From: Isoetes taiwanensis
Taxonomy: Eukaryota; Streptophyta; Lycopodiopsida; Isoetales; Isoetaceae
DNA length: 64,000 bases
Reading direction: 5' to 3'
Assembly (NCBI GenBank): GCA_021234155.1
Contig: JAJEKV010000034.1
Span: forward strand, 8,538,028-8,602,027
In this document: positions 1 through 64,000 of the stretch, one piece after another
How positions within the stretch are numbered: position 1 is the stretch's first letter
Layout: each line of letters begins with the position of its first letter
Translations under genes and position numbers: made by a program
The notes under the pieces: generated by a model
Told to the model about the DNA's origin: nothing
The model's database searches: none
What the model saw: the letters and a program-made list of their open reading frames with translations, nothing else

Positions 1-1288
1 TATGCATCTAATCCTAAGGAAAACACCCCAAACCCCCATTCTCTACCCCCGCCTCACTCCCCGTGAGGATGGACTCGACGCTCTGGCCTCAAGAGATCAA
101 CAGACGTAGGTATAACCCGGGCGCTATCGGCATAGAACAAAGGCTAGGGTTGTCCACCCATCCACCCTCCTGTGCACACTTTGCAGATGAGTCTAATCAT
201 GCTATGGCATCACTATAGCCTTCCTGAGACGCAGACCAAGGTATCACCCTTCGAGCTACTCCAGGTTCATGAAGCCCTGGTCCGATGAGGCGTGTCAGGA
301 AGTGTCCCCTCCGTGATCGCAAGCCGCTCCATGGGTGGGTTAGAGAATACGTGCGATCAGCTTACCCCGCATCCGCACCCACTTACTCACCCTAAATCAC
401 TAAAGCAACGTGATGCCCCATACGGTCACACCTCTGCACCCGTGGAGTGTCGGCCCATACCCGCCCCTCTACGGATCGGCTATCGTGCCTAGCTATCAGG
501 AGTCCTGTGAGCCTTGTATGTTCGTGGCAAGACCCCACCCCACTTCACCATCAAGCCCTTCTCCTCGTGTGCTGGGCAATCCCATAGCATCCATGACTCG
601 GTGGTCTCTTGTGTGCAATGTGTCAAAACTAATGGGAATAATACGTGGCTCTATCTAGGAGCATACTACAATACATGGGCTCAGAGGTCTCTACCCCCTC
701 GAATCCCCCATCTCCCAGTGCTAACTAAGCAAAGAACTACTAAAACCATCAACCAAAGCACATACGAGAGACTAGAGATAAGAATACTCACCATATCAAT
801 CAAGGGTTAGCCTAACAGTAAACCACAGAGAAAAATGTAGAAAGAACACATCACGTAGAGGTGCTATGCTATAAATCATCAAGGTAACCCCATCGACTAA
901 CCACAAATCGGTCTTGGGCTGCTCCAGCTCGACTAATCTTAAGTACCGGGGTACGCTTCTCCTCCTCCATCTCCAATTGTTTTAATTCGAATTGGGGCAC
1001 AAAAAGCCCTAATTTGGGTGTCCAAAATGGAAACCCCGCGCTTTGCCCAATCGATTTGGGCTGTGTGGCATGTCATTAATTAACTAATTTGGTATTTTAG
1101 CCCTTTTTAATATTAGGATAAGACCTAAATTCGAATTAGGGTTTTGGGTTAGGTTTCCCACCTTTATAATTTAATTATTAACATAGCTAATTTTAGCTTA
1201 TATGAATAATTAATGTGCCATTAATTATTCATAGTGACGGTCATGTATTTATACTTAAATATGCGATAAATATGTGGAACATCACATA
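1..1288 (-). repeat. Diverged chromovirus-type LTR, cut by the window edge
   Basis: From about position 130 this stretch follows, in order, the same landmarks as the two LTRs of the large chromovirus at 12.1 and 28.7 kb: the 'atagaacaa.ggctaggg' block, the 'cttcctg' and 'tccgatgagg' blocks, the 'gagcatactac' and 'ggtctctacccc' blocks, and a terminal 'agtgacgg' segment. It ends in 'catcaca' at 1288, matching the 'tgtcaca' and 'gccaca' ends of the related LTRs. The body has diverged strongly, so it is a relative or old copy, not the same insertion. Whether it is a solo LTR or the 5' LTR of a minus-strand element running off the left edge cannot be decided. No protein is supported here. Confidence 0.6.
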
Positions 1289-1489
1289 GTAGGACATTAC
1301 CTACTAGAGTTGAATCAATTACACCGCAAACTCAAAATGCTCATTGTCTAAGAATAGAAGTCTCGCATCTATGGCTTTACGCCAAACCGGGTCGTAGTAA
1401 GATTATTTTTCTTTACTCAAATTTTCAGCTACCTTGTTTCCTTTCTTTTTTCCTTCTTAGTATTTTATTTGAGAGAACTACCATTCTTG

Positions 1490-2180
1490 CAGGTCTTACA
1501 TGCTTTTCTTAAGGGATATAAGTAGCTTAAGGATAAATGTATTATACCAATATCTAGAGATCTTGCTTATAAGTTGGTTCATCAATGTGCAAATCTGATA
1601 GACCTAAGGCATGTGCAGGTTCTGATAATTCAAAGTGGGCTCCATTCTATTCCTGTTTTTGCTAACCATCTTGTTTGTCTGTTTGCTTCTTCTGAAAATT
1701 TGTTAGAGGCAGACAATCTCTTTATTGAAACCCTAAAGCGAGATCAGCATACATGGAATGCAATCATTGATGCCACTACCAAGCCTGGAGAAGGTAAGAT
1801 CGTTTGTCCACTTGTTTTTCAGAATGAACTTTAAGGGCATGAACGCAGACTAAGTTTACATTTTCAAACATCCCAAAGGCAGTATATCATTGAACAGGGT
1901 AGAAGACTCCATGAATATATCATAGAGAATTGGCAAATATCTGAGGTTGTTGTTAGAATACAATTTTACTAGATATGGGCATTTGGAGGAGGCACAGAGT
2001 GTCGATCAATTGCAGTAGCAAGATGTAGTGTCATGGTGTACGATGATTTTCGTAAGGCTGCTCGGGGAGATATGACTTTGGTGACTGGAGTTCTCAACTC
2101 CCGAAAAAGTGAATGGATTGATATTGTGTAACTTAAGCAAGCTTAATGGTTGGAGATTTGCATTTTGCTCCATGGAAAAC
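1490..2180 (+). pseudogene. PPR protein fragment, interrupted by a LINE
   Basis: The frame from 1574 reads like a plant pentatricopeptide-repeat protein of the PLS class: 'DLRHVQVLIIQSGLHSIPVF', then 'ANHLVCLF', then 'DQHTWNAIIDA' near 1745-1780. These are the helix signatures of consecutive PPR motifs. PPR proteins bind organellar RNA in mitochondria or plastids. Only about two to three motifs remain. The frame stops at 1834, and further PPR-like pieces ('GHLEEAQSV', 'DVVSWCTMI') follow in shifted frames up to 2130. A LINE fragment with a target-site duplication then breaks the sequence at 2197. No start, transit peptide or full array is present, so this is a relic. Confidence 0.6.
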
Positions 2181-2197
2181 TCAGTAAATGTAATATT

Positions 2198-3023
2198 TTT
2201 TTTTTTGAAGAACGTGTTTTACTTCATTATACACTCAAAATATTACAAAGTACTTCCAGAAGTAAGAAATGTCCCTGAAGCATCAATCACTTTTAGATGA
2301 TCACTCCATATTGGAATTTTAATACGATCAGGCCAATTGGAGATCTGAAAGCAATTATACAACTTCTTACGAATTTCTTGAAGCACCATCTGAGAAGAAA
2401 TACGCTTATCATAAAAGACCTTTCTTCGCCTTCGCTTCCATACACTCCATATTAGCCAAGACTTTGCCATGTAAAATGCAATCCTTTTAGAAGCAGTCCA
2501 CTGATTTGGATAAATACCCAAAAGAAAGTGCTGACTATCCAAAGATATTCCAAAAAGAGAACGCAGCCAGGACCTAAGACTACTCAGCTCTGCACACAAA
2601 TATAAACAGTGCTCCAATGTTTCAATGCACCGCTCATACATTGGGCAAAGTGGGCTTACTCCCGGCTTAAAGCGATGAACCATTTGATTAACTCTCAAAG
2701 AGCGATGAATCACCTGCCAAAGTAGAACATTTACCTTTGGAGGATTATATTTAGACCAAACAAGGTTCCAGATGGAATGCCATTGAGAAGGCAAAGTCTG
2801 TAAGTGCCATTTTCGAGAAGGTGATAAAGTACTTGAGGAGGTAAGCAATCTGTAGCATGAACTTACTAGCTTCTTGCCTTCTTTAATACCTTGAACAAAG
2901 TTCCAACATCTCTTGTTACCCACCTCTTTAATTAGAGGAAGAGCACTTGCTACATAAGCCCGTATATTGATATCTTTATCCAACAACCCATATGTCTCTT
3001 GAAACCATTGCCAAGGAGCAATG
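2198..3023 (-). mobile_element. 5'-truncated LINE (zf-RVT end of ORF2) with 17-bp TSD
   Basis: A 247-residue minus-strand frame (2243-2986) carries the zinc-binding reverse-transcriptase-associated domain (zf-RVT) found at the C-terminus of plant L1 ORF2: 'IWNLVWSKYNPPKVNVLLWQ' followed by 'SPLCPMYERCIETLEHCLYLC', a CxxC-type cluster with a downstream H and C. The 3' end on the minus strand is an A-run, seen as T's at 2194-2205. The element is flanked by a perfect 17-bp duplication, TCAGTAAATGTAATATT, at 2181-2197 and 3024-3040, the hallmark of target-primed reverse transcription. Endonuclease and RT domains are missing through 5' truncation. It interrupts the PPR relic. The intact frame and perfect TSD suggest a fairly recent insertion. 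Confidence 0.9.
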
Positions 3024-3065
3024 TCAGTAAATGTAATATTGCAATTTAGGACTTTGCATTTAGTG

Positions 3066-4424
3066 CACTAGAAAAATCATTCGGTGTATATTCCTATTAT
3101 TGTTCATGTTATTCTATAAAACCATAGAAGGTGGAATTCTAGTTACCTGCAGTTAACTAGACAAATGTTAGCCTGAAAAGGGTAACAATGATAAATGGGT
3201 CTATTTTTTATCTTTTCTTTGTGGCCATTGATCTGCAAAATATTCCCTCCATTGTGCCGTCCAAGATTTTTCAAGGGAAAATTTGCTTGCAAGTTTCAAT
3301 AGTGCGAAGCGACTGTTCCAAACCATTGCTGGAGCAATTAAATAAAACACGCTAAAACCATTGTCCGGCAGACATTGATGTAAGGGCTACTCAGTCCAAC
3401 TCCGATAGAGGTAGCGCACTACCCATAAGCACAAACTGCGGTGTTCTGGAACAAACCTTTCAAAAACTGGTAGACCATCAGAATGGCAGAGCATTTTGCC
3501 ACAACTTTCAAGAAGCAATCACTGACAACGGCTATCTAGGCATACTGGATTTCTTAGAGCCGGTCGCATGAAAATAGCAAAGGGGAAACGTCACGAAGGC
3601 TGGTGTGAATCCATGGCCGGATTTGCACCAATAGCGTGGTTTCGCTCGAGGAAGGTCGACTCTTCGCATGCAATCACAAACCGCCCAGCTTTATCCAAAT
3701 TTCTCTACAAATTGCAAACTATCTTTCTTTTTTGAACCATTGCAAAAAAAAGCCATCCAAAATACACAAATAGAAATTTGACCTTCAAGTGCAATTAAGT
3801 TGTTCAAACATATCAAAATATACGCTTTAGTGCTTCAATTTGCGCTTTAACTTCACATTAATTTGTGCCTCACACTTCTTACCATACAATAACCACCTAA
3901 GGGATGCTAATATAAGTGAGTAAAATATCATTGTCACCATTTGCACATTTAAGACATATGAGCAAAAAATGCCAAGAAATTTATGGGGATTTCAATCAAC
4001 TTTATGCCAATGGGATTCGATTTCTTTGGTTTTGCCAAGGCACAAACTAATGTGATTTAAGACATATGTTGACATTTGATGGTTATTCTGAATCCCTCGA
4101 ATTTTGACCAATTATTTTTAGTATCACAAAGAAGCTTAACTACTCCAAGAAAATACACATAACTCCTTCATCAAATGTCTAATGTACACATTGTAAATGC
4201 TTTTCAAAATTAGCTTTGAATGTGACGTATAACAATAACAATTTTATATATTTGATTCTTCAAATATTTGATTTCCAATTCCCGAGCATATTGTATGTAC
4301 ATATATTTTCTGTCAATAACATGTATCCTACCCAGGATCGTTGAAACATGGCCTTTGTAAAATTTTATAACTATTAAACTTATGCTCGATAAAAACCCAG
4401 CAACGCTAGGCACTTTTTCTAGTG
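3066..4424. mobile_element. Non-autonomous CACTA (En/Spm) element
   Basis: The left end begins CACTAGAAAAATCATTCGG at 3066. The right end finishes GGCACTTTTTCTAGTG at 4424, whose reverse complement begins CACTAGAAAAA. This gives 11-bp perfect terminal inverted repeats with the diagnostic CACTA start. The flanking trinucleotides are GTG (3063-3065) and GTG (4425-4427), the 3-bp duplication expected of this superfamily. The 1,359-bp interior has no long reading frame and no TNP1 or TNP2 similarity that I can see, so any mobility would need an enzyme supplied in trans. Confidence 0.85.
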
Positions 4425-4775
4425 GTGTGATAAACTTGTGGTCTTTCCCTTTTACTAGGCATCAATGCTACTTATCTACTCAATTTCTCTAGTATCTAAA
4501 ATACATTTGAGCTCCCGTATAAAATACATTTGAACTCATATTTCAACCTTCCCTTGAGTATGTCCCATGCAAAGAGAACTCAGAAGTCTCCATCCACGCA
4601 AGCTTTTCCCTATATACACTTAGAAATATAAATGCTGGAACCTCAAACCTCAATTTCTCTACACTAGGTTGATCTCTTGGAGAAACCAACTTTCAACTTT
4701 GCAAAGAATCACAATTGCGAAGAATGCTCCCTTTTTGTTGCAAAATGTAAAAGATATGTCTGAAGCAGGCGCTAT

Positions 4776-5013
4776 GCTGCTAATTAATGCCTATTACTAG
4801 CCCAAAACATTTTCTACATTCGCAGCTTGTATTTCACACATGAAGATGTAGTATATGCATTGTAACCATGTCTGTTGATGATATGATCATCAGCAAGCTG
4901 CTGATTAATGCCTATTGCTAGCTCAAAAATGTCTGCGTTCGCAACTTGTATTTCACACATGAAGCAGTAGTATATGCATTATAACTATGTATGTTGACGA
5001 TCTGATCATCACA
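4776..5013. repeat. Tandem duplication, unit about 120 bp
   Basis: Two adjacent copies begin 'gctgctaattaatgcctatt' (4776) and 'gctgctgattaatgcctatt' (4897). Both run through 'cttgtatttcacacatgaag' and end near 'gatcatca'. Differences are scattered substitutions and one short indel, so this is a local duplication of moderate age with no coding content. Confidence 0.8.
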
Positions 5014-7620
5014 GTTATGCAACTGCGCTCGCATCACAAAATCGGCTCAAGCAGCATTTTGAGATTAACTGGCATTGGTTTGTTACACTACAATTTGGAG
5101 GTTGAGATTTGGCAGCATACTGAGTTTATTCAACTCATATGAAATATGAGTTTATTTAACTCACATGCAATAAAATAGATCAAAGAACTTCATAAGTTCC
5201 ATATTACAGGACTGCAAACCCGTACCGACACCATTTGAGCAAGGGGCACTAACTTGACTTTGTTGTACAGGCAATAGTTGGACCACTCATTTACTTTTGC
5301 AGTAGGCTAAATTAGTAGGTCCATGAGACATCCTACTGAAATACACTAGACAGCAACCAAAAGAATTCTTGCCTATCTTAGAGCACTATAAAAGGTCCAG
5401 ATGAGCAGCCATTATTAACGCTTACACTAGTGCAGAATTGGCAGGACATGATCTTCACAACAGAAAAAGGTACATGTCATTATTGTAATTACATGGGCAT
5501 CCGAAAGTAAGCCACTGTTAGCCCCGGTACTACAGAACCTGAACTCAAGGCTTTATGCACAGGAACAAGAGAAAGATTTGGCTGCTACATGTTATCAGGA
5601 TCTACAACTTTATACCTGGATAACTCAAAGTGGCATTAAGCTAATAAAAGATCACAAGTGGCATCCAAATACCAACTCAAATCTGTTTTGTTAGGAAGCA
5701 GCTTGGAATCTCCCCTTGCACCTCAGTACTATTCCACTACATATCAGCTCGCAGATGGAATAAACAAAAGTACTTGGTGGGTCTAAATTTCAAGACATAA
5801 ATCATCTCTTGAGCATTCATTCTTTAAAGATAAAAGGATACCATACTATATTGACTTTGTAGATCTTGAGCTCAAACAGTTAGGAGTTCTCTTAGTTGCT
5901 TTTGTCCCAGATTGATCAAGAAAGAAGTAATTTCCACCTTATACGCATTGCCCTAACTTCTAATTTCATATTCTTTAGCACGCATTATCTAGGTTGGCTT
6001 AACTGATGAAGGTTTAAATATAATGACATGAAATCATTGAGAGAAGAGCTTAATGATTGATTGATTGATCTTATTAACATCTATAGTGGCAGTTTGTCTC
6101 TTGGGGCTAACAAAAATACATGTATAGTTATTATACAAAAAGGGGACAAGTAAGGATGTTCCTTAAAGACATGTAAGATTCTAAATATTGAAAATTGCCG
6201 CAAAAAATATGGCACAAAATATGCTTTTTCTTCACAAATGATTGCTTATGATATTTATCGAGTTGTCCTTTTATTCTTTTTAGAGACCCTCAAGTAGAGG
6301 CCACAAGAGCCATGTTGTATGGTCCTAGTTTTATCCAGCTAAGTACATGAAAGAACTTTCCAGATTTCTTTTTAATGTTCTTGGTTTCGATAGAAATTAA
6401 ATTTTTAGATGTTGATTTGCCCTAGAAGTATCGCTCTAATCTTAACATGGCATTGAAGAAAGAAGTTTCTAGGAAGAGTTGAGGGATGACCAACATCAGA
6501 GATCTAATCATCTAGCTTATCCATATCCTCAGAGTTTTCAAATGCTTCTTTCAAAAAGCTTTAGTCAGACTTGTGGTATCAAAGCACAAAGAATGCAACA
6601 AGATGCAAACTTGTACTTTGAAAAGCTAGGTCTTAGAAAGGAGGAAGGGCATTCTTTTGAACCAGCATTTAAAAGAAATACTTACTTTGTAACTTCATGA
6701 TTGCAATAAATATTAACGCAACTTGTGTTAAGAGACTATATTGCTCTTCCGAGAAGGCAAGTGCTAATGCTTGTTTGTCTATCGTGGTAACAATGGGTTT
6801 ATTGTGGCACATTAGATGATCAATGTTAATAAGGCGATACTCATGACATCTTTATGAGAACTAGAGTTTAATGGACATGCATAAGTAAGTGCTCATGCTT
6901 TGAATAAAGAGATTAAGCATAAGGACCTGTTGAACTCTGAATCTTTTGAATGACAAAAGGCAAGTTTTGATTGTTCTTGCTATGCGTACTTTTGAAGTAC
7001 AATAAAATGTATGACATACCATATAGATGACCAAGCAGGAACACCCAATGAACGCAGCAGCTATAGAAGAAAGCATTAAGCATGCAAAACAAGCAATTGA
7101 TTTGTACCAAGGATTGCCAGACTTTGTATATTAATCTTGATTATTATTAACATAACATGTTGACAAATTCAATTGAGGCCCATATGTACTTGGTTAAATG
7201 CAGATGGCTCAGTAGATGCTTCTTCGATAAGTTTTGTTCTTCGATAAGTTTTTTTGCAACAGGTACAATATCTGGTACAATATCTGTGTTTTTGTGTTCA
7301 ATGAAGTGCTTATCAACAATTATCTTAAGAGTGGATCAAAATAGTCCTCATGACCGATAATAATGGTAAGACATGGTTTTCTAAAGACGGTTGCTTCTTT
7401 TAAAAAGAAGAAGCAAGATGTGGGAATAAAATTTAATGAGCTTGATTTTGGAAGTGCCTCACAAAGACATGGATGCAAGTAAAAGATATATTCAAATATC
7501 AAAGTTGCAAAATTAGAAAATGACTGACCCTTTTGTCTATGTTTTTTATGGTATTTACACTTCTCACCTCATATCTCCTTGAATGCAACACTCTAGGTGC
7601 CCAAGTAAGTACGATCGTGG

Positions 7621-7780
7621 TATTTAACAACCACTGCCATGTTTGAACCAGAAAAAATACATGAGGTTTTTGTGGACTTAACAAATTTTATGAGTGTCAT
7701 GTTAAAACCACATTGACGTAAAAATACACGGAGTTTTTTTTGTTTCATGCTGGTTCAAACATGACGGTGGTTGTTAAATA
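7621..7780. repeat. Fold-back (inverted repeat) with 31-bp arms
   Basis: The arm at 7621-7651 and the reverse complement of 7750-7780 agree at 29 of 31 positions around 'tatttaacaaccac' and 'atgtttgaaccag'. The loop is about 98 bp. Flanking similarity continues weakly outward ('agtaagta' on the left and 'aagtaagt' on the right). It looks like a small MITE or the core of one. I could not fix a TSD. Confidence 0.65.
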
Positions 7781-8079
7781 AGACGCTGAAGTAAGTATTG
7801 TCACAATGCGGAAATGGCATGTGATGTACTACCCTTATAGCAAAAAAAGTCAAGTTTTGAGATGATATGCCATGTTCAAAATCGATTTCGAAATTCATTA
7901 AATTATTTTGCACGCCCAATGAGGTCTACAATACACTCAAAAATGCTCTAGAGATGGAGTCACGTAACCATAATTTGTTATCGGAGAAAGTAATGACAAC
8001 CTTCATCTACCAAATTCTATATGATCTGCAAGAAGACAATGCATTAAGCAAAGTGATAGCAGCCGGTTAAACCAAAGCA

Positions 8080-9115
8080 GTTTTTACCTTTTGACATTTA
8101 TTTGCTTTAAAGAGCGTAAGGGCTTGTTTGCCTCTTCCACGCTGACCATATGCTGCGCATAAGTGATGTCCGTGATACCACATCTCTTTTGAGGTGCATT
8201 TTTCTCGCAAGAGCATCCAAATTTATCTCCTTGACAATGATGCATGCATGAATGAATCTTCCTTCGCATAACGCCGGAAGATCAAAGACCAAGAAAGAAT
8301 ACTAATGACGATAACTGGTTTGCTCGCAGACCTTCTCGCCACGTGTTCCGAGCATGGAAAAAAAATCCTTACCAACTTCCAAAGCCGCACATAAAGCTGC
8401 AATGGTGCTGTTCCAAGATACAATATCCCTACCAACGATAGATTTAAACACAACTTGCACACTATGCAGTCCTTTATTCAATATACATGTTGATAAGTGA
8501 CTTTTCTATAATAGTATCTGAATCTATGCCAAGAGAAATGGCCTATGCATGAACCAGCAGCCCTTGCTTCTTCTAGTGTTGATAACAAAGCACATGCACC
8601 AAGGATATTAGAGCAAGCTACCTTTTATCCGGAGATTCATTATGTTATGTTGCATTTGCTTGAAAAAACCTCAACTCCTTCAAGATTTTCATGCCGGACA
8701 TATGCTACAATTATTGTTGTCCAAAGAAATGTCGCCTTTGTGATAATATATTGAACACCTCGCGGCAAGCGTTGTCTTCCAGTTATCACACATATTGACT
8801 AAGACAAAACCCACATAAACATTAACTTTCAATATGTTGGCAAAATCGTAGTATGGACCAGCTTGCCCGTGGCTGCCATTGCAATGTTGGCACATCCATC
8901 AAGGATGATAACAAGAATGGTTTCTTGCACTTTCAATCCCGATTCAAGCATTTGCCACAAAATGTAACAAGAGCTTGCCTTGTCCGACCATGTTGTACAC
9001 ATATGTCGAAGCATAACGGTCCATGAAACCTCATTCTTAGCTTGCATAACATTAAACATAAACCTCCTTGGATTTGACTCCAACAACATACATGTTCACT
9101 ATAACAATGATATCT
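8080..9115 (-). pseudogene. PPR gene relic (minus strand)
   Basis: Read from 9115 downward, pieces in several frames look like successive plant PPR motifs: 'NVMQAKNEVSWTVMLRHM' and 'ETILVIILDGCANIAMAATG' followed by 'KLVHTTI' (9089-8829), then 'VNVYVGFVLVNMC' (near 8815), 'GRDIVSWNSTIAAL' (near 8430-8390), 'LPALCEGRFIHACIIV' (8290-8230) and 'RDVVSRTSLM' (near 8180). The 'VSW..ML', 'LVNMC' and 'G+.+HA' spacing is typical of PLS-type PPR proteins that act on organellar RNA. The frame shifts repeatedly and carries stops, with no start or C-terminal E/DYW domain, so it is a pseudogene. It differs from the relic at 1.5 kb and lies on the opposite strand. Confidence 0.6.
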
Positions 9116-10690
9116 GAACTAAATTAATTTTGATAATTCTACAAAGGCACAAGCCCGCCCTCCGAAGCGCTTTCTCATCTCATAAAGATCTAGGATAGTA
9201 ACACATATGGATTTATCCAACTTCGGCTTCAATCAATCAAAGATTTGATCAAATAGATACTTGGCCTCCAAGACATGGACATGATCAGCATATAAGGGCA
9301 ATCTTTGTAGACCATGCAACAATGTCTTTTGAAAAAATTTCTGTTAAAGGTCGCCTTTGAATCTTTATGCTTCCACATTTTCCGCAGATATCCTAACACG
9401 CGGCAGCTTACATGAAAATACCCAAATTAAATCCATATAAAATGCTATACACATGGATAAGTTTTGCTGCCCCGAGATCAGATAAGCTAGCACAAGATTT
9501 CGTGATTGTTAAGAATGCATCTTATGTGGCTTCACACCTTCCTCCAAAGATATAACAAAATAATCTCAATGCCTCTTTCCCATGTCCACTTCCGAGCAAA
9601 TGCTAATTACAAAGCTCAGAAAAGATGTTTTTGAAAATAATCGATAAACATGGCATATGCATTATCCAAAGCCTCACATTTCTATACATCCGCACTAAAA
9701 GGTTCACCAAAATTGTAACATAAGTAATCAAATTTACTCCCTCGCAACTGCGGAATGGATAAAATCAAGTCCACTTGAAGATTCCCAATATCAAATCTCT
9801 TGAGAAATAGATTATGGGCGGGATCTTCCTTATTCTTGTTCCTATTAGGATTCTTATGTATATACCGAGTCACAATGGCCATGGTTTCTATATCCTCCGT
9901 AAGATTCTTTTTTCGTCGCCACAATAATAGTTTTGACAACATTCTTGGCTCCATCGACATTCTAGATGATACATGGCATATTTGGCGCGGCACATAACGC
10001 TGCTGTACCCGCTTCTCCATGTCACAAGAGTGCTCATTACCAAACATTCCTAAGATGTCAACAAAGACATATAGTATAGTAAAGAAAAGGCACATTGCAT
10101 TCTCGCCTTAGATCCAAATGGGACATTCCCATATGGTGTCAAGCCAAAACCAATATCCTCGCTTTGCATTCTTGTTTTCTTACTAACATTCTGATTTTTA
10201 CATGACATTCTAGGCTCAAGAGATTAGCCGATGGCACCGGGCATAGAATGCAATGTTCCCGCCATGTTTGAGTGAAATGTTCCTTCTTTCCATGTTACAA
10301 GAATGTCTGCTGACCAGATATTCTTGCGATGCGGTCAAGATAAAGACGACATTGTTTCCACCCCAAGAATGTCCGTACAAAAATTCTCAGATACATGTCA
10401 TGAGGTGGCAACACATGTCGAAGCTTTCTTGTGGTTTAGCCACCTTGTAGTACTAAAAGGGGTCCTAAAATTTTTGATGTGTCTCTTGCTACCTACTTAT
10501 TGAGGTGTCACTCATCTTGCATATATGATATGCAAAGAAATGTGGCATAAATATTGCTCTAGAGTCATTCTTCATCCTCCACAAGAATGAGGTCCTCACC
10601 ATCTACTTCTAATTTTCTCTTCTTTAGATTCCACAAGTTCCCGGGTATATCTCCTCCTTACTCACTTCTTCAACTCCATCAACATTTGAA
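9116..10690. other. No recognisable gene; one 137-codon minus-strand frame
   Basis: The longest frame is 9682-10095 on the minus strand. It has a hydrophobic N-terminus ('LFFTILYVFVDILGMFG') followed by a basic middle ('LLLWRRKKNLTED', 'NPNRNKNK'). I recognise no family. Neighbouring sequence has similar codon-free texture with stops in all frames. It could be a transposase relic, but nothing diagnostic is visible. Confidence 0.35.
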
Positions 10691-10714
10691 CTTCTTTTGC
10701 ATTGATTTTAATAG

Positions 10715-11892
10715 TTGAGATCAGCCTCCCTCGCAAGCTCTGGAGGATTGGGAGGAGGTTCTCTCTATGTTTCCGTATTCTACTTGTTGCTTAGATTTGA
10801 CATAAAAGCTGCTACTTCAATTTCCAGTTTTCTTGTAGCAGGGAGCATGCTGGCCAATGTTATTTGGAGCATGGGACAGCATAATCCTGAGTTCAATGGA
10901 AAGCCTTTGATTAATTATGACATGGGATTCGCCTTTGCCATGTATATGCTTCTTGGCATCGCTTTTGAACATTCTCGCCATGCTTTTTCTTCCAAGTTGG
11001 TCATCACCCTCGTTGTTGATTATGCTTCTTTTCTATCTTACTTTGAGGAGTTGTAAATACGTGAATCGCACTATGGAAATTTGAATCTCTTGTTAAAAGC
11101 TTAGATCAAAATACTCCTTGCTTTCGGGTGGAGTGTCCCTCCGATATGAAGTTAGAAGGAAATCATGGTTCTTCTTTACCCCATGAGAACAAGGATGATC
11201 TTCTCCATCCTTTGCTACCAGCACACACATTTTCTGGCCCTTCTAAGGAATTTTGTTGATGTCTTTGTTTGGTTCGGCCTTCACTATTATTCACCGCTAG
11301 GGTCAAGCAAGGTATTATGAAGCCGGTTTTCATTGTTCCTCTAGTAGATTTATTAAGAGCAAGCAATCTTCTGATTCTACAGGAATTCATCAATTTTGGA
11401 TTTAGTGAAGCGGGGAACTGGCTACTATCAACGTGTCAAATTCCACTTGCTTTGGTTATTACTGCATGGACAATTTTGGGCAAGAAAGATTCCACTGACA
11501 CCATAAATATTAGAGGAGGAAAACAACAAGTAATCATGAGTTTGTATTCTTTGATTTGTATTTTCGTTTGTTATTGGCCAAATCTAATTTTTTACATATT
11601 TTCTCCTACAGATATATATGTTTCTTCCAGCAGGGGCATTCATTGCTGGAGCCGCAGGTAGCATTTTAGGAATTGGAGGCGGGATGATACTCAATCCAAT
11701 TTTTGAGACCGGATTACATCCCCAAGTTCGCTTTTTTTGTGTTTCAATTGAAATTTTAATTAACAACTTAATCGCACTAATCTTCGATATCTTTAATAAA
11801 TTACGTGAGACAACTTCACAACAAAGAATCCTAGTTTTCTTTTCCCTCTTCTCAATCTGCTCGCAATATTGGCTCATGGGCGCAGCCGATGA
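10715..11892 (+). pseudogene. Sulfite exporter TauE/SafE family gene, decayed
   Basis: Plant TauE/SafE proteins (PF01925) are multi-pass membrane proteins with two glycine-rich repeats. The first repeat is clear at 10715-10960: 'GGLGGGSLYVSVFYLLLRFD', then 'AATSISSFLVAGSMLANVIW'. The middle helix region is at about 11310-11529 ('STCQIPLALVITAW'). The second repeat begins at 11612: 'FLPAGAFIAGAAGSILGIGG' then 'GMILNPIFETGLHPQV'. A GT-AG intron at 11530-11611 joins the last two in frame, which supports a genuine plant gene. After 'HPQV' the frame degrades, and a further piece, 'FSICSQYWLMGA' (about 11840-11885), matches the following helix. Stops lie between the first and middle segments and there is no N-terminal exon or C-terminus, so I call it a pseudogene. 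A chromovirus sits 240 bp downstream. Confidence 0.75.
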
Positions 11893-12133
11893 TGTAAGCA
11901 CTAGGATTTTCTGAGTGTGTTTTATATCATCATTCATTACCGCAGAGTGTTTGAAGAGGGCGATAAAGAGATTGAGCCACCATCACTTGTTGTTTTGATG
12001 GTGAGTTTGGAAATGGGAGTAAGCCCATTCTCATCTCTATATTGAATGTATTGGAAGAATTATAAATTGGCAAAATAACGCTCTTGAGTGGAGCACCATC
12101 AATGCCTTCAAAGAAAAATCTATTGGGCGATAG

Positions 12134-13746
12134 TCGGACGCCTCGCTAAACGTGCCTCGTCCGCATTACACTTCGGCAGAAATCCCCATCCGCCGCAACA
12201 ACCGCGATGGGCTCTTTTCGCCTACCCCGCACTCCTCGAAGTTGACTCTTAGTGCGGGAAGGGAACATTAAGGTGTCTTGCACACCCTTTCCCTATGGGC
12301 TCCTATAACAAATGGCATAACACGCCGAACTAGCATCAACATATACAAATACTACCTCAAGGGTAGTGCATCACACATAAACCAAGGCAAAGATGATAAT
12401 CACCAACCATGAAACATGAGAGCTCCTACCCCGCCACTGTAAGGAGGATGACCGACCGCCAGGGCCTCAAGATAGAGCAGACCGAAGTCATGGCAATGGC
12501 GAGGGCTGGCATAGAACAATGGCTAGGGTTGACCACTCCATCCGGCCTCCTCCCCGCATACTTTGCAAATGGGCTAGATCAGGCTCGACAGACTTAGCCT
12601 TCCTGGATACGCAATCCCATGGCATCACCCATCTAGGACTACTCCAGTTGCATCTCCTCGTCCGATGAGGCAGAAGGGCTGCATCTCCCCTTCCCAGATC
12701 TAGAGGTGCCGGGCGGCTAGAGAATCGTGGGCGACACACCCATCGCACTGACTGAACCCCCCAAAACGAGAGCCAAGCCAACACTTGCAGCCTCGAGGCG
12801 TGGCAACACCATTGCCCTGTGAGGTGTTTGACCCATGCTCGCCCACACCTAAGTGACCCACCATAAGCTCTAGCCCACTATGGGATCCCCTCGGCCCCCA
12901 CTCTGAAGGGATCCTCCCTCCACTTTCCCTCTAGCCCTGCTATATGGTGCTGAGTCATATCATAGCCTCAATAGCCCGGTGGGCCCTATGCACGCCTAAC
13001 CAAATAGGAACTAAGGGATCTACTCTAGAGCATACTACATATGGCTCTAGGTCTCTACCCCTTCCCAATACAAGAGGAGCAAACATGATCAACCATCATC
13101 ACATAATCATCACATCATGAGAATAATCATAAGAAGAACATCTTAACCTAATCATACAACTAACTAATGGTTAGGGTTCCTTTTGATTAGGTTCAAGATG
13201 TTGAATATGGGTTCTAGGATGGCTCTACTCTAGATACAAGATACTAGCACATCCGAATGCTAATTCCGCATGAGCTATCACAACTATTATCCTACATACC
13301 GCCCCTGAAGCTCTCCTCCAGATCCGCAGGTGCCTCCATGGTCTCCCACTCACGAGATGCCGCCCTACCCAAGAACGAAGTCTACCCTCGCTGGGGCGCT
13401 GCACCATGCCACAAAGAACGATGTTCAAAACGGGGTTTCAACCAGTAGGTGAGTCTCCGGGTGCTAGGGCCGGAAAGAGGTCTAGGGTTAGGGTTTATGC
13501 CTATATAAGTTAGGGTCCACCTAGGATGCCACGCGGCACCAATCGGTGAGTCCCGTGTGGCGGTGCCCCAATAGGTTAAGGCCACACGGATAATGGCTTA
13601 AACCTATGGCTGGCTAAGTTATGAGAATAACTTAGCCATGCCCCCTAGTGCCACAACCTATGGTATACAAGGCTATGAAGATAGACTTGTATAGTGACGG
13701 ATCCAGAATATACGATTTATGACGATATTCCCCCTCGACCGCCACA
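12134..13746 (-). repeat. 3' LTR of the chromovirus
   Basis: Collinear along its whole length with 28737-30384, including the 'gatgataatcac', 'gagctcctaccccgcc', 'gctagatcag', 'catactacatatggctctag', 'gggtttatgcctatataag' and 'taacttagccatgcccccta' blocks. It ends in 'gccaca' at 13746, next to the PPT. Copies differ mainly by short indels in GC-rich words. The first bases ('tcggacgcc') replace the 'tgtgacgcc' of the partner. Confidence 0.9.
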
Positions 13747-13757
13747 TTCTCCCCCTT
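13747..13757 (-). other. Polypurine tract of the chromovirus
   Basis: On the minus strand AAGGGGGAGAA immediately precedes the LTR start, preceded by 'cttgaggacaacattgtcct', a sequence commonly seen before the PPT of plant gypsy elements. It primes plus-strand DNA synthesis. Confidence 0.8.
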
Positions 13758-14599
13758 AGGACAATGTTGTCCTCAAGATTGCGCTAAGGTGACGATCCTA
13801 CCTTATGCCTACAAAACATCAACATGTCATAACCTTTAATTTAGTTTAGCAATCAAGTTTTATTAGTTAAAGAACAAAATTTAGGCTATATTTGTACTTA
13901 TACAAAATTATATAGCCTTAACACCGCTATTTCTTATAATAATTCAAAATACTATTATAAGAGTTATTAGGGTTCATAATCTAAATTATGGCTCCCCCTA
14001 TCTTCTCTCGCAACGCGCCCTCGCTGAAGTCCTCCTTCCACTTGCCTCGCAAAAGGAGCACATTACGCTAGTTTAGTTAATAATTTGTGGTTTTAGGGGA
14101 CCACCCCCTTACCTCCTTTGAGCCGAACCATCGCCTCAAGGTTGTCCTAATACCTTGCCCAAGATCATGGCCCTTTTCGGATTTGAGCTTAGGATCATTT
14201 AAGATGCTTCCATCATTGCCCATGATCGAGTGTTACCTTTGTACACGATCCCCCTGGACGAGTACACCCCAGTGCATCATGCCCCGAGGGTTTCAAATAG
14301 GGAACGCCTCACGATCCCATCATCACAAGATGATCACTTTTAACCTTCACCATGACCCTCCTCCTACGCCAGTGTGTATATTCCCGCATCGTGGGCATAG
14401 AGATCATCCGGATCGATGTCCCATCATCGCCCACCATGCCTCATTCTCACCACATGACCCTAATGGTCATAAGCGCATGGTGCGTGTGGCCCAGAGAATG
14501 CCCTAAAGGCGCATCCCATCATCGCCCACACGATCGAGGTTCCGCACATGCACCCTAGTAACTAGAATGCATGCGCCAAAGCTTAAGGCTAACTAACAA

Positions 14600-15960
14600 C
14601 ATACTAGCTAACCACCGGGTAAGTCGGGTCGCACCAAGCCCAGACGACACTCGCCCATCAAACTCCTTTTCATAAACTCGGGTATTGCTTCTCCAAGTCT
14701 TGCTTCAATACCCATGTCGCATCTTCCACGGCAAGTGCTTCCACTTAACCAAATACCGAGGAACCGAGACCTCCTAGTCTTCTTGAATGACTTATCAAGA
14801 AGTAAATTCGTGCACTATTTCTACTTGCTTCCTCCATCATTTCCAACAAGGTTGGAGTATCCAAAACCTCCCTCGGGTTAGGATTGTGCCTTTTAATAAA
14901 CTTACGGGAAGACCTTGTGAACCTTGGAGATGGGCCGGAAGATCCAACTTGTAGGCTTGAGAGCCCACTCTCTCCAAAAATCTTGAACGGACCAGCCCAC
15001 CTAGGGGCAAGCTTTTGCAGCCCCAACCCGCAGCCTTGGCTTGCTTCACCTTTATCTTTCAACCAAACGCCATCGCCACCTTGAACTCTCTTACGGTCCT
15101 ATGTGCTTGTCTGGCTACACTCTTCTCGGGCCACTTTTGCCGCCAATAAATAACCCCTTACTTTTCCACTAGTCGCCGATATCCCCTAACATCCGGCCGG
15201 ATACTTTACCTTGGACACGATTGTGCCGTATCCGGTTAAGCATCACCGGCACCGCAATTTACCATGAAAGGGAGACATCCGAGATGACTCCCCGCTTGGC
15301 ACCGCTGTAGGCGCATTCCACCAAGTGGATGTACCATCCCACTTGGACCGCTTTGTTCCACACATAACTTCAAGCATGTCTTCAATGATCCGATTCGCCC
15401 TCCCGTCTGCCATCCGCTTTGGGGATGATATGCCGCGGCTCATGGAGAGCTTCGTCTCAATGGTGTTGAAGAGGTCCCGCCAAAGGCACTCATAAACTTG
15501 GAATCCCTATCGATATTATCTCCCCGAGGCATGCCATGGAGTCTTTGCGAAAAATCTCCCTTACAAATAACTTGGCAAGATCTAATGCGGTGTCAAGATC
15601 TTGCAAGGCACAAATGTGCCATCTTAGATAACTTATCTACGACAACCATCAATGCATCCTTGCTCAAGAGTTCTAGGGAGACCTCGTGATGAAATCCATG
15701 CTTATGACCTCCCACTTTGCATTTGGCACCCCAATGGCTCAAGAGCACCTGAACTGGGTTGTTCGCTTTGGTTCAATGACATAACCGGTAATCCCGAATA
15801 TATGCAGCTATTCGCCTCTTCATTCCCGCCAGAAGTAAGCTACTAATCTTGAAATAGGTCTTCATGAAGCCAAGATGCCCCCGCTATTGGGCTGTTATGT
15901 GTCATGAAGAATTAGCTTCCTTACCCCTCGATGATTCGGCACACACAAACTTATGCTTGT
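14600..15960 (-). pseudogene. Chromovirus integrase and C-terminal chromodomain, frameshifted
   Basis: Minus-strand pieces give the integrase in order. The first catalytic Asp lies in 'MDFITRSP' (about 15700), the second in 'DRDSKF' (about 15515-15496), then 'AAYHPQSG' and the Glu region (about 15430-15370). The C-terminal part has 'KLAPRWAGPFKI' (about 15007-14972) and 'VSLLKRHNPNPREVLD' (about 14900). A chromodomain follows at 14800-14650: 'YLVKWKHLPWK' and an 'ATWVLKQDLEKQYP' segment, the aromatic-cage type fold that reads methylated histone tails and can bias integration to heterochromatin. Each segment sits in a different frame, with stops between, so no intact enzyme is encoded. Confidence 0.85.
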
Positions 15961-15999
15961 GATACAACAAAGTTGCCTTCCTTCTTATAATGCTTGAAG

Positions 16000-17560
16000 G
16001 CTTCCCGCCTCTTATCTCGCTTCGCTTCCTTGGAAAGACTTTCCCATACCTCCTTGAAGTTCACATCCGCTGGCAAGGACTCTTCGCCTTCTTGCCAAAC
16101 TCACTGAAGAGTGGAAATCGTGATACAATGCGCCCTTGTTCGAAATGGTCTCCCTCGAGAGGGCATCCGCTACAACATTAAGCTTACCGTGCTTATACAT
16201 AATATCAAAATCATACCCTCAAGGAATTCCATCCACCTCCTTTGCCTTTAAGTTGAGGAGTGGTGGGTGAAAGATAATGAAGGCTCCGTGATCAAGATCC
16301 AACCGAAACTTCCTTCCCAGCCAGATAATGCCTCCATATCCTCAATGCCCCGACAATGGCTAGCAGCTCCCATCATGGGTTGGGTAGCTGTTGCTAGCGT
16401 TCATCTTCTTCGAAGTCGTAGGCGACTACCCTTCCTTCTTGCATCAAGACCGCCCCATATATCTTGTTTGCATCCGCTGCTACCAACTTATCTTTTACTG
16501 ATCCGAAGAACAAGCACCGGTGTCAAGTGTTAAGGCCTTTTTTTTCTCAAAAGAAGCTTTGACTTTCTAACCAATGGCTAGTCCAATCCTTAATCTTCTT
16601 GGCCTTAGTGAGGTCCGGCCGTGGGACGCCCACTTAGCAAAGTCCTTCACGAACTTTTCATATCCCGCCAACCCGAGAAAGCTTTTACTTCCGCCACATT
16701 CCTTGAGCTGGCCAATCAACTATTGCCTCAATCTTAGATGGATCTCGTGGAGATTCCCTGATGTTACTACATGCCCCAAATACTCCACTCGCCTGTTGCA
16801 AAGTGGCACTTAGAGAGCTTCCCATACAACCGATGACGCCTCAACTTCTCCAACACTTTCCTGAGATGCCGACAATGCTCCTCAAGGGACTTGTCAGAGA
16901 TTAGGATGTTGTCAAGAAGACAATAACAAACTCATCCAAGAAGTCTCTCAAGATGTCGCTCATGAGGCGATAAACGCTGCTGAGCATTCGATAGTCCAAA
17001 GGGCATTATCAGAACTCAAAATGACCATACCGCTGCTCGGAAGCGCCTTTATGGATATCCTCTTTTTATTCTTATCCGATGGTATCCCGATCTCAAATCA
17101 ATTTTAGAGAATACCTTTTGCTCCTTTGTAGCTGATCCATTAGGTCATCTCGCCCTTGGCAATGCATACTTATTCTTTATCGTCGCTATTGAGCCGGGCG
17201 ATAGTTCATGCACATTCTTAAGCTCCCATCTTTCTTCTTCAATAAAGAGTATAGGTGTCTCGAAAGGAGACACACTTGTTCTTATAAATCCAAGCTCGGT
17301 GCAATTCCCCGGTCGCTTTCTTTGAGCTCAATCAATTCTCGGGTGCTCATTCTATATGGCGCTTTACTGGTAGGCTTTCGCAGATCCCAGCCAATGTGAT
17401 CTCACATTCCACACCCCTATAAGGTGGGTTTCGCCGATTTCATCCGAAATACATCCTTGAACTCTGGGCCGCCTTTGCTATTCGCTAACCGATTCCCCTT
17501 TGGGTCATTTTTCTCCCGCTGCCAAGGCTCAACCGGATTCCATCCTCAAGATGTAGTCCA
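16000..17560 (-). pseudogene. Chromovirus reverse transcriptase and RNase H, frameshifted
   Basis: Minus-strand fragments include the RT N-terminal region 'KAPYRMS' (about 17360), 'YSLLKKKDGSLRMCMNYR' (about 17240-17190), the catalytic-loop region 'DEFVIVFL' (about 16940-16915, where one base appears lost before the conserved acidic pair), 'RNVAEVKAFSG' (about 16700) and the RNase H/connection end 'KHGKLNVVADALSRE' (16197-16153). The order is that of Ty3/gypsy pol. Multiple stops and frame changes make it inactive as read. It sits between protease and integrase, as expected. Confidence 0.85.
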
Positions 17561-17599
17561 CCTTATTCTTTTCTATACTCTTCCTTAGCCGCCAAAGAA

Positions 17600-19382
17600 A
17601 TACACCGCATGGGAGAAATCTAGCTTACCTTTCACTATCAATTTGTTGCCATCCGGTGCCGCCATGGTGACTTCATTCCGGCCGCAATCAATCATGGCTT
17701 TGGCTGGCTTCAAAAAATTCCATCCCCACTATCGATCATATCTTCCATGTCCATGACTTCGCCTCCCATCGCCACTTAGCCCCACTCAAGGTCTATGTCA
17801 AAGGTGATCCTCCTCCCTTAGTGTGCCCGATGGCCGGCTGCCATAGCACCGGGCCTTGGCTTAGACTTCAATACCTTGTTCTTCATTAGAGCAGCCAATC
17901 TAGGAGATGCAAAATTATGAGAGCTACCCAGATCTATGAGGACTACATAAGGATTACTATCTATGATCCCATCCGCCGCGATGACAAATGATCGATTCTA
18001 TATCACCGCCCCCAATGTTTGCACATATGTGGCACTCACCATCTATGAAGTCCTCGCCCCTCCCCGCCGGTCGCCGCCCCGCCCGCTCACTAGAGTCCTA
18101 ATCCAAGAGTTCTCGCCAAGGCCGACCGCATGACGAATGGACAATCATGTGTTCGGTGCCCCCGCTGGAAGCACCGGCGCATAACTTTTCTTTTCCCTCG
18201 CTCTCCCACCTTCTAAGAAACTGTTTAGGAGACGCTAAGAGCACCGGCCGATGCATTCTCCTTCGTGGGCTTTACTTCGGCCCCTCAAAGCTTTGTTCTC
18301 ACCCCACCTTTGCTGCTGACTCTCGATGGTGTAGCTGCCGATTGCTTACCCCCGATATTGCCCCCGACATCAGCTGAACTCTACCCCCTGAAGGTTGGAT
18401 CGTCGCTGGAGTTGCTGGTGCCTCTTCCAAACTTATAGCTTTATCTTCGCCCTCAGGTAACCGGACACTTTGATTGTTGCTAACAAGCCTCTTGATATTA
18501 AGCCGCTCAACCCTCACGTAAGTATCCACCTTGCCTTCAAACTCCAGGAACATGCAGCCTCGAAAGCCTTCATAAATTTTCTTCGTATATTTAGCCAATC
18601 GATAGCTACCCTCGATTCAACCTCAGAAAACCATTAACTGGCCTACTAATATGAGACCTTGGCACATATAGTGCTTGCGAAAGCCTTGTCAAGGTCTTAA
18701 ACCCGCACTTGTTCCTCTTTTGCTTGTTGACTTAGCATATCCCTTCCACCGCATCCTTGCCGTCCAATAAGGTTAGTCAGAAAGTAACTTTCCCTATGTC
18801 CTTGTCTTCATACCGTATGAGTTGCCAAATTCTTCCATTTCATCAAGCCATGCTTCAGCCTCCATGCCTCGACTGCCTTTCCCCCGAGAACCGCCGAGCC
18901 TTGTCTTCCATACATTGCTCATAGCACTATCCACCTTTTTCTCGATAGTCATCCGTCTTTCTTGCTCTTTTCCTTTTTTTTAGGTGTGCCCGACCGACCG
19001 CGCCGAGCTGAGCCGTCCCTCACTGGAAGAGCTATCCGATGAGCTGGAGCTAGATGATGATGGACTTTGGTTCCTCCTCTTCCCTTCTCCTATCCCCTTG
19101 ACGCTCCTTGGTTGCCCTCCCTTCCCCGGGCCGAGGGACTTCGCCACCACCACCCGAAACAAGGTGGAGGTGGAGGACCATCTTCCCCGCATTCATGAGA
19201 GGTGTCGCCAGCTTGATGAGATGTTGCATTTGGTTCTCATCTGCACCAACCTTTGCGCTGACCGCCTCATGTGACATATCCTCGCTCAAAAATCTTCTTT
19301 GTTCCCCGCCAAACAAGTTCCTTGGTACCCATTGGTCGGTGGCCGGTCTTGAGATCCCGTGACTTGAGTTCCTTGGTCGCAA
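17600..19382 (-). pseudogene. Chromovirus gag and protease, frameshifted
   Basis: The reading frame opens at 19382 (minus) with a region containing 'ADENQMQHLIKLATPLMNAG', then a Ser/Glu low-complexity linker (19180-18980). A capsid-like segment follows, with 'HGLMKWKNLATHTV' and 'SYFLTNLIGRQGCGGRDMLS' (about 18870-18720) and 'RLAKYTKKIYEGFRGCMFLE' (18600-18545). The aspartic protease is marked by 'VVLIDLGSSHNFASPRLAAL' at about 17945-17890. The active-site triad reads D-L-G where D-S/T-G is usual, so the catalytic motif looks altered. Frameshifts break the unit throughout. The 195 bp upstream of 19382 are AT-rich and non-coding. Confidence 0.75.
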
Positions 19383-19577
19383 GAATTGATCATCAATACA
19401 TTTTATTTGGGTTAGATGTTAATCAATTTTACTTGCAATTGAATTATCTTTAGTTATAAGAAATCATACAAAGCCTTTACATTGACAAAACAGTTAATAG
19501 TCATTAATACATAAGGATTACATGATAAGGTAGATATATCTTAGCATAATGGGTACACGAAACACTTAGCATTAAAA

Positions 19578-20193
19578 TGTTAGCCTCAGGTGCCAATTGC
19601 ACACACAGTCTATACTTGCCGTGATGAGGGCGAGGCCCCACTGCCACGGGGTCCAAGAAGAGGGAGCCACAAGGCATGCCACCTACGGCCAAAGCTCCTC
19701 CAAGAAGCGGTAAAGACCCAAAGGTAGGACCCACCACGGGCCACCACTTGTCCGTTAGCACGTCACCATACAGCTCGGGATTCCCTCGCTCGAGTGCCCA
19801 AGTAGTGGAGCACGCTGTCATCATGATGAGGATCGATTCAGGCCCGTGAGGGCCACCCGTTTCCTATATATTGTAGCATTTTTTGCTCCTTCAAAAAAAG
19901 AGGGGTTCGTGAGTGTTCTTTTGTGTCACTACAGAGCGCACATGCCGGTCGCCTCTGTGCTTTTTGAGCCTTCATTGTACACTTGTTTTGATCAATGGAT
20001 TGCCGTGGTTCTCCACAAGTGTCTTGTGTGTTTCATTGTGTATTGCCATTGCCGCTTTTATCTCGAAGTTTTTCGTTCTTTCCTCCGTTAGCAAAAATCC
20101 CCGCACAAGAGTGTTCTCGTGATTTGCCCCCGCCGACTTCACGGATCTCACAGATCTGTCCCCTCAGCGATCCCGCAGCCCGGACCCCAAACA
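19578..20193 (+). repeat. 5' LTR of nested gypsy element
   Basis: Carries a TATA-like 'tcctatatattgtagc' at about 19862 and the conserved block 'cattgtacacttgttttgat' (about 19972). The same order is seen in the 3' copy at 24112-24727, with equal total length and scattered compensating indels. Confidence 0.88.
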
Positions 20194-20879
20194 CCGGCGC
20201 CGATGGTTGCCGCCTTTCAAAGCCGTATTGGATACCATGTTCAATCCCTTCTTTACCCCTTTACGATATTCAACACCGATGGAGTCAAGACGCCGCCGCC
20301 ATGAACCAGCGCCGGGACCCCCGCTGGAAATATGTCCATACACTACCTCGTTCGATTGTCTCTTCTCCCGTACGAGCGCACTGCTCCACCTACACCACGA
20401 TTAATTTTTCCAGACCGACCTCCCCGTGGAAGGTCGCCATTGTTCCGCTCCTCGCTCGCCATTATCATGCAGGCCGCAACACGCCTTTGAATTTACTCCA
20501 CCGAATCCTAACTCAAGATCCGACCGTAACCACCGCAATTTTCTCCCGGAACATTCGCAAAATGTTTCTATTGGTAATCTTTCTTTAGGAACTTCGTACC
20601 ACCGCTTCCACCTTTTGTCAATTCCCCTACCGCCTCGTTCCTTTAATCGTTCCCCACACTGCTTCATGCCCTCGCTACAACCTTTGTTCCCACTACAATC
20701 GCTTCAGCAAGCTCTTTTTTACTAATCTCACACAACCTATGCCAGCTTTGTACCTATGCAAAGAACCAACACCCATCGCCTTTTTTTTCCACAAATGCAA
20801 ACACCCATTCATGCTACCGAATTCTACACACATGCTTTAAAACTCCCATATCCACTCTTTGAAATGATAAAGGTAAACA

Positions 20880-23800
20880 CATAGACCGTGAGTGCTCAGC
20901 TCACATGGATGAATTTGAGTCACTTGCAGATCTCAATGGTCACCCCGATCCAAAACTAAAATTCCACATCTTTTTCGACGCACTTCAAGGCGGAGCACCC
21001 CTTACCTAATGGCCGATGGCAAACAAAAGCCACCGGAAACAAGATTGATACACATGAAGACCTCTTTTCTTTCCCATTACGACCCTTTGGCGATGATCAA
21101 CAACCGCCGAACGACCTCAACACACTCAAGCGAACCCAGAGAATCGCCTCGAGACTTTGCGCATCGACCGGCAGATCTTAGTCAACAAGTTGAAGGAATT
21201 TCCAACCCAAAGCCAAATTCTAGTGTGGTTTCTTCAAGGCTTACCCTCTCACATCCGATTTATGACTGAAGTATTTGCCTCAAGACATTACAAGAAGCCA
21301 TTGAATTAGTCAATCACTGCTCATATGTTTTCACGCCAAGTGATCAAGCCACGATACTCCCATTTCCCCGCTACACCCCACGCTTCAGACCCTCGACCCT
21401 TCCACGGCAGCTCCCCAAGAAATAACATTTGGTACTATTTGCCAAGATTCGTGACATCCGCTAATGAGTGTAACTCGCGGGATAGCATGATCCATTGCAA
21501 ACGCCGCAACATGCGTAACCACACCAATCAAGAATGTACAAATCCACCACCAAACCAGATCGACAACGCCTTTGTTCACCAAGTGCGTAGGTACCCACGC
21601 AAAACTCAACCACGCATTACAGCACAAACCTACCAACAACAACAACCCCAAAGAATAACAAGAACTACAACGGGACCTCCTCGCTCCACTTTTGATCCAA
21701 GCAAGTCCTAATGTTTCAACTGTGGACCAATGGGGTCATACGGGCCCCACAGATTGTCCTCAACTTCCTCAAGTTCAAATACAAATTCCCTCGCACCAAT
21801 CAAACCACCTACGCGCGGCCTTACACCTTTTTCAAGTATGGGAAGCCAAGGGAAGGCAAGGCCCACGCCTGCTCAAACGGCCACCACCGGCCACCACAAC
21901 AACAACCACGCCAACAAAGAAACAACTCAAAAAACAATTGATGATCAACTCCAAGAAGAAATTTACTATGCAATCAACACCAGCCTTGAATCCTCCAACC
22001 GGATTGAGGTTCTCCTCATTCCCCACGCCATAAGCACCCCTGCACCAAGTTTTTGCAGCCGATTCGTACTAGCTGAGCCATCAACCAAATTGCTCATTTT
22101 GCACCTAATTGGATCAACTACTTCCTCATGTTCAACCTAAACTTCGCGAAAAGTCCGCTTCAACTCATCGAACGCGCGTATGTAAGGCACTCAAGTCTGT
22201 CAATGCTACCACACGACGGAGCCACCACCACTAATGCCACGAATCCGCAGAACACCACCACTCAACATTGTCAGGCCTTTAAGCTCCACCTCCTCAACAA
22301 GGTAGCGACATCTATTGCCGAGCAACAACAACCCACGGATCCACCACAAACTCACCTGCATAACTCCCCCCTAACTTCAACAAGAACTTGCTAAAATCAA
22401 AATTCCTCTCAAAATTTTATTTACTATTCCTACCAACTATGTCCAAAGACTACGAAAGCACATTTTACAAAACCTCAGATACCTCGGTTAATGCAAATAC
22501 ATCAACACCTACCTGCATGCACACGGTAATAAAAAGGTCGCTCACCATGTTCGGGGATCGGGTGGCAAATAAGCGGCAGCCAAATCTTATTACAGATAAT
22601 CTCTTCGCACGATAATTAAGCATAAGGGAGCCCCACGCTCTTTATGACATCAAGCTTGCTTAATGGCCATATCAACGCTAATACCACAAGGAGTTACAAT
22701 AAACCAATACCACCAATATTGAGATCTACAATTTACCATGGAATTCTGTTTGGAGAGCAGAGAAGATCCTGAGATTATGAAATGTTAGTAGGATCAATCT
22801 TTTGAGACAAGCTAAAAGCATTCACCATCGGGCCACAGATCAACTTGTTATCACAGATGGCAAGCTCATCACACGATGGATCTCGACCACGCCAGATCAT
22901 TTCTCAGATCACGCCAATCGACAGTGACTCGAACAAGTTTGCAACACCTATCAGTTATAAGCCAAGGGTTTGCCACCACCTGCCACCCGTATCACAATCA
23001 ACCATGGGAAGACATGGATATTGATAAAGGCATAGCAACGCCGTTGACCCCTATTTGACACCTTTGTAACAACGTCACATTGGTTCCACATGAGGAGACT
23101 GCATTCTACCCTCCTCCTGCTCAAGAAGACACCACACAACCCCTAGTGGCACGCCACTATTTTTCAAAATTGGTCAACATGAACATCCCCGTCTCTACTG
23201 CGGAGCCAGCCCACACCGCTCGTGATGATCAAGTCATTCCACACATTCAAACTCCCCGCAGAGACATAATTGATATTGGAACAAATCAACCAACCGATTG
23301 GCACGCGACCACGCCGCAAAGATTCAGAGAGCAAGCCATTGTGCTATTCAAACGCTTCAAGCACATCTTTGCTTGAGCTACAAAGACCTCCGAGGTATCA
23401 AGAAAGAATTGGGACAACTCTCGATTCCCACTAAGCCGATGCTAGACCCATCTAGCAACGATAAAGACGGGCTTAACCCAAACTACCGTGGAAAAGGTTA
23501 AAGCCGAAATTGACAAGCTTTTTGACGCCGGACTTATCTACGAGGTCAAACATTCGTAATGGGTAAGTCCTATTGTTCACCGGAGACAACACAAAAGAAG
23601 GAAACCCTCCTTGCCGGGTATTACCGCCCACGCTTTCAAAGATGCTCACAAATACACACACGCGCGTGATGTTTGTCGAGGCTTGGTAGACCCACCGCCC
23701 GGTGACGCCTCGCCACACCAATAGCCACGCCTCCCTTTGCCAAATGGGGTATGGATTTTGTTGGTCCCATGGACCCACCCGCAATCAACACTAGGGGCAC

Positions 23801-24075
23801 GCTACATTCTAGTCTTCACCTTGACTATGCAACCAAATGGGCTGAAGCGCAGTGCTCTACTCCTCGACAACACCTACCGCTAGTACAAATAAGGTTCTCT
23901 ACAAGAACATCATCACGCCGATTTGATGTCCCTTTAGAATTAGTTAGTGATCGTGGAGTTCATTTCATCAATCACACTATTGCTGAACTCACTAACTATC
24001 CGCACATTCATCACGTAAAAGCACGCCTTTACTATCCCCCTCGGGTAATGGCTTGGCTGAAAGCACAAACCAATA
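20880..24075 (+). pseudogene. gag, protease remnant, RT start and integrase core of nested gypsy element
   Basis: Frames in order: a gag segment at about 21060-21400 ('RLTLSHPIYD' and neighbours in shifted frames); a CCHC zinc knuckle near 21711-21765 (C-FNC then WGHTGP-DC, split by a frame change); a region at 21930-22140 where a protease would lie, without a clear D-S/T-G; the N-terminus of RT at 23440-23580 ('KAEIDKLFDAGLIYEV', 'WVSPIVHR'). The sequence then jumps straight to the integrase zinc region ('DAHKYT', about 23640) and core: 'MDFVGPMDPPAINT' (23749), 'LVSDRGVHFINH' (23940) and 'NGLAES' (about 24047). These are the D, D and E blocks. The RT catalytic core, RNase H and integrase C-terminus are missing, so it is non-autonomous. 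Confidence 0.8.
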
Positions 24076-24111
24076 AGTGTGTGTGCCAATAAGTGTAGTT
24101 TGGTAGGGGAG

Positions 24112-24727
24112 TGTTAGCCCCTGTGCCCCGCGCATACTACCACAGTCTATACTTGCCGCTGCATGAGGGCAGGCCCCACTGCCACGGCGGTCCAAGAAGA
24201 GGGAGCCACAAGGCTTTCATCACTGCGGTCAAAGCTCCTCCAAGAAGCAGAAGACCCAAAGGTAGGACCCACCCACGCTGGCCACTACTTGTCCATAGCT
24301 AGCACGGCCGCGACAGCCTCCGATTCCCTGCTCGAAAGTGCCCAAGTAGTGGAGCACGCGTTGTCATGATGAGGATCAGATTCAGGGCGTGGGCCACCTC
24401 CGTTCCTATATATTGTAGCATTTTGCTCCTTCAAAAAGAGGGTTCAGAGTGTTCTTTTGTGTCACTACAGCGCATATGCCGGGTCGCCATCACAGCTCTT
24501 TTGAGCCTTCATTGTACACTTGTTTTGATCAATGGATTGCCGTGGTTCTCCAAGTGTCTTGTGTGTTTCATTGTGTATTGCCATTGCTGTTTATCCGAAG
24601 TTTTTCTTGTTCTTTCCTCATAGCAAAAATCCCGCTGACAAGAGTGTTCAGGATTTGCCCCTCGCCGACTTCACGGATCTCACAGAGATACGCCCTCAAG
24701 CGATCCTTTGCCCCCGACCTCCAAACA
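24112..24727 (+). repeat. 3' LTR of nested gypsy element
   Basis: Same length (616 bp) and block order as the 5' LTR, directly preceded by the purine tract. Ends CCAAACA, followed by CAAAA. Confidence 0.88.
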
Positions 24728-24751
24728 CAAAAATTAAGAAAATTTCACAAT

Positions 24752-26281
24752 TATTCGGCCTCCTCGAAGCCCGAAGAAGTTCTTGACATCCCCTGAATAG
24801 GGAGGCCTTTGCCGAGGTTGCTAAGATGTTCTCGCCGATCTTCCTTCAAGTGCTCCCCGCCATCTCCCGTTCTCGAAGTTCCTGCCGCTGTCGCTACCAC
24901 CGAAAGTGTTAAGTCCCCTAAGGTGCCCTCTCAAAGTCGAGGCAATGGAGCGACCGCCTGTTGAAAGAATGATGTGATCGCATGGGCGATATTATCGAAA
25001 GTGCCGCCCCCCGAGAGTGCTATGAGAAGTGCCACGGATTCTTCCCCTTGGGCTGAACTCCTTGTGGAAGACTATCATTTGCCCTTGGCTGAGGGCTGGA
25101 AGATAGTAGCGTGCGTCGTCTTCCCCACGCCTCGCATCCAAAGGTTCTTCCTTCCGAAGCCGCTTCACCGTAGGCATCCACCGCCATCGTCTTCATGATC
25201 CCTCCACATGCCGGGGTTGCATTGTCCAAGTTGATGCCGCCGGACCCTTCCCTCATGCTCCCCGCTCGAACCGGTCCCGCTTTGAGCTTGGGCCCTTCCT
25301 GGTTTGTAGAGTGTGCTCAGATCGCTGAACTCCTCCTCCGAGATGATAGGTTCCCGCCGCCGATAGATCTCCCCTTATTCGCCGATAGGGTCGCTATGTC
25401 CGACATTGTCTCCCCAAAGATAAGAGTGTCTCTCCGCCAAATCCTTGGAATCTCCCGGTATGAGTAGTCGGCGAGGTCCTGCAGGGTTTTCTTCCGTGTG
25501 CTATCATGCCCAAGAGCTCGCCGATTCAAGACCCCGTTTCTCGACAAGAGGGACAAGTTGAGGATGTCATTCGCAAAAATGTACTCCTCCCCCGGCCGAT
25601 GACTATCTGGTGACAAAGCCGTGATGCCGACCGGTGGGTCGGTAGCCGTTTCACGCCGCCGCCATGCCTCAACGCATACCTCCGCATTCTTGTTGCCTCC
25701 TGCCTCCCATTCTCGGGTTCTACCCCCTAGCCGCCGTAGTCTTCATGTATCTCAGAGATGGTGCCCCCGGACGCCGCGCCGTAGTATTCGTGAGGCGGAG
25801 GACTCTATATTCGTGGATTTGATCCCGGGTCCCTACGGGTATCAAGTGGCGCTTAAGTCTAAGGGCTGAACAGGGGGTTCCCCTACTGCTGATTGACTTA
25901 TAGTGCATGAAGAGGGCAAGGGCCGCCCCGAGTGGAAGGTACCTATGCCTATTATGTCTCAGCAGGTCATGTAATCTGCATGGTCCTAGTCCTATCCCAT
26001 AGCTGCTTGCCTTTGGATCCTGCCAACTCTCGACCTAAGGCTTGGGTAAGTGTCTCAAGAGAAACCCAATTCCCTCCCCTAGGAGGCAGTCTAACTTCCC
26101 AAGGCAGGACCTGCTGGTCATATTGGCACATAATGTCCGTGTAGTAGGGTGTTCTAGTCAAGGTTGCATGAAGATCAAACAAGTGATCAAACACAGAGAA
26201 GGCTTGATCTACAGGAAGCCGATGGATATGGCTTGCAAGATTGTACCATCTCTCTCGGTTGCCGGGCCATTGAGCGTGCAA
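24752..26281 (-). CDS. Unrecognised reading frame between H3-like frame and gag, disrupted
   Basis: The minus-strand sequence upstream of the nested insertion behaves as broken coding sequence. The best segment (26281-25967) contains 'NRERWYNLASHIHRLPVDQ', 'AFSVFDHLFDLHATLTRTPY' and 'WVSLETLTQALGRELAG'. Further segments follow at 25616-25317 ('NDILNLSLLSRNGVLNRRAL') and 25256-25020. A candidate stop follows a Glu-rich end near 24752, just before the nested LTR. I do not recognise a family. It is not the usual capsid region, which lies further on at 18.6-19.0 kb. It may be an extra retrotransposon reading frame or captured host sequence. A TATA-like box lies about 100 bp upstream. Frame changes make an intact product unlikely. 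Confidence 0.4.
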
Positions 26282-26379
26282 GGGTGTAGAAAATGGCTTG
26301 CAAGGATCGATGGAGGTTCGTAAAATCGCCTAAGGGGCCGGAGCGGTTCTCAGAGAAGGAAAAAATGGCAAATGGGACC

Positions 26380-26389
26380 TATTTTTATA
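26380..26389 (-). promoter_or_regulatory. TATA-like box upstream of the unknown frame
   Basis: On the minus strand, TATAAAAATA is followed by a pyrimidine-rich stretch ('ttttttccttctc'), and the reading frame opens about 100 bp further on. The spacing fits a plant core promoter, but no initiation data exist and the motif could be chance in AT-rich sequence. Confidence 0.35.
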
Positions 26390-26599
26390 GACTATGGGTG
26401 ACCTCGAGGTTCGTGCAAAAAGGTACCTACCTAAGACGACCTTGGTTCTATGGCTCTGGGTGTCCAAATGAACTACCATGAAGTGCAAACTTAAGCAAAA
26501 CAAAGCAAGAAACACTACATGGCAATTTGTTGGATCAAATTTGGCTAATTTGGGCCAAAGATGGCTGACCCGGTGAACTGGCCATGATGGCCTCCTGTC

Positions 26600-26885
26600 A
26601 TGGGACGCAGACGCTGCTTGGCTGTCTCACCCGGCTGGCCTGCTTTTTAAATAATTTTGGTCATTTTTGGGAATTTAAAGATGCTAATATGGCTAATTGG
26701 GCCAATTCTACCCTAACTAGCAACTTATTTTGAGCAAAACCGACATCTAAAAGCATGATTTTGGGCCCACGCCTATGAATCCGGCTGAACGCCACCCGCT
26801 CGCTGGGGACGCAGAGGTCTTAGGGCGCTCTCACCCTAGGCTGGGTCTCGATTTTCAAAGATTTTTGATGATTTTTTTGCCAAAA
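26600..26885. repeat. Imperfect repeat, two copies about 205 bp apart
   Basis: 'gggacgcagacgctg...ctcacccggctggcctg' with 'attttggtcatttttggg' (from about 26603) recurs as 'gggacgcagaggtct...ctcaccctaggctgggt' with 'gatttttgatgattttt' (from about 26808). It lies in the non-coding spacer between the H3-like frame and the unknown frame. Function unknown. Confidence 0.55.
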
Positions 26886-27078
26886 TTTTGTTGTAGTCAT
26901 GATTTCTAGGGTGTTTCTAGACATGCTATGAAGAATTCTACCACAATTGGGTTCTATTTCCTATATTTCAAGCATACAACATTTTTCTAATTTACGAGGG
27001 AAAGTAACTTTTATATTAATAAGAAACACAATTACATGGGAGTTTCTCTTTTCTAACAAAATTTACAAAATTTGAGGC

Positions 27079-28204
27079 CTAAGGCCTCTCTCTCATGCTA
27101 ATCCTCCGTGCTAAGTGAATATCCTTGGGCATAAGGGTAACTCTTTAGCATGGATAGCTAGGTTCCCTTCCTCGAAGAGCTGGACCAGCTCGCCTAAGCC
27201 TCTTGCGTGGCCCGGTCATTAGAGGGGTAACCCTATAATCGGGTCCTAATCGCTGCAACACCTCTCTAAGGAGAGACTGGCGGGCCTTCCTTATCGGGAG
27301 ATTCGTGCAACATCCGAAGTGCCTAATCTCCCTAAACACCCCAAGCAGATGTGTTGCTCGCCCGTGGTGAACCCTCTTGGGTTTTCCTCCCCTAGGTGGG
27401 GTGGCTTTGGGCTGGTTCTTCTTCGCCTGCCGCTCCACGACGCTGGCCGCACCTCCCGGGCGGCAATACCACTCATTTGTACCTGGCCCAACGACGCAGG
27501 GTACTCCTTGTATGCCACCATCTTCCGCTTAAACTCATGGTCCCCGGCTGGAGCCAATGCCCGCCTCCCCTACCTTTTGCTTCTTCACCACCTTAGGTGG
27601 TTCCGGCCACTTGGGGTAGGGGTGGCCTGGCCGCCGGGTCCCCGCTTCTCTTCCTCCTCCTCTTCCTCCACTTGTGGCTCCTCCTCCGTAGGGAGGCTCT
27701 TCAATAATCCACGGTCGCCTAGCGTCGTTCCCGGCTTCTCTTCTCAGACCTTTCTTGCTCCTCAGCTCCTTTCCCCGCTCCCCGCTTCTTTCGTGGCCCT
27801 CTCCTCCACCCACTTTTTCCTTCCCTTCTTTTTGGCACCGGGGGCCAGCTTCTTCGGCCTGCGGTGGTGGTGCTTTCTCCACCACGCTTCTTGACTGTTC
27901 CTCCACCTCGGGTGTCTGCGAGGCCCCAGCGGCTGTGACTCGTCCGCTCTTTGTGTTCCCGGCGGCGGGGGGCTGCCATCGGGGCTGCTCTCGGCATCGC
28001 GGAAAGCTCGGGTCCCGCCGCCGCTTGAGGGCTTATTCCCTCGCCTCGGTGCCGGTACCGAAGGTGCTTTCGGGAACTTTCTTCACGTCGCATCTCGGCC
28101 GCTACTGCGCCCAGTGAGGGTGGGGCGCTCACTAAACTTCCTAGCTGTTTGTTTGGTATGTACCACATCTTGTGGTTCAAAATAGGTGACGAAAGGATGA
28201 GCAA
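27079..28204 (-). CDS. Histone H3-like protein frame inside the chromovirus leader
   Basis: A minus-strand frame opens at 28204 (or Met at 28171), after about 530 bp of leader behind the PBS. It encodes a long basic region (R/K/E-rich, about 27720-28120). The last roughly 110 codons match the histone H3 fold in order: a tail piece 'GGKPKRVHHGRATHLLG', alpha-N 'VFREIRHF', 'TNLPIRKARQSLLREVLQRL' (alpha-1), loop 1 'GPDYRVTPL', alpha-2 pieces 'TQEA' and 'LVQLFEEGNLAIHAK' in neighbouring frames, and alpha-3 'RVTLMPKDIHLARRI' before a stop at 27079. 'EIRHF', 'TN' and 'VTLM' recall plant centromeric H3, while 'IRKA' and 'MPKDI' are canonical. At least two frame changes lie between 27230 and 27130. 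H3 is normally about 136 residues; here a several-hundred-residue extension precedes the fold. An A/T-rich, 3'UTR-like stretch follows. I am confident of the H3 homology, but not of activity. Confidence 0.75.
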
Positions 28205-28721
28205 GAGAGGGTGAAGGTGAAGGGTTGGAGAGAGAGAATGAGGTGTCGATATTTAAAAAGGAGGATCCCCGGAATATTCTCCTACCATAATTACCCCTAT
28301 TTATTAGCCCCCTTATTAATTACAAGATATTTAGTAATTATTTAATTATTAATGTATATGTTAAATCTATATTAATTGATATTATACTTAAATTTTCGAA
28401 TTTTTCTAATGGTTCAAGTGCAATTTATGAATTTGCGCCATTTTTTCACCGGGTCTCCGATTGGCATGATTCTTCTAATTCCATTTTAGGTGAAATTTGA
28501 TGCAGATGCATAATTTTCACTCCAAATTTACTAGAAGATGAGTTTGACTCACTCAACTTTCGTCTAACTAACACTTAACCTAAGTCCCCACCCACTACCT
28601 AGGAGAAAAATTTTTCCCCATTTTCATGGCTCGATGGTGGAAATGTTTATTTCACACCCCTATAGGCCTGTTAGACTACTTTATGGTTATGGTTAGTGCT
28701 AGTTCTTGGTCAACCAAGAAC

Positions 28722-28735
28722 ATCGCCTGATACCA
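28722..28735 (-). other. Primer-binding site of the chromovirus
   Basis: Minus strand TGGTATCAGGCGAT begins one base inside the 5' LTR. Its first nine bases match the methionine-initiator tRNA type PBS (TGGTATCAG...) and then diverge. Confidence 0.8.
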
Positions 28736-28736
28736 T

Positions 28737-30384
28737 TGTGACGCCCCCGCTAAACGCATTTACGCCCTACCGCATACACTGGCAGAAATCCCCCATCCCT
28801 CCAACAACCGCATGGGCCCTTTCGCCTACCCCCGCACTCGAGGTGACTCTTAGTGCGGAAGGGAACACGAAGGTGTCTTGCACGCCTTCCCCTATGGGCT
28901 CCTATAACAAATGGGGTTTATAACACGCCGTAACTAGCATCAACATATACAAATACTACCTCAAGGGTAGTGCATCACACATAAACCAAGGCAAAGATGA
29001 TAATCACGAACCATGAAACATGAGAGCTCCTACCCCGCCCGCCTCGCACTGTAAGGAGGATGACCGACCGGCTAGGCCTCAAGATAGAGCGCACTCGAGT
29101 CATGGCAATGGCGAGGGCCGGCATAGAACAATGGCTAGGGTTGACCACTCCATCCGCCCCTCCCCGCATACTTTGCAAATGGGCTAGATCAGCTCGACAG
29201 TAACTCTAGCCTTCCTGGATAATGCAATCCCATGGCATCACCCATCGGGACTACTCCTGTGTTGCATCTCCCGGTCCGATGAGGCGTGAAGGGTTGCATC
29301 TCCCCTCCCTGTGATCTAGAGGTGCCGTGGCGGCTAGAGAATCGTGGGCGGCACACACCCATTCGCACCCCACCAACCCCCTCAAAAACGAGAGCCAAGC
29401 CAACACTTGCAGCCTCGAGAGGCAGTGTGGCAACACCATTGCCCCCTGTGAGGTGTCTGACCCATGCTCGCCCCACACCTAAGTGACCCACCATAAGCCT
29501 AGCCCACTATGGGATCCCCCGGCTTCCCCCACTCTAAGGGATCCTCCTCCACTTTCCCCTCTAGCCCCGCTATATGGTGCCGAGTCATATCATAGCCTCA
29601 ATAGCCCTGTGGGCTCCTATGCATGTGCCTAACTAATAGGAACTAAGGGATCTACTCTAGGAGCATACTACATATGGCTCTAGGTCTCTACCCCCTTCCC
29701 AATACAAGAGGAGCAAACATGATCAACCATCATCATATAATCATCACATCATGAGAATAATCATAAGAAGAACATCTTAACCTAATCATACAACTAACTA
29801 ATGGTTAGGGTTCCTTGATTAGGGTTCAAGATGTTGAATATGGGTTCTAGGATGGCTCTACTCTAGATACAAGATACTAGCACATCCGAATGCTAATTCC
29901 GTGATGAGCTATCACAACTACTATCCTACATACCTGCCTCCCCAAGCTCTCCCTCCGTGATCCGTGGTGCCTCCATGGTCTCCGACCACGAGATGCCGCC
30001 CTACTCCAAGAACGAGTCTACCCCCGGGCTGCAGACCACTATGCCACAAGAACGATGTTCAAAACGGGGTTTCGGAACCAGTAGGTGAGTCTCCTGGGTG
30101 CTAGGGCTGGAAAGAGGTCTAGGGTTAGGGTTTATGCCTATATAAGTTAGGTCCACCTAGGATGCCACGTGGCACCAATCGGGTGAGTCCTGTGTGGCGG
30201 TGCCCCAATAGGTTAAGGCCACGTGGATAATGGCTTAACCTATGGTTGGCTAAGTTATGAGAATAACTTAGCCATGCCCCCTAGTGCCACAACCTATGGT
30301 ATACAAGGCTATGAAGATAGACTTGTATAGTGACGGATCCAGGAATATACGTATTTATGACGTATATTCCCCTGGACTGTCACA
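28737..30384 (-). repeat. 5' LTR of the chromovirus
   Basis: 1,648 bp, reading TGTGACAGTCCAGG on the minus strand at the 30384 end and closing in GGGGGCGTCACA at 28737. Collinear with 12134-13746. A TATATAA/TTATATA palindromic core lies near 30140 and may hold the promoter. The right flank is ATAGC. Confidence 0.92.
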
Positions 30385-31285
30385 ATAGCATCACAGAAAT
30401 GCATGGAACTTGTAATTGTTCTTTGCAGGGACCAACCACGTGTCCACTTAGGATTCACTTTTCGACATGAAGATTGTAAGAAAATGGCTTTTACTTACGG
30501 AAACAATGAACTCTTTATACAATTCAATAGGATAGGGTAGGTGCAACATGAAGGGTGGCCCTTTTGGTGGCTTGGAAAGAATGGGGTTGCATTTGTGTTC
30601 TGTGAGGTGAATTTGAGAATGGCAATAATTGAAGAGTTCTTGTTGGATTCCAATAAAATAATTCTTGTGTTGTATTATTTTAGTTGAGGCACGTGATTTT
30701 TCACCTACTCTCAGATGATTCAATATTCAAGAACCCTTTCTCTTTAATTTCCTTTTAACTTTCTTCATATTTGCGGTGTTTCTCTCTTTCAATTGAAGTG
30801 CAAATTCAACAAAACTTAAGAAAATATTTTGGAAAATAATGATTCAATTTCAAATAAAACATTAATCTTAACCTTCTAATAACATTGTTCACACCCACTA
30901 TTGTGTTCAGTACATTAATTTCTCATAAGCATGAAAAGTTAAGTCATATGCAAAATAGAACTGATTGATATTTCATTCTTGCCATTTAAAGCATCAAGAA
31001 GAGCAATAGGTGCTATAAGTGATCCTTTTGTTGCTACACTCTCACTTTTCCAGCATCTACAATAATGGTTTATTTCTGTCAATGCATTTACTTCAAGATT
31101 TCTTGTCCTCAACATGTAACTTTTTGTTTCTTTTGTTATACTTTTCATTTTCCTATAGTTGCTGCAATTACAACTTGGCATTCTTTCTTTGCATCCTTCT
31201 CTCTTGTTGTAGTCTTACATTTCTTCTTTGAGAATTCGAGCGGGATAATGTTGAGTTTTTGGCTATCGTGATTATACCCTCGTGA
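30385..31285. other. Intergenic, no gene recognised
   Basis: About 900 bp between the chromovirus and a gypsy fragment. Across the chromovirus insertion point an open frame could continue from about 12070 into 30385-30530, but I recognise no protein and the frame is short. Remaining frames are under 95 codons and low in complexity. Confidence 0.5.
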
Positions 31286-31289
31286 TGTT

Positions 31290-33085
31290 TCCATGGATCT
31301 AGAGAAGGTCAGCACAGTATTTGATTGGAAAACACCTTTCTCAGTTAAAGATGTACAGTGCTTCTTGGGGTTTGCCATTCTTGGGGTTTTTATCGCCACT
31401 TCATCAAGAACTATTCGGAGATTATCACGTCTCACCAGGAAGGATGTTCCTTTTGAGTGGATAATTGAAGCAAAATCAGCATTCATCACTTTGGAGTATG
31501 CCTTTACAAAGAAGACTGCTTTGCACACTCGGATCCTTTGCATGCCTATATTCTCGAAGCTGATGCATGAGATTTTGCTCTTGGCAGCATCTTATCGCAA
31601 GAGGGGATGATCATGAGCTGCACCCGATTGCCTATCATTCTCGAAAGTTCCAGGCTGCTGAGATCAACTATCCTATTTATGATAAGAAACTTTTGGCGAT
31701 CTTTGACTCTTTTCAGGAGTGGCGACGATTTCTTGAAGGTTCTTCTCATAAGTTAACTATGTATATGGACCATCGCAACCTGTAATATTTTCAGTCTGCT
31801 CGAGTTCTTAATCGTCGTCAGGCTCGATGGCATACACAGATGCTATCCCGTTTTGATTTCATCATCAAATTTTGGCCTGGCACACTTTAAGAAAATCCAG
31901 ATTCTCTTTCTCGCAGATCCTATTTTGAACCTAAGACGGGGGAGCCAGCATTCACTCAACAATCACAGGTTATTCTAGGACTTGATCATTTCCTTCTTAT
32001 GGCCATCACCTTGTTCAAGAGGCCTCATGATGCATCCTTGTTGGAGTCTATTCGAGCATCTCTTCTTTTTGACCCTTTGGCACAATATGTATTTTCACAT
32101 CTTGGCTCCTAAGATCGCCTTCCCAAAGAAATGCGTTGGATTATGATCATTTTGAGGCTCAAGATGGACTTCTGTTTCGTGATGGACTTTTATATATCCC
32201 GTATGGTGCTCCTCGACTTCAAGTCTTGTAGTCCTGTCGTGATTCTCCTCTCGTCAACCATTTTGGGATTGCCAAGACTCTGGAACTCGTTGCTCGAGAT
32301 TATCGGTGGCCAGTTCTCCGCCGCACTATTGAGACTTTTATACGCTCCTGTGATATTTGCTATTGTGCAAAAGCTCCCAAACACCGGCCCACATGGCCTC
32401 GCTTTCAGCCTTTTACCGTTCCAAATCGGTCCTTGAAGAGCACTTCAGGATTTCAAAGTTCGGGCTTCCATCCTCCCAGGCCTTGACGCCATCCTTGTTC
32501 TCGCTGGATCGCTTCCAAGATGGCGATTTCATTCCTTTGCAGCACTTCTACCTCCAAAGAAGCCACACGATCGTTTCTTCTTTTGCTTCGAGAGGTGGTT
32601 CGACTCCATGGCTTGCCAGATACCATTGTCAGTGACCGCGACCCCCAGTTTATTGCCAGATTTTAAAAGGGTCTTTTGCAACTCTTGTATGTGGAATGTT
32701 CACTCTCTTCCGGACATGACCCAGAGACCAACAGATAAGTGGAGCGCACTAATCAAACACTTGAGCAGTATTTGCGATGCGTCATCAATTATCAGCAGGA
32801 TGATTGGGTTGATTGGCTACCTTTGGCAGAATTTGCTTACAATAATTATGTCCATGCTTCCACGGGCCAGACATCATTCTTTATTAATTTCGGCATGCAT
32901 CCCCGGTGGTCTTTCATTGCTCCTAGATGCGACTCAGCCCAGTTCCAAGGACAGGCTCGAGAAGCTCCGCATACTCCAGGATGATCTTCAGCACCATCTC
33001 CTCCAGGCCCAAGCACGTTATCATTATCATGCAGATCAGCACCGCCAAGATGCTCCTCCTTTTGCCCCAACTAAACAGCTTCTAT
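31290..33085 (+). pseudogene. Ty3/gypsy pol fragment (RT end, RNase H, integrase)
   Basis: Plus-strand pieces in shifting frames give the RT tail 'DWKTPFSVKDVQCFLGFA' (about 31320-31375), RNase H 'ELHPIAYHSRKFQAAEINYP' and 'YDKKLLAIFDSFQEWRRFLE' (31615-31735), 'YMDHRNL' (31765), the integrase zinc region 'HFGIAKTLELVARDYRWP' (32260-32310) and 'SCDICYCAK' (32350), 'SVTATPSLLP' shifting into a 'SDRDPQFIARF' block (32628-32665), and '[20 protein letters not shown]' then '[20 protein letters not shown]' (32735-32860). There are no LTRs, gag or protease. It ends where LINE-like sequence begins near 33090. The motif style is closer to fungal and animal gypsy elements than to the chromovirus in this window. 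Confidence 0.85.
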
Positions 33086-33359
33086 TCATTTAATACTTCA
33101 TCTACTACATCTTCAACTGCAGAGGTAGACTTTGCAAGGTGCTTCTCCTCCTCTGGACCTCTAGACTCCTATATTGGTGAAGCCAGCTCTTTGATATGTG
33201 TTGTCTGAACGTTCTCCACGGGTGGACTAGAGCCCGACTTTGCAATTGGAATACCATATATCATGTAGATAGAAAACATGATGCCCAAGTCGTAGAGCTT
33301 CTCTCTCCCTTCCTGCCTACATAACGCAGCTGTAGAAAGTAAGCTGAAGTTTCTTAAGT

Positions 33360-34120
33360 CCCGAGGTCTTATAGGATGTGTCCATCACGAGGGAGTCCGT
33401 TTGCAGTTTATAAAAGGAGAGCTTGAGAGGATGGAACAGGGGGTTGCAATTAACAGCATATATTGGATAGATTTCCCTTTCTTTATGGTCGAGTGTGGAA
33501 ACATTCAGACAGCTACTCTTCTTCTCAAACAGGGTACCATTTCGAAAGCCAACACTCAGTTCTTTTTTCAGAGATGGTACCCCTCCTTTGACCCTCAAAA
33601 CTTCTCGGAACTATTCCACCCAGCATGGACTTCTCTGTAGGGACTAAATGCCATGTATTGGAATGAGCAATCCCTGCTCACTCTCTTTCAGTAGACTGGA
33701 AACATTATAAGCTGGGAGGTCTCTCAGGACAAGGCTCCGAGAGTTTGGGCACAAATTGATCTGCTTAAGCCAATCCTGGATGCAATTAATTTTGTGGATT
33801 ACTTTGGTAAGCCCAAAACCTTGAAGTTAGCTTGGCAGGGGCTTCCCCAGCCATGCCCGGCCTGTGGCATTAGGCTGCATGGAGGGAAAGTTTGTAATGG
33901 AGAGAGAGAAGTTAAGGAGATATCACAAGAACAAAATTTGGGGAAGCAGAAGGAGGGTAATTGGATCACACCAAACAAGGGGAAGCAGGAAAGGCAAAGA
34001 CAAAATAAAAATGGCAGTGAAAAGAGGAAAAGAAGAAGGCCGAGAATTAGGGAAGAGAAAGAGAAGGAAAAAGCAAGGATGGATTTAGGAAAGAGTATGG
34101 AAAAAAAAACTGAGGAGTGA
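33360..34120 (+). pseudogene. LINE ORF1 (DUF4283 and zinc-knuckle gag-like protein)
   Basis: DUF4283-like features are the '...FFFQRWYPSFDPQNF' segment (33570-33605), 'YWNEQSLLTLFQ' (33655-33695), 'VWAQIDLLKPILDAI' (33745-33790), then 'GLPQPCPACGIRLHGGKVC' (33840-33895), a CPxC knuckle with downstream H and C. A highly basic tail follows (33900-34120). ORF1 proteins bind LINE RNA. A stop at about 33640 and another in 'LFQ*' break the frame. Confidence 0.75.
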
Positions 34121-34844
34121 ATGGAAAAGAAAAGTGCAATTTCTGGAGGATGTTTCTAAGGTTAAGATCCTAAACAATCCTGATTCCAAAGGGAAAGGAA
34201 TTTTGGAGGAGAATGTGTCACAGTCCAACACTTCTGAAGAGGTCAGATCCATGTCTCTTACAATAAGAGAACCCGAATTGCCCCAGGCAAATGATTACTC
34301 TTCTGAAGATTCTTCTGGATATAAAGATAAAGGTGAACCTAGCTCACCCAAGGTTTCCTTTCTGGTACCTCCAATCGATAGCAATGCTGACTCTCCCATA
34401 CCTATTCTGGAGCTCTTTCCTAAAGGCTCAGAAAAGATGTGTTCTAACAGACACCCTTCCTCAACTGGAACCACAATGGAACACCATTATGGAGGGAGGA
34501 AAGGATCCCACACCAGCTGTTCCTGTTGAGGATCAGACCCAATTGGAGCCTCAACTGGATTCTGTAACAAATAGGGAGTTGGGTCCAACTGAAGGGCTGT
34601 CTGCTAGTCTTGTGGAAGGGAAAATTTTCAAGACACCGGCTGCTCAGTTAAAAGAGTTGAAGGATCTTTCATCTAGACTGTCTGGGAAGTTTTGGGATGA
34701 AGGAGGAAGTGATGCAGAAACAGGGAATTATTTGATTGAGAAACCCAATGAACAAACTTTTGTTACTCCACTTCCACAGATCAAAAACAGGCAAAAAAAT
34801 GTCTATACTCCGAATGAACATGGGCCTGTTACTCGAAGTTCCAA

Positions 34845-37800
34845 ATGCCAATGAAGATAGTATCTTGGAATTTGAGAGGTATTAAGGGTCCCCTAAAGAG
34901 GAAAAGGGCTCTAATTGCTCTTAGGGAGATCAAAGCAGACATAATTTTGCTACAGGAGCACAGGCTTCCAGCCTTCGAGGCCTCAAACCTGGGAAATTGG
35001 ATATTCCCTAATGGGGATTCCATATGGGCCCCAGCAGATGGCACTAGAGGTGGTATCTGTATTGCCTGGAACGGGCTCAAAAAATTAGGTTCCTTCTCCT
35101 GCCCTTCGAGCAGATGGCAAGTTGTCTTTTTGGAGGTGGAGAATGAACAAGTAGGCATTATTAATGTCTATGCTTCTACTTCCCCTAAAGAAAGAGAGGA
35201 GCAATGGAAAAGCATGTCGACCGGGCCGCATGGACGTAATATCAACAATTGGGTTTTAAGTGGTGACTTCAACAACACCCCTCATGGGAGCGTATATGTG
35301 CAAAAAGATCAATATGTCAAAAGGAGAAAGATCTCAGTGGGATAAACTTGTGCATAATTTTTTATATCATGCCCCTTCCTCTTCTAATGCATATTCTTGG
35401 AGCAACAAGAGGAAAGGATCTGATAGAGTATATTGCCTCCTAAATAGATATTACACCAACATATCTACTCTAGTAGGTTGGGATAATTTGACTATAAACA
35501 ATGATCAGAGTAATTCTATATCGATCATTATCCCCGTGATTTTGAACATGGGTATTCTACCTCGTAAAAGGTTTGTCGATACTCCTTTTAAGTTCAATAA
35601 CAGTTTGTTGAACAATAAAGCCTTTTGTGATGATTTCACAAGGTTCTATACTTCCTTGAAGGCTTTGAATGTAAGTGGATCAATGAAGGAATTCATAAGC
35701 AGAAGCAAGCAGGTCAAAAACTGGATCAAACAATGGGGCAAGGAATGGAGCAAAAAAATGAGGCAGGAAACCATGAGGCAAAAAATGAGGCAAAAATGAG
35801 CGTAAAAATGAGGTGTACCTGGAAATGAAAGATGTTAGGCAGAATCTTTTCCTGGATAAAGCTAATGTGCTATTGCAATAGAGAGAAGAAACTTTGGAAA
35901 GGAAGGTCAAGCTAATTGAAGAATATGAGGCAAAAAGTTTGGCAATCAAAAGCAGAAGTTTGTATATCAATCTTATGGATGATTGCAGCTCCAAGTTCTT
36001 CTTCAAAATTGCCAAAAGCAGGTTAATGAATAATGTGATAGTATCAGTGCAGGGTGACAGTCAAACAGGAGTTGTCCAAGCAGGAAGACATCCAGAATTT
36101 GTTTTACAATAAGTACAAAGAGCTTTTTGCTGCTAGGCACATTGATAACTGTCAAGTGTTGGAATTCTTTGATTATCTTGGTCCCAAGGATGAGCCTATT
36201 GAGGATGGACAACTTTTGGCTGTACCAATGGAGGCTGAGATTTTGAGAACCATAAAGAGTATGGCCCATGGGAAAAGTCTGGGGCCTGATGGATTGCCTC
36301 CTGAATTTTACGAACATTTTTGGGATATAATGGGTAAAGATCTCACCACATTTATCCAGGGTGCATGGCAGGCAGAAAAGTTGCACCCAACTATTAATGC
36401 TGGCTTAATTGCCTTGGTTCCAAAAGTAGACAAGCCTGCCATTTTTTCGGACTGGAGATCAATTTCATTGACCAATGTAACATATAAAATTTTGGCTAAA
36501 ATCTTTGCTAATAGACTTAAGAAAATTCTTCAGGAAAAGATTAGCGCTGTTCAATCAGGGTTTCTTCCAAGGAGAAGTATCCTTCATAATTTCATTGGGG
36601 CATATGAAGGTTTGCACTAAAACAAGATGGCTAATCAAGGATGTGTGCTCCAAAATTAGATTTTAAAAGGGCCTATGATACCATCGATTGGAATTTTCTT
36701 TATAAAGCCATGTCTCAGTTGGTATTTTCAAAGCCAGTGCTAAATAAGGTGGCAGGATTCAATGTTGCAGGGTGTTCAGCAGTTTTGGTTAATGGTTCCC
36801 TTCTCCCTTTTTTGAATGTAAAAGAGGAGTTAGGCAGGTCGTCCATTGGCCCCTTCCTTTCCTTATAGTAGCCGAGATGGTAACTGTGGTCATCATGAAA
36901 CCGCAACAAAATGATAAGATTAGCTGCCTCAAGCTTCGATGTATGAGTGAGTCCTTGTCAGTAATGCAATATGCAGATGATACATTTGTGTTTTTAAAAA
37001 AGCAAGGGGACTGCATTCAGAACTTTCTTGCTGCCATGGATATGTTTGGGAAAGTGTCAGGGGTTATGTTGAACAGAGATAAATGTGCAATTATTTCTGA
37101 TAGCTCAGAAGACTATATTGAAGGGATTAAAGTTTGTGGTCACCAATCTGCCACTAAACTGATGGGTTTGCCCTTGGCCCTAAATATGAGTCTACATGGC
37201 TTATGGGAACCTATAGTTACCAAAATAAAGAAACAGATGTATCCCAAAACACTCTCTTTGGCTGGGAGGGTAGAGATAATCAATAGTGTTATTATTGCTA
37301 GTTCTCACGCTTTTCATCAAATAATTGCGATAAGAAATCCTATCGAACCGGGGAAGTTATTATGAAGGAACTCATTTGGCAGGGTTCACATATGGTAGGT
37401 TGGCAACACTTAACCCTCCAAGGAAAAGAGGAGGATTGGGGTGTAAAGATCTGTTTCTCCAGGCACAGGTCTTGGCAGCAAAATTGGTATGGAGATCTTT
37501 AGTCTCTCCATCAAAGTCTCCAGCCCTTCTCCTAACAAAGTTCTGGATTGGGAAAACTTCCTTAGTGGGTAGTCCATCTACTCCTCATCATCTACCAAAC
37601 TCGGCATTCTACCAGCTCAACCCATGCCCAGGAACATCTACTATCATGAGAAGAATTATACAAGCATGGAACAGAGTGTCTGTTTGCTTCAAGGCTTATC
37701 CAATAGAAAATGTTTCAGATGACTTTAATTTCTTTTGGCATCAGGGGTTGACAGATGAAGATGATGGATGTTTGGCTCAAAACATCCGGGAGGAGTAAAA

Positions 37801-38560
37801 GAATGGAAGTTTAAAGGGTTATGCACAGTAGGCAGCATGGTGAATGGTGAAGGTTGGAGGACATGGCAGGAAATTTCCAGTGTGGTGCAAGATTCCATAT
37901 GTAACAGGAACATTTATAAAGCTTTAACTCAACATAACAAGGGAACAGGTGATGAGTTAAAAGATCACAATTAGGCCCTTGATGACAAAGGTTACAGTGT
38001 AGCCAGAATTTACTCCATCCTGCTGAAGGCCCAAAGGACAAAAATCTCCAATCAGTGGGGATGTTCTGAATATGAAGCCATCCGTGTCATCGGGAAAGGA
38101 TGGAAGCTGCAGTGTGCAAAGAAAACCATTCTCTTTAGATGGCTTCTCCTGAACAAAAGCCTTAAATCCAATGCCTATCGAGCCAAGTACAATAACCAGA
38201 TCTCGGATAGATGTCCATTTGGCTGTGGTCAGGCCGAGTCTTCAACTCATATCTTTATTTGCCCTTGGCTAACTCCTTTCTGGAATTGGATAAGTACCTA
38301 CATAGGCTTCACGCCAGCTACTGAGTCTGATGTATTTGATTTTCTTGCATATGGTTCTTCCTTTCTGGGCACAATCAGGACACTCTGTTTGTGGGCAATT
38401 TAGAAACGCAAGAATGGTGTGGCCATCAATCATTCCCCTCCAGACTTGAATTCCCTCAAAGCAACCCTTCAATTAGAGCTGGTTGATACGGCCATGGCTC
38501 ACAGACTGATTAGGGGATCCAATTATGATAAAAACTGGGACTCATTGGGCTCCTTTCGGG
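34845..38560 (+). pseudogene. LINE ORF2 (AP endonuclease, reverse transcriptase, zf-RVT), broken
   Basis: Starts at ATG 34845. The endonuclease has 'KIVSWNLRGIKG' (34855), 'ILLQEHRLP' (34945) and 'WVLSGDFNNTPHG' (35248). RT has 'MAHGKSLGPDGLPPEFYEHF' (36260-36320), 'FSDWRSISLTNVTYKILAKI' (36445-36505), 'SAVQSGFLPRRSI' (36545) and the catalytic 'MQYADDTFVF' (36966-36995). Near the C-terminus, 'TILFRWLLLNKSLKSNAYRA' (38128-38185) and 'CPFGCGQAESSTHIFICPW' (38212-38270) form zf-RVT. The enzyme nicks DNA and copies RNA by target-primed reverse transcription. At least five frameshifts or stops (e.g. about 35345, 35800, 36620, 36866, 37365) inactivate it. The YADD motif itself is intact. Confidence 0.88.
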
Positions 38561-39232
38561 GTTTTTTTTTTTTCATTCTTTTCATCTTATCTTAACAGTC
38601 TTTCTGATGTTGCTGACAGATTAGTTGATCAAGAAGCATCTTGAAGGTGGGCATGTAAGGGAAGTTTCGGAAGGTACGAAGCCTCTTTCAGGAGGTCCTC
38701 GAAGCCGGTCCTCGAAGCCCTTCTTTGGGTAAAAACAGAAATTATTGGGGTCAGAACTCTGAGAAGAGTTTGGAGGATGAAGACATTTGGCAGTTCAAGC
38801 ATGAGCTCAAGCAATATTTCGAGGAGAAGCTCGGCGTATGTGAGGCGGCACGGGTCTAATGGATTCTCCATATTTTGGATGCTTCTTCATACGGGCCGGC
38901 TGAACTAGATTACCTACTTTTCAATCATACAAAGCAAGCTTATGCTATTATAACTCTGGATGGAGTTATAGATGAATGAGACAGCAACAACAGAGTTTTC
39001 TAAAGGATACTATTGCTCAATGAATTGCCTATAACTATATTTACAGTTTTATCCTCTTTAAGTATTTAAAAGTGCTTCAACTTAGTTAATATTTCCTCCT
39101 TGGGAGAGTTAGGCCAATTTTTTACTAAGTCATGGCCTGTACAATAGAGTCTCTCTCTGTTCTTTTGTATTACTATGTATCGCATGTAATATAATACCAC
39201 TGCCGTTTCTACAAAAAAAGAAAAAGAAAAAC

Positions 39233-39493
39233 AATATCTGGTTGTTTGACAAAATTCACGTAGATTCATAAACAGTTGCTATATGATATTTCATTTTTTA
39301 AGCTTGTCTTCTATTGAAGGTATTTTGCCCTTAGAGATCTGATGTACTTCAGAAAAGATCTATAAGCACAAAATTCACTTCTTTGTTCATAAAGACAAGA
39401 TTCATTGGAGGTTTGATGGAGTCTATTAACGGCGTTGTAAGCCTTTCCCAAATTTGAATTTTAGTTGGTACCCGAGCTTGCGAGTATGGGCAA
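39233..39493. other. Flank between LINE tail and copia LTR
   Basis: Short unrecognised sequence. Its continuation after the copia insertion is at 45037, since the GGCAA target site is duplicated at 39489-39493 and 45032-45036. Confidence 0.6.
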
Positions 39494-40165
39494 TGAAGTA
39501 TGTTGTCATGTAATAATTTCAAATAAGTTCTACAGAGGTTAGACCATGTTAATTATCTGATTGTATGTTTACATGGTGAACTAGGTTTGCTAAGGTTATT
39601 GAGAAAGCACAAAATAAAAAGTTCAATGGTTTGGGGCAACGGAAAAACCCTGAGCCCGTGGAATATTAGCTCGATCGAGTTTTCTCAGTTTAGAAACTCA
39701 ATCCACTGCGAAACCGATGGATCGTGGCTTTAAAACAAGAAACAAAGATGTAAATCATGACACCAAGCAAGCAGAGCTAAGGATCGACGAGTTTAGGGTC
39801 GAATCCGGTCGGGTCAACTATGCGACAGTAACTGGGTCAATCCCAGATCTATAGTAAACCTGCTACAGTAAATTCAACGGTTTTATTATGATTTACTAGC
39901 TTGTTATTCTATAAACAAAGACTTGAATAGCTTAACTTAGTTATTCAACTACTTGGTGTTGATTTGATTCTAGCCTTATGTTCCTAGTATGTTTATACAA
40001 GGCAATCATAGTTGAAGGTTCTTGGATTAGTGACCAAATTGTGGCTCCATAAACCTAGACTGTGCATTGAGAAAATGAATACAAGTGTCAATTAAGGTTG
40101 TTAGCAAATTTGGTGGAACAATTTGTATTGAAAAGTTTTTGACAAATTGAAATATAAACACAACA
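39494..40165 (+). repeat. 5' LTR of copia element (672 bp)
   Basis: Compared with the 3' LTR it lacks about 41 bp after 'ctacagagg' (near 39540) but holds about 190 bp (roughly 39735-39925, from 'acaaagatgtaaatc' to 'gaatagcttaacttag') that the 3' copy lacks. Confidence 0.95.
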
Positions 40166-40166
40166 T

Positions 40167-40179
40167 TGGTATCAGAGCC
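40167..40179 (+). other. Primer-binding site of copia element
   Basis: TGGTATCAGAGCC, the canonical methionine-initiator tRNA type PBS, one base after the LTR end. Confidence 0.92.
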
Positions 40180-40191
40180 AAGTTGTTCAAG

Positions 40192-41143
40192 ATGTCAACC
40201 AGGTTTGGTGCCAATTTGCTAGCAACTATTGAAATGTTTAAAGGTGATACAGGTTTTCAAATTTGGAAAGAAGGAATCAAGTCAGTTCTGGAGTTTGAGA
40301 ATCTCTGGGCCTCGATTGATGGCGCATTTTGCCATGGTTACTTCGCAATTCCTATTGTGGTCCGGTGATCAGAGGTACTAATCCAGGAGGTGGTCCAACT
40401 TTGAGTGCAAGTGCAAGCTCAGGTGTTGTGTCCACTGTAGCTGGTGGAAGCAGTCCTACAGTACAAACAGATGCCACACAAATAATGGAGGCTCAAGCCA
40501 TTATCATGAGCAAGGTAGGAATTGTTTTGAAGTTAAAACTGAGAGGTAAGCAACCTAAAGAAATGTGGGAATATTTGATTAAGCATTTTGAAGTTAAAAG
40601 TTCATCTCAGAAAGATGTCTTGGAAAAGCAACTTAGAAGGCTTAAGTTGTTTGAGAAAGATAATATAACTGAGTTCTTGGAGAAGTTTGATTCTATAGTT
40701 GCAGATTTGGAGGGTGCAGGTACTATTATAAATGATCAAAATCAAATTTTGTACTTGGCCAAGTCAGTATCCCATAATACTCATTTAGCTACATTATTTA
40801 GAAATGTGGCTACTAGCAAAGACCATGCTGTGAGAATGATTCAAACAGAGTTTGAGCAAACTCGAAGAGGGTTTGATGATGAAGAACAATCACCAGAAGT
40901 ATTGTATAGTGGAAAAGTCAAAAGAGGTGGAAGTAGCTCAGGTATGAGTAAAGATAAAATAGGGCCATGTTTTAAATGTAACCAGTACGGCCATTTGAAA
41001 GCAAATTGCACATTTGAAGGCAAAGTATTTAAGTGTTTTAACTGTGATGGCAAAGGACATCTAGCTTCAAAGTGTCCAAGTCCCAAGTCTTCAACTGGAA
41101 GAGGCAGAGGTCGTGCTCGAAGTGGAGGCAGAGGAAGAGGATG
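40192..41143 (+). pseudogene. Copia gag with two CCHC zinc knuckles
   Basis: It opens at 'MSTRFGANLLATIEMFKGD' (40192), with 'FQIWKEGIKSVLEF' typical of the copia gag N-terminus. A frame change near 40365 leads to the main capsid segment, including 'KQPKEMWEYLIKHFEVKSSS' (40550-40610). Two knuckles follow: 'CFKCNQYGHLKANC' (40968) and 'CFNCDGKGHLASKC' (41034), then an RGR-rich tail and a stop at 41144. The protein packages element RNA into particles. It is broken by one early frameshift plus the stop before protease. Confidence 0.85.
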
Positions 41144-41156
41144 ATTTCAATCAAGT

Positions 41157-41822
41157 GTGAATCTGGTCAAAGAAGAAAATATAATTGAAGGAAGCAGTGA
41201 AGATGAATTACTTGAGGTACAATGTAATCATGTCTCAAATAATATCCTTGCTTCAACATCTATGCATGACAACTTTTGTGTGATAGATTCAGGAGCAGAA
41301 AAAAGTGTAGTCTTCAAGTCAAGTCTGCTAAAGGATTGTGTAAAGAGATATGGACATATATAGTTAGGAGATGGTGGAGTTCAGCAAATTAAAGATGCTG
41401 GTATTTTAGAAATCTTTGATTTGAATGGAAAACCTGTAAAACTCAGAGATGTGCTGTGTGTACCTAGTCTAGTAAGAAATTTGATTTCAGTATGCCAACT
41501 TGTTGATCTTGGATACAAGGTGGTGTTTGAGAAACTGGAATATAATATATTTCTTGATAATGAAATCAAATTTGTTGGCAGACGTGTTGGAAATTTGTTT
41601 GGATTTCATTACAATCATATTCCTTGTCTTAATTCTGTTGAATGTACATCCAAACAAATTTGGCATACCAGACTTGGTCATACAAACTTCAGAAATCTTG
41701 ACATATTGGAAAAGAGAGGCTTGATTTCTACAACTCCAAGAGTATTTGTGCTGGTTGTATGCTTGGGAAGCAAGTCAGACAAACATTTAAGAAATCAACT
41801 CACATGTCAAAAAGGGTCTTAG
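41157..41822 (+). pseudogene. Copia aspartic protease and GAG-pre-integrase segment
   Basis: The active site 'CVIDSGAEKSVVF' lies at 41277-41316 (D-S-G-A). A stop at about 41363 interrupts it. The frame resumes at about 41420 with 'LRDVLCVPSLVRNLISV' and 'QIWHTRLGHTNFRNLDIL' (41658-41710), the pre-integrase H..H motif. A frameshift near 41725 moves the frame into the integrase. Confidence 0.82.
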
Positions 41823-42628
41823 ATTTAATCCATACAGACTTGTGTGGACCTATAAATGTGACTAGTATATCTGGATACAAGTATTTTATGACATTTATAG
41901 ACGATTTCAGCAGAAGAACTAGCTGTTATCTATTGAAGTCAAAAGATCAAGCATTAGATGCACTTAAAATATTTGTTGCTGAAGTTGAGTTAGAAACTGG
42001 AGTTAAGATCAAACGTATTAGATCTGACAGAGGTGGTGAATATCTATCAGATGAATTTAAGTGGTATTGTGCATCTAAGGGTATTAAAAGGCAACTTACA
42101 TGTAGATATTCTCCACAACAGAATGGAGTGGCTGAGAGGAAAAATAGGACATTATTGAATGCAGTTAGGTCCATGTTAAAATACTCAGGGTTGCCTAATT
42201 TTTTGTGGGAGGAGGCAGTGAAAACAGCTGTGTTCATTCAGAACAGGTTACCTTCTGTAAGCATTAATGGAGCCATACCTGAAATGCTATGGTCTGGTAA
42301 ATCTCCATCATTTGACAAGTTTAAAACTTATGGTTGTTTAGCTTTTGCTCAGGTTCCAGAAGAATTAAGGAAGAAGCTTGATGATCAATCCTATATCTGC
42401 TATCTGGTAGGTTATGATGCAAACTCAAAAGGATATAGATTATATAATCTAGCACAAAGGAAAGTTATTGTTAGTAGAGATGTGGTATTTTCTAAAAAAT
42501 GGTTTTATAAAACTATTCCTAAAGTAAATACATCAGAAGACATAGAAGGTCTGCATAATCAAGAAAGAGTTATTAGTCTACATGAGGAACTAGAGAAACA
42601 AGAGGAAAAAAATGTTGCAAATGGCTAG
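41759..42628 (+). pseudogene. Copia integrase (289-codon open segment)
   Basis: The zinc-region tail is followed by the DDE core: 'LIHTDLCGPINV' (41826, first Asp), 'IRSDRGGEYLS' (42020, second Asp) and 'PQQNGVAERKNR' (42115, Glu), spaced as in copia integrases. Downstream are 'FKTYGCLAFAQVP' and 'YLVGYDANSKGYRLYN' (42400-42450). This is the longest undamaged copia domain in the window. A stop at 42626 separates it from RT. Confidence 0.9.
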
Positions 42629-42709
42629 ACTAATGTTGCAGATATTAGTGATGATGAGAGTGAGGTAGACCTTAGCTTTGCACATCAAGAATTAAAGGAA
42701 CCAGCAAAT

Positions 42710-44503
42710 GTGACTGAGTTAGCACAAGAAAGGCCTATAGAAGAAGCTCAACATACACAAGGGGAATTAGTGGAAAAACCAAAAAGGAAAAAAAGGAAAA
42801 CAGAAGCTCAGATATTAAAAGATGAAAATAAGGATACTGCCTTACATGGAAGGGATGTTCATGGCAAAAGTAAAAGGTTATTACCAGTTGAGGGGGAAAT
42901 AAACACAGTATTTGACATTCTGGTCTTAGAAAATGAAGAGGTTCCAAAAAGCTACAATAAGGCTATAAATGGTAATAATAAAGGTGATTGGAGAAAGGCT
43001 ATGGAAGATGAGATGAATTCATTTCATAGAACAGATACTTATACACTGGTTGATAGACCTGAGCACAAAAATGTTATAGGAATCAAATGGATATACAGAA
43101 TTAAACCTGGAGCTGATGGAAAATAAAAAAAATACAAAGCCAGACTGGGTGCTTAAGGATTCACTCAAAAACAAGGTCAAGATTTTGATGGAACATTTTC
43201 TTCTTTGGTAAAAATTAATAGTCTTAGAATGTTGTTAGCTATTGCAAATTCTCAAGACTTAGAGATCCATCATATGGATGTAAGCACAACATTTTTGAAT
43301 GCTAAATTGGAAGAAGAGATTTATTTAAAACAGGCTCCAGGATTTGAAAAAGATACAAATAAAGTTTGGAAGTTGAATCGAGCTGTTTATGGGTTAAAAC
43401 AAGCTCCTAGGGAATCATACAAATGCGTGGATGGATATTTGCTTGAACAAGGATTTGAGAAGCTTCTATCTGATGGTAATCTGTACAAATTTAGAAGTGG
43501 AGATGAATGGTGTATAATTGCTCTATATGTAGATGATAATATAATGGTGGCTAAAGGAAAAAATATCTTAATACATTGCAAAAATATTTTGAGCAAAAGG
43601 TTTCAAATGACTGACTTAGGTGAACTGAAGAGATTTCTTGGAATTGAAGTCTACATGGACAGGACAAATAAGACTCTGCTCTTAAGTCAACAATCACATA
43701 TTATTAATATGTTGAAAACTTTCCAAACGGAGGATTGCAATGTTGCAGACACTCCATTGGTACCTGGACACAGAATCTCAGAAGACATGTGTCCTAAGTC
43801 TGCTCAAGAGGTAAAGCAAATGAAAAAAAACTCCATACAGGTCTTTAATTGGTTGTCATATGTTGCAAATTGTACAAGACCAGACATATCATTTGATGTG
43901 AATTTATTGAGCAGGTATAATAACAATCCAGGTGTAGCTTATTGGATTGCTGCTAAAAGAGTATTAAGATATTTAAAAGGCTCTTTGGAAGTTGGTGTCA
44001 TGTACAATCCAGCTAAACTTGAGTTAAAGGCATACTGTGACTCAGATTGGGGGGGAGATTTAGATCAAAGAAAATCTACCTCGGGCTTATTTAATCATTC
44101 TAGGTGGAGCTCCAGTAGTTGGAAGTGCAAAAAATAGTCTAGCATAGCTCTGTCACGTGTAGAGGCTGAATATAATGCAGCATCCCTAGTGGCAAAAGAG
44201 TTGGTTTGAGAATGAAGGCTGCTAGCAGAATTGGGAACTAAGCAGGAAAATCCAACAATTATCTATTGTGATAATACAAGTTGTATAGCCATGTCCAAAA
44301 ATCCTGTTCTTCATGAAAGAACAAAGCACATTGAAATGGAGGTTCACTTTCTAAGAGATATGGTGAAGAAAAACTTGTTTTCAATGATATATGTTAAAAT
44401 CGATCATCAGTTAGCTGATATTCTCACTAAAGCACTTTCAGTTAGCAGATTTCTACAGCTTAGAAGTTTAATACAGTATAACAGTGATCTGGTTATTACA
44501 TGA
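42710..44503 (+). pseudogene. Copia reverse transcriptase and RNase H, with stops
   Basis: RT begins with 'WRKAMEDEMNSF' (42990) and 'NVIGIKWIYRIKPGADGK' (43070), then a stop at 43126. It resumes with 'HHMDVSTTFLNAKLEEEIYL' (43268), 'VYGLKQAPRESY' (43385) and the catalytic 'ALYVDDNIMVA' (43522). RNase H includes 'YCDSDWGGDLDQRKSTSG' (44033), 'ALSRVEAEYNAAS' (44147), 'YCDNTSCIAMSKNPVLHERT' (44263) and 'LADILTKALS' (44412). Stops at about 44137 and 44207 break it. The YVDD motif is intact. Confidence 0.9.
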
Positions 44504-44511
44504 AGGGGGAA

Positions 44512-45031
44512 TGAAGTATGTTGTCATGTAATAATTTCAAATAAGTTCTACAGAGGTTGTTAGATCAACTTATGGTGCACAATAGCAGGGCCAAGAGCTA
44601 GACCATGTTAATTATCTGATTGTATGTTTACATGGTGAACTAGGTTTGCTAAGGTTATTGAGAAAGCACAAAATAAAAAGTTCAATGGTTGGGGGGGGGA
44701 GGGGCACGGAAAAAACCCTGAGCCTATGGGATATTAGCTCGATCGAGTTTTCTCAGTATAGAAACTCAATCCACTGCGAAACCGACGGATCATGTCTTTA
44801 AAACAAGAAACAAGACTTAGTTATTCAACTACTTGGTGTTGATTTGATTCTAGCCTTGTGTTCCTAGTATGTTTTTACAAGGCAATCATAGTTGAAGGTT
44901 CTTGTATTAGTGACCAAATTGTGGCTCCATAAACCTAGACTATGCATTGAGAAAATGAATACAAGTGTCAATTAAGGTTGTTAGCAATTTGTATTGAAAA
45001 GTTTTTGACAAATTGAAATATAAACACAACA
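44512..45031 (+). repeat. 3' LTR of copia element (520 bp)
   Basis: It directly follows the 'gaaggggga' PPT. It holds the 41-bp block missing from the 5' LTR, contains a run of eight or more G's near 44690, and lacks about 190 bp present in the 5' copy. Confidence 0.95.
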
Positions 45032-45036
45032 GGCAA

Positions 45037-46000
45037 AAAGCCCCAAGAACCTTAACCGAACCTCAAGTTCGAGCAACCAAACCCGATAAACATCATTATT
45101 ACTTGTCATTTTACTCATTAACTTATTCTCCCCTCCCTCCACCTTCCCACTGAACTGAAGCTTTAGGCAGTATTTCGAGTGGGACACCACAAGAATGCCT
45201 CAACTGGAGGCCAAAGCTTTGAAGGGTATTATGAATTTGGCATTGATATCAATCCTCCCCAAGCTCGGAGGAAAGGTTTATTTTTCCTTCGTATTTTGGC
45301 GAAGAATTGCATTAACTTTGGTCGTCGGGCTGCGGAGCTCGAAAAACGATCAACGACTGTGAAATTTTCGATCTATGGTAGAGATAACAGTTTTGTTAAT
45401 TTCTGGCAATGTGAATGAGTTAATTTCTTCTTGAATAACAAAAATGAAAGGTTAATTCTGAGTGGAGGCCCAAGAACTGCTTGCCCTAAAAAAATCAATA
45501 TAACCGGAAGGAACAGGTTGATGAGAATGCTCTTCGACTTTTTAATGCAATGAATATTGATCTCTGGGTGCGTGGGAAATGTATCCTATTGATCCGATCA
45601 CCAGAAGACTTCCTCAATTTCATTCTGCATCGGGACTTATTCACTTTGTCTGTAAGGGTAATGAAGGTCTGCTTGGATATTGTAATAATATTTCTAGTCA
45701 TTCTGATGTCCATTTGAGAACAATGTACAATGAATTGTGTAGAGTGCATTGCAGTATGGTAGCACACTAAGCAGAAAGAGCCATTATTGCATGAGAGGAA
45801 TTTATGTCCTCCAGTGGAGGGTGCCAACAAGTATAGCAGTCAAGAATGAAGTTTATTAGCTGCCTTGCAAGCTCCGTGGTTGGATTGTGGCACCACTGAT
45901 GCTCCCAAAAGTTGCTAATAACCATCCAAAGTGCACATATTTCTTCTGTTGCATGCTTGTAGGGAGTCCGAATCAACCCAACGAGGATGTTCTTGAATAC
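45037..46000. other. Unrecognised sequence with short exon-like frames
   Basis: A plus-strand frame from 45179 to 45418 (79 codons, with 'RRKGLFFLRILAKNCINFGR') and another at 45579-45770 have no recognisable domain. They may be remnants of a gene cut by the copia insertion, because the DNA is continuous with 39233-39493. I see no intact structure. Confidence 0.3.
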
Positions 46001-46014
46001 TCAGCATTTGCAAA

Positions 46015-46150
46015 AGAAACTAGTTGACAAGGAGCATACAGACAAGGAGCAGACAAGGGGGAGACAAGGAGGATGCAGACAAGGAGCAGACAAAGGACAT
46101 GCAGACAAGGAGCAAGGCCGAGAAGAGAAAGAAAGGGAAAGAGACAAAGA
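46015..46150 (+). repeat. Purine-rich minisatellite
   Basis: Irregular repeats of 'gacaaggagca' and 'gacaagg' separated by 'tgcagacaaggagcagacaa' variants, then a GA-rich tail. It keeps one frame open (K/E/D/R-rich), but that is a consequence of the repeat. Confidence 0.75.
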
Positions 46151-46185
46151 CCATGAAAACAGAAATGTCCATTTAAAGAGAAATT

Positions 46186-46330
46186 ATGTATATACTATGT
46201 AAATACACTATACATATATTGTGTATATTATGTATGTGTAAAAAAACACTGTATATATTATGTATATACCATGTCATTATGTATATGCTATGTGTATTTG
46301 TACATTTACTCGTATATATAACCAATAATG
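46186..46330. repeat. AT-rich 'tatgtatat' tandem array
   Basis: Repeated 'tatgtatatac/tatgtatatt' words, about 140 bp, directly after the minisatellite. Confidence 0.75.
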
Positions 46331-46900
46331 CTGCTACAATGCACATCAATAATTTTGATGGGTAAAATAAGTACAGCTTCATTTGATGCAGAAGGCATCC
46401 ATTGCTATGTCTCAAAATGTTCTCCTTTCGAGAGATCTACCTCATCTCCTTGTTCTGAACACATATACTCCATTACTTGCTCTATGGTATTTAACGATCT
46501 TTATAGATGCAATCAAAGAGGTGTCCTCCTTGATTCCTGGCTGGACAGGATAGCTATAAGCTCGAATGGTGATGAGTTGCTTGATTTATGTATGTTATAA
46601 CTCTTATATGAGTTATACATCATATTACTAGTATATTTTTGACATCCACTAGTTATAAAAATGTAATCACATTACAAGTGATATATAAGATATAATAATA
46701 GTGAGAATTCTACAAAGACGTAATCATATTACAAGTAATTCATCTCTCTACCATATATTTTCAATTTGCATAGCTCTCAGCAACTTGCCATGCTTATAGA
46801 TTCTGAATCAAAATAGAAAAACATTCTCCTCTCATATTCTAACCTAGTGGCAGTATGCCAAGGTCCGAAATAGGAACTCCCTATACATTGTATGAGAAAC

Positions 46901-47040
46901 TTTCGCACAATAGCCACGGTGCAAAATTGGCCACCCCATAAATTATGGAACATTTCTTTCACACCGTGGCCACAATATGAAATAAGCCACCTCCGCAATT
47001 TAAGGAACACTCAATTTCGCATCATGGCCATGGTGTGGTT
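46901..47040. repeat. Palindrome cluster I (three roughly 26-bp palindromes)
   Basis: Copies at 46901-46926, 46957-46982 and 47015-47040 are variants of a 26-bp self-complementary word with core CGCACCGTGGCCACGGTGCG flanked by TTT and AAA. Spacing is 56-58 bp, so palindrome plus spacer forms a loose tandem unit. Each copy has two to six changes from the consensus. Confidence 0.75.
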
Positions 47041-47737
47041 TATGAAGTAGGCCGATAGAAATACAGAATACATACAACCAAATAATACACAGACATATGA
47101 AAACTAGAACTTTTCCTTCAATAAAAAAGTAATCACTTTACATGCCTCGAAAGTACTTCGTCAAGGCAACATTTTGCCTCATTATTATTACCCTCTTTCC
47201 ATGCTCAACACATTACACACAGAAACCTGACTATGTGATTCTCAGCTACCTCGTGCAAAGCATCAATGGCATTTCCAATGAATTGAGTCACCCCTCCTAG
47301 CATTAGAAAAGCTCTACCAGAATTGTGGTACTTTCTCCTATCCGTCTTCTTCCTAGCATACCTAGTATGAACCTCCTCTCTGCAAATTTTTGCCATCATC
47401 AGTTTCGGAAATACCTACTCTACGTGATTCTGGACGTGCTGGAACTCCCGAATCCACCTCAACTTTGGCTTAAATGGCTGGCCCTTCTTCTTAAGCTTCG
47501 AAGTACCTTTACAGAGAACCTGTTTCTTCTGCAGCTGCATACGCTGATTGATTTCCTCCTACATCTACTAGGTTGCGTAGTCTCAAAAGTCGTCTCAATC
47601 TCAAGAGCCACCACTATTTCCGGTACTACGGTGACAGGTACAACCTTTACCGGAACTGAAGCTGGTACTCCATCTATTCCAATGACATCACCTCCAATCC
47701 GAACTGTCATAAGGATATCCTGGACAGGGATATCTTG

Positions 47738-47822
47738 AGACGAACATCCAGATCAGAAACATTATGAATATGAACATCCTGAACATGAACATCCAGGTCA
47801 GGAACATCCTGATGTTCGTCCT
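47738..47822. repeat. 'gaacatcc' minisatellite with inverted ends
   Basis: Repeated 'gaacatcctga / gaacatccag' units. The array starts 'gacgaacatc' and ends 'gatgttcgtc', making its ends complementary. Confidence 0.65.
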
Positions 47823-48210
47823 AGTTTTGCTTAGGATCCTCAGTGTCTATCTGAGTTCCAAGCATATCTGGCATGGATATTTCATCTAATAAACCAATCT
47901 TCGGCGCACTCTGAGGACGTTTGATTAGGTAGTCTATCTCGTTACCTAACACCATCAAACTGCCTATTGTTGGCGTCAAGGATGCCATCAGCCTTGGCCA
48001 CATGACGAAGGATTCGAATGCCTCATTTAAGTTGTTGGCTCGTATCGAAGGAACATGTAACTGAGTCTCTGGTTCAACTAGACACTCCATGACACAAACC
48101 TCTCCGTACAAACCGATTAAATGGCCAGAAGGAAACAAATATATACGCCTTGCCTCAGATGTCTTGTCTTTGTATATCTCCTCTGCCACATTGGCAACAT
48201 TCTAAATTAT
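47821..48210 (-). pseudogene. Possible CACTA accessory-type frame with WP motif
   Basis: Minus-strand frame 48189-47821 contains 'ARRIYLFPSGHLIGLYGEVC', 'VMECLVEPETQLHVPSIRAN' and 'LNEAFESFVMWPRLMASL'. The layout (a short beta region, then a linker, then 'A...V.WP') resembles the C-terminal module shared by many plant En/Spm-type transposon proteins. The match is by pattern only, and I cannot exclude a host gene exon. It lies on the same strand as the frames upstream at 48.8-52.1 kb. Confidence 0.35.
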
Positions 48211-48524
48211 AGTGTTGAGACCTGCTTGCTGAATAATTTTTGGCTCGGAAGACTCTGCTCTGTGCTGGTTATCAGATGCACTGGCATAGTTACTGGCGCT
48301 GCCCTCAGAATAGTGCCCATTTTGTGAGCGCCCAGATAGTGCTTCGTTTTGTGATATTTGATTCTTGACATCGTTAAATCCAGCATTGCCACTATTTTGG
48401 GCCTCAATCTCTGAACTATAATGCGATAAATGAGTGGACAAAGTTGATAAATCTCTAATGTAATGTCTTTAATACCATTGTTACTGTGTGAAACACACAA
48501 CGGATTGGCGCAAAAGTGACATGA

Positions 48525-48610
48525 CTTCGCACCGTAGCCATGGTGCAAATATATGTCAGTTACAAGCATTGATAACATGTATTTCGCGTCGTGGCGACGA
48601 TGGGAGTAAA
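48525..48610. repeat. Palindrome cluster II (two copies)
   Basis: Copies at 48525-48550 ('ttcgcaccgtagccatggtg') and 48582-48610 ('tttcgcgtcgtggcgacgat'), again about 57 bp apart, belong to the same family as cluster I. Confidence 0.7.
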
Positions 48611-48724
48611 ATACAACCGTCAAACCAAACAAAATGAACCTACAGTGTATGTTCGAAATAACACGATAGAGAAAAGACAAGTCTTAGCATTTAATTGAAA
48701 TTGGTTACAACTTCATTTTTTTAG

Positions 48725-49080
48725 AAACAAGAAAGTCGTAAACTTCTTCTTTCAAGTCGGACTCCTGGAGACCAGCATCCAACAAGTCTATAAGACGATG
48801 AATCTGCGGCTCCCTCTCTTCTCAAGTCAGTCGAATTATAGCCTTATCCATCTCGGACAAGGCCAATGCAACTCGATTGGCAGCGAAAGAATACATATTA
48901 AAGCCATCAAAAACATGTACGGCAATATCTCTCCTGAAAGCCACTACTCGATCAGAATTGGCAGGTAATGGGACGTGACTTCCAATCAACGAGAAGGCCT
49001 TCAGTTTCAAAACCTCCTCAGGTCCAGATAGGCTGTACCTGGAATGGGGCACAACGATTTCTCCCGTACGAAGGTAGCCT
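48725..49080 (-). CDS. Unrecognised exon-like frame
   Basis: The minus-strand frame at 49080-48822 ('EVLKLKAFSLIGSHVPLPAN', 'DRVVAFRRDIAVHVFDGFNM') continues after a stop into 'HRLIDLLDAGLQESDLKEEV' (about 48800-48740). Amino-acid texture is protein-like and leucine-regular, suggesting a real past exon. No family recognised. It may belong with the frames at 49.9-52.1 kb. Confidence 0.35.
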
Positions 49081-49287
49081 ATATAGTGGGTGATACTTGC
49101 ATCTCACCCAAGGATGACCCTATCATGTCTAGCACAAAAATTGTCCACAAAAATTTCATGCACAATACATGCAATTGTTCATAGGTACTTAACAAAATAA
49201 GCAAAGCCATGGCTAGCTTATCTTCACTTCATCAGATTCAATAACATGTTTGGTAGCAATGTTGATCAAAGACCTGGAGGAGCTTGA

Positions 49288-49887
49288 TCATGGAATAAAT
49301 TACTAATCGCATATTTTTTATTAGCCATAATGGTTTTAGCTAGACTTGCCCACGATTAATCTCAAAACTTTCTGTGGTTTAGCTAAACTCTAGTCATTTT
49401 CCCTCTCCTACTTTTTAGCATTTAGCCAAACTAACCCAAAATTCATCCCAAATATTTCTGTGGTGTGGCCAACAAAAAACATCAAGCTAAAAATTGCTAT
49501 ACATTTTTTCAATTGTTTCCATTTATTTTGGTCATTTTCTTTATGAAAATATTCTAAAACAATGTCAGTTAGCTAAGTGTAGGCCTCAAATTATTCCATA
49601 GATGCTAAAGATAAATTACGAATTATATATTTCTTATAAACTAGAATGATATTAGCTAAACTAGCTTGAAATTCATTCTAATTTAGCTAAATAATACAAA
49701 ATTTCACTCGCTCACTTTCTAGCATTTTGCTAAAGAAATCGAAGGCTGATGCAGACGGTGCAAAAAAAGTTAAGCTAAAATTATTATTATTTTTTCCAAT
49801 TTTTTCAATTTACTTTAGCCAATATTTTTTGAAAATATGCTAAAAAATTGCCAAATGGCTAAGTTTAGCCCATCAATTATTCCATGA
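49288..49887. mobile_element. MITE-like element with doubled body
   Basis: The termini are inverted: 'TCATGGAATAA' at 49288-49298 and 'TTATTCCATGA' at 49877-49887. The 600-bp body is two related halves (49293-49604 and 49606-49885), each beginning near 'ataaatta(c)' and ending in 'attattccat', and each with 'ttagctaaact' and 'cacttt.tagcattt' words in the same order. It is AT-rich and non-coding. The TSD is unclear, so the superfamily is open. Confidence 0.6.
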
Positions 49888-49902
49888 GTTTGATTCCCTT
49901 TT

Positions 49903-50800
49903 TTATTGACCTTCTCCAATATCTTTAGCTTCTGAAGAACTCGCCTCGAACTTTACTTCTGAGACTTCCTTCAAGCCCATTTCTGCCATCTCCAGAACCC
50001 TATCAAAAGAAATCTTTAGAGCTACTGAAGCTCCATCATAGGTTAATGCTTCGTTCAGCTCCCTTGGCACTTCTGGCTCGAAGTCGATGAAGTCATCTAG
50101 ACCTACAACAAAAGCATAGATCTGTCCAAGGATCTCATCTTCCCTCAAACCAATAATGGAAGATATATCGTGGACAAGCAAATTGTCCTTCCCTCCTATG
50201 TTAATTGGTAGAGCTTCCGTGATACCCCATCTATCAAGTTTCTCTTCATGCTCGGCTTCATCTTTTCATCCTTGTCCTCGTCTAGCTTTTCTACCAGTTC
50301 CTTCTCTTTGTCTGCATCAAAAATCTTCTCTACAGATGAATAAGGTTTTGCAATAGCCTTCACTTGTGGTTCCTTTTGACCGCATAGATCATGTAAGTAG
50401 CAAACATGATGTCAATTGGATATAAATTATCCTTTCCATCCTTCTCACATAAGTCAGATGGTAGCCTCTTGAATGACCTTCAAAACTTATCATGATCAGC
50501 TTTGGAAAACAGCTTCAGAAAGGACTTCAAACTCAATACAACCTTCTCATTGAGAGAGAAGGACATGCTTCACCTTCTGCCACGGCTATGAACCTTCGAA
50601 TATACTAACCATACACGTCAATGTGTTTGTTTACCTCAGAAACTATGTCCACCATCAGAAAAGTATTATTATATACTATAGTACCATCGGCGGGGTTTTC
50701 AAGTTGCTTAGCAAATTCTTCTGGGTGTGATAGACGATGCTCAGCTTCCTTCCTGACAGCACGAAACTAAGAGCTCATGAAAGTCTAGAATTGTCATATA
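49903..50800 (-). CDS. Unrecognised minus-strand frames, acidic
   Basis: Pieces in two frames: about 50755-50650 ('EFAKQLENPADGTIVYNNTF', 'MVDIVSEVNKHIDVYG') and 50181-49903 ('MLVHDISSIIGLREDEILGQ', 'VVGLDDFIDFEPEVPRELNE'), ending Ser/Glu-rich. They read like protein-coding exons of an acidic protein, broken by stops. No domain recognised. Confidence 0.35.
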
Positions 50801-51032
50801 TCGCGCCATAACCATGGTGCAAAAAGACCTTATACGCCTACATAAACAAGGCGTGGCCACGGTGCGGTATTTGCAAAAATAAAATGGTGCGAAATGTCAA
50901 AAACTATATCTATATATTTATATATTGTTAACTGAATTTTGCATATGGTGGTTTATTGCACCATGGCCACGGTGCGAAACTACACACGACCACACAAACT
51001 AAGCATGTTTCGCACGGTGTCCACGGTGCTAA
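50799..51032. repeat. Palindrome cluster III (four copies)
   Basis: Copies at 50799-50825, 50846-50872, 50955-50980 ('ttgcaccatggccacggtgc') and 51007-51032 ('tttcgcacggtgtccacggt') belong to the same 26-bp palindrome family. Spacing is about 50 bp within each pair. Confidence 0.75.
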
Positions 51033-51086
51033 CTTTGCATAGTTATTGGCAGACAACATTGGGATTTGAACCTAGTAACACCATTG

Positions 51087-52260
51087 TTATTTATTATTTT
51101 CAGTTAAAGAAAGTACAACATGAGGCATACAGAGTTTTGTCATATAAAACTCTTCTCTGCGTTTTCCTACCTTGACATCGTCCACTAAAAAATTGAAGAA
51201 GTTTAAGTCACATTCTGATTCCAAAATAGTTCTTACATCAAATAAAGACCATGCTTCTTCGACTTTTAAAATTTTAAACAATTGACCACTTTTAAAGATG
51301 GAAATATCAATGGCCGCAGAATAGCTACTATCAGCATCGTCTTGTTTCACCATAACCCATATCCATCTACTCCCTTCTTTACTTCCTTCCATCTTATGTA
51401 TTTGAAGGTAATGTATACTATTTGCTTTCAAATACAATATGTAATTTGAATGCTTTCTTTCTTTATCCTGCAATCTACCTTCTCAACTCCTTCATGCAGC
51501 CCAGACGACCATTCTTCACATAAAAGTTTATCCAGAAACAACTGATAATCATTTACAGTAATCATTTTTGATGTCTTCTTGACATTCTCGACATCCTTGA
51601 ACAATGCAATAAACATGTCGATAGCTACATTTACCTTCAGGTATCCACATACTCTGCCTTTCTTCTTCAAAGCAGTGAAAATTTCCTGTGACAATTTAAT
51701 CTTGGCAGGAAATATAGAAATAGAATCCATTGGGCAAAAAACTAAGCTATGAGAGTGGGGACAATGGTAAGTCCATAATTTTGCTTTTTCGAGGATAATA
51801 CTTATATCTTAAGAACCAAATCCCCCTTTCCCCCAGCTGCACTTCTATTTGACCTTCAAACAGCAAGGATCTAATATCATAATAGAAAGCATGAAAGATG
51901 CTTTCTTTGGAGCTCGATGGTTGCAGATCCCGCACGTCTTAAATACAGATCCCTGAGATACCAGAAACCCAATTAGTTGATTTCATGAATAAATAATGAA
52001 AGACAGATTGAAACTCACAATTAGCACGCAGCTCGGGAAAATTACGTCGAGATCTTATTTTTTCTTTCCCCATGTCTGACGGTGTGGATAGGTCCTGACC
52101 TGGATGTATATTCCACTCTAACTTCAAATCCAACAACAATAGCCTTTGATCACCCGGTGAGGACCTCTGAGTGGCAGTCTAATTGTTATGAAACTACCAA
52201 GAGATATACTGAAGTACTCGAAATCGTTCTCATCTGTGACAAGCTAATCGCCATCTAAAA
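51087..52260 (-). CDS. 5' part of an unrecognised gene or relic (minus strand)
   Basis: Behind a core promoter-like region at about 52.4 kb, minus-strand exon-like frames run from 52260 down. They are a segment with 'DENDFEYFSISLGSFITIRL' (about 52230-52170), 51935-51747 ('AFYYDIRSLLFEGQIEVQLG'), 51730-51428 ('LSQEIFTALKKKGRVCGYLK', 'ITVNDYQLFLDKLLCEEWSS') and 51473-51087 ('FKILKVEEAWSLFDVRTILE'). Several reading frames are used and stops separate them. This fits either exons with short introns or a decayed gene. I recognise no family. It may be one unit with the frames down to 47.8 kb. Confidence 0.35.
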
Positions 52261-52359
52261 GAAACCGGCAAGCTAATTAGAATCTGAATTAGATAAAATC
52301 ACAGAACTAGAATGGATTGAGAGCATACGAGCAAATCGAGACTGAGAGACGCAAAACAG

Positions 52360-52402
52360 GCGGCTTGGGGAGGGAGGGAGGGAGGGGGAAGGGGTACTTA
52401 TA
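52360..52402 (-). promoter_or_regulatory. Candidate plant core promoter (TATA box and Y patch)
   Basis: On the minus strand TATAAG (52402-52397) is followed by a pyrimidine patch, 'ccttccccctccctccctcc' (52391-52370), and then a leader-like stretch 'gcgtctctcagtctcgattt'. A TATA box plus downstream CT-rich patch is a common plant arrangement. It faces the minus-strand frames at 52.2-51.1 kb. Confidence 0.5.
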
Positions 52403-52409
52403 CACACCC

Positions 52410-53215
52410 CAGACATTTGGGCGGTTATTTAAGACGGAAATAATTTGTAATTATTGCTTCCCACCCACTGAACCTCCAGGGTAGGTAGGTAAGGAAAATG
52501 CCGAACTTCTACCTTCACGACACTTAGCATTAAAAGGCATGCATAAAAAAGGGTTGTATGCGCTCATATTTTTATTGGCCGCCTGATTTTTGCCATGGCA
52601 TCGAGCTTGGGACAATAAGTGATCCCACCAAACCTCTAATGCTTATAGAATTAGAGAAAATATAAATATGTAAAAAAACCAAGCTGCAACCCCAAATATT
52701 CATTTACTATTGTTAACAACCTCTAATGTTTTTAGAACATAAGAGAATAAGACTTGTTCTACTTCCAGCCATTTTGCTTGCAAAACTGCATGGTCTTGAA
52801 GCTAGTGACTTCTACTAATATGGCAAGGCATAATTACATCAAACGATACAACATTTGATTCGATGCATACAATACAAAGTTCACATACCTTTGCTTGGAC
52901 ATCAGGATGATGTGCCAATCTAAAGAGGACTCTATTAAGAAGGTGCTCATTGTCAAAAAACTATGATAGAACATTCCAATTAAATTGCCATTAATATCTC
53001 GGAGTGTGAGGGAAGATTTTGAATCTCTAGGAATAAAACCAATAAGATAATTTATGAATTCTTATAAAAATGAAGATTCTTCGGGCACAAAGTCTGAACT
53101 TGCCCCTGCCTTGCTTCCACCATGTACATCATCCTCTGCCTCACTTGGTTCTTCTTCTCTACAATTTGTAATATTTCTCTTAGCATAGTTTGCAACATAT
53201 TGTCGTATACTTTCT
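52410..53215. other. Intergenic; nothing recognised
   Basis: AT-rich sequence with no frame above 67 codons and no recognised motif. Confidence 0.5.
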
Positions 53216-53221
53216 GAAATG

Positions 53222-54075
53222 CAATGGTTCTATTCAACATGAATAGAACCATCATTCTTGGAAACGGGACGCCTTATTTGGATCAGGTCTCTTTTGGCTC
53301 CTTTCCCCCCTATATATGCTGATTTGATTTGATTTTTTTTGTATAGGATCTTTCCCAAGAAAGGTCCCTCGGGTTAATCCCTTATGGCTTCATTTTGTTT
53401 CTTTTAGTTCTCCTCATGCTTTCAATTATATTCAGGCCTATGGGAAGTCATCTTATGTCCCTTGTCCTTTGCTGAGACATCACTTCTTCAACTTATCATC
53501 GTTAGCTCCTTGTTGCGATATCATTCTGTTTCCTTACCCTAGTGTTCTGGCCTTCTATTATTTAGCCTATGTTCGTCACCTGGTTTTCCTTTTACCTACG
53601 TGGTTCTTCTGCTTCTTTAGTTCCATTGCGCATATCTGTTATTTTGGTTGATTCCTCATTGCTTCGTAGTCTGTCTAATCTATTTTGTTGTGTTAGTTTT
53701 AGTTGCACTCTGTTTGCATTAGATCGTTGGCGTCATGCATTTCCATAGTTGGCATCCATTTCTTGTTTGGTTGTCTTTACATATTTCCTTGTTGCCATAT
53801 TGCTCCTTGACTCCACTTCTTTTGCTTTATTCTTTATCCTTTTATCTTGATTCTTAGGGTGGTTATCTCCACTATACTTTATGGTCCCTCATACCTTCGG
53901 TCTTGTTGAGTTTGAGATTGTTCCTCTTCTGTCGGATGTTGATGTTTTGTGCATAAAACCTTTCCCAAGGATGCAATGGTTCTATTCAACATGAATAGAA
54001 CCATCATTCTTGGGAAAGGAGTGCCTTTTTCGGCTCAGGCCTCATTTTGATCCTTTCTTCCCTATATATACTGTG
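53222..54075 (+). repeat. Two direct copies of a hairpin/TATA block
   Basis: Copy 1 (53222-53330) and copy 2 (53971-54075) both start 'gcaatggttctattcaacat', continue 'gaatagaaccatcattcttgg', and reach 'ccctatatat(g/a)ctg' about 90 bp later. Within each, GGTTCTATTCA / TGAATAGAACC form an 11-bp perfect hairpin with a 3-nt loop. The layout resembles a terminal repeat or promoter duplicated about 750 bp apart. The DNA between has no coding content, so a TRIM-like element or a promoter duplication are both possible. Confidence 0.6.
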
Positions 54076-54420
54076 TTCTCTCTCTCAGTTCTCATCGGCA
54101 TTCTCTCTGAGCTGGATCTTTGATTCTTGCTGTCAGCTTCCCTTCCCTCCTGCCCTTTTATCTCTTGAGGTCATTGAGTGGTTGTTTGTGTTTAGGTCTG
54201 TGTTGCTTGCATAGGGAGGATCTATGTACATGTGGTTGCTCAACCCTCTTTGTTCTGATGGTTGTTGTCATGATAGGTTGGGCCGTGGATTGTGGCTTGG
54301 TTCATCATCTCTCATATTCTTTCTCGGCGTAGCATTGTGACTTCTGAGTAGCACCTTTTGGGTTCTCTCTTTTTCTGTGGGGTTATTCCTTCGAATTTTT
54401 CCCATTGGTCGTGCTTCTAT

Positions 54421-54454
54421 TCTCTCTCTCTCCCTCCCTCCCTCCCTCCCTCCC
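54421..54454. repeat. (TC)n/(TCCC)n microsatellite
   Basis: Run of TC followed by about six TCCC units. Confidence 0.9.
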
Positions 54455-54821
54455 GTCATAGCACTTGTCGCTTCTGGATAGGCTCCAAAGTCTGTTACGT
54501 CGCCTTGCCTTTGCTTCGTGGCAAGTAGCGACAACAAAAATTTGGTCGCATTATCTCTTCCCCAGCATTATTTCGTCCTTAAAGTGGGGACGGTAATGGG
54601 GATGCACCCTTAAAGTGGTTTTTACCTCATGTTTCATATGTCCTTACGAAAGAAGAAAAATAGCTTTACAGAGTGTGAAATCTCCAACATGATTATCCTC
54701 TAATTTCAAAAAATATGTAGCAAATAGAAAGCTCAAATCGATGAAATCACATGATTATTATATTGTTCTTTAGCAGTTCCTTCCTTTAGCTATATGTGAT
54801 TCTCTAGGAGAAGGAGAAAGA

Positions 54822-55045
54822 ATGTCAATGTTAAGACTCAGTACTTTGTTTAAGCGAATTACTGCAAAAGAGGTTCATTTAAATGAGATGAGTAACTTGA
54901 AAAGGGAAGCTGTAAATGTGCTATGCTTACTTGAGAAGCATTTTCCACCATCCTTTTTCACAATCATGACATATCTCATCATACATCTAGCTATTTGTGG
55001 GCATGTGACTGCACGATGGATGTGTCCCATAAGAGATTCTTAAGC
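54822..55045 (+). pseudogene. CACTA transposase-linked DUF4218 fragment
   Basis: The plus-strand frame reads 'LSTLFKRITAKEVHLNEMSN', 'LKREAVNVLCLLEKHFPPSF' and 'FTIMTYLIIHLAICGHVTARW'. The 'L...FPPSFF.IM.HL..HL...G.V.ARWM.P' pattern is characteristic of DUF4218, the module following the TNP2 transposase domain in plant En/Spm (CACTA) elements. Only this 73-codon piece is present, with no TNP2 core. A short deletion appears between 'IIHLA' and 'CGHV'. It ends against the lectin kinase exon. Confidence 0.75.
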
Positions 55046-55490
55046 AGTTCCATGGATGCAATTTGGTTGGCTTGTTTATTATTTGGAGACCATGCTAGTG
55101 TTTTATCAGAATCTAACAGGTCAAGGGCACCATTGCTATTGATGGAAAGAGTAGCACCCAGTTTGACTGGATGGTCTCTGTTGGCACTCCGTACCAGCAT
55201 CCCAATCTCGTGGCTTTCAGCATTCTCACCATCATAATGACGGACAGAGTATATAGATCAGACTCCTCATGCCGAACAAAACCCAAGGAGAATGTTTTGT
55301 TCTGGCTCTGGATTTTGTACCCCTCATTACTGAGATAGGTGAACTTTACATCGTCCACTATGCTATATTCTTCAGTTCCATTGTTGCTTACAACCCAGTT
55401 ATGTGAGAGGGTAATCTTTGCAGCTGCTACAAATTGAATCAAGAAAACCCAACTCCAAAAGAATAGAGAATTTTTTTTTACCTCAACCAT
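55046..55490 (-). pseudogene. G-type lectin S-receptor-like kinase, N-terminal exon fragment
   Basis: The minus-strand frame starts at Met 55490 with a signal-peptide-like segment ('SLFFWSWVFLIQFVAAA'). B-lectin features follow: 'NKTFSLGFVRHEESDLYTLS' (about 55310-55250), then after one frame change 'SANRDHPVKLGATLSINSNG' (55185-55126) and 'ALDLLDSDKTLAWSP' (55125-55080). In intact receptors this extracellular mannose-binding-lectin domain precedes S-locus glycoprotein, PAN, transmembrane and kinase domains. None of those follows, because the sequence runs into the DUF4218 fragment. One frameshift plus truncation make it a relic. Confidence 0.75.
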
Positions 55491-55859
55491 ACTGAACTAT
55501 GGAGGTAGCTATCATATGTTGCAGCTCCCTTACTTTTGAAGGTGCCCCAGTCTCTAGCCAGTATGCGACATTTGTTGTTGTTCGTGCTGCGGAGGCAGGC
55601 CATGTTTCCAGCACAGAAGGCCGGCAGTGCGCCATTCAGAGCATTTTAAATAAACTTCTGCGATTTTAGTTTGGTATTTGGGAATCAGTGGTTAGGACTA
55701 TGATTTTGATGTCGTATTGTATGAAAAAGGGTATATTTTGGGACGTTTGAGCAGCTTAATTGCATTTAGTGGTCGCCTATTTTGGGCTGTTTTTTGGATG
55801 TTTTTTTTTCTGCTATTGTTAGGAGCTCGGATTTCTAGGACGTGGATAAGTCTTCACGC

Positions 55860-56850
55860 CACTATCTATATTTAGCGCATAGCAGGGGCGGATTGTGGAG
55901 GGAGAGCATGGCCGGTTCTTGGAGCTGAATAGGGGAGATGCAGATGCGGAAGGCATGCAGGCATTGGTAGGCATTGCAGAAGAAAGCTTCTTGGTTTAGA
56001 ATAGGTTGTTTAATAGGGCGGCAAATGCCTGAAATGGGAGGCGCCCAAGAAGATCTGGGCCTGCAGGAAGCGTTGCTTGCTTCTGGGTTTGCTTGCTTTG
56101 CTTGCAGAGCAGGGGCTCCAGGGGACTTCCAGGGGCTTCCGAGGCGTGGATAGAAATGGATGCTCCTTTTTTTTTTGGCTGGGGTAGCGGAGCAGAGGCA
56201 GAGGTATGGCGATGAAGAGGTAGGGAGGTATGGCGATGGAGGTAGGGAGGTATGGCAGAGAGCTATGGCGATGAAGCCCACAGCGGTTGAAGCCATCGGC
56301 TATGGCTTGTAGCTTTGCTGCTATAGCTTTGCTTGTAGCTTTGCTGTTTCCTGTTTGGTGCTGTTTGTTGTTTGCTGTCTGACTTGCTTTGTCTGGCAGT
56401 AGAGTAGAAGGGTTCTGGTGAGGCCGACATGGCCTGGAGGTTCGAATCCTCCAGCCCTGCTGTAAACAGCCATGTCTGTACAGGTGAAGATGATTGATTC
56501 CGAGGTTCAAGCAGCAGCAGCAGGATTCATTCAAGCAGCAACAGGATTCATTGAAGCATTTCGAAATTTTGGATTGACTGAAGCTTCTTGCGGTGAGGAT
56601 TGCAAAGCTTCTTGAGGTGAGGCAAAGCTTCTTGCAAAGCGTAGGTTGTTTAATAGGGCCCAAGAAGATCTGGGTCTCCCGTTGATGGATCCCATCTGAT
56701 TGCTCTGCCGGTCTGCATGGTCTGCGTATCCGGGATTATTTTTTATGGAGACCTTAGGAAATGGCAGGCCAATTTTTCTCCAAAAAGATACTGCCCGTTG
56801 ATCTGGCATCGTACCCAGGATATGCTCCAGATCCACGGCTGAGATTTAAC
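55860..56850. other. GC-richer unrecognised region with internal duplication
   Basis: More G-rich than its flanks, with long minus-strand frames (144 and 217 codons) of low-complexity, cysteine- and serine-rich composition that I do not believe. 'aggttgtttaatagggc' plus 'cccaagaagatctggg' occurs at 56003-56059 and again at 56643-56674. A tRNA-like T-arm lies at 56434-56454: 7-bp stem CTGGAGG/CCTCCAG, loop TTCGAAT, with the box B word GGTTCGAATCC. No full cloverleaf can be drawn. Confidence 0.4.
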
Positions 56851-58390
56851 CTCACAAACCTAACCCATAATACTTGGAAAAATTATAATGTCTTTAGTAT
56901 AAGCAATATGTCGTTTATTCAATAGCAATGACACCTACAAACAAAAAGATGTTAATAGACACCGTTTGATTTTTCTAACCCAAATTTTCTCCATCAGAGC
57001 GGAATTCCATTAGGGCCCGCAGAGGACGAGGAGGACAAGCTTTCCCTTAAACAGCAGTCCCAAAAGGTTTTTGTACTCTTTTAAAACAGCTTGCTCTGCC
57101 ATGGTTACCAGTTTTCTCTTTTTTATTGTTATGTCGGATCAACCGTCATAGCCCATCTCATTTTTTTCTTCCGTCCTTCATTTCATTTGGTATTCGAACC
57201 CCTGTTGTTTCTCTATAAGTACATTGCGAGAGCTTCGTATCCTTCTGTTGTATGGGTGTTGCAGTTCAGGATCTGACCATAGCCGTTAGATAAAAAATAA
57301 GCTATAATGTGGAATTTGGGGGTAACTATAGACATCAAAATAATAATCTCTAGAAGACTAGAAGTGGTGCTATTGCTGGGCAATGTTTGCATTCTATATA
57401 TGTTGGAAACCTGTAAATGAAAAGCCTAAGTATGTCTGTACTAATTCGTGACATATCACTTAGAAGTTATGCTGTATAGTGATGGACAGGTGGGATGGAA
57501 CTTGTAAATGATTAGCCAATGATTAGAACAAAACAAATTGTAGTGCTGCATAATAAATTATAGATTGTAGAGCTATTACATGGTTTTCCATAATTCCATT
57601 TGTAAGGGATCCAGTGAACTGCATTATTGACTCGTTTGCATTATAAGCGACAACGGTCTTTTACATCGTGGGAACTTTTATGCAGTTTTGGCTTCATCCT
57701 AAGTTGCTTTAGTGATGTAAATGTTAGGAGTCATTAAACTATTTAAGTGAACGCAATATAATATATGCATTCTATTATCATATTCATATTCATGATACCT
57801 CTTAATAACCACAATAGATGGGCACATTCATATCATTTTTTTTATTCTAGAGCTTTGTTTATGGATGATGATGAGCCAATAATTACCTGGGCCATTATTT
57901 AAAACTTGGCTTGCAAATATTTATTTTAGACATGTCTGATCATTCAGAGACAACGTGATTGCAAAAATGAATCATATTATTGCAAAGCCAGAACATCTAA
58001 CTGACAATTAAGTCCATAAATCCCTAGCTATCCAATTTAAATTTTAATTGCATCTAATGACCTAGATTTTGATCCAAGTCTCCTTGCAAGACGGATATTG
58101 TGAATCATGTTGGAGACTCAGGCTTCCAAATTTCTTATCCCTTGCACCTTATGGAGGACGCACAAAATGATAATGTTTATGTTTAAAAAGATTGTATAAT
58201 TTATTATTGACTAAGTTTCAATATATTTTCTTTCATTAATAATAACTTATTCAATAGTTATTACTAAAATATTAACTTTATAATTTAATTGATTTCGGCC
58301 TAAAAATTTTCTTAAAGGTGTTTTTAAAAGTATAAAAGTTTGTAAATTGAAATTTTTTATAATAGTTTTAAGTCAATCGCTTATCGAACC
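56851..58390. other. Intergenic, no gene recognised
   Basis: AT-rich with no frame above 61 codons and no motif recognised. Confidence 0.5.
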
Positions 58391-58705
58391 ATCATATTTC
58401 ATTTACAAATTATCAGGATTGCCAAATTTTAAATTTGTTAAATCACTGAAAATTGAAATTTTATATTCTTGAAATGTTTAATTCTAAATAGATACAAGTG
58501 AAAATTAGTTTGAAAAACAATTTTATGCTTTGATAACCATTAAGATCTTAACTTAAAGATAAACTTGTATAAGTAAAACTCATAAAAATTATAACAATTA
58601 GAAAGAATTGAATAATATATATATTCTTATAATAGAGTCCTTGAAGTGTTATCTATTAAATCTGAATAAGTCCAAGTTTTGTTGAATATGCCATAATTTT
58701 TTATG
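58391..58705. repeat. AT-rich repeat, copy A
   Basis: From 'catatttcatttacaaatta' to 'gaatatgccataattttt'. Shares order and wording with copies B and C. Its right end overlaps the last coding codons of the MED8 fragment. Confidence 0.75.
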
Positions 58706-59561
58706 TACAAACTTGCCTTCACCATTCAAATCGCCTCGAAGAAGCTTTTCTTGTTCGAACACCTTGTCAAAATAAGCTTTATCTAATGTAGGGATTGATC
58801 TGCTGCTTTTTCGTTCTGAGCCCCAGGCTTTCTGCACATCTATCAGCACTTTGTGCGCCAGCTCACAGGCTGAACTCACCAGATCTGTTCTAAAAATATA
58901 TCAAAGCCACGGCCAGAGAGAAACAAGCTAACATAGAACTAATAACTAATAACAATAAGAGAAATAAGCTAACATAAAATAAAAAAATAATAACAATATA
59001 AGCTAACATAAAACTAGTAATATATACCTGTAACTTCTCTGCCTCCACATGTGGAGGGTTAGGAATTCCTGCCAGAATTTCTGCGACCTTGGCAGCTTCA
59101 TCATGCTCCATCTCCGGAAGCAGTTTACTTGATAACATTATAGGCAATCCTAGATGTAGTGCGGATTTACTTCTTCGAGCACGGATTTACTTCTTCAAAA
59201 ACACTGTGCCATAAAAAAAAAAGTTTTACTTTTATGGTTCTCTGCATTTATACCCTTGGGGTGCACCACAAAAGGAGACTGTATAACGGGCATCATCTCT
59301 TCCTCGATACTATGGAAGTGATAGTTGAGGATTGCGAATTTGTTTAACATTTCTAACCTAAATGATACACAAAGTTAATAAACCAAATTTTAGTAAAAAA
59401 AGGAAAGCACCTACCAACTCGGTGAAGGATTAGACTTGATAAAAACCAAAAGTTGAGATATGTAAGTCTGGATATCTTCCAGTCTCATTTTAAGAGATGA
59501 AAGTATTGTAGATCCCAGAGCAGAAGAAGAATCTCTCCCACAAAAAGGCAGATTGCCATAT
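58649..59561 (-). pseudogene. MED8: Mediator complex subunit 8 (MED8), four exons, 5' end missing
   Basis: MED8 is a head-module subunit of Mediator, the nuclear coactivator of RNA polymerase II. Minus-strand exons: 59561-59415 ('SLKMRLEDIQTYISQLLVFI'), 59357-59230 ('LEMLNKFAILNYHFHSIEEE', 'FVVHPKGINAEN'), 59149-59028 ('LPIMLSSKLLPEMEHDEAAK', 'VAEILAGIPNPPH') and 58889-58649 ('DLVSSACELAHKVLIDVQKA', 'DKAYFDKVFEQEKLLRGDLN'). GT-AG introns join exons 1-2 and 2-3 with matching phases, so splicing looks real. The last junction is off by two bases at the visible AG, so either a small lesion or a sequence error is present. The first exon was not found. The C-terminus ends in about 16 residues encoded by repeat copy A in place of the usual conserved tail. 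This is probably a truncated gene copy. I am confident of the homology. Confidence 0.8.
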
Positions 59562-59879
59562 CTGAAATGAGGGTGAGTGTTAGATTTTTACATTGATAAA
59601 GGAGAAACCATTCATAAAAGAAGCACATTGATATATACCAACAATTCTTTACTGATCAACAAAAAATATAATATTTCACCTACAAAGTTCCTACTATTAT
59701 ACATCTCAACCAGAAAACCACAAAGTTTCTACTACTATATATCTCAACTGAATAAGGATGAAAAACCTTGAAAACTGATAGATCCTCTCGTAGATCTTCG
59801 AGAAACTAATTCTAAATCTAAAACTTTCTTTAAATATTTTGAGAAAATAACCTTTTGATTATACAGAGTTTATTTTAGA

Positions 59880-60092
59880 TGAAAATATAATTCTAAATAA
59901 ATCAAAGTGAAAATAAATTTCGAAAGCAATTTTATACTTTAGCAACCATCATACCTTTAATCTAAAGATAAACCGAATAAATGATTAAAATCAATAAGTG
60001 TTAAAAATACTGTTAATCATACCATGGCATCCTTGAAGTATAACTATTAGATTTGAATAAGCCAAATTTTGTCAAATATACCATAACTCTTT
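59880..60092. repeat. AT-rich repeat, copy B (partial)
   Basis: Runs from 'aaaatataattctaaata' to 'aaatataccataactc', matching the second half of copies A and C. It lies 5' of the MED8 exons, where upstream intron or exon sequence would be expected. Confidence 0.7.
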
Positions 60093-60799
60093 GTTTTATG
60101 ACATTGCCACTAATATCATGTCATGTTTAATGATTGATTAATTAGGTCTGCGCATACTTGAGCATGAGCAAGGCAACAAGCCGATTCGATGTCCGCAAGT
60201 TAGACCTAAGTCATTTGCATTCCATAAAGGGTAGTGCTCAACAAGAAAACAGAAGCATCAGACTCGCCATTCACCTCTCATTCCGGGTTGGAGTATAACA
60301 AAGCTCCCGGTTGATACCACGAAGCTTTCAAATTCATTTTCGATTGTGATAGAGGTTACAACCATCTAGAGTTACAAAATTTGAGTTAGAATTTAGGACC
60401 GAATAGAAATACTAAGAAAGGCTTGGTGATATTACCTTAATCGAAGCTACTCTGCGGTCGAAGTTCCCTTTGGCGCAGATCGAAGTTTGACAAGTTGTAT
60501 ATCTTTATAAGTATAGGGAACTGCCTATTAGAGTTGTATATCTTTATAAGTAGTGGAGATAGGGAACTGTTTATTGATGAGCTATATATAAATGATAAGA
60601 TAGGGACTTCTTTTATCTCGAGCTAGGATCTCCAGCAATGTAGCATTTGCGACTTGGTCAAGAAGATGCTTGCTCATCATATAGCAGGAAGAGGGTTGAC
60701 ATGGAGACATTCTTGGCACAACATAATCTCAAGTCAGACACCCGTTTAAGCTCAAGATTTTATCGCATGTATTGCAGGGGGAATGTTATCACGGTCATG
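60093..60799. other. Unrecognised spacer; MED8 5' exon not found here
   Basis: I looked on the minus strand for a start exon of MED8 and saw none with a convincing motif. A plus-strand 70-codon frame at 60647-60859 has no recognisable domain. Confidence 0.4.
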
Positions 60800-61103
60800 A
60801 TTATTTTATTTACAAATTATCCTGATTGCCAAATTTTAAATTTGTTAAGAACTAGTTGAAAATTAAAATTTTATATTCTCGAAATGTCTAATTCTAAATA
60901 GATTCACGCAAAAATTAGTTTAGAAAGCAATTGTTTATGTTTCTATAACAATTATACTTTAAATTTAAAGATAAAGTTATATAATTAGAACTTGTAAAAA
61001 TTATACGTCTCAAGAAAAATTAACATGACATGTAATCTTAAAATGATACCCCAGTCTATTATATCTGAATAAGTCCAAGTTTTGTCGAATATGTCATAGT
61101 TGC
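60800..61103. repeat. AT-rich repeat, copy C
   Basis: Begins 'attattttatttacaaatta', shares 'gattgccaaattttaaattt', and ends 'ctgaataagtccaagttttg' followed by 'gaatatgtcatag'. Same orientation as A and B. Confidence 0.75.
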
Positions 61104-61199
61104 TAATTGGTTCGTCAAAATGCAACTGTATTTGCATAGTGGAAGTTAACATTGAGCACTCTTTAACTGTAGATTATATTCCATTTGGTTTGCACAGTT

Positions 61200-61545
61200 G
61201 CAGTTGGTGTTACAGCTGCAAGTTTTGTTTGTGTCATGGTATCTACAGATGCAATCATGTAGTTATAGTTATCGGTATATAGCAACAGTTTATAAGTACG
61301 GTGACAGTTCTGGCCATAGTTGCAGTTACAGACCTACTATAGTCTCTATCTAGAGCTATATTTATGTTAGTGCCAAGGACATCTATTATTTGTGTAGTTG
61401 CAATTTACAATTATAGTGGCAATTCCAACGATAGTTGCAGTTATAGATCTGCTACAGTTGCTATTTGCAGCTACATTTGCTAGTACAAACACATCTATGT
61501 TCGTCGCAGTGCCAGTGGCAGTGGCAATAGATGCGGTTGCATTGC
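61200..61545. repeat. Degenerate tandem repeat, period about 117 bp
   Basis: The word 'atagttgcagttacagacct' (about 61316) recurs as 'atagttgcagttatagatct' (about 61433), followed in both by a 'cta.ag...ctat.t' stretch and 'acatctat'. 'cagttgcagttggtgttaca' near 61195 may be a third, weaker copy. The area is full of 'agttgcagtt' variants. Confidence 0.6.
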
Positions 61546-63476
61546 AAATTGGTTGCTTGTAAGATTGTGCAGTTCTTAGTATGCATTGAGAGCCATATCT
61601 GCAATCATGAGAGGACGTTAAATTATATCATAACAGGCGACTTAGGCATAAACACATAGTTAAAAGTGCATCTTCCATCATCCATATGAGCACATGTCTA
61701 CAAATTCTTTTATGATGTCAATACTTCCATTTTGCACAAGCTCAATGTCTATTATGCCTGCCCTATATAGCACTTGAGTTTGCATCCTTTAGTTCCTTCT
61801 CCAAGTCTGCATAGCTCCTGAATTCCAAGTCTGCATAATTCGGATTATCATACACCGCTTTGTACAATCTGGTATTCATTATACTCATTCCATTGTTCTT
61901 ATGTGCAATAACTAGTTTCTATCATTGATAATTAAGGTTGGCGTTGAGTGCCTTCTTTCTGAATTGGAGACAGTTTGATGTCTACTCTATTTATCAAGAA
62001 TCAAATTTAAGTTGGAGCATCTGGTGCCCTATTTGGTTTGTTAGGTGCCATGCTATAATTCTGTAGTTCAAAGGTGGCAGCGCACATATGGTGCCATTAT
62101 TTAAGCTGTGCTTCTACTGCTGCCTGATGACGTGATGATCAAGGTCTCACATGCATAGTCTGTTAGCTTTCAATTTTGGCATTGTACTGTTGGTTGATCT
62201 GTGTACGATGTCCCTTGACAGTTTGTCTTCACAATGCAGACGTGATGTTACAGCAGCTGATTGAGGCAGATTTAGTAATGTTCAGAATACCATTTCATAT
62301 TGCTAGTTACATTGTGGTCTGAGGTTCAGCATGAAGAGTTTTGAATAAGATTTTCAATATTTCGGTACATTGTGGTTGAAGAGTTGTAGTTGATCTAGCA
62401 ATATCCTAAAACAGATTTATTTGTAATGTCTACAAGGTACAAGGGTTCATGTGTGTCTACGTTGTTGAAGTAAAAGCACTATGAAGCTCAAAAATCTGAG
62501 TACATCAATATATCTTATTCTTAGCAGCTAGTGCATAGCATTCCAGCACCCGATAAGGGTTCATGTACTCTTTGCTTGGTCATAAATTAAACAGATATAC
62601 TCCTTTATCTTGTTTGAAACAAAAAAGAATTGAATATATAATGGCATAAAATAATTACGGTGTCAAAAGGATGTGTTCTTTTTGTTACGAGAGCGATTCC
62701 TTTCTAAAGAATGCCTATTATTGAGAATATAGGAGCTTATAGGGGCTTCTCCAATGCATATTCAATATGTAATAACTATGTCATCTTTATGAAGCATGAA
62801 ATAAAATTGAAACGATGTAGGTTATCCACCATATAGGTCCCGTATTTATTGGCTACTATTCATGGTTTGTGCACATTATATTTTGTGGAAGAATGGCACA
62901 TCTCATTTAGTATAAGTGTTATAAAAAGTATGTCAAATACTGCCAATATCACTACTTTCCCAGATGGATTCATGTTTTCTCATCCATTTGGTGAGTTCCA
63001 GATTTGCTCCTCATTCTATGTTTGATCTTATATACAATGGGTGATCTTATACTCAACAACAATCGTTACAAATTTATGGATAGTTGTAGAGAAAATTTTG
63101 GGATCAATTTTTGGAGGCTTTTAGTATGAAATTCTTTGTTTTATGAATTTACCAACTAAATTAGGCACAATTTTTTACAACTTAGTACACTCTGAGACAG
63201 GCACCTCCACGAGGAGTTTCATTAGCATGTGAGCTTTGGTACTATTGACACACATCCGATCACCACCACGTGGCCATTTGAGCCTTATGGAAGAGAAGGA
63301 TGTGTGCCCATAACCAACAGAGAAATAAGTAAGCACGAGGAATAGGAATAGAGAATCTTACGTTCAGCATGGTATGCACCTAGTTTCGCAATCATCAAAC
63401 CATATTCCGCTCCCAAGTCGTGGTTCCCATATCACACTAAGAGGACTAGTCGGAAGCTTTATCATGCTAATATCTA
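61546..63476. other. Intergenic, no gene recognised
   Basis: About 1.9 kb of AT-rich DNA with no frame reaching 60 codons and no recognised motif. Confidence 0.5.
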
Positions 63477-63485
63477 CTCCTATCC

Positions 63486-63902
63486 GGACGGCCGTAAATC
63501 TACTTCGGGATGTGGTAAACCCGGACACGTATCCGAGTTAACCACTGTTGTTCAGTTTCAAGCACAAAAAACAAGGGTTTCTGCATGTTTTTTCACTGAT
63601 CTTGCTTGATCAATGCTCAAATCCCTTGCTCTCTTGAATGAATGAGGTTTTTAAGGGCTAGCAAGGTGATTCTAATGGTGTTTGAACAAGATTAATCCAT
63701 TTAAAGAGTAGATTACAAGCTCTATTCCAAGATCAGCGTGTCAGAACATAGTTTCGAGCTCAGCTCATCGCATAGTTATCCCGGCCAAAAAATGGTGGTT
63801 AGCTCGGAGAAAAATAGTGGTTAGCTCGAACAGATAGTGGTTAACCCGGACATGTATCCGTATCCGGGTTTACCACATCTTGGAGTAGATTTATGGCGTT
63901 CC
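63486..63902. mobile_element. Mutator-type MITE with perfect 9-bp TSD
   Basis: The 417-bp element begins GGACGGCCGTAAATCTACTT. Its right end, reverse complemented, begins GGAACGCCATAAATCTACTC. Both ends share 'AGATGTGG' or 'GGATGTGG', then 'TAAACCCGGA' and 'GTTAACCACT', giving inverted repeats of some 65 bp with a few differences. Identical nonamers CTCCTATCC flank it at 63477-63485 and 63903-63911, which fits the Mutator superfamily. The interior has no coding content but repeats 'gtggttagctcgga'-like words. Confidence 0.88.
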
Positions 63903-64000
63903 CTCCTATCCTGAATCTGATGACTATCGTCAGGGGGTCGGAGAGCTCATAATCAAGGGATGTTACGTTCTAGTGGCAGATAACCCAAGTTGTTTTGACA

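Follow-up and report, generated by a model that had tools for sequence, protein, structure and literature searches.

An H3 histone gene carried by chromodomain Ty3/gypsy retrotransposons of the quillwort Isoetes taiwanensis, and a dead copy of it

The chromoviruses are noted for carrying a domain that reads marks on histones, and an element lineage encoding the histone itself would have a direct route to change host chromatin. The nearest precedent is the H3-like gene H3L in a hAT DNA transposon of Pyrenophora tritici-repentis (PMC3538342); in the part of that paper at hand, the carrier is a fungal DNA transposon that has terminal inverted repeats, H3 stands as an ORF of its own and the copies are recent and near-identical. 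The quillwort element reported here is instead an LTR retrotransposon, with LTRs and a reverse transcriptase in place of the hAT features. Its H3 is fused to new domains and belongs to several divergent families, and, as far as the accessible text on H3L allows the comparison, it has more copies and measurable purifying selection. The element resembles the plant Ty3/gypsy chromoviruses, as portrayed in the available sections of PMC3350952, in its LTRs, primer-binding site, gag, PR-RT-RH-INT order and chromodomain at the C-terminal end of integrase. Two features set it apart from that portrayal: an H3 ORF lies ahead of gag, and many copies also have an orphan ORF2.

Two other kinds of system are close in different respects. 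An orchid Gypsy lineage carries an AlkB m6A demethylase, argued to counter host control, and is alike in that an extra host-derived domain has been fixed in an LTR lineage, although the extra domain is a different one (PMC9289625, available in part). The same partial source counts 15 extra domains in LTR retrotransposons of 121 angiosperm genomes, with no histone among those described; by its title of scope, the screen covered angiosperms and no lycophyte. Parasite-encoded histones are found in giant viruses and, as H4, in bracoviruses (PMC9145170), and the bracovirus H4 enters host nucleosomes and acts via its N-terminal tail (PMC5423620). In the excerpts of these two papers, the carriers are DNA viruses and not retroelements, and an H3 fused to the N-terminal domain described below is not seen among the viral histones (PMC9145170). 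Searches of the open-licence PMC literature, a body of text outside which most subscription papers and bioRxiv lie, listed no retrotransposon with a histone gene. The word histone is absent from the main text of the I. taiwanensis genome paper and was not found in the accessible portion of the I. sinensis genome paper (PMC10541799).

The locus lies in a 64-kb window, the whole stretch of DNA that was analysed. Within a decayed Ty3/gypsy element on its minus strand, positions 27079-28204 carry a histone H3 frame that the retrotransposon encoded and that is now dead. We refer to the family of this frame as D and to three families of relatives with long open frames as A, B and C. The parts of the window element, in its own reading direction, are the following.

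28737..30384, minus strand: 5' LTR, reading TGTGACAG...GTCACA; matches to LTRs of the H3 families run over pieces of 46-312 columns at 72-88% identity
28720..28736, minus strand: primer-binding site, TGGTATCAGG
28134..28168, minus strand: H3 N-terminal tail, HTKQTARKF, where family D copies have MARTKQTARKF
27380..28133, minus strand: long extension, basic/acidic, joining the H3 tail to the H3 core; its frame is broken and its limits were set by eye
27079..27379, minus strand: H3 histone-fold core, FREIRHF ... RVTLMPKDIHLARRI, with at least two frameshifts and a stop at 27079-27081; identified by tblastn, profile score and simulation control
25049..26430, minus strand: probable ORF2 remnant, from a weak tblastn match at 25126-25049 (E 0.08-0.14) together with order and orientation; outer limits set by eye
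19604..24728, plus strand: gypsy-type element nested here, flanked by LTRs of its own at about 19604-20194 and 24141-24728
18422..18976, minus strand: gag remnant, by tblastn with the gag-pol frame of the relative L011 (E 1e-11)
14673..17985, minus strand: pol remnant, protease to integrase (E 2e-42, 8e-57 and 3e-17)
14673-15008, minus strand: integrase C-terminal end and chromodomain region, placed within the window by alignment alone
12161..13746, minus strand: 3' LTR, 90.6% identical to the 5' LTR over 1650 columns

The LTR end and the primer-binding site read GTCACA-A-TGGTATCAGG, the latter being what we take to be an initiator-Met type of site; the target site is not clean. The best histone H3 match of the window by tblastn is 27453-27100 (E 1.3e-7). 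A profile made from the H3 cores of families A to C scored 25.1 bits at the window core, while the top score of the same profile among 40 Markov-simulated windows was 9.1 bits. All the H3-fold motifs quoted in the sequence-only reading are present on the minus strand. Its author overlooked the H3 N-terminal tail HTKQTARKF, which opens the region at about 28160-28134; TKQTARK occurs only once across the six frames of the window. The suspicion that this copy is dead was borne out: the core contains at least two frameshifts, one before ELVQLFEEGN and one before RVTLMPKD, and the extension contains stops or frameshifts. A Pfam search of four open pieces of the frame did not find a histone, while the relatives of the frame do match. 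The gene order in the window element is the same as in the elements of families A to C. The frame had been placed between the primer-binding site and gag. It does lie between the 5' LTR and gag; on weak evidence, the sequence directly after it (about 25.0-26.4 kb) looks like an ORF2 remnant rather than gag.

When the DNA of 27079-28204 was used as a query against its own genome, 1241 unscored first-look candidates were returned, and the 40 that were scored comprised the window and 39 further copies, 74-85% identical. Among the ten best-scoring copies, the start MARTKQTARKF is exact in eight, carries a single substitution in one and is broken in another, and H3-core pieces follow downstream in all ten. 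The core is uninterrupted in L032 and L039 (tblastn E 8e-38 and 1e-33), and both cores match PF00125 (1.7e-29 and 1.4e-23, respectively). The family D layout consists of the first nine residues of H3, a long extension and a divergent H3 core, with K4 and K9 kept in ARTKQTARK, followed by F. Most D copies are broken. The codon-position rates in the D core are 0.078/0.073/0.099, a weak periodicity, and the extension has none (11 copies). A D representative differs from host H3 at 38 of 96 positions, including 11 of 23 DNA-contact positions. Family D is largely decayed, and selection on it is only weakly supported. Since the core periodicity is weak and 11 of the 23 contact positions are changed, D may be unable to form ordinary nucleosomes.

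Better preserved relatives came from a PF00125 search of the same genome (1,658,258,908 bases in 1110 contigs), which gave 8705 unscored candidates; 150 were scored, all above the cut-off. About 15 of the 150 are canonical-type host H3 genes (eight examined, L001-L008, and seven more with like scores). Four high-scoring canonical-type places lie within 300 kb on contig C1025, at 2980447-3280160 (L002, L003 and L008 among those examined). All 20 of the long-frame places examined (12 A, 7 B and 1 C), which were picked because their frames were long and their H3 scores high and are not a random sample, have stop-to-stop open frames of 445-494 aa. In every one of these frames the H3 core sits at or near the C-terminal end and shares 65-87% of its aligned residues with H3. 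The encoded ORF1 protein is made of a novel N-terminal domain of about 200 aa, a variable linker and a near-canonical H3 core. PF00125 matches the ORF1 of one A, one B and one C element; these matches and those of the two D cores give the histone-fold hit for which a profile search had been proposed. Residues 1-300 of one A protein had no relative at E<=1e-3 among about 5.77 billion proteins.

Over residues 36-135, the A, B and C representatives (one each) differ from host H3 at 16, 15 and 12 positions, respectively. As K36R, V89I, T107A and I124L are common to all three representatives, a single origin of families A, B and C is suggested. When the tail of A is aligned, P stands opposite K9 and a deletion or P opposite K27, and a STGGK14-like piece is kept; the B and C tails, aligned by eye, have no lysine at K9 or K27. 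On these alignments the H3 tail of A to C is replaced, with K9 and K27 lacking a counterpart and K36 being R. In the core, with one representative each, 20 (A), 21 (B) and 22 (C) of 23 DNA contacts are host-identical, as are 13 of 14 four-helix-bundle positions in all three. An AlphaFold model had a pLDDT below 50 over the H3 part and gave no structural support.

The elements that bear these frames belong to a chromodomain Ty3/gypsy lineage, with LTRs, target-site duplication, primer-binding site, gag, protease, reverse transcriptase, RNaseH, integrase and chromodomain, and the H3 ORF is the first ORF after the 5' LTR. One traced element is L011 with the adjoining L029, which together read LTR, ORF1, gag-pol with one in-frame stop, and LTR; the LTR pieces are 93.7 and 96.9% identical and the target-site duplication CAATC is found on both sides. 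Pfam places the L011 frames in the order gag (Ty3_capsid, Retrotrans_gag), protease, RT, RNaseH and integrase, and the gag itself gives a weak zinc-knuckle match. L011 keeps ORF1, and no ORF2 frame in it reaches 200 aa. The LTR pair of L026 and L031 is 95.4% identical. In L009 a 95.6% repeat, consisting of the LTR and a leader of about 600 bp, precedes ORF1 and recurs behind ORF2; ORF1 is kept and there is no gag-pol between the two LTR repeats. Because the second repeat copy also has the leader, L009 looks like a tandem arrangement sharing an LTR.

The chromodomain PF00385 is found at the C-terminal end of integrase in L029 (E 1.1e-8) and L030 (4e-8). By reading of the sequence, one of the three residues of its aromatic cage is kept, the tryptophan, and for this reason H3K9me reading by the integrase chromodomain cannot be assumed. 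Group II plant chromodomains usually keep just the cage tryptophan, according to the portion of PMC3350952 consulted. The capture of an H3 gene by a chromodomain-type retrotransposon, as the sequence-only reading proposed, is supported.

ORF2 is an orphan frame of about 460 aa that follows ORF1 in A and B (L027:3017-4402 and relatives), is 46% identical between the two families and had no relative in the protein search. The ORF2 DNA was used as a query that does not itself contain H3; its source, L027, had been picked for H3, and the resulting sample is family A only. Of 855 unscored first-look candidates, 40 were scored (86-100% identical). An H3 match of the PF00125 search lies 251-284 bp upstream of ORF2 in 21, and tblastn found H3 upstream in all of the other 19 (best E per copy 1e-7 to 1e-62), at least nine of which have core stops or frameshifts. 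The H3 frame is therefore upstream of ORF2 in 40 of 40 scored family A copies. With the 39 further D copies added, neither of the refuting outcomes named in the sequence-only reading came about: the frame returns in relatives at a matching position, and profile searches of relatives give histone-fold hits. Five of the 40 (L027, L009, L025, L015 and L024) are also among the 20 long-frame places, so that 66 places were examined or tied by position to ORF2: the 20, 35 further ORF2-anchored copies, ten D copies and the window.

Selection was measured as dN/dS by the Nei-Gojobori method, as a ratio of means, with the truncated L028 excluded. The values for the core, N-domain and linker were 0.037, 0.119 and 0.228 in family A (55 pairs) and 0.020, 0.127 and 0.125 in family B (21 pairs), in copies chosen by H3 score, a choice that biases the core value downwards. 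Among the 19 ORF2-anchored copies outside the PF00125 list, a set biased in the opposite direction, eight open cores gave 0.091 (28 pairs). Between families, the core synonymous distance is undefined by saturation for A-B and B-C, and A-C has a dN/dS of 0.046 at a dS of 2.6; core dN is 0.12-0.15 in A-B and A-C, at or near synonymous saturation. The H3 core of A and B is under purifying selection.

The captured gene had been read as H3 or CENH3-like. In searches of PDB sequences with L016 (A) and L032 (D), the best 60 solved-structure matches listed were H3. Family D is identical to host H3 at 62 of 99 aligned residues, to Arabidopsis CENH3 at 44 of 82 and to human CENP-A at 46 of 83, and is without the two-residue loop-1 insert of CENH3 and CENP-A; against this, IRHFQ, TNLLI and RVTLM are common to D and Arabidopsis CENH3. 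Similarity and loop-1 length favour H3 for D, and a CENH3 origin is not supported. Families A to C do not group with CENH3 in the tree, and their 65-87% identity over the aligned parts is to H3. In a 28-row tree that includes Arabidopsis CENH3 and human CENP-A, A and B each form a group (99/99 and 95/97), and C falls beside host H3 with its placement left open. D, CENH3 and CENP-A are long branches, and the tree that had been called for leaves D unplaced.

What might a retrotransposon do with a histone of its own? By encoding a modified H3, the quillwort element may act directly on host chromatin. We give an even chance to the reading that the ORF1 H3 is built into host nucleosomes, as an adaptor unable to carry the K9, K27 and K36 marks. 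Host histone chaperones would assemble the element H3 into nucleosomes together with the H4, H2A and H2B of the host, and the N-domain would thereby be brought onto chromatin as a handle that the Gag or integrase of the element, or else host factors, could grasp. Nucleosomes without K9, K27 or K36 methylation could then lead to escape from silencing, to integration-site choice, or both. Incorporation is favoured because the core of A to C is kept for H4 pairing, the H3-H3 bundle and DNA contact, while the tail is swapped for an element-specific domain. A doubtful variant is that the element would form its own nucleosomes on element copies, with a tail beyond the reach of K9/K27/K36 silencing and an N-domain that recruits the integration machinery, and would in this way write a chromatin state. 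The H3-encoding lineage may show how such elements stay hidden, and its naturally occurring H3 variants, in which the marked lysines are gone and the core is under selection, could be used to ask what a parasite requires of H3.

Other uses of the protein have to be set against incorporation into host nucleosomes. The H3 domain could be a tether: ORF1, in complex with Gag and integrase, would dock on host H4 or chaperones and bring the cDNA to chromatin without stable incorporation. A chromodomain integrase within the same element and an N-domain dN/dS of about 0.12, as expected of a protein-binding part, fit this, but the A to C core keeps the DNA-contact positions too, beyond the needs of a chaperone dock, and we consider tethering unlikely. 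That the H3 copies interfere with silencing enzymes or chaperones as a decoy or dominant-negative, the free ARTKQTARK end of D mimicking the H3 tail, is improbable: a decoy would not need a whole core conserved at dN/dS 0.02-0.09, even though ARTKQTARK is exact in eight of ten D copies and A to C have no K9 and K27 counterparts and K36R. Quite improbable, too, is a basic nucleoprotein that packages element RNA or cDNA in the particle. Giant viruses, in the sources available in part, do encode histones, and the core has kept its DNA-contact positions; the L011 gag, however, already has its weak zinc-knuckle match, and the kept H3-H3 bundle positions point to octamer partners. A lone H3 is moreover expected to require H4 for folding and DNA wrapping.

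The possibility that these are passenger fragments of host H3 without function, amplified by hitch-hiking, is slight in the extreme. It would account for the many broken copies, such as that of the window, most of D and at least nine of the 19 ORF2-anchored ones. Against it stand the H3 frame in every ORF2-anchored A copy, the low core dN between families near synonymous saturation and the long open frames, and for A and B the passenger reading is already contradicted.

The window contains further relics. At 47144..47489 on the minus strand are two collinear H3-like pieces in two frames (tblastn E 0.001 for both; 8.3 and 5.5 bits), and a piece like the C-terminal end of ORF2 lies upstream of them at 48864-49085 on the same strand (E 0.002). 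The former are possibly a second, older H3-like relic with another gene order, which is suggestive only, as one of the 40 simulated windows reached 9.1 bits. A partial LTR occupies 1-849 on the minus strand, with pieces 74-84% identical to the LTRs of the H3-bearing families, and a further member may lie just beyond the window edge there. On the plus strand, 31385-32894 is a pol remnant of a separate gypsy-type element, and 39540-45004 is, by reading of its frames, a copia-type element whose gag-pol frames are long and whose LTR pieces are 91-99% identical.
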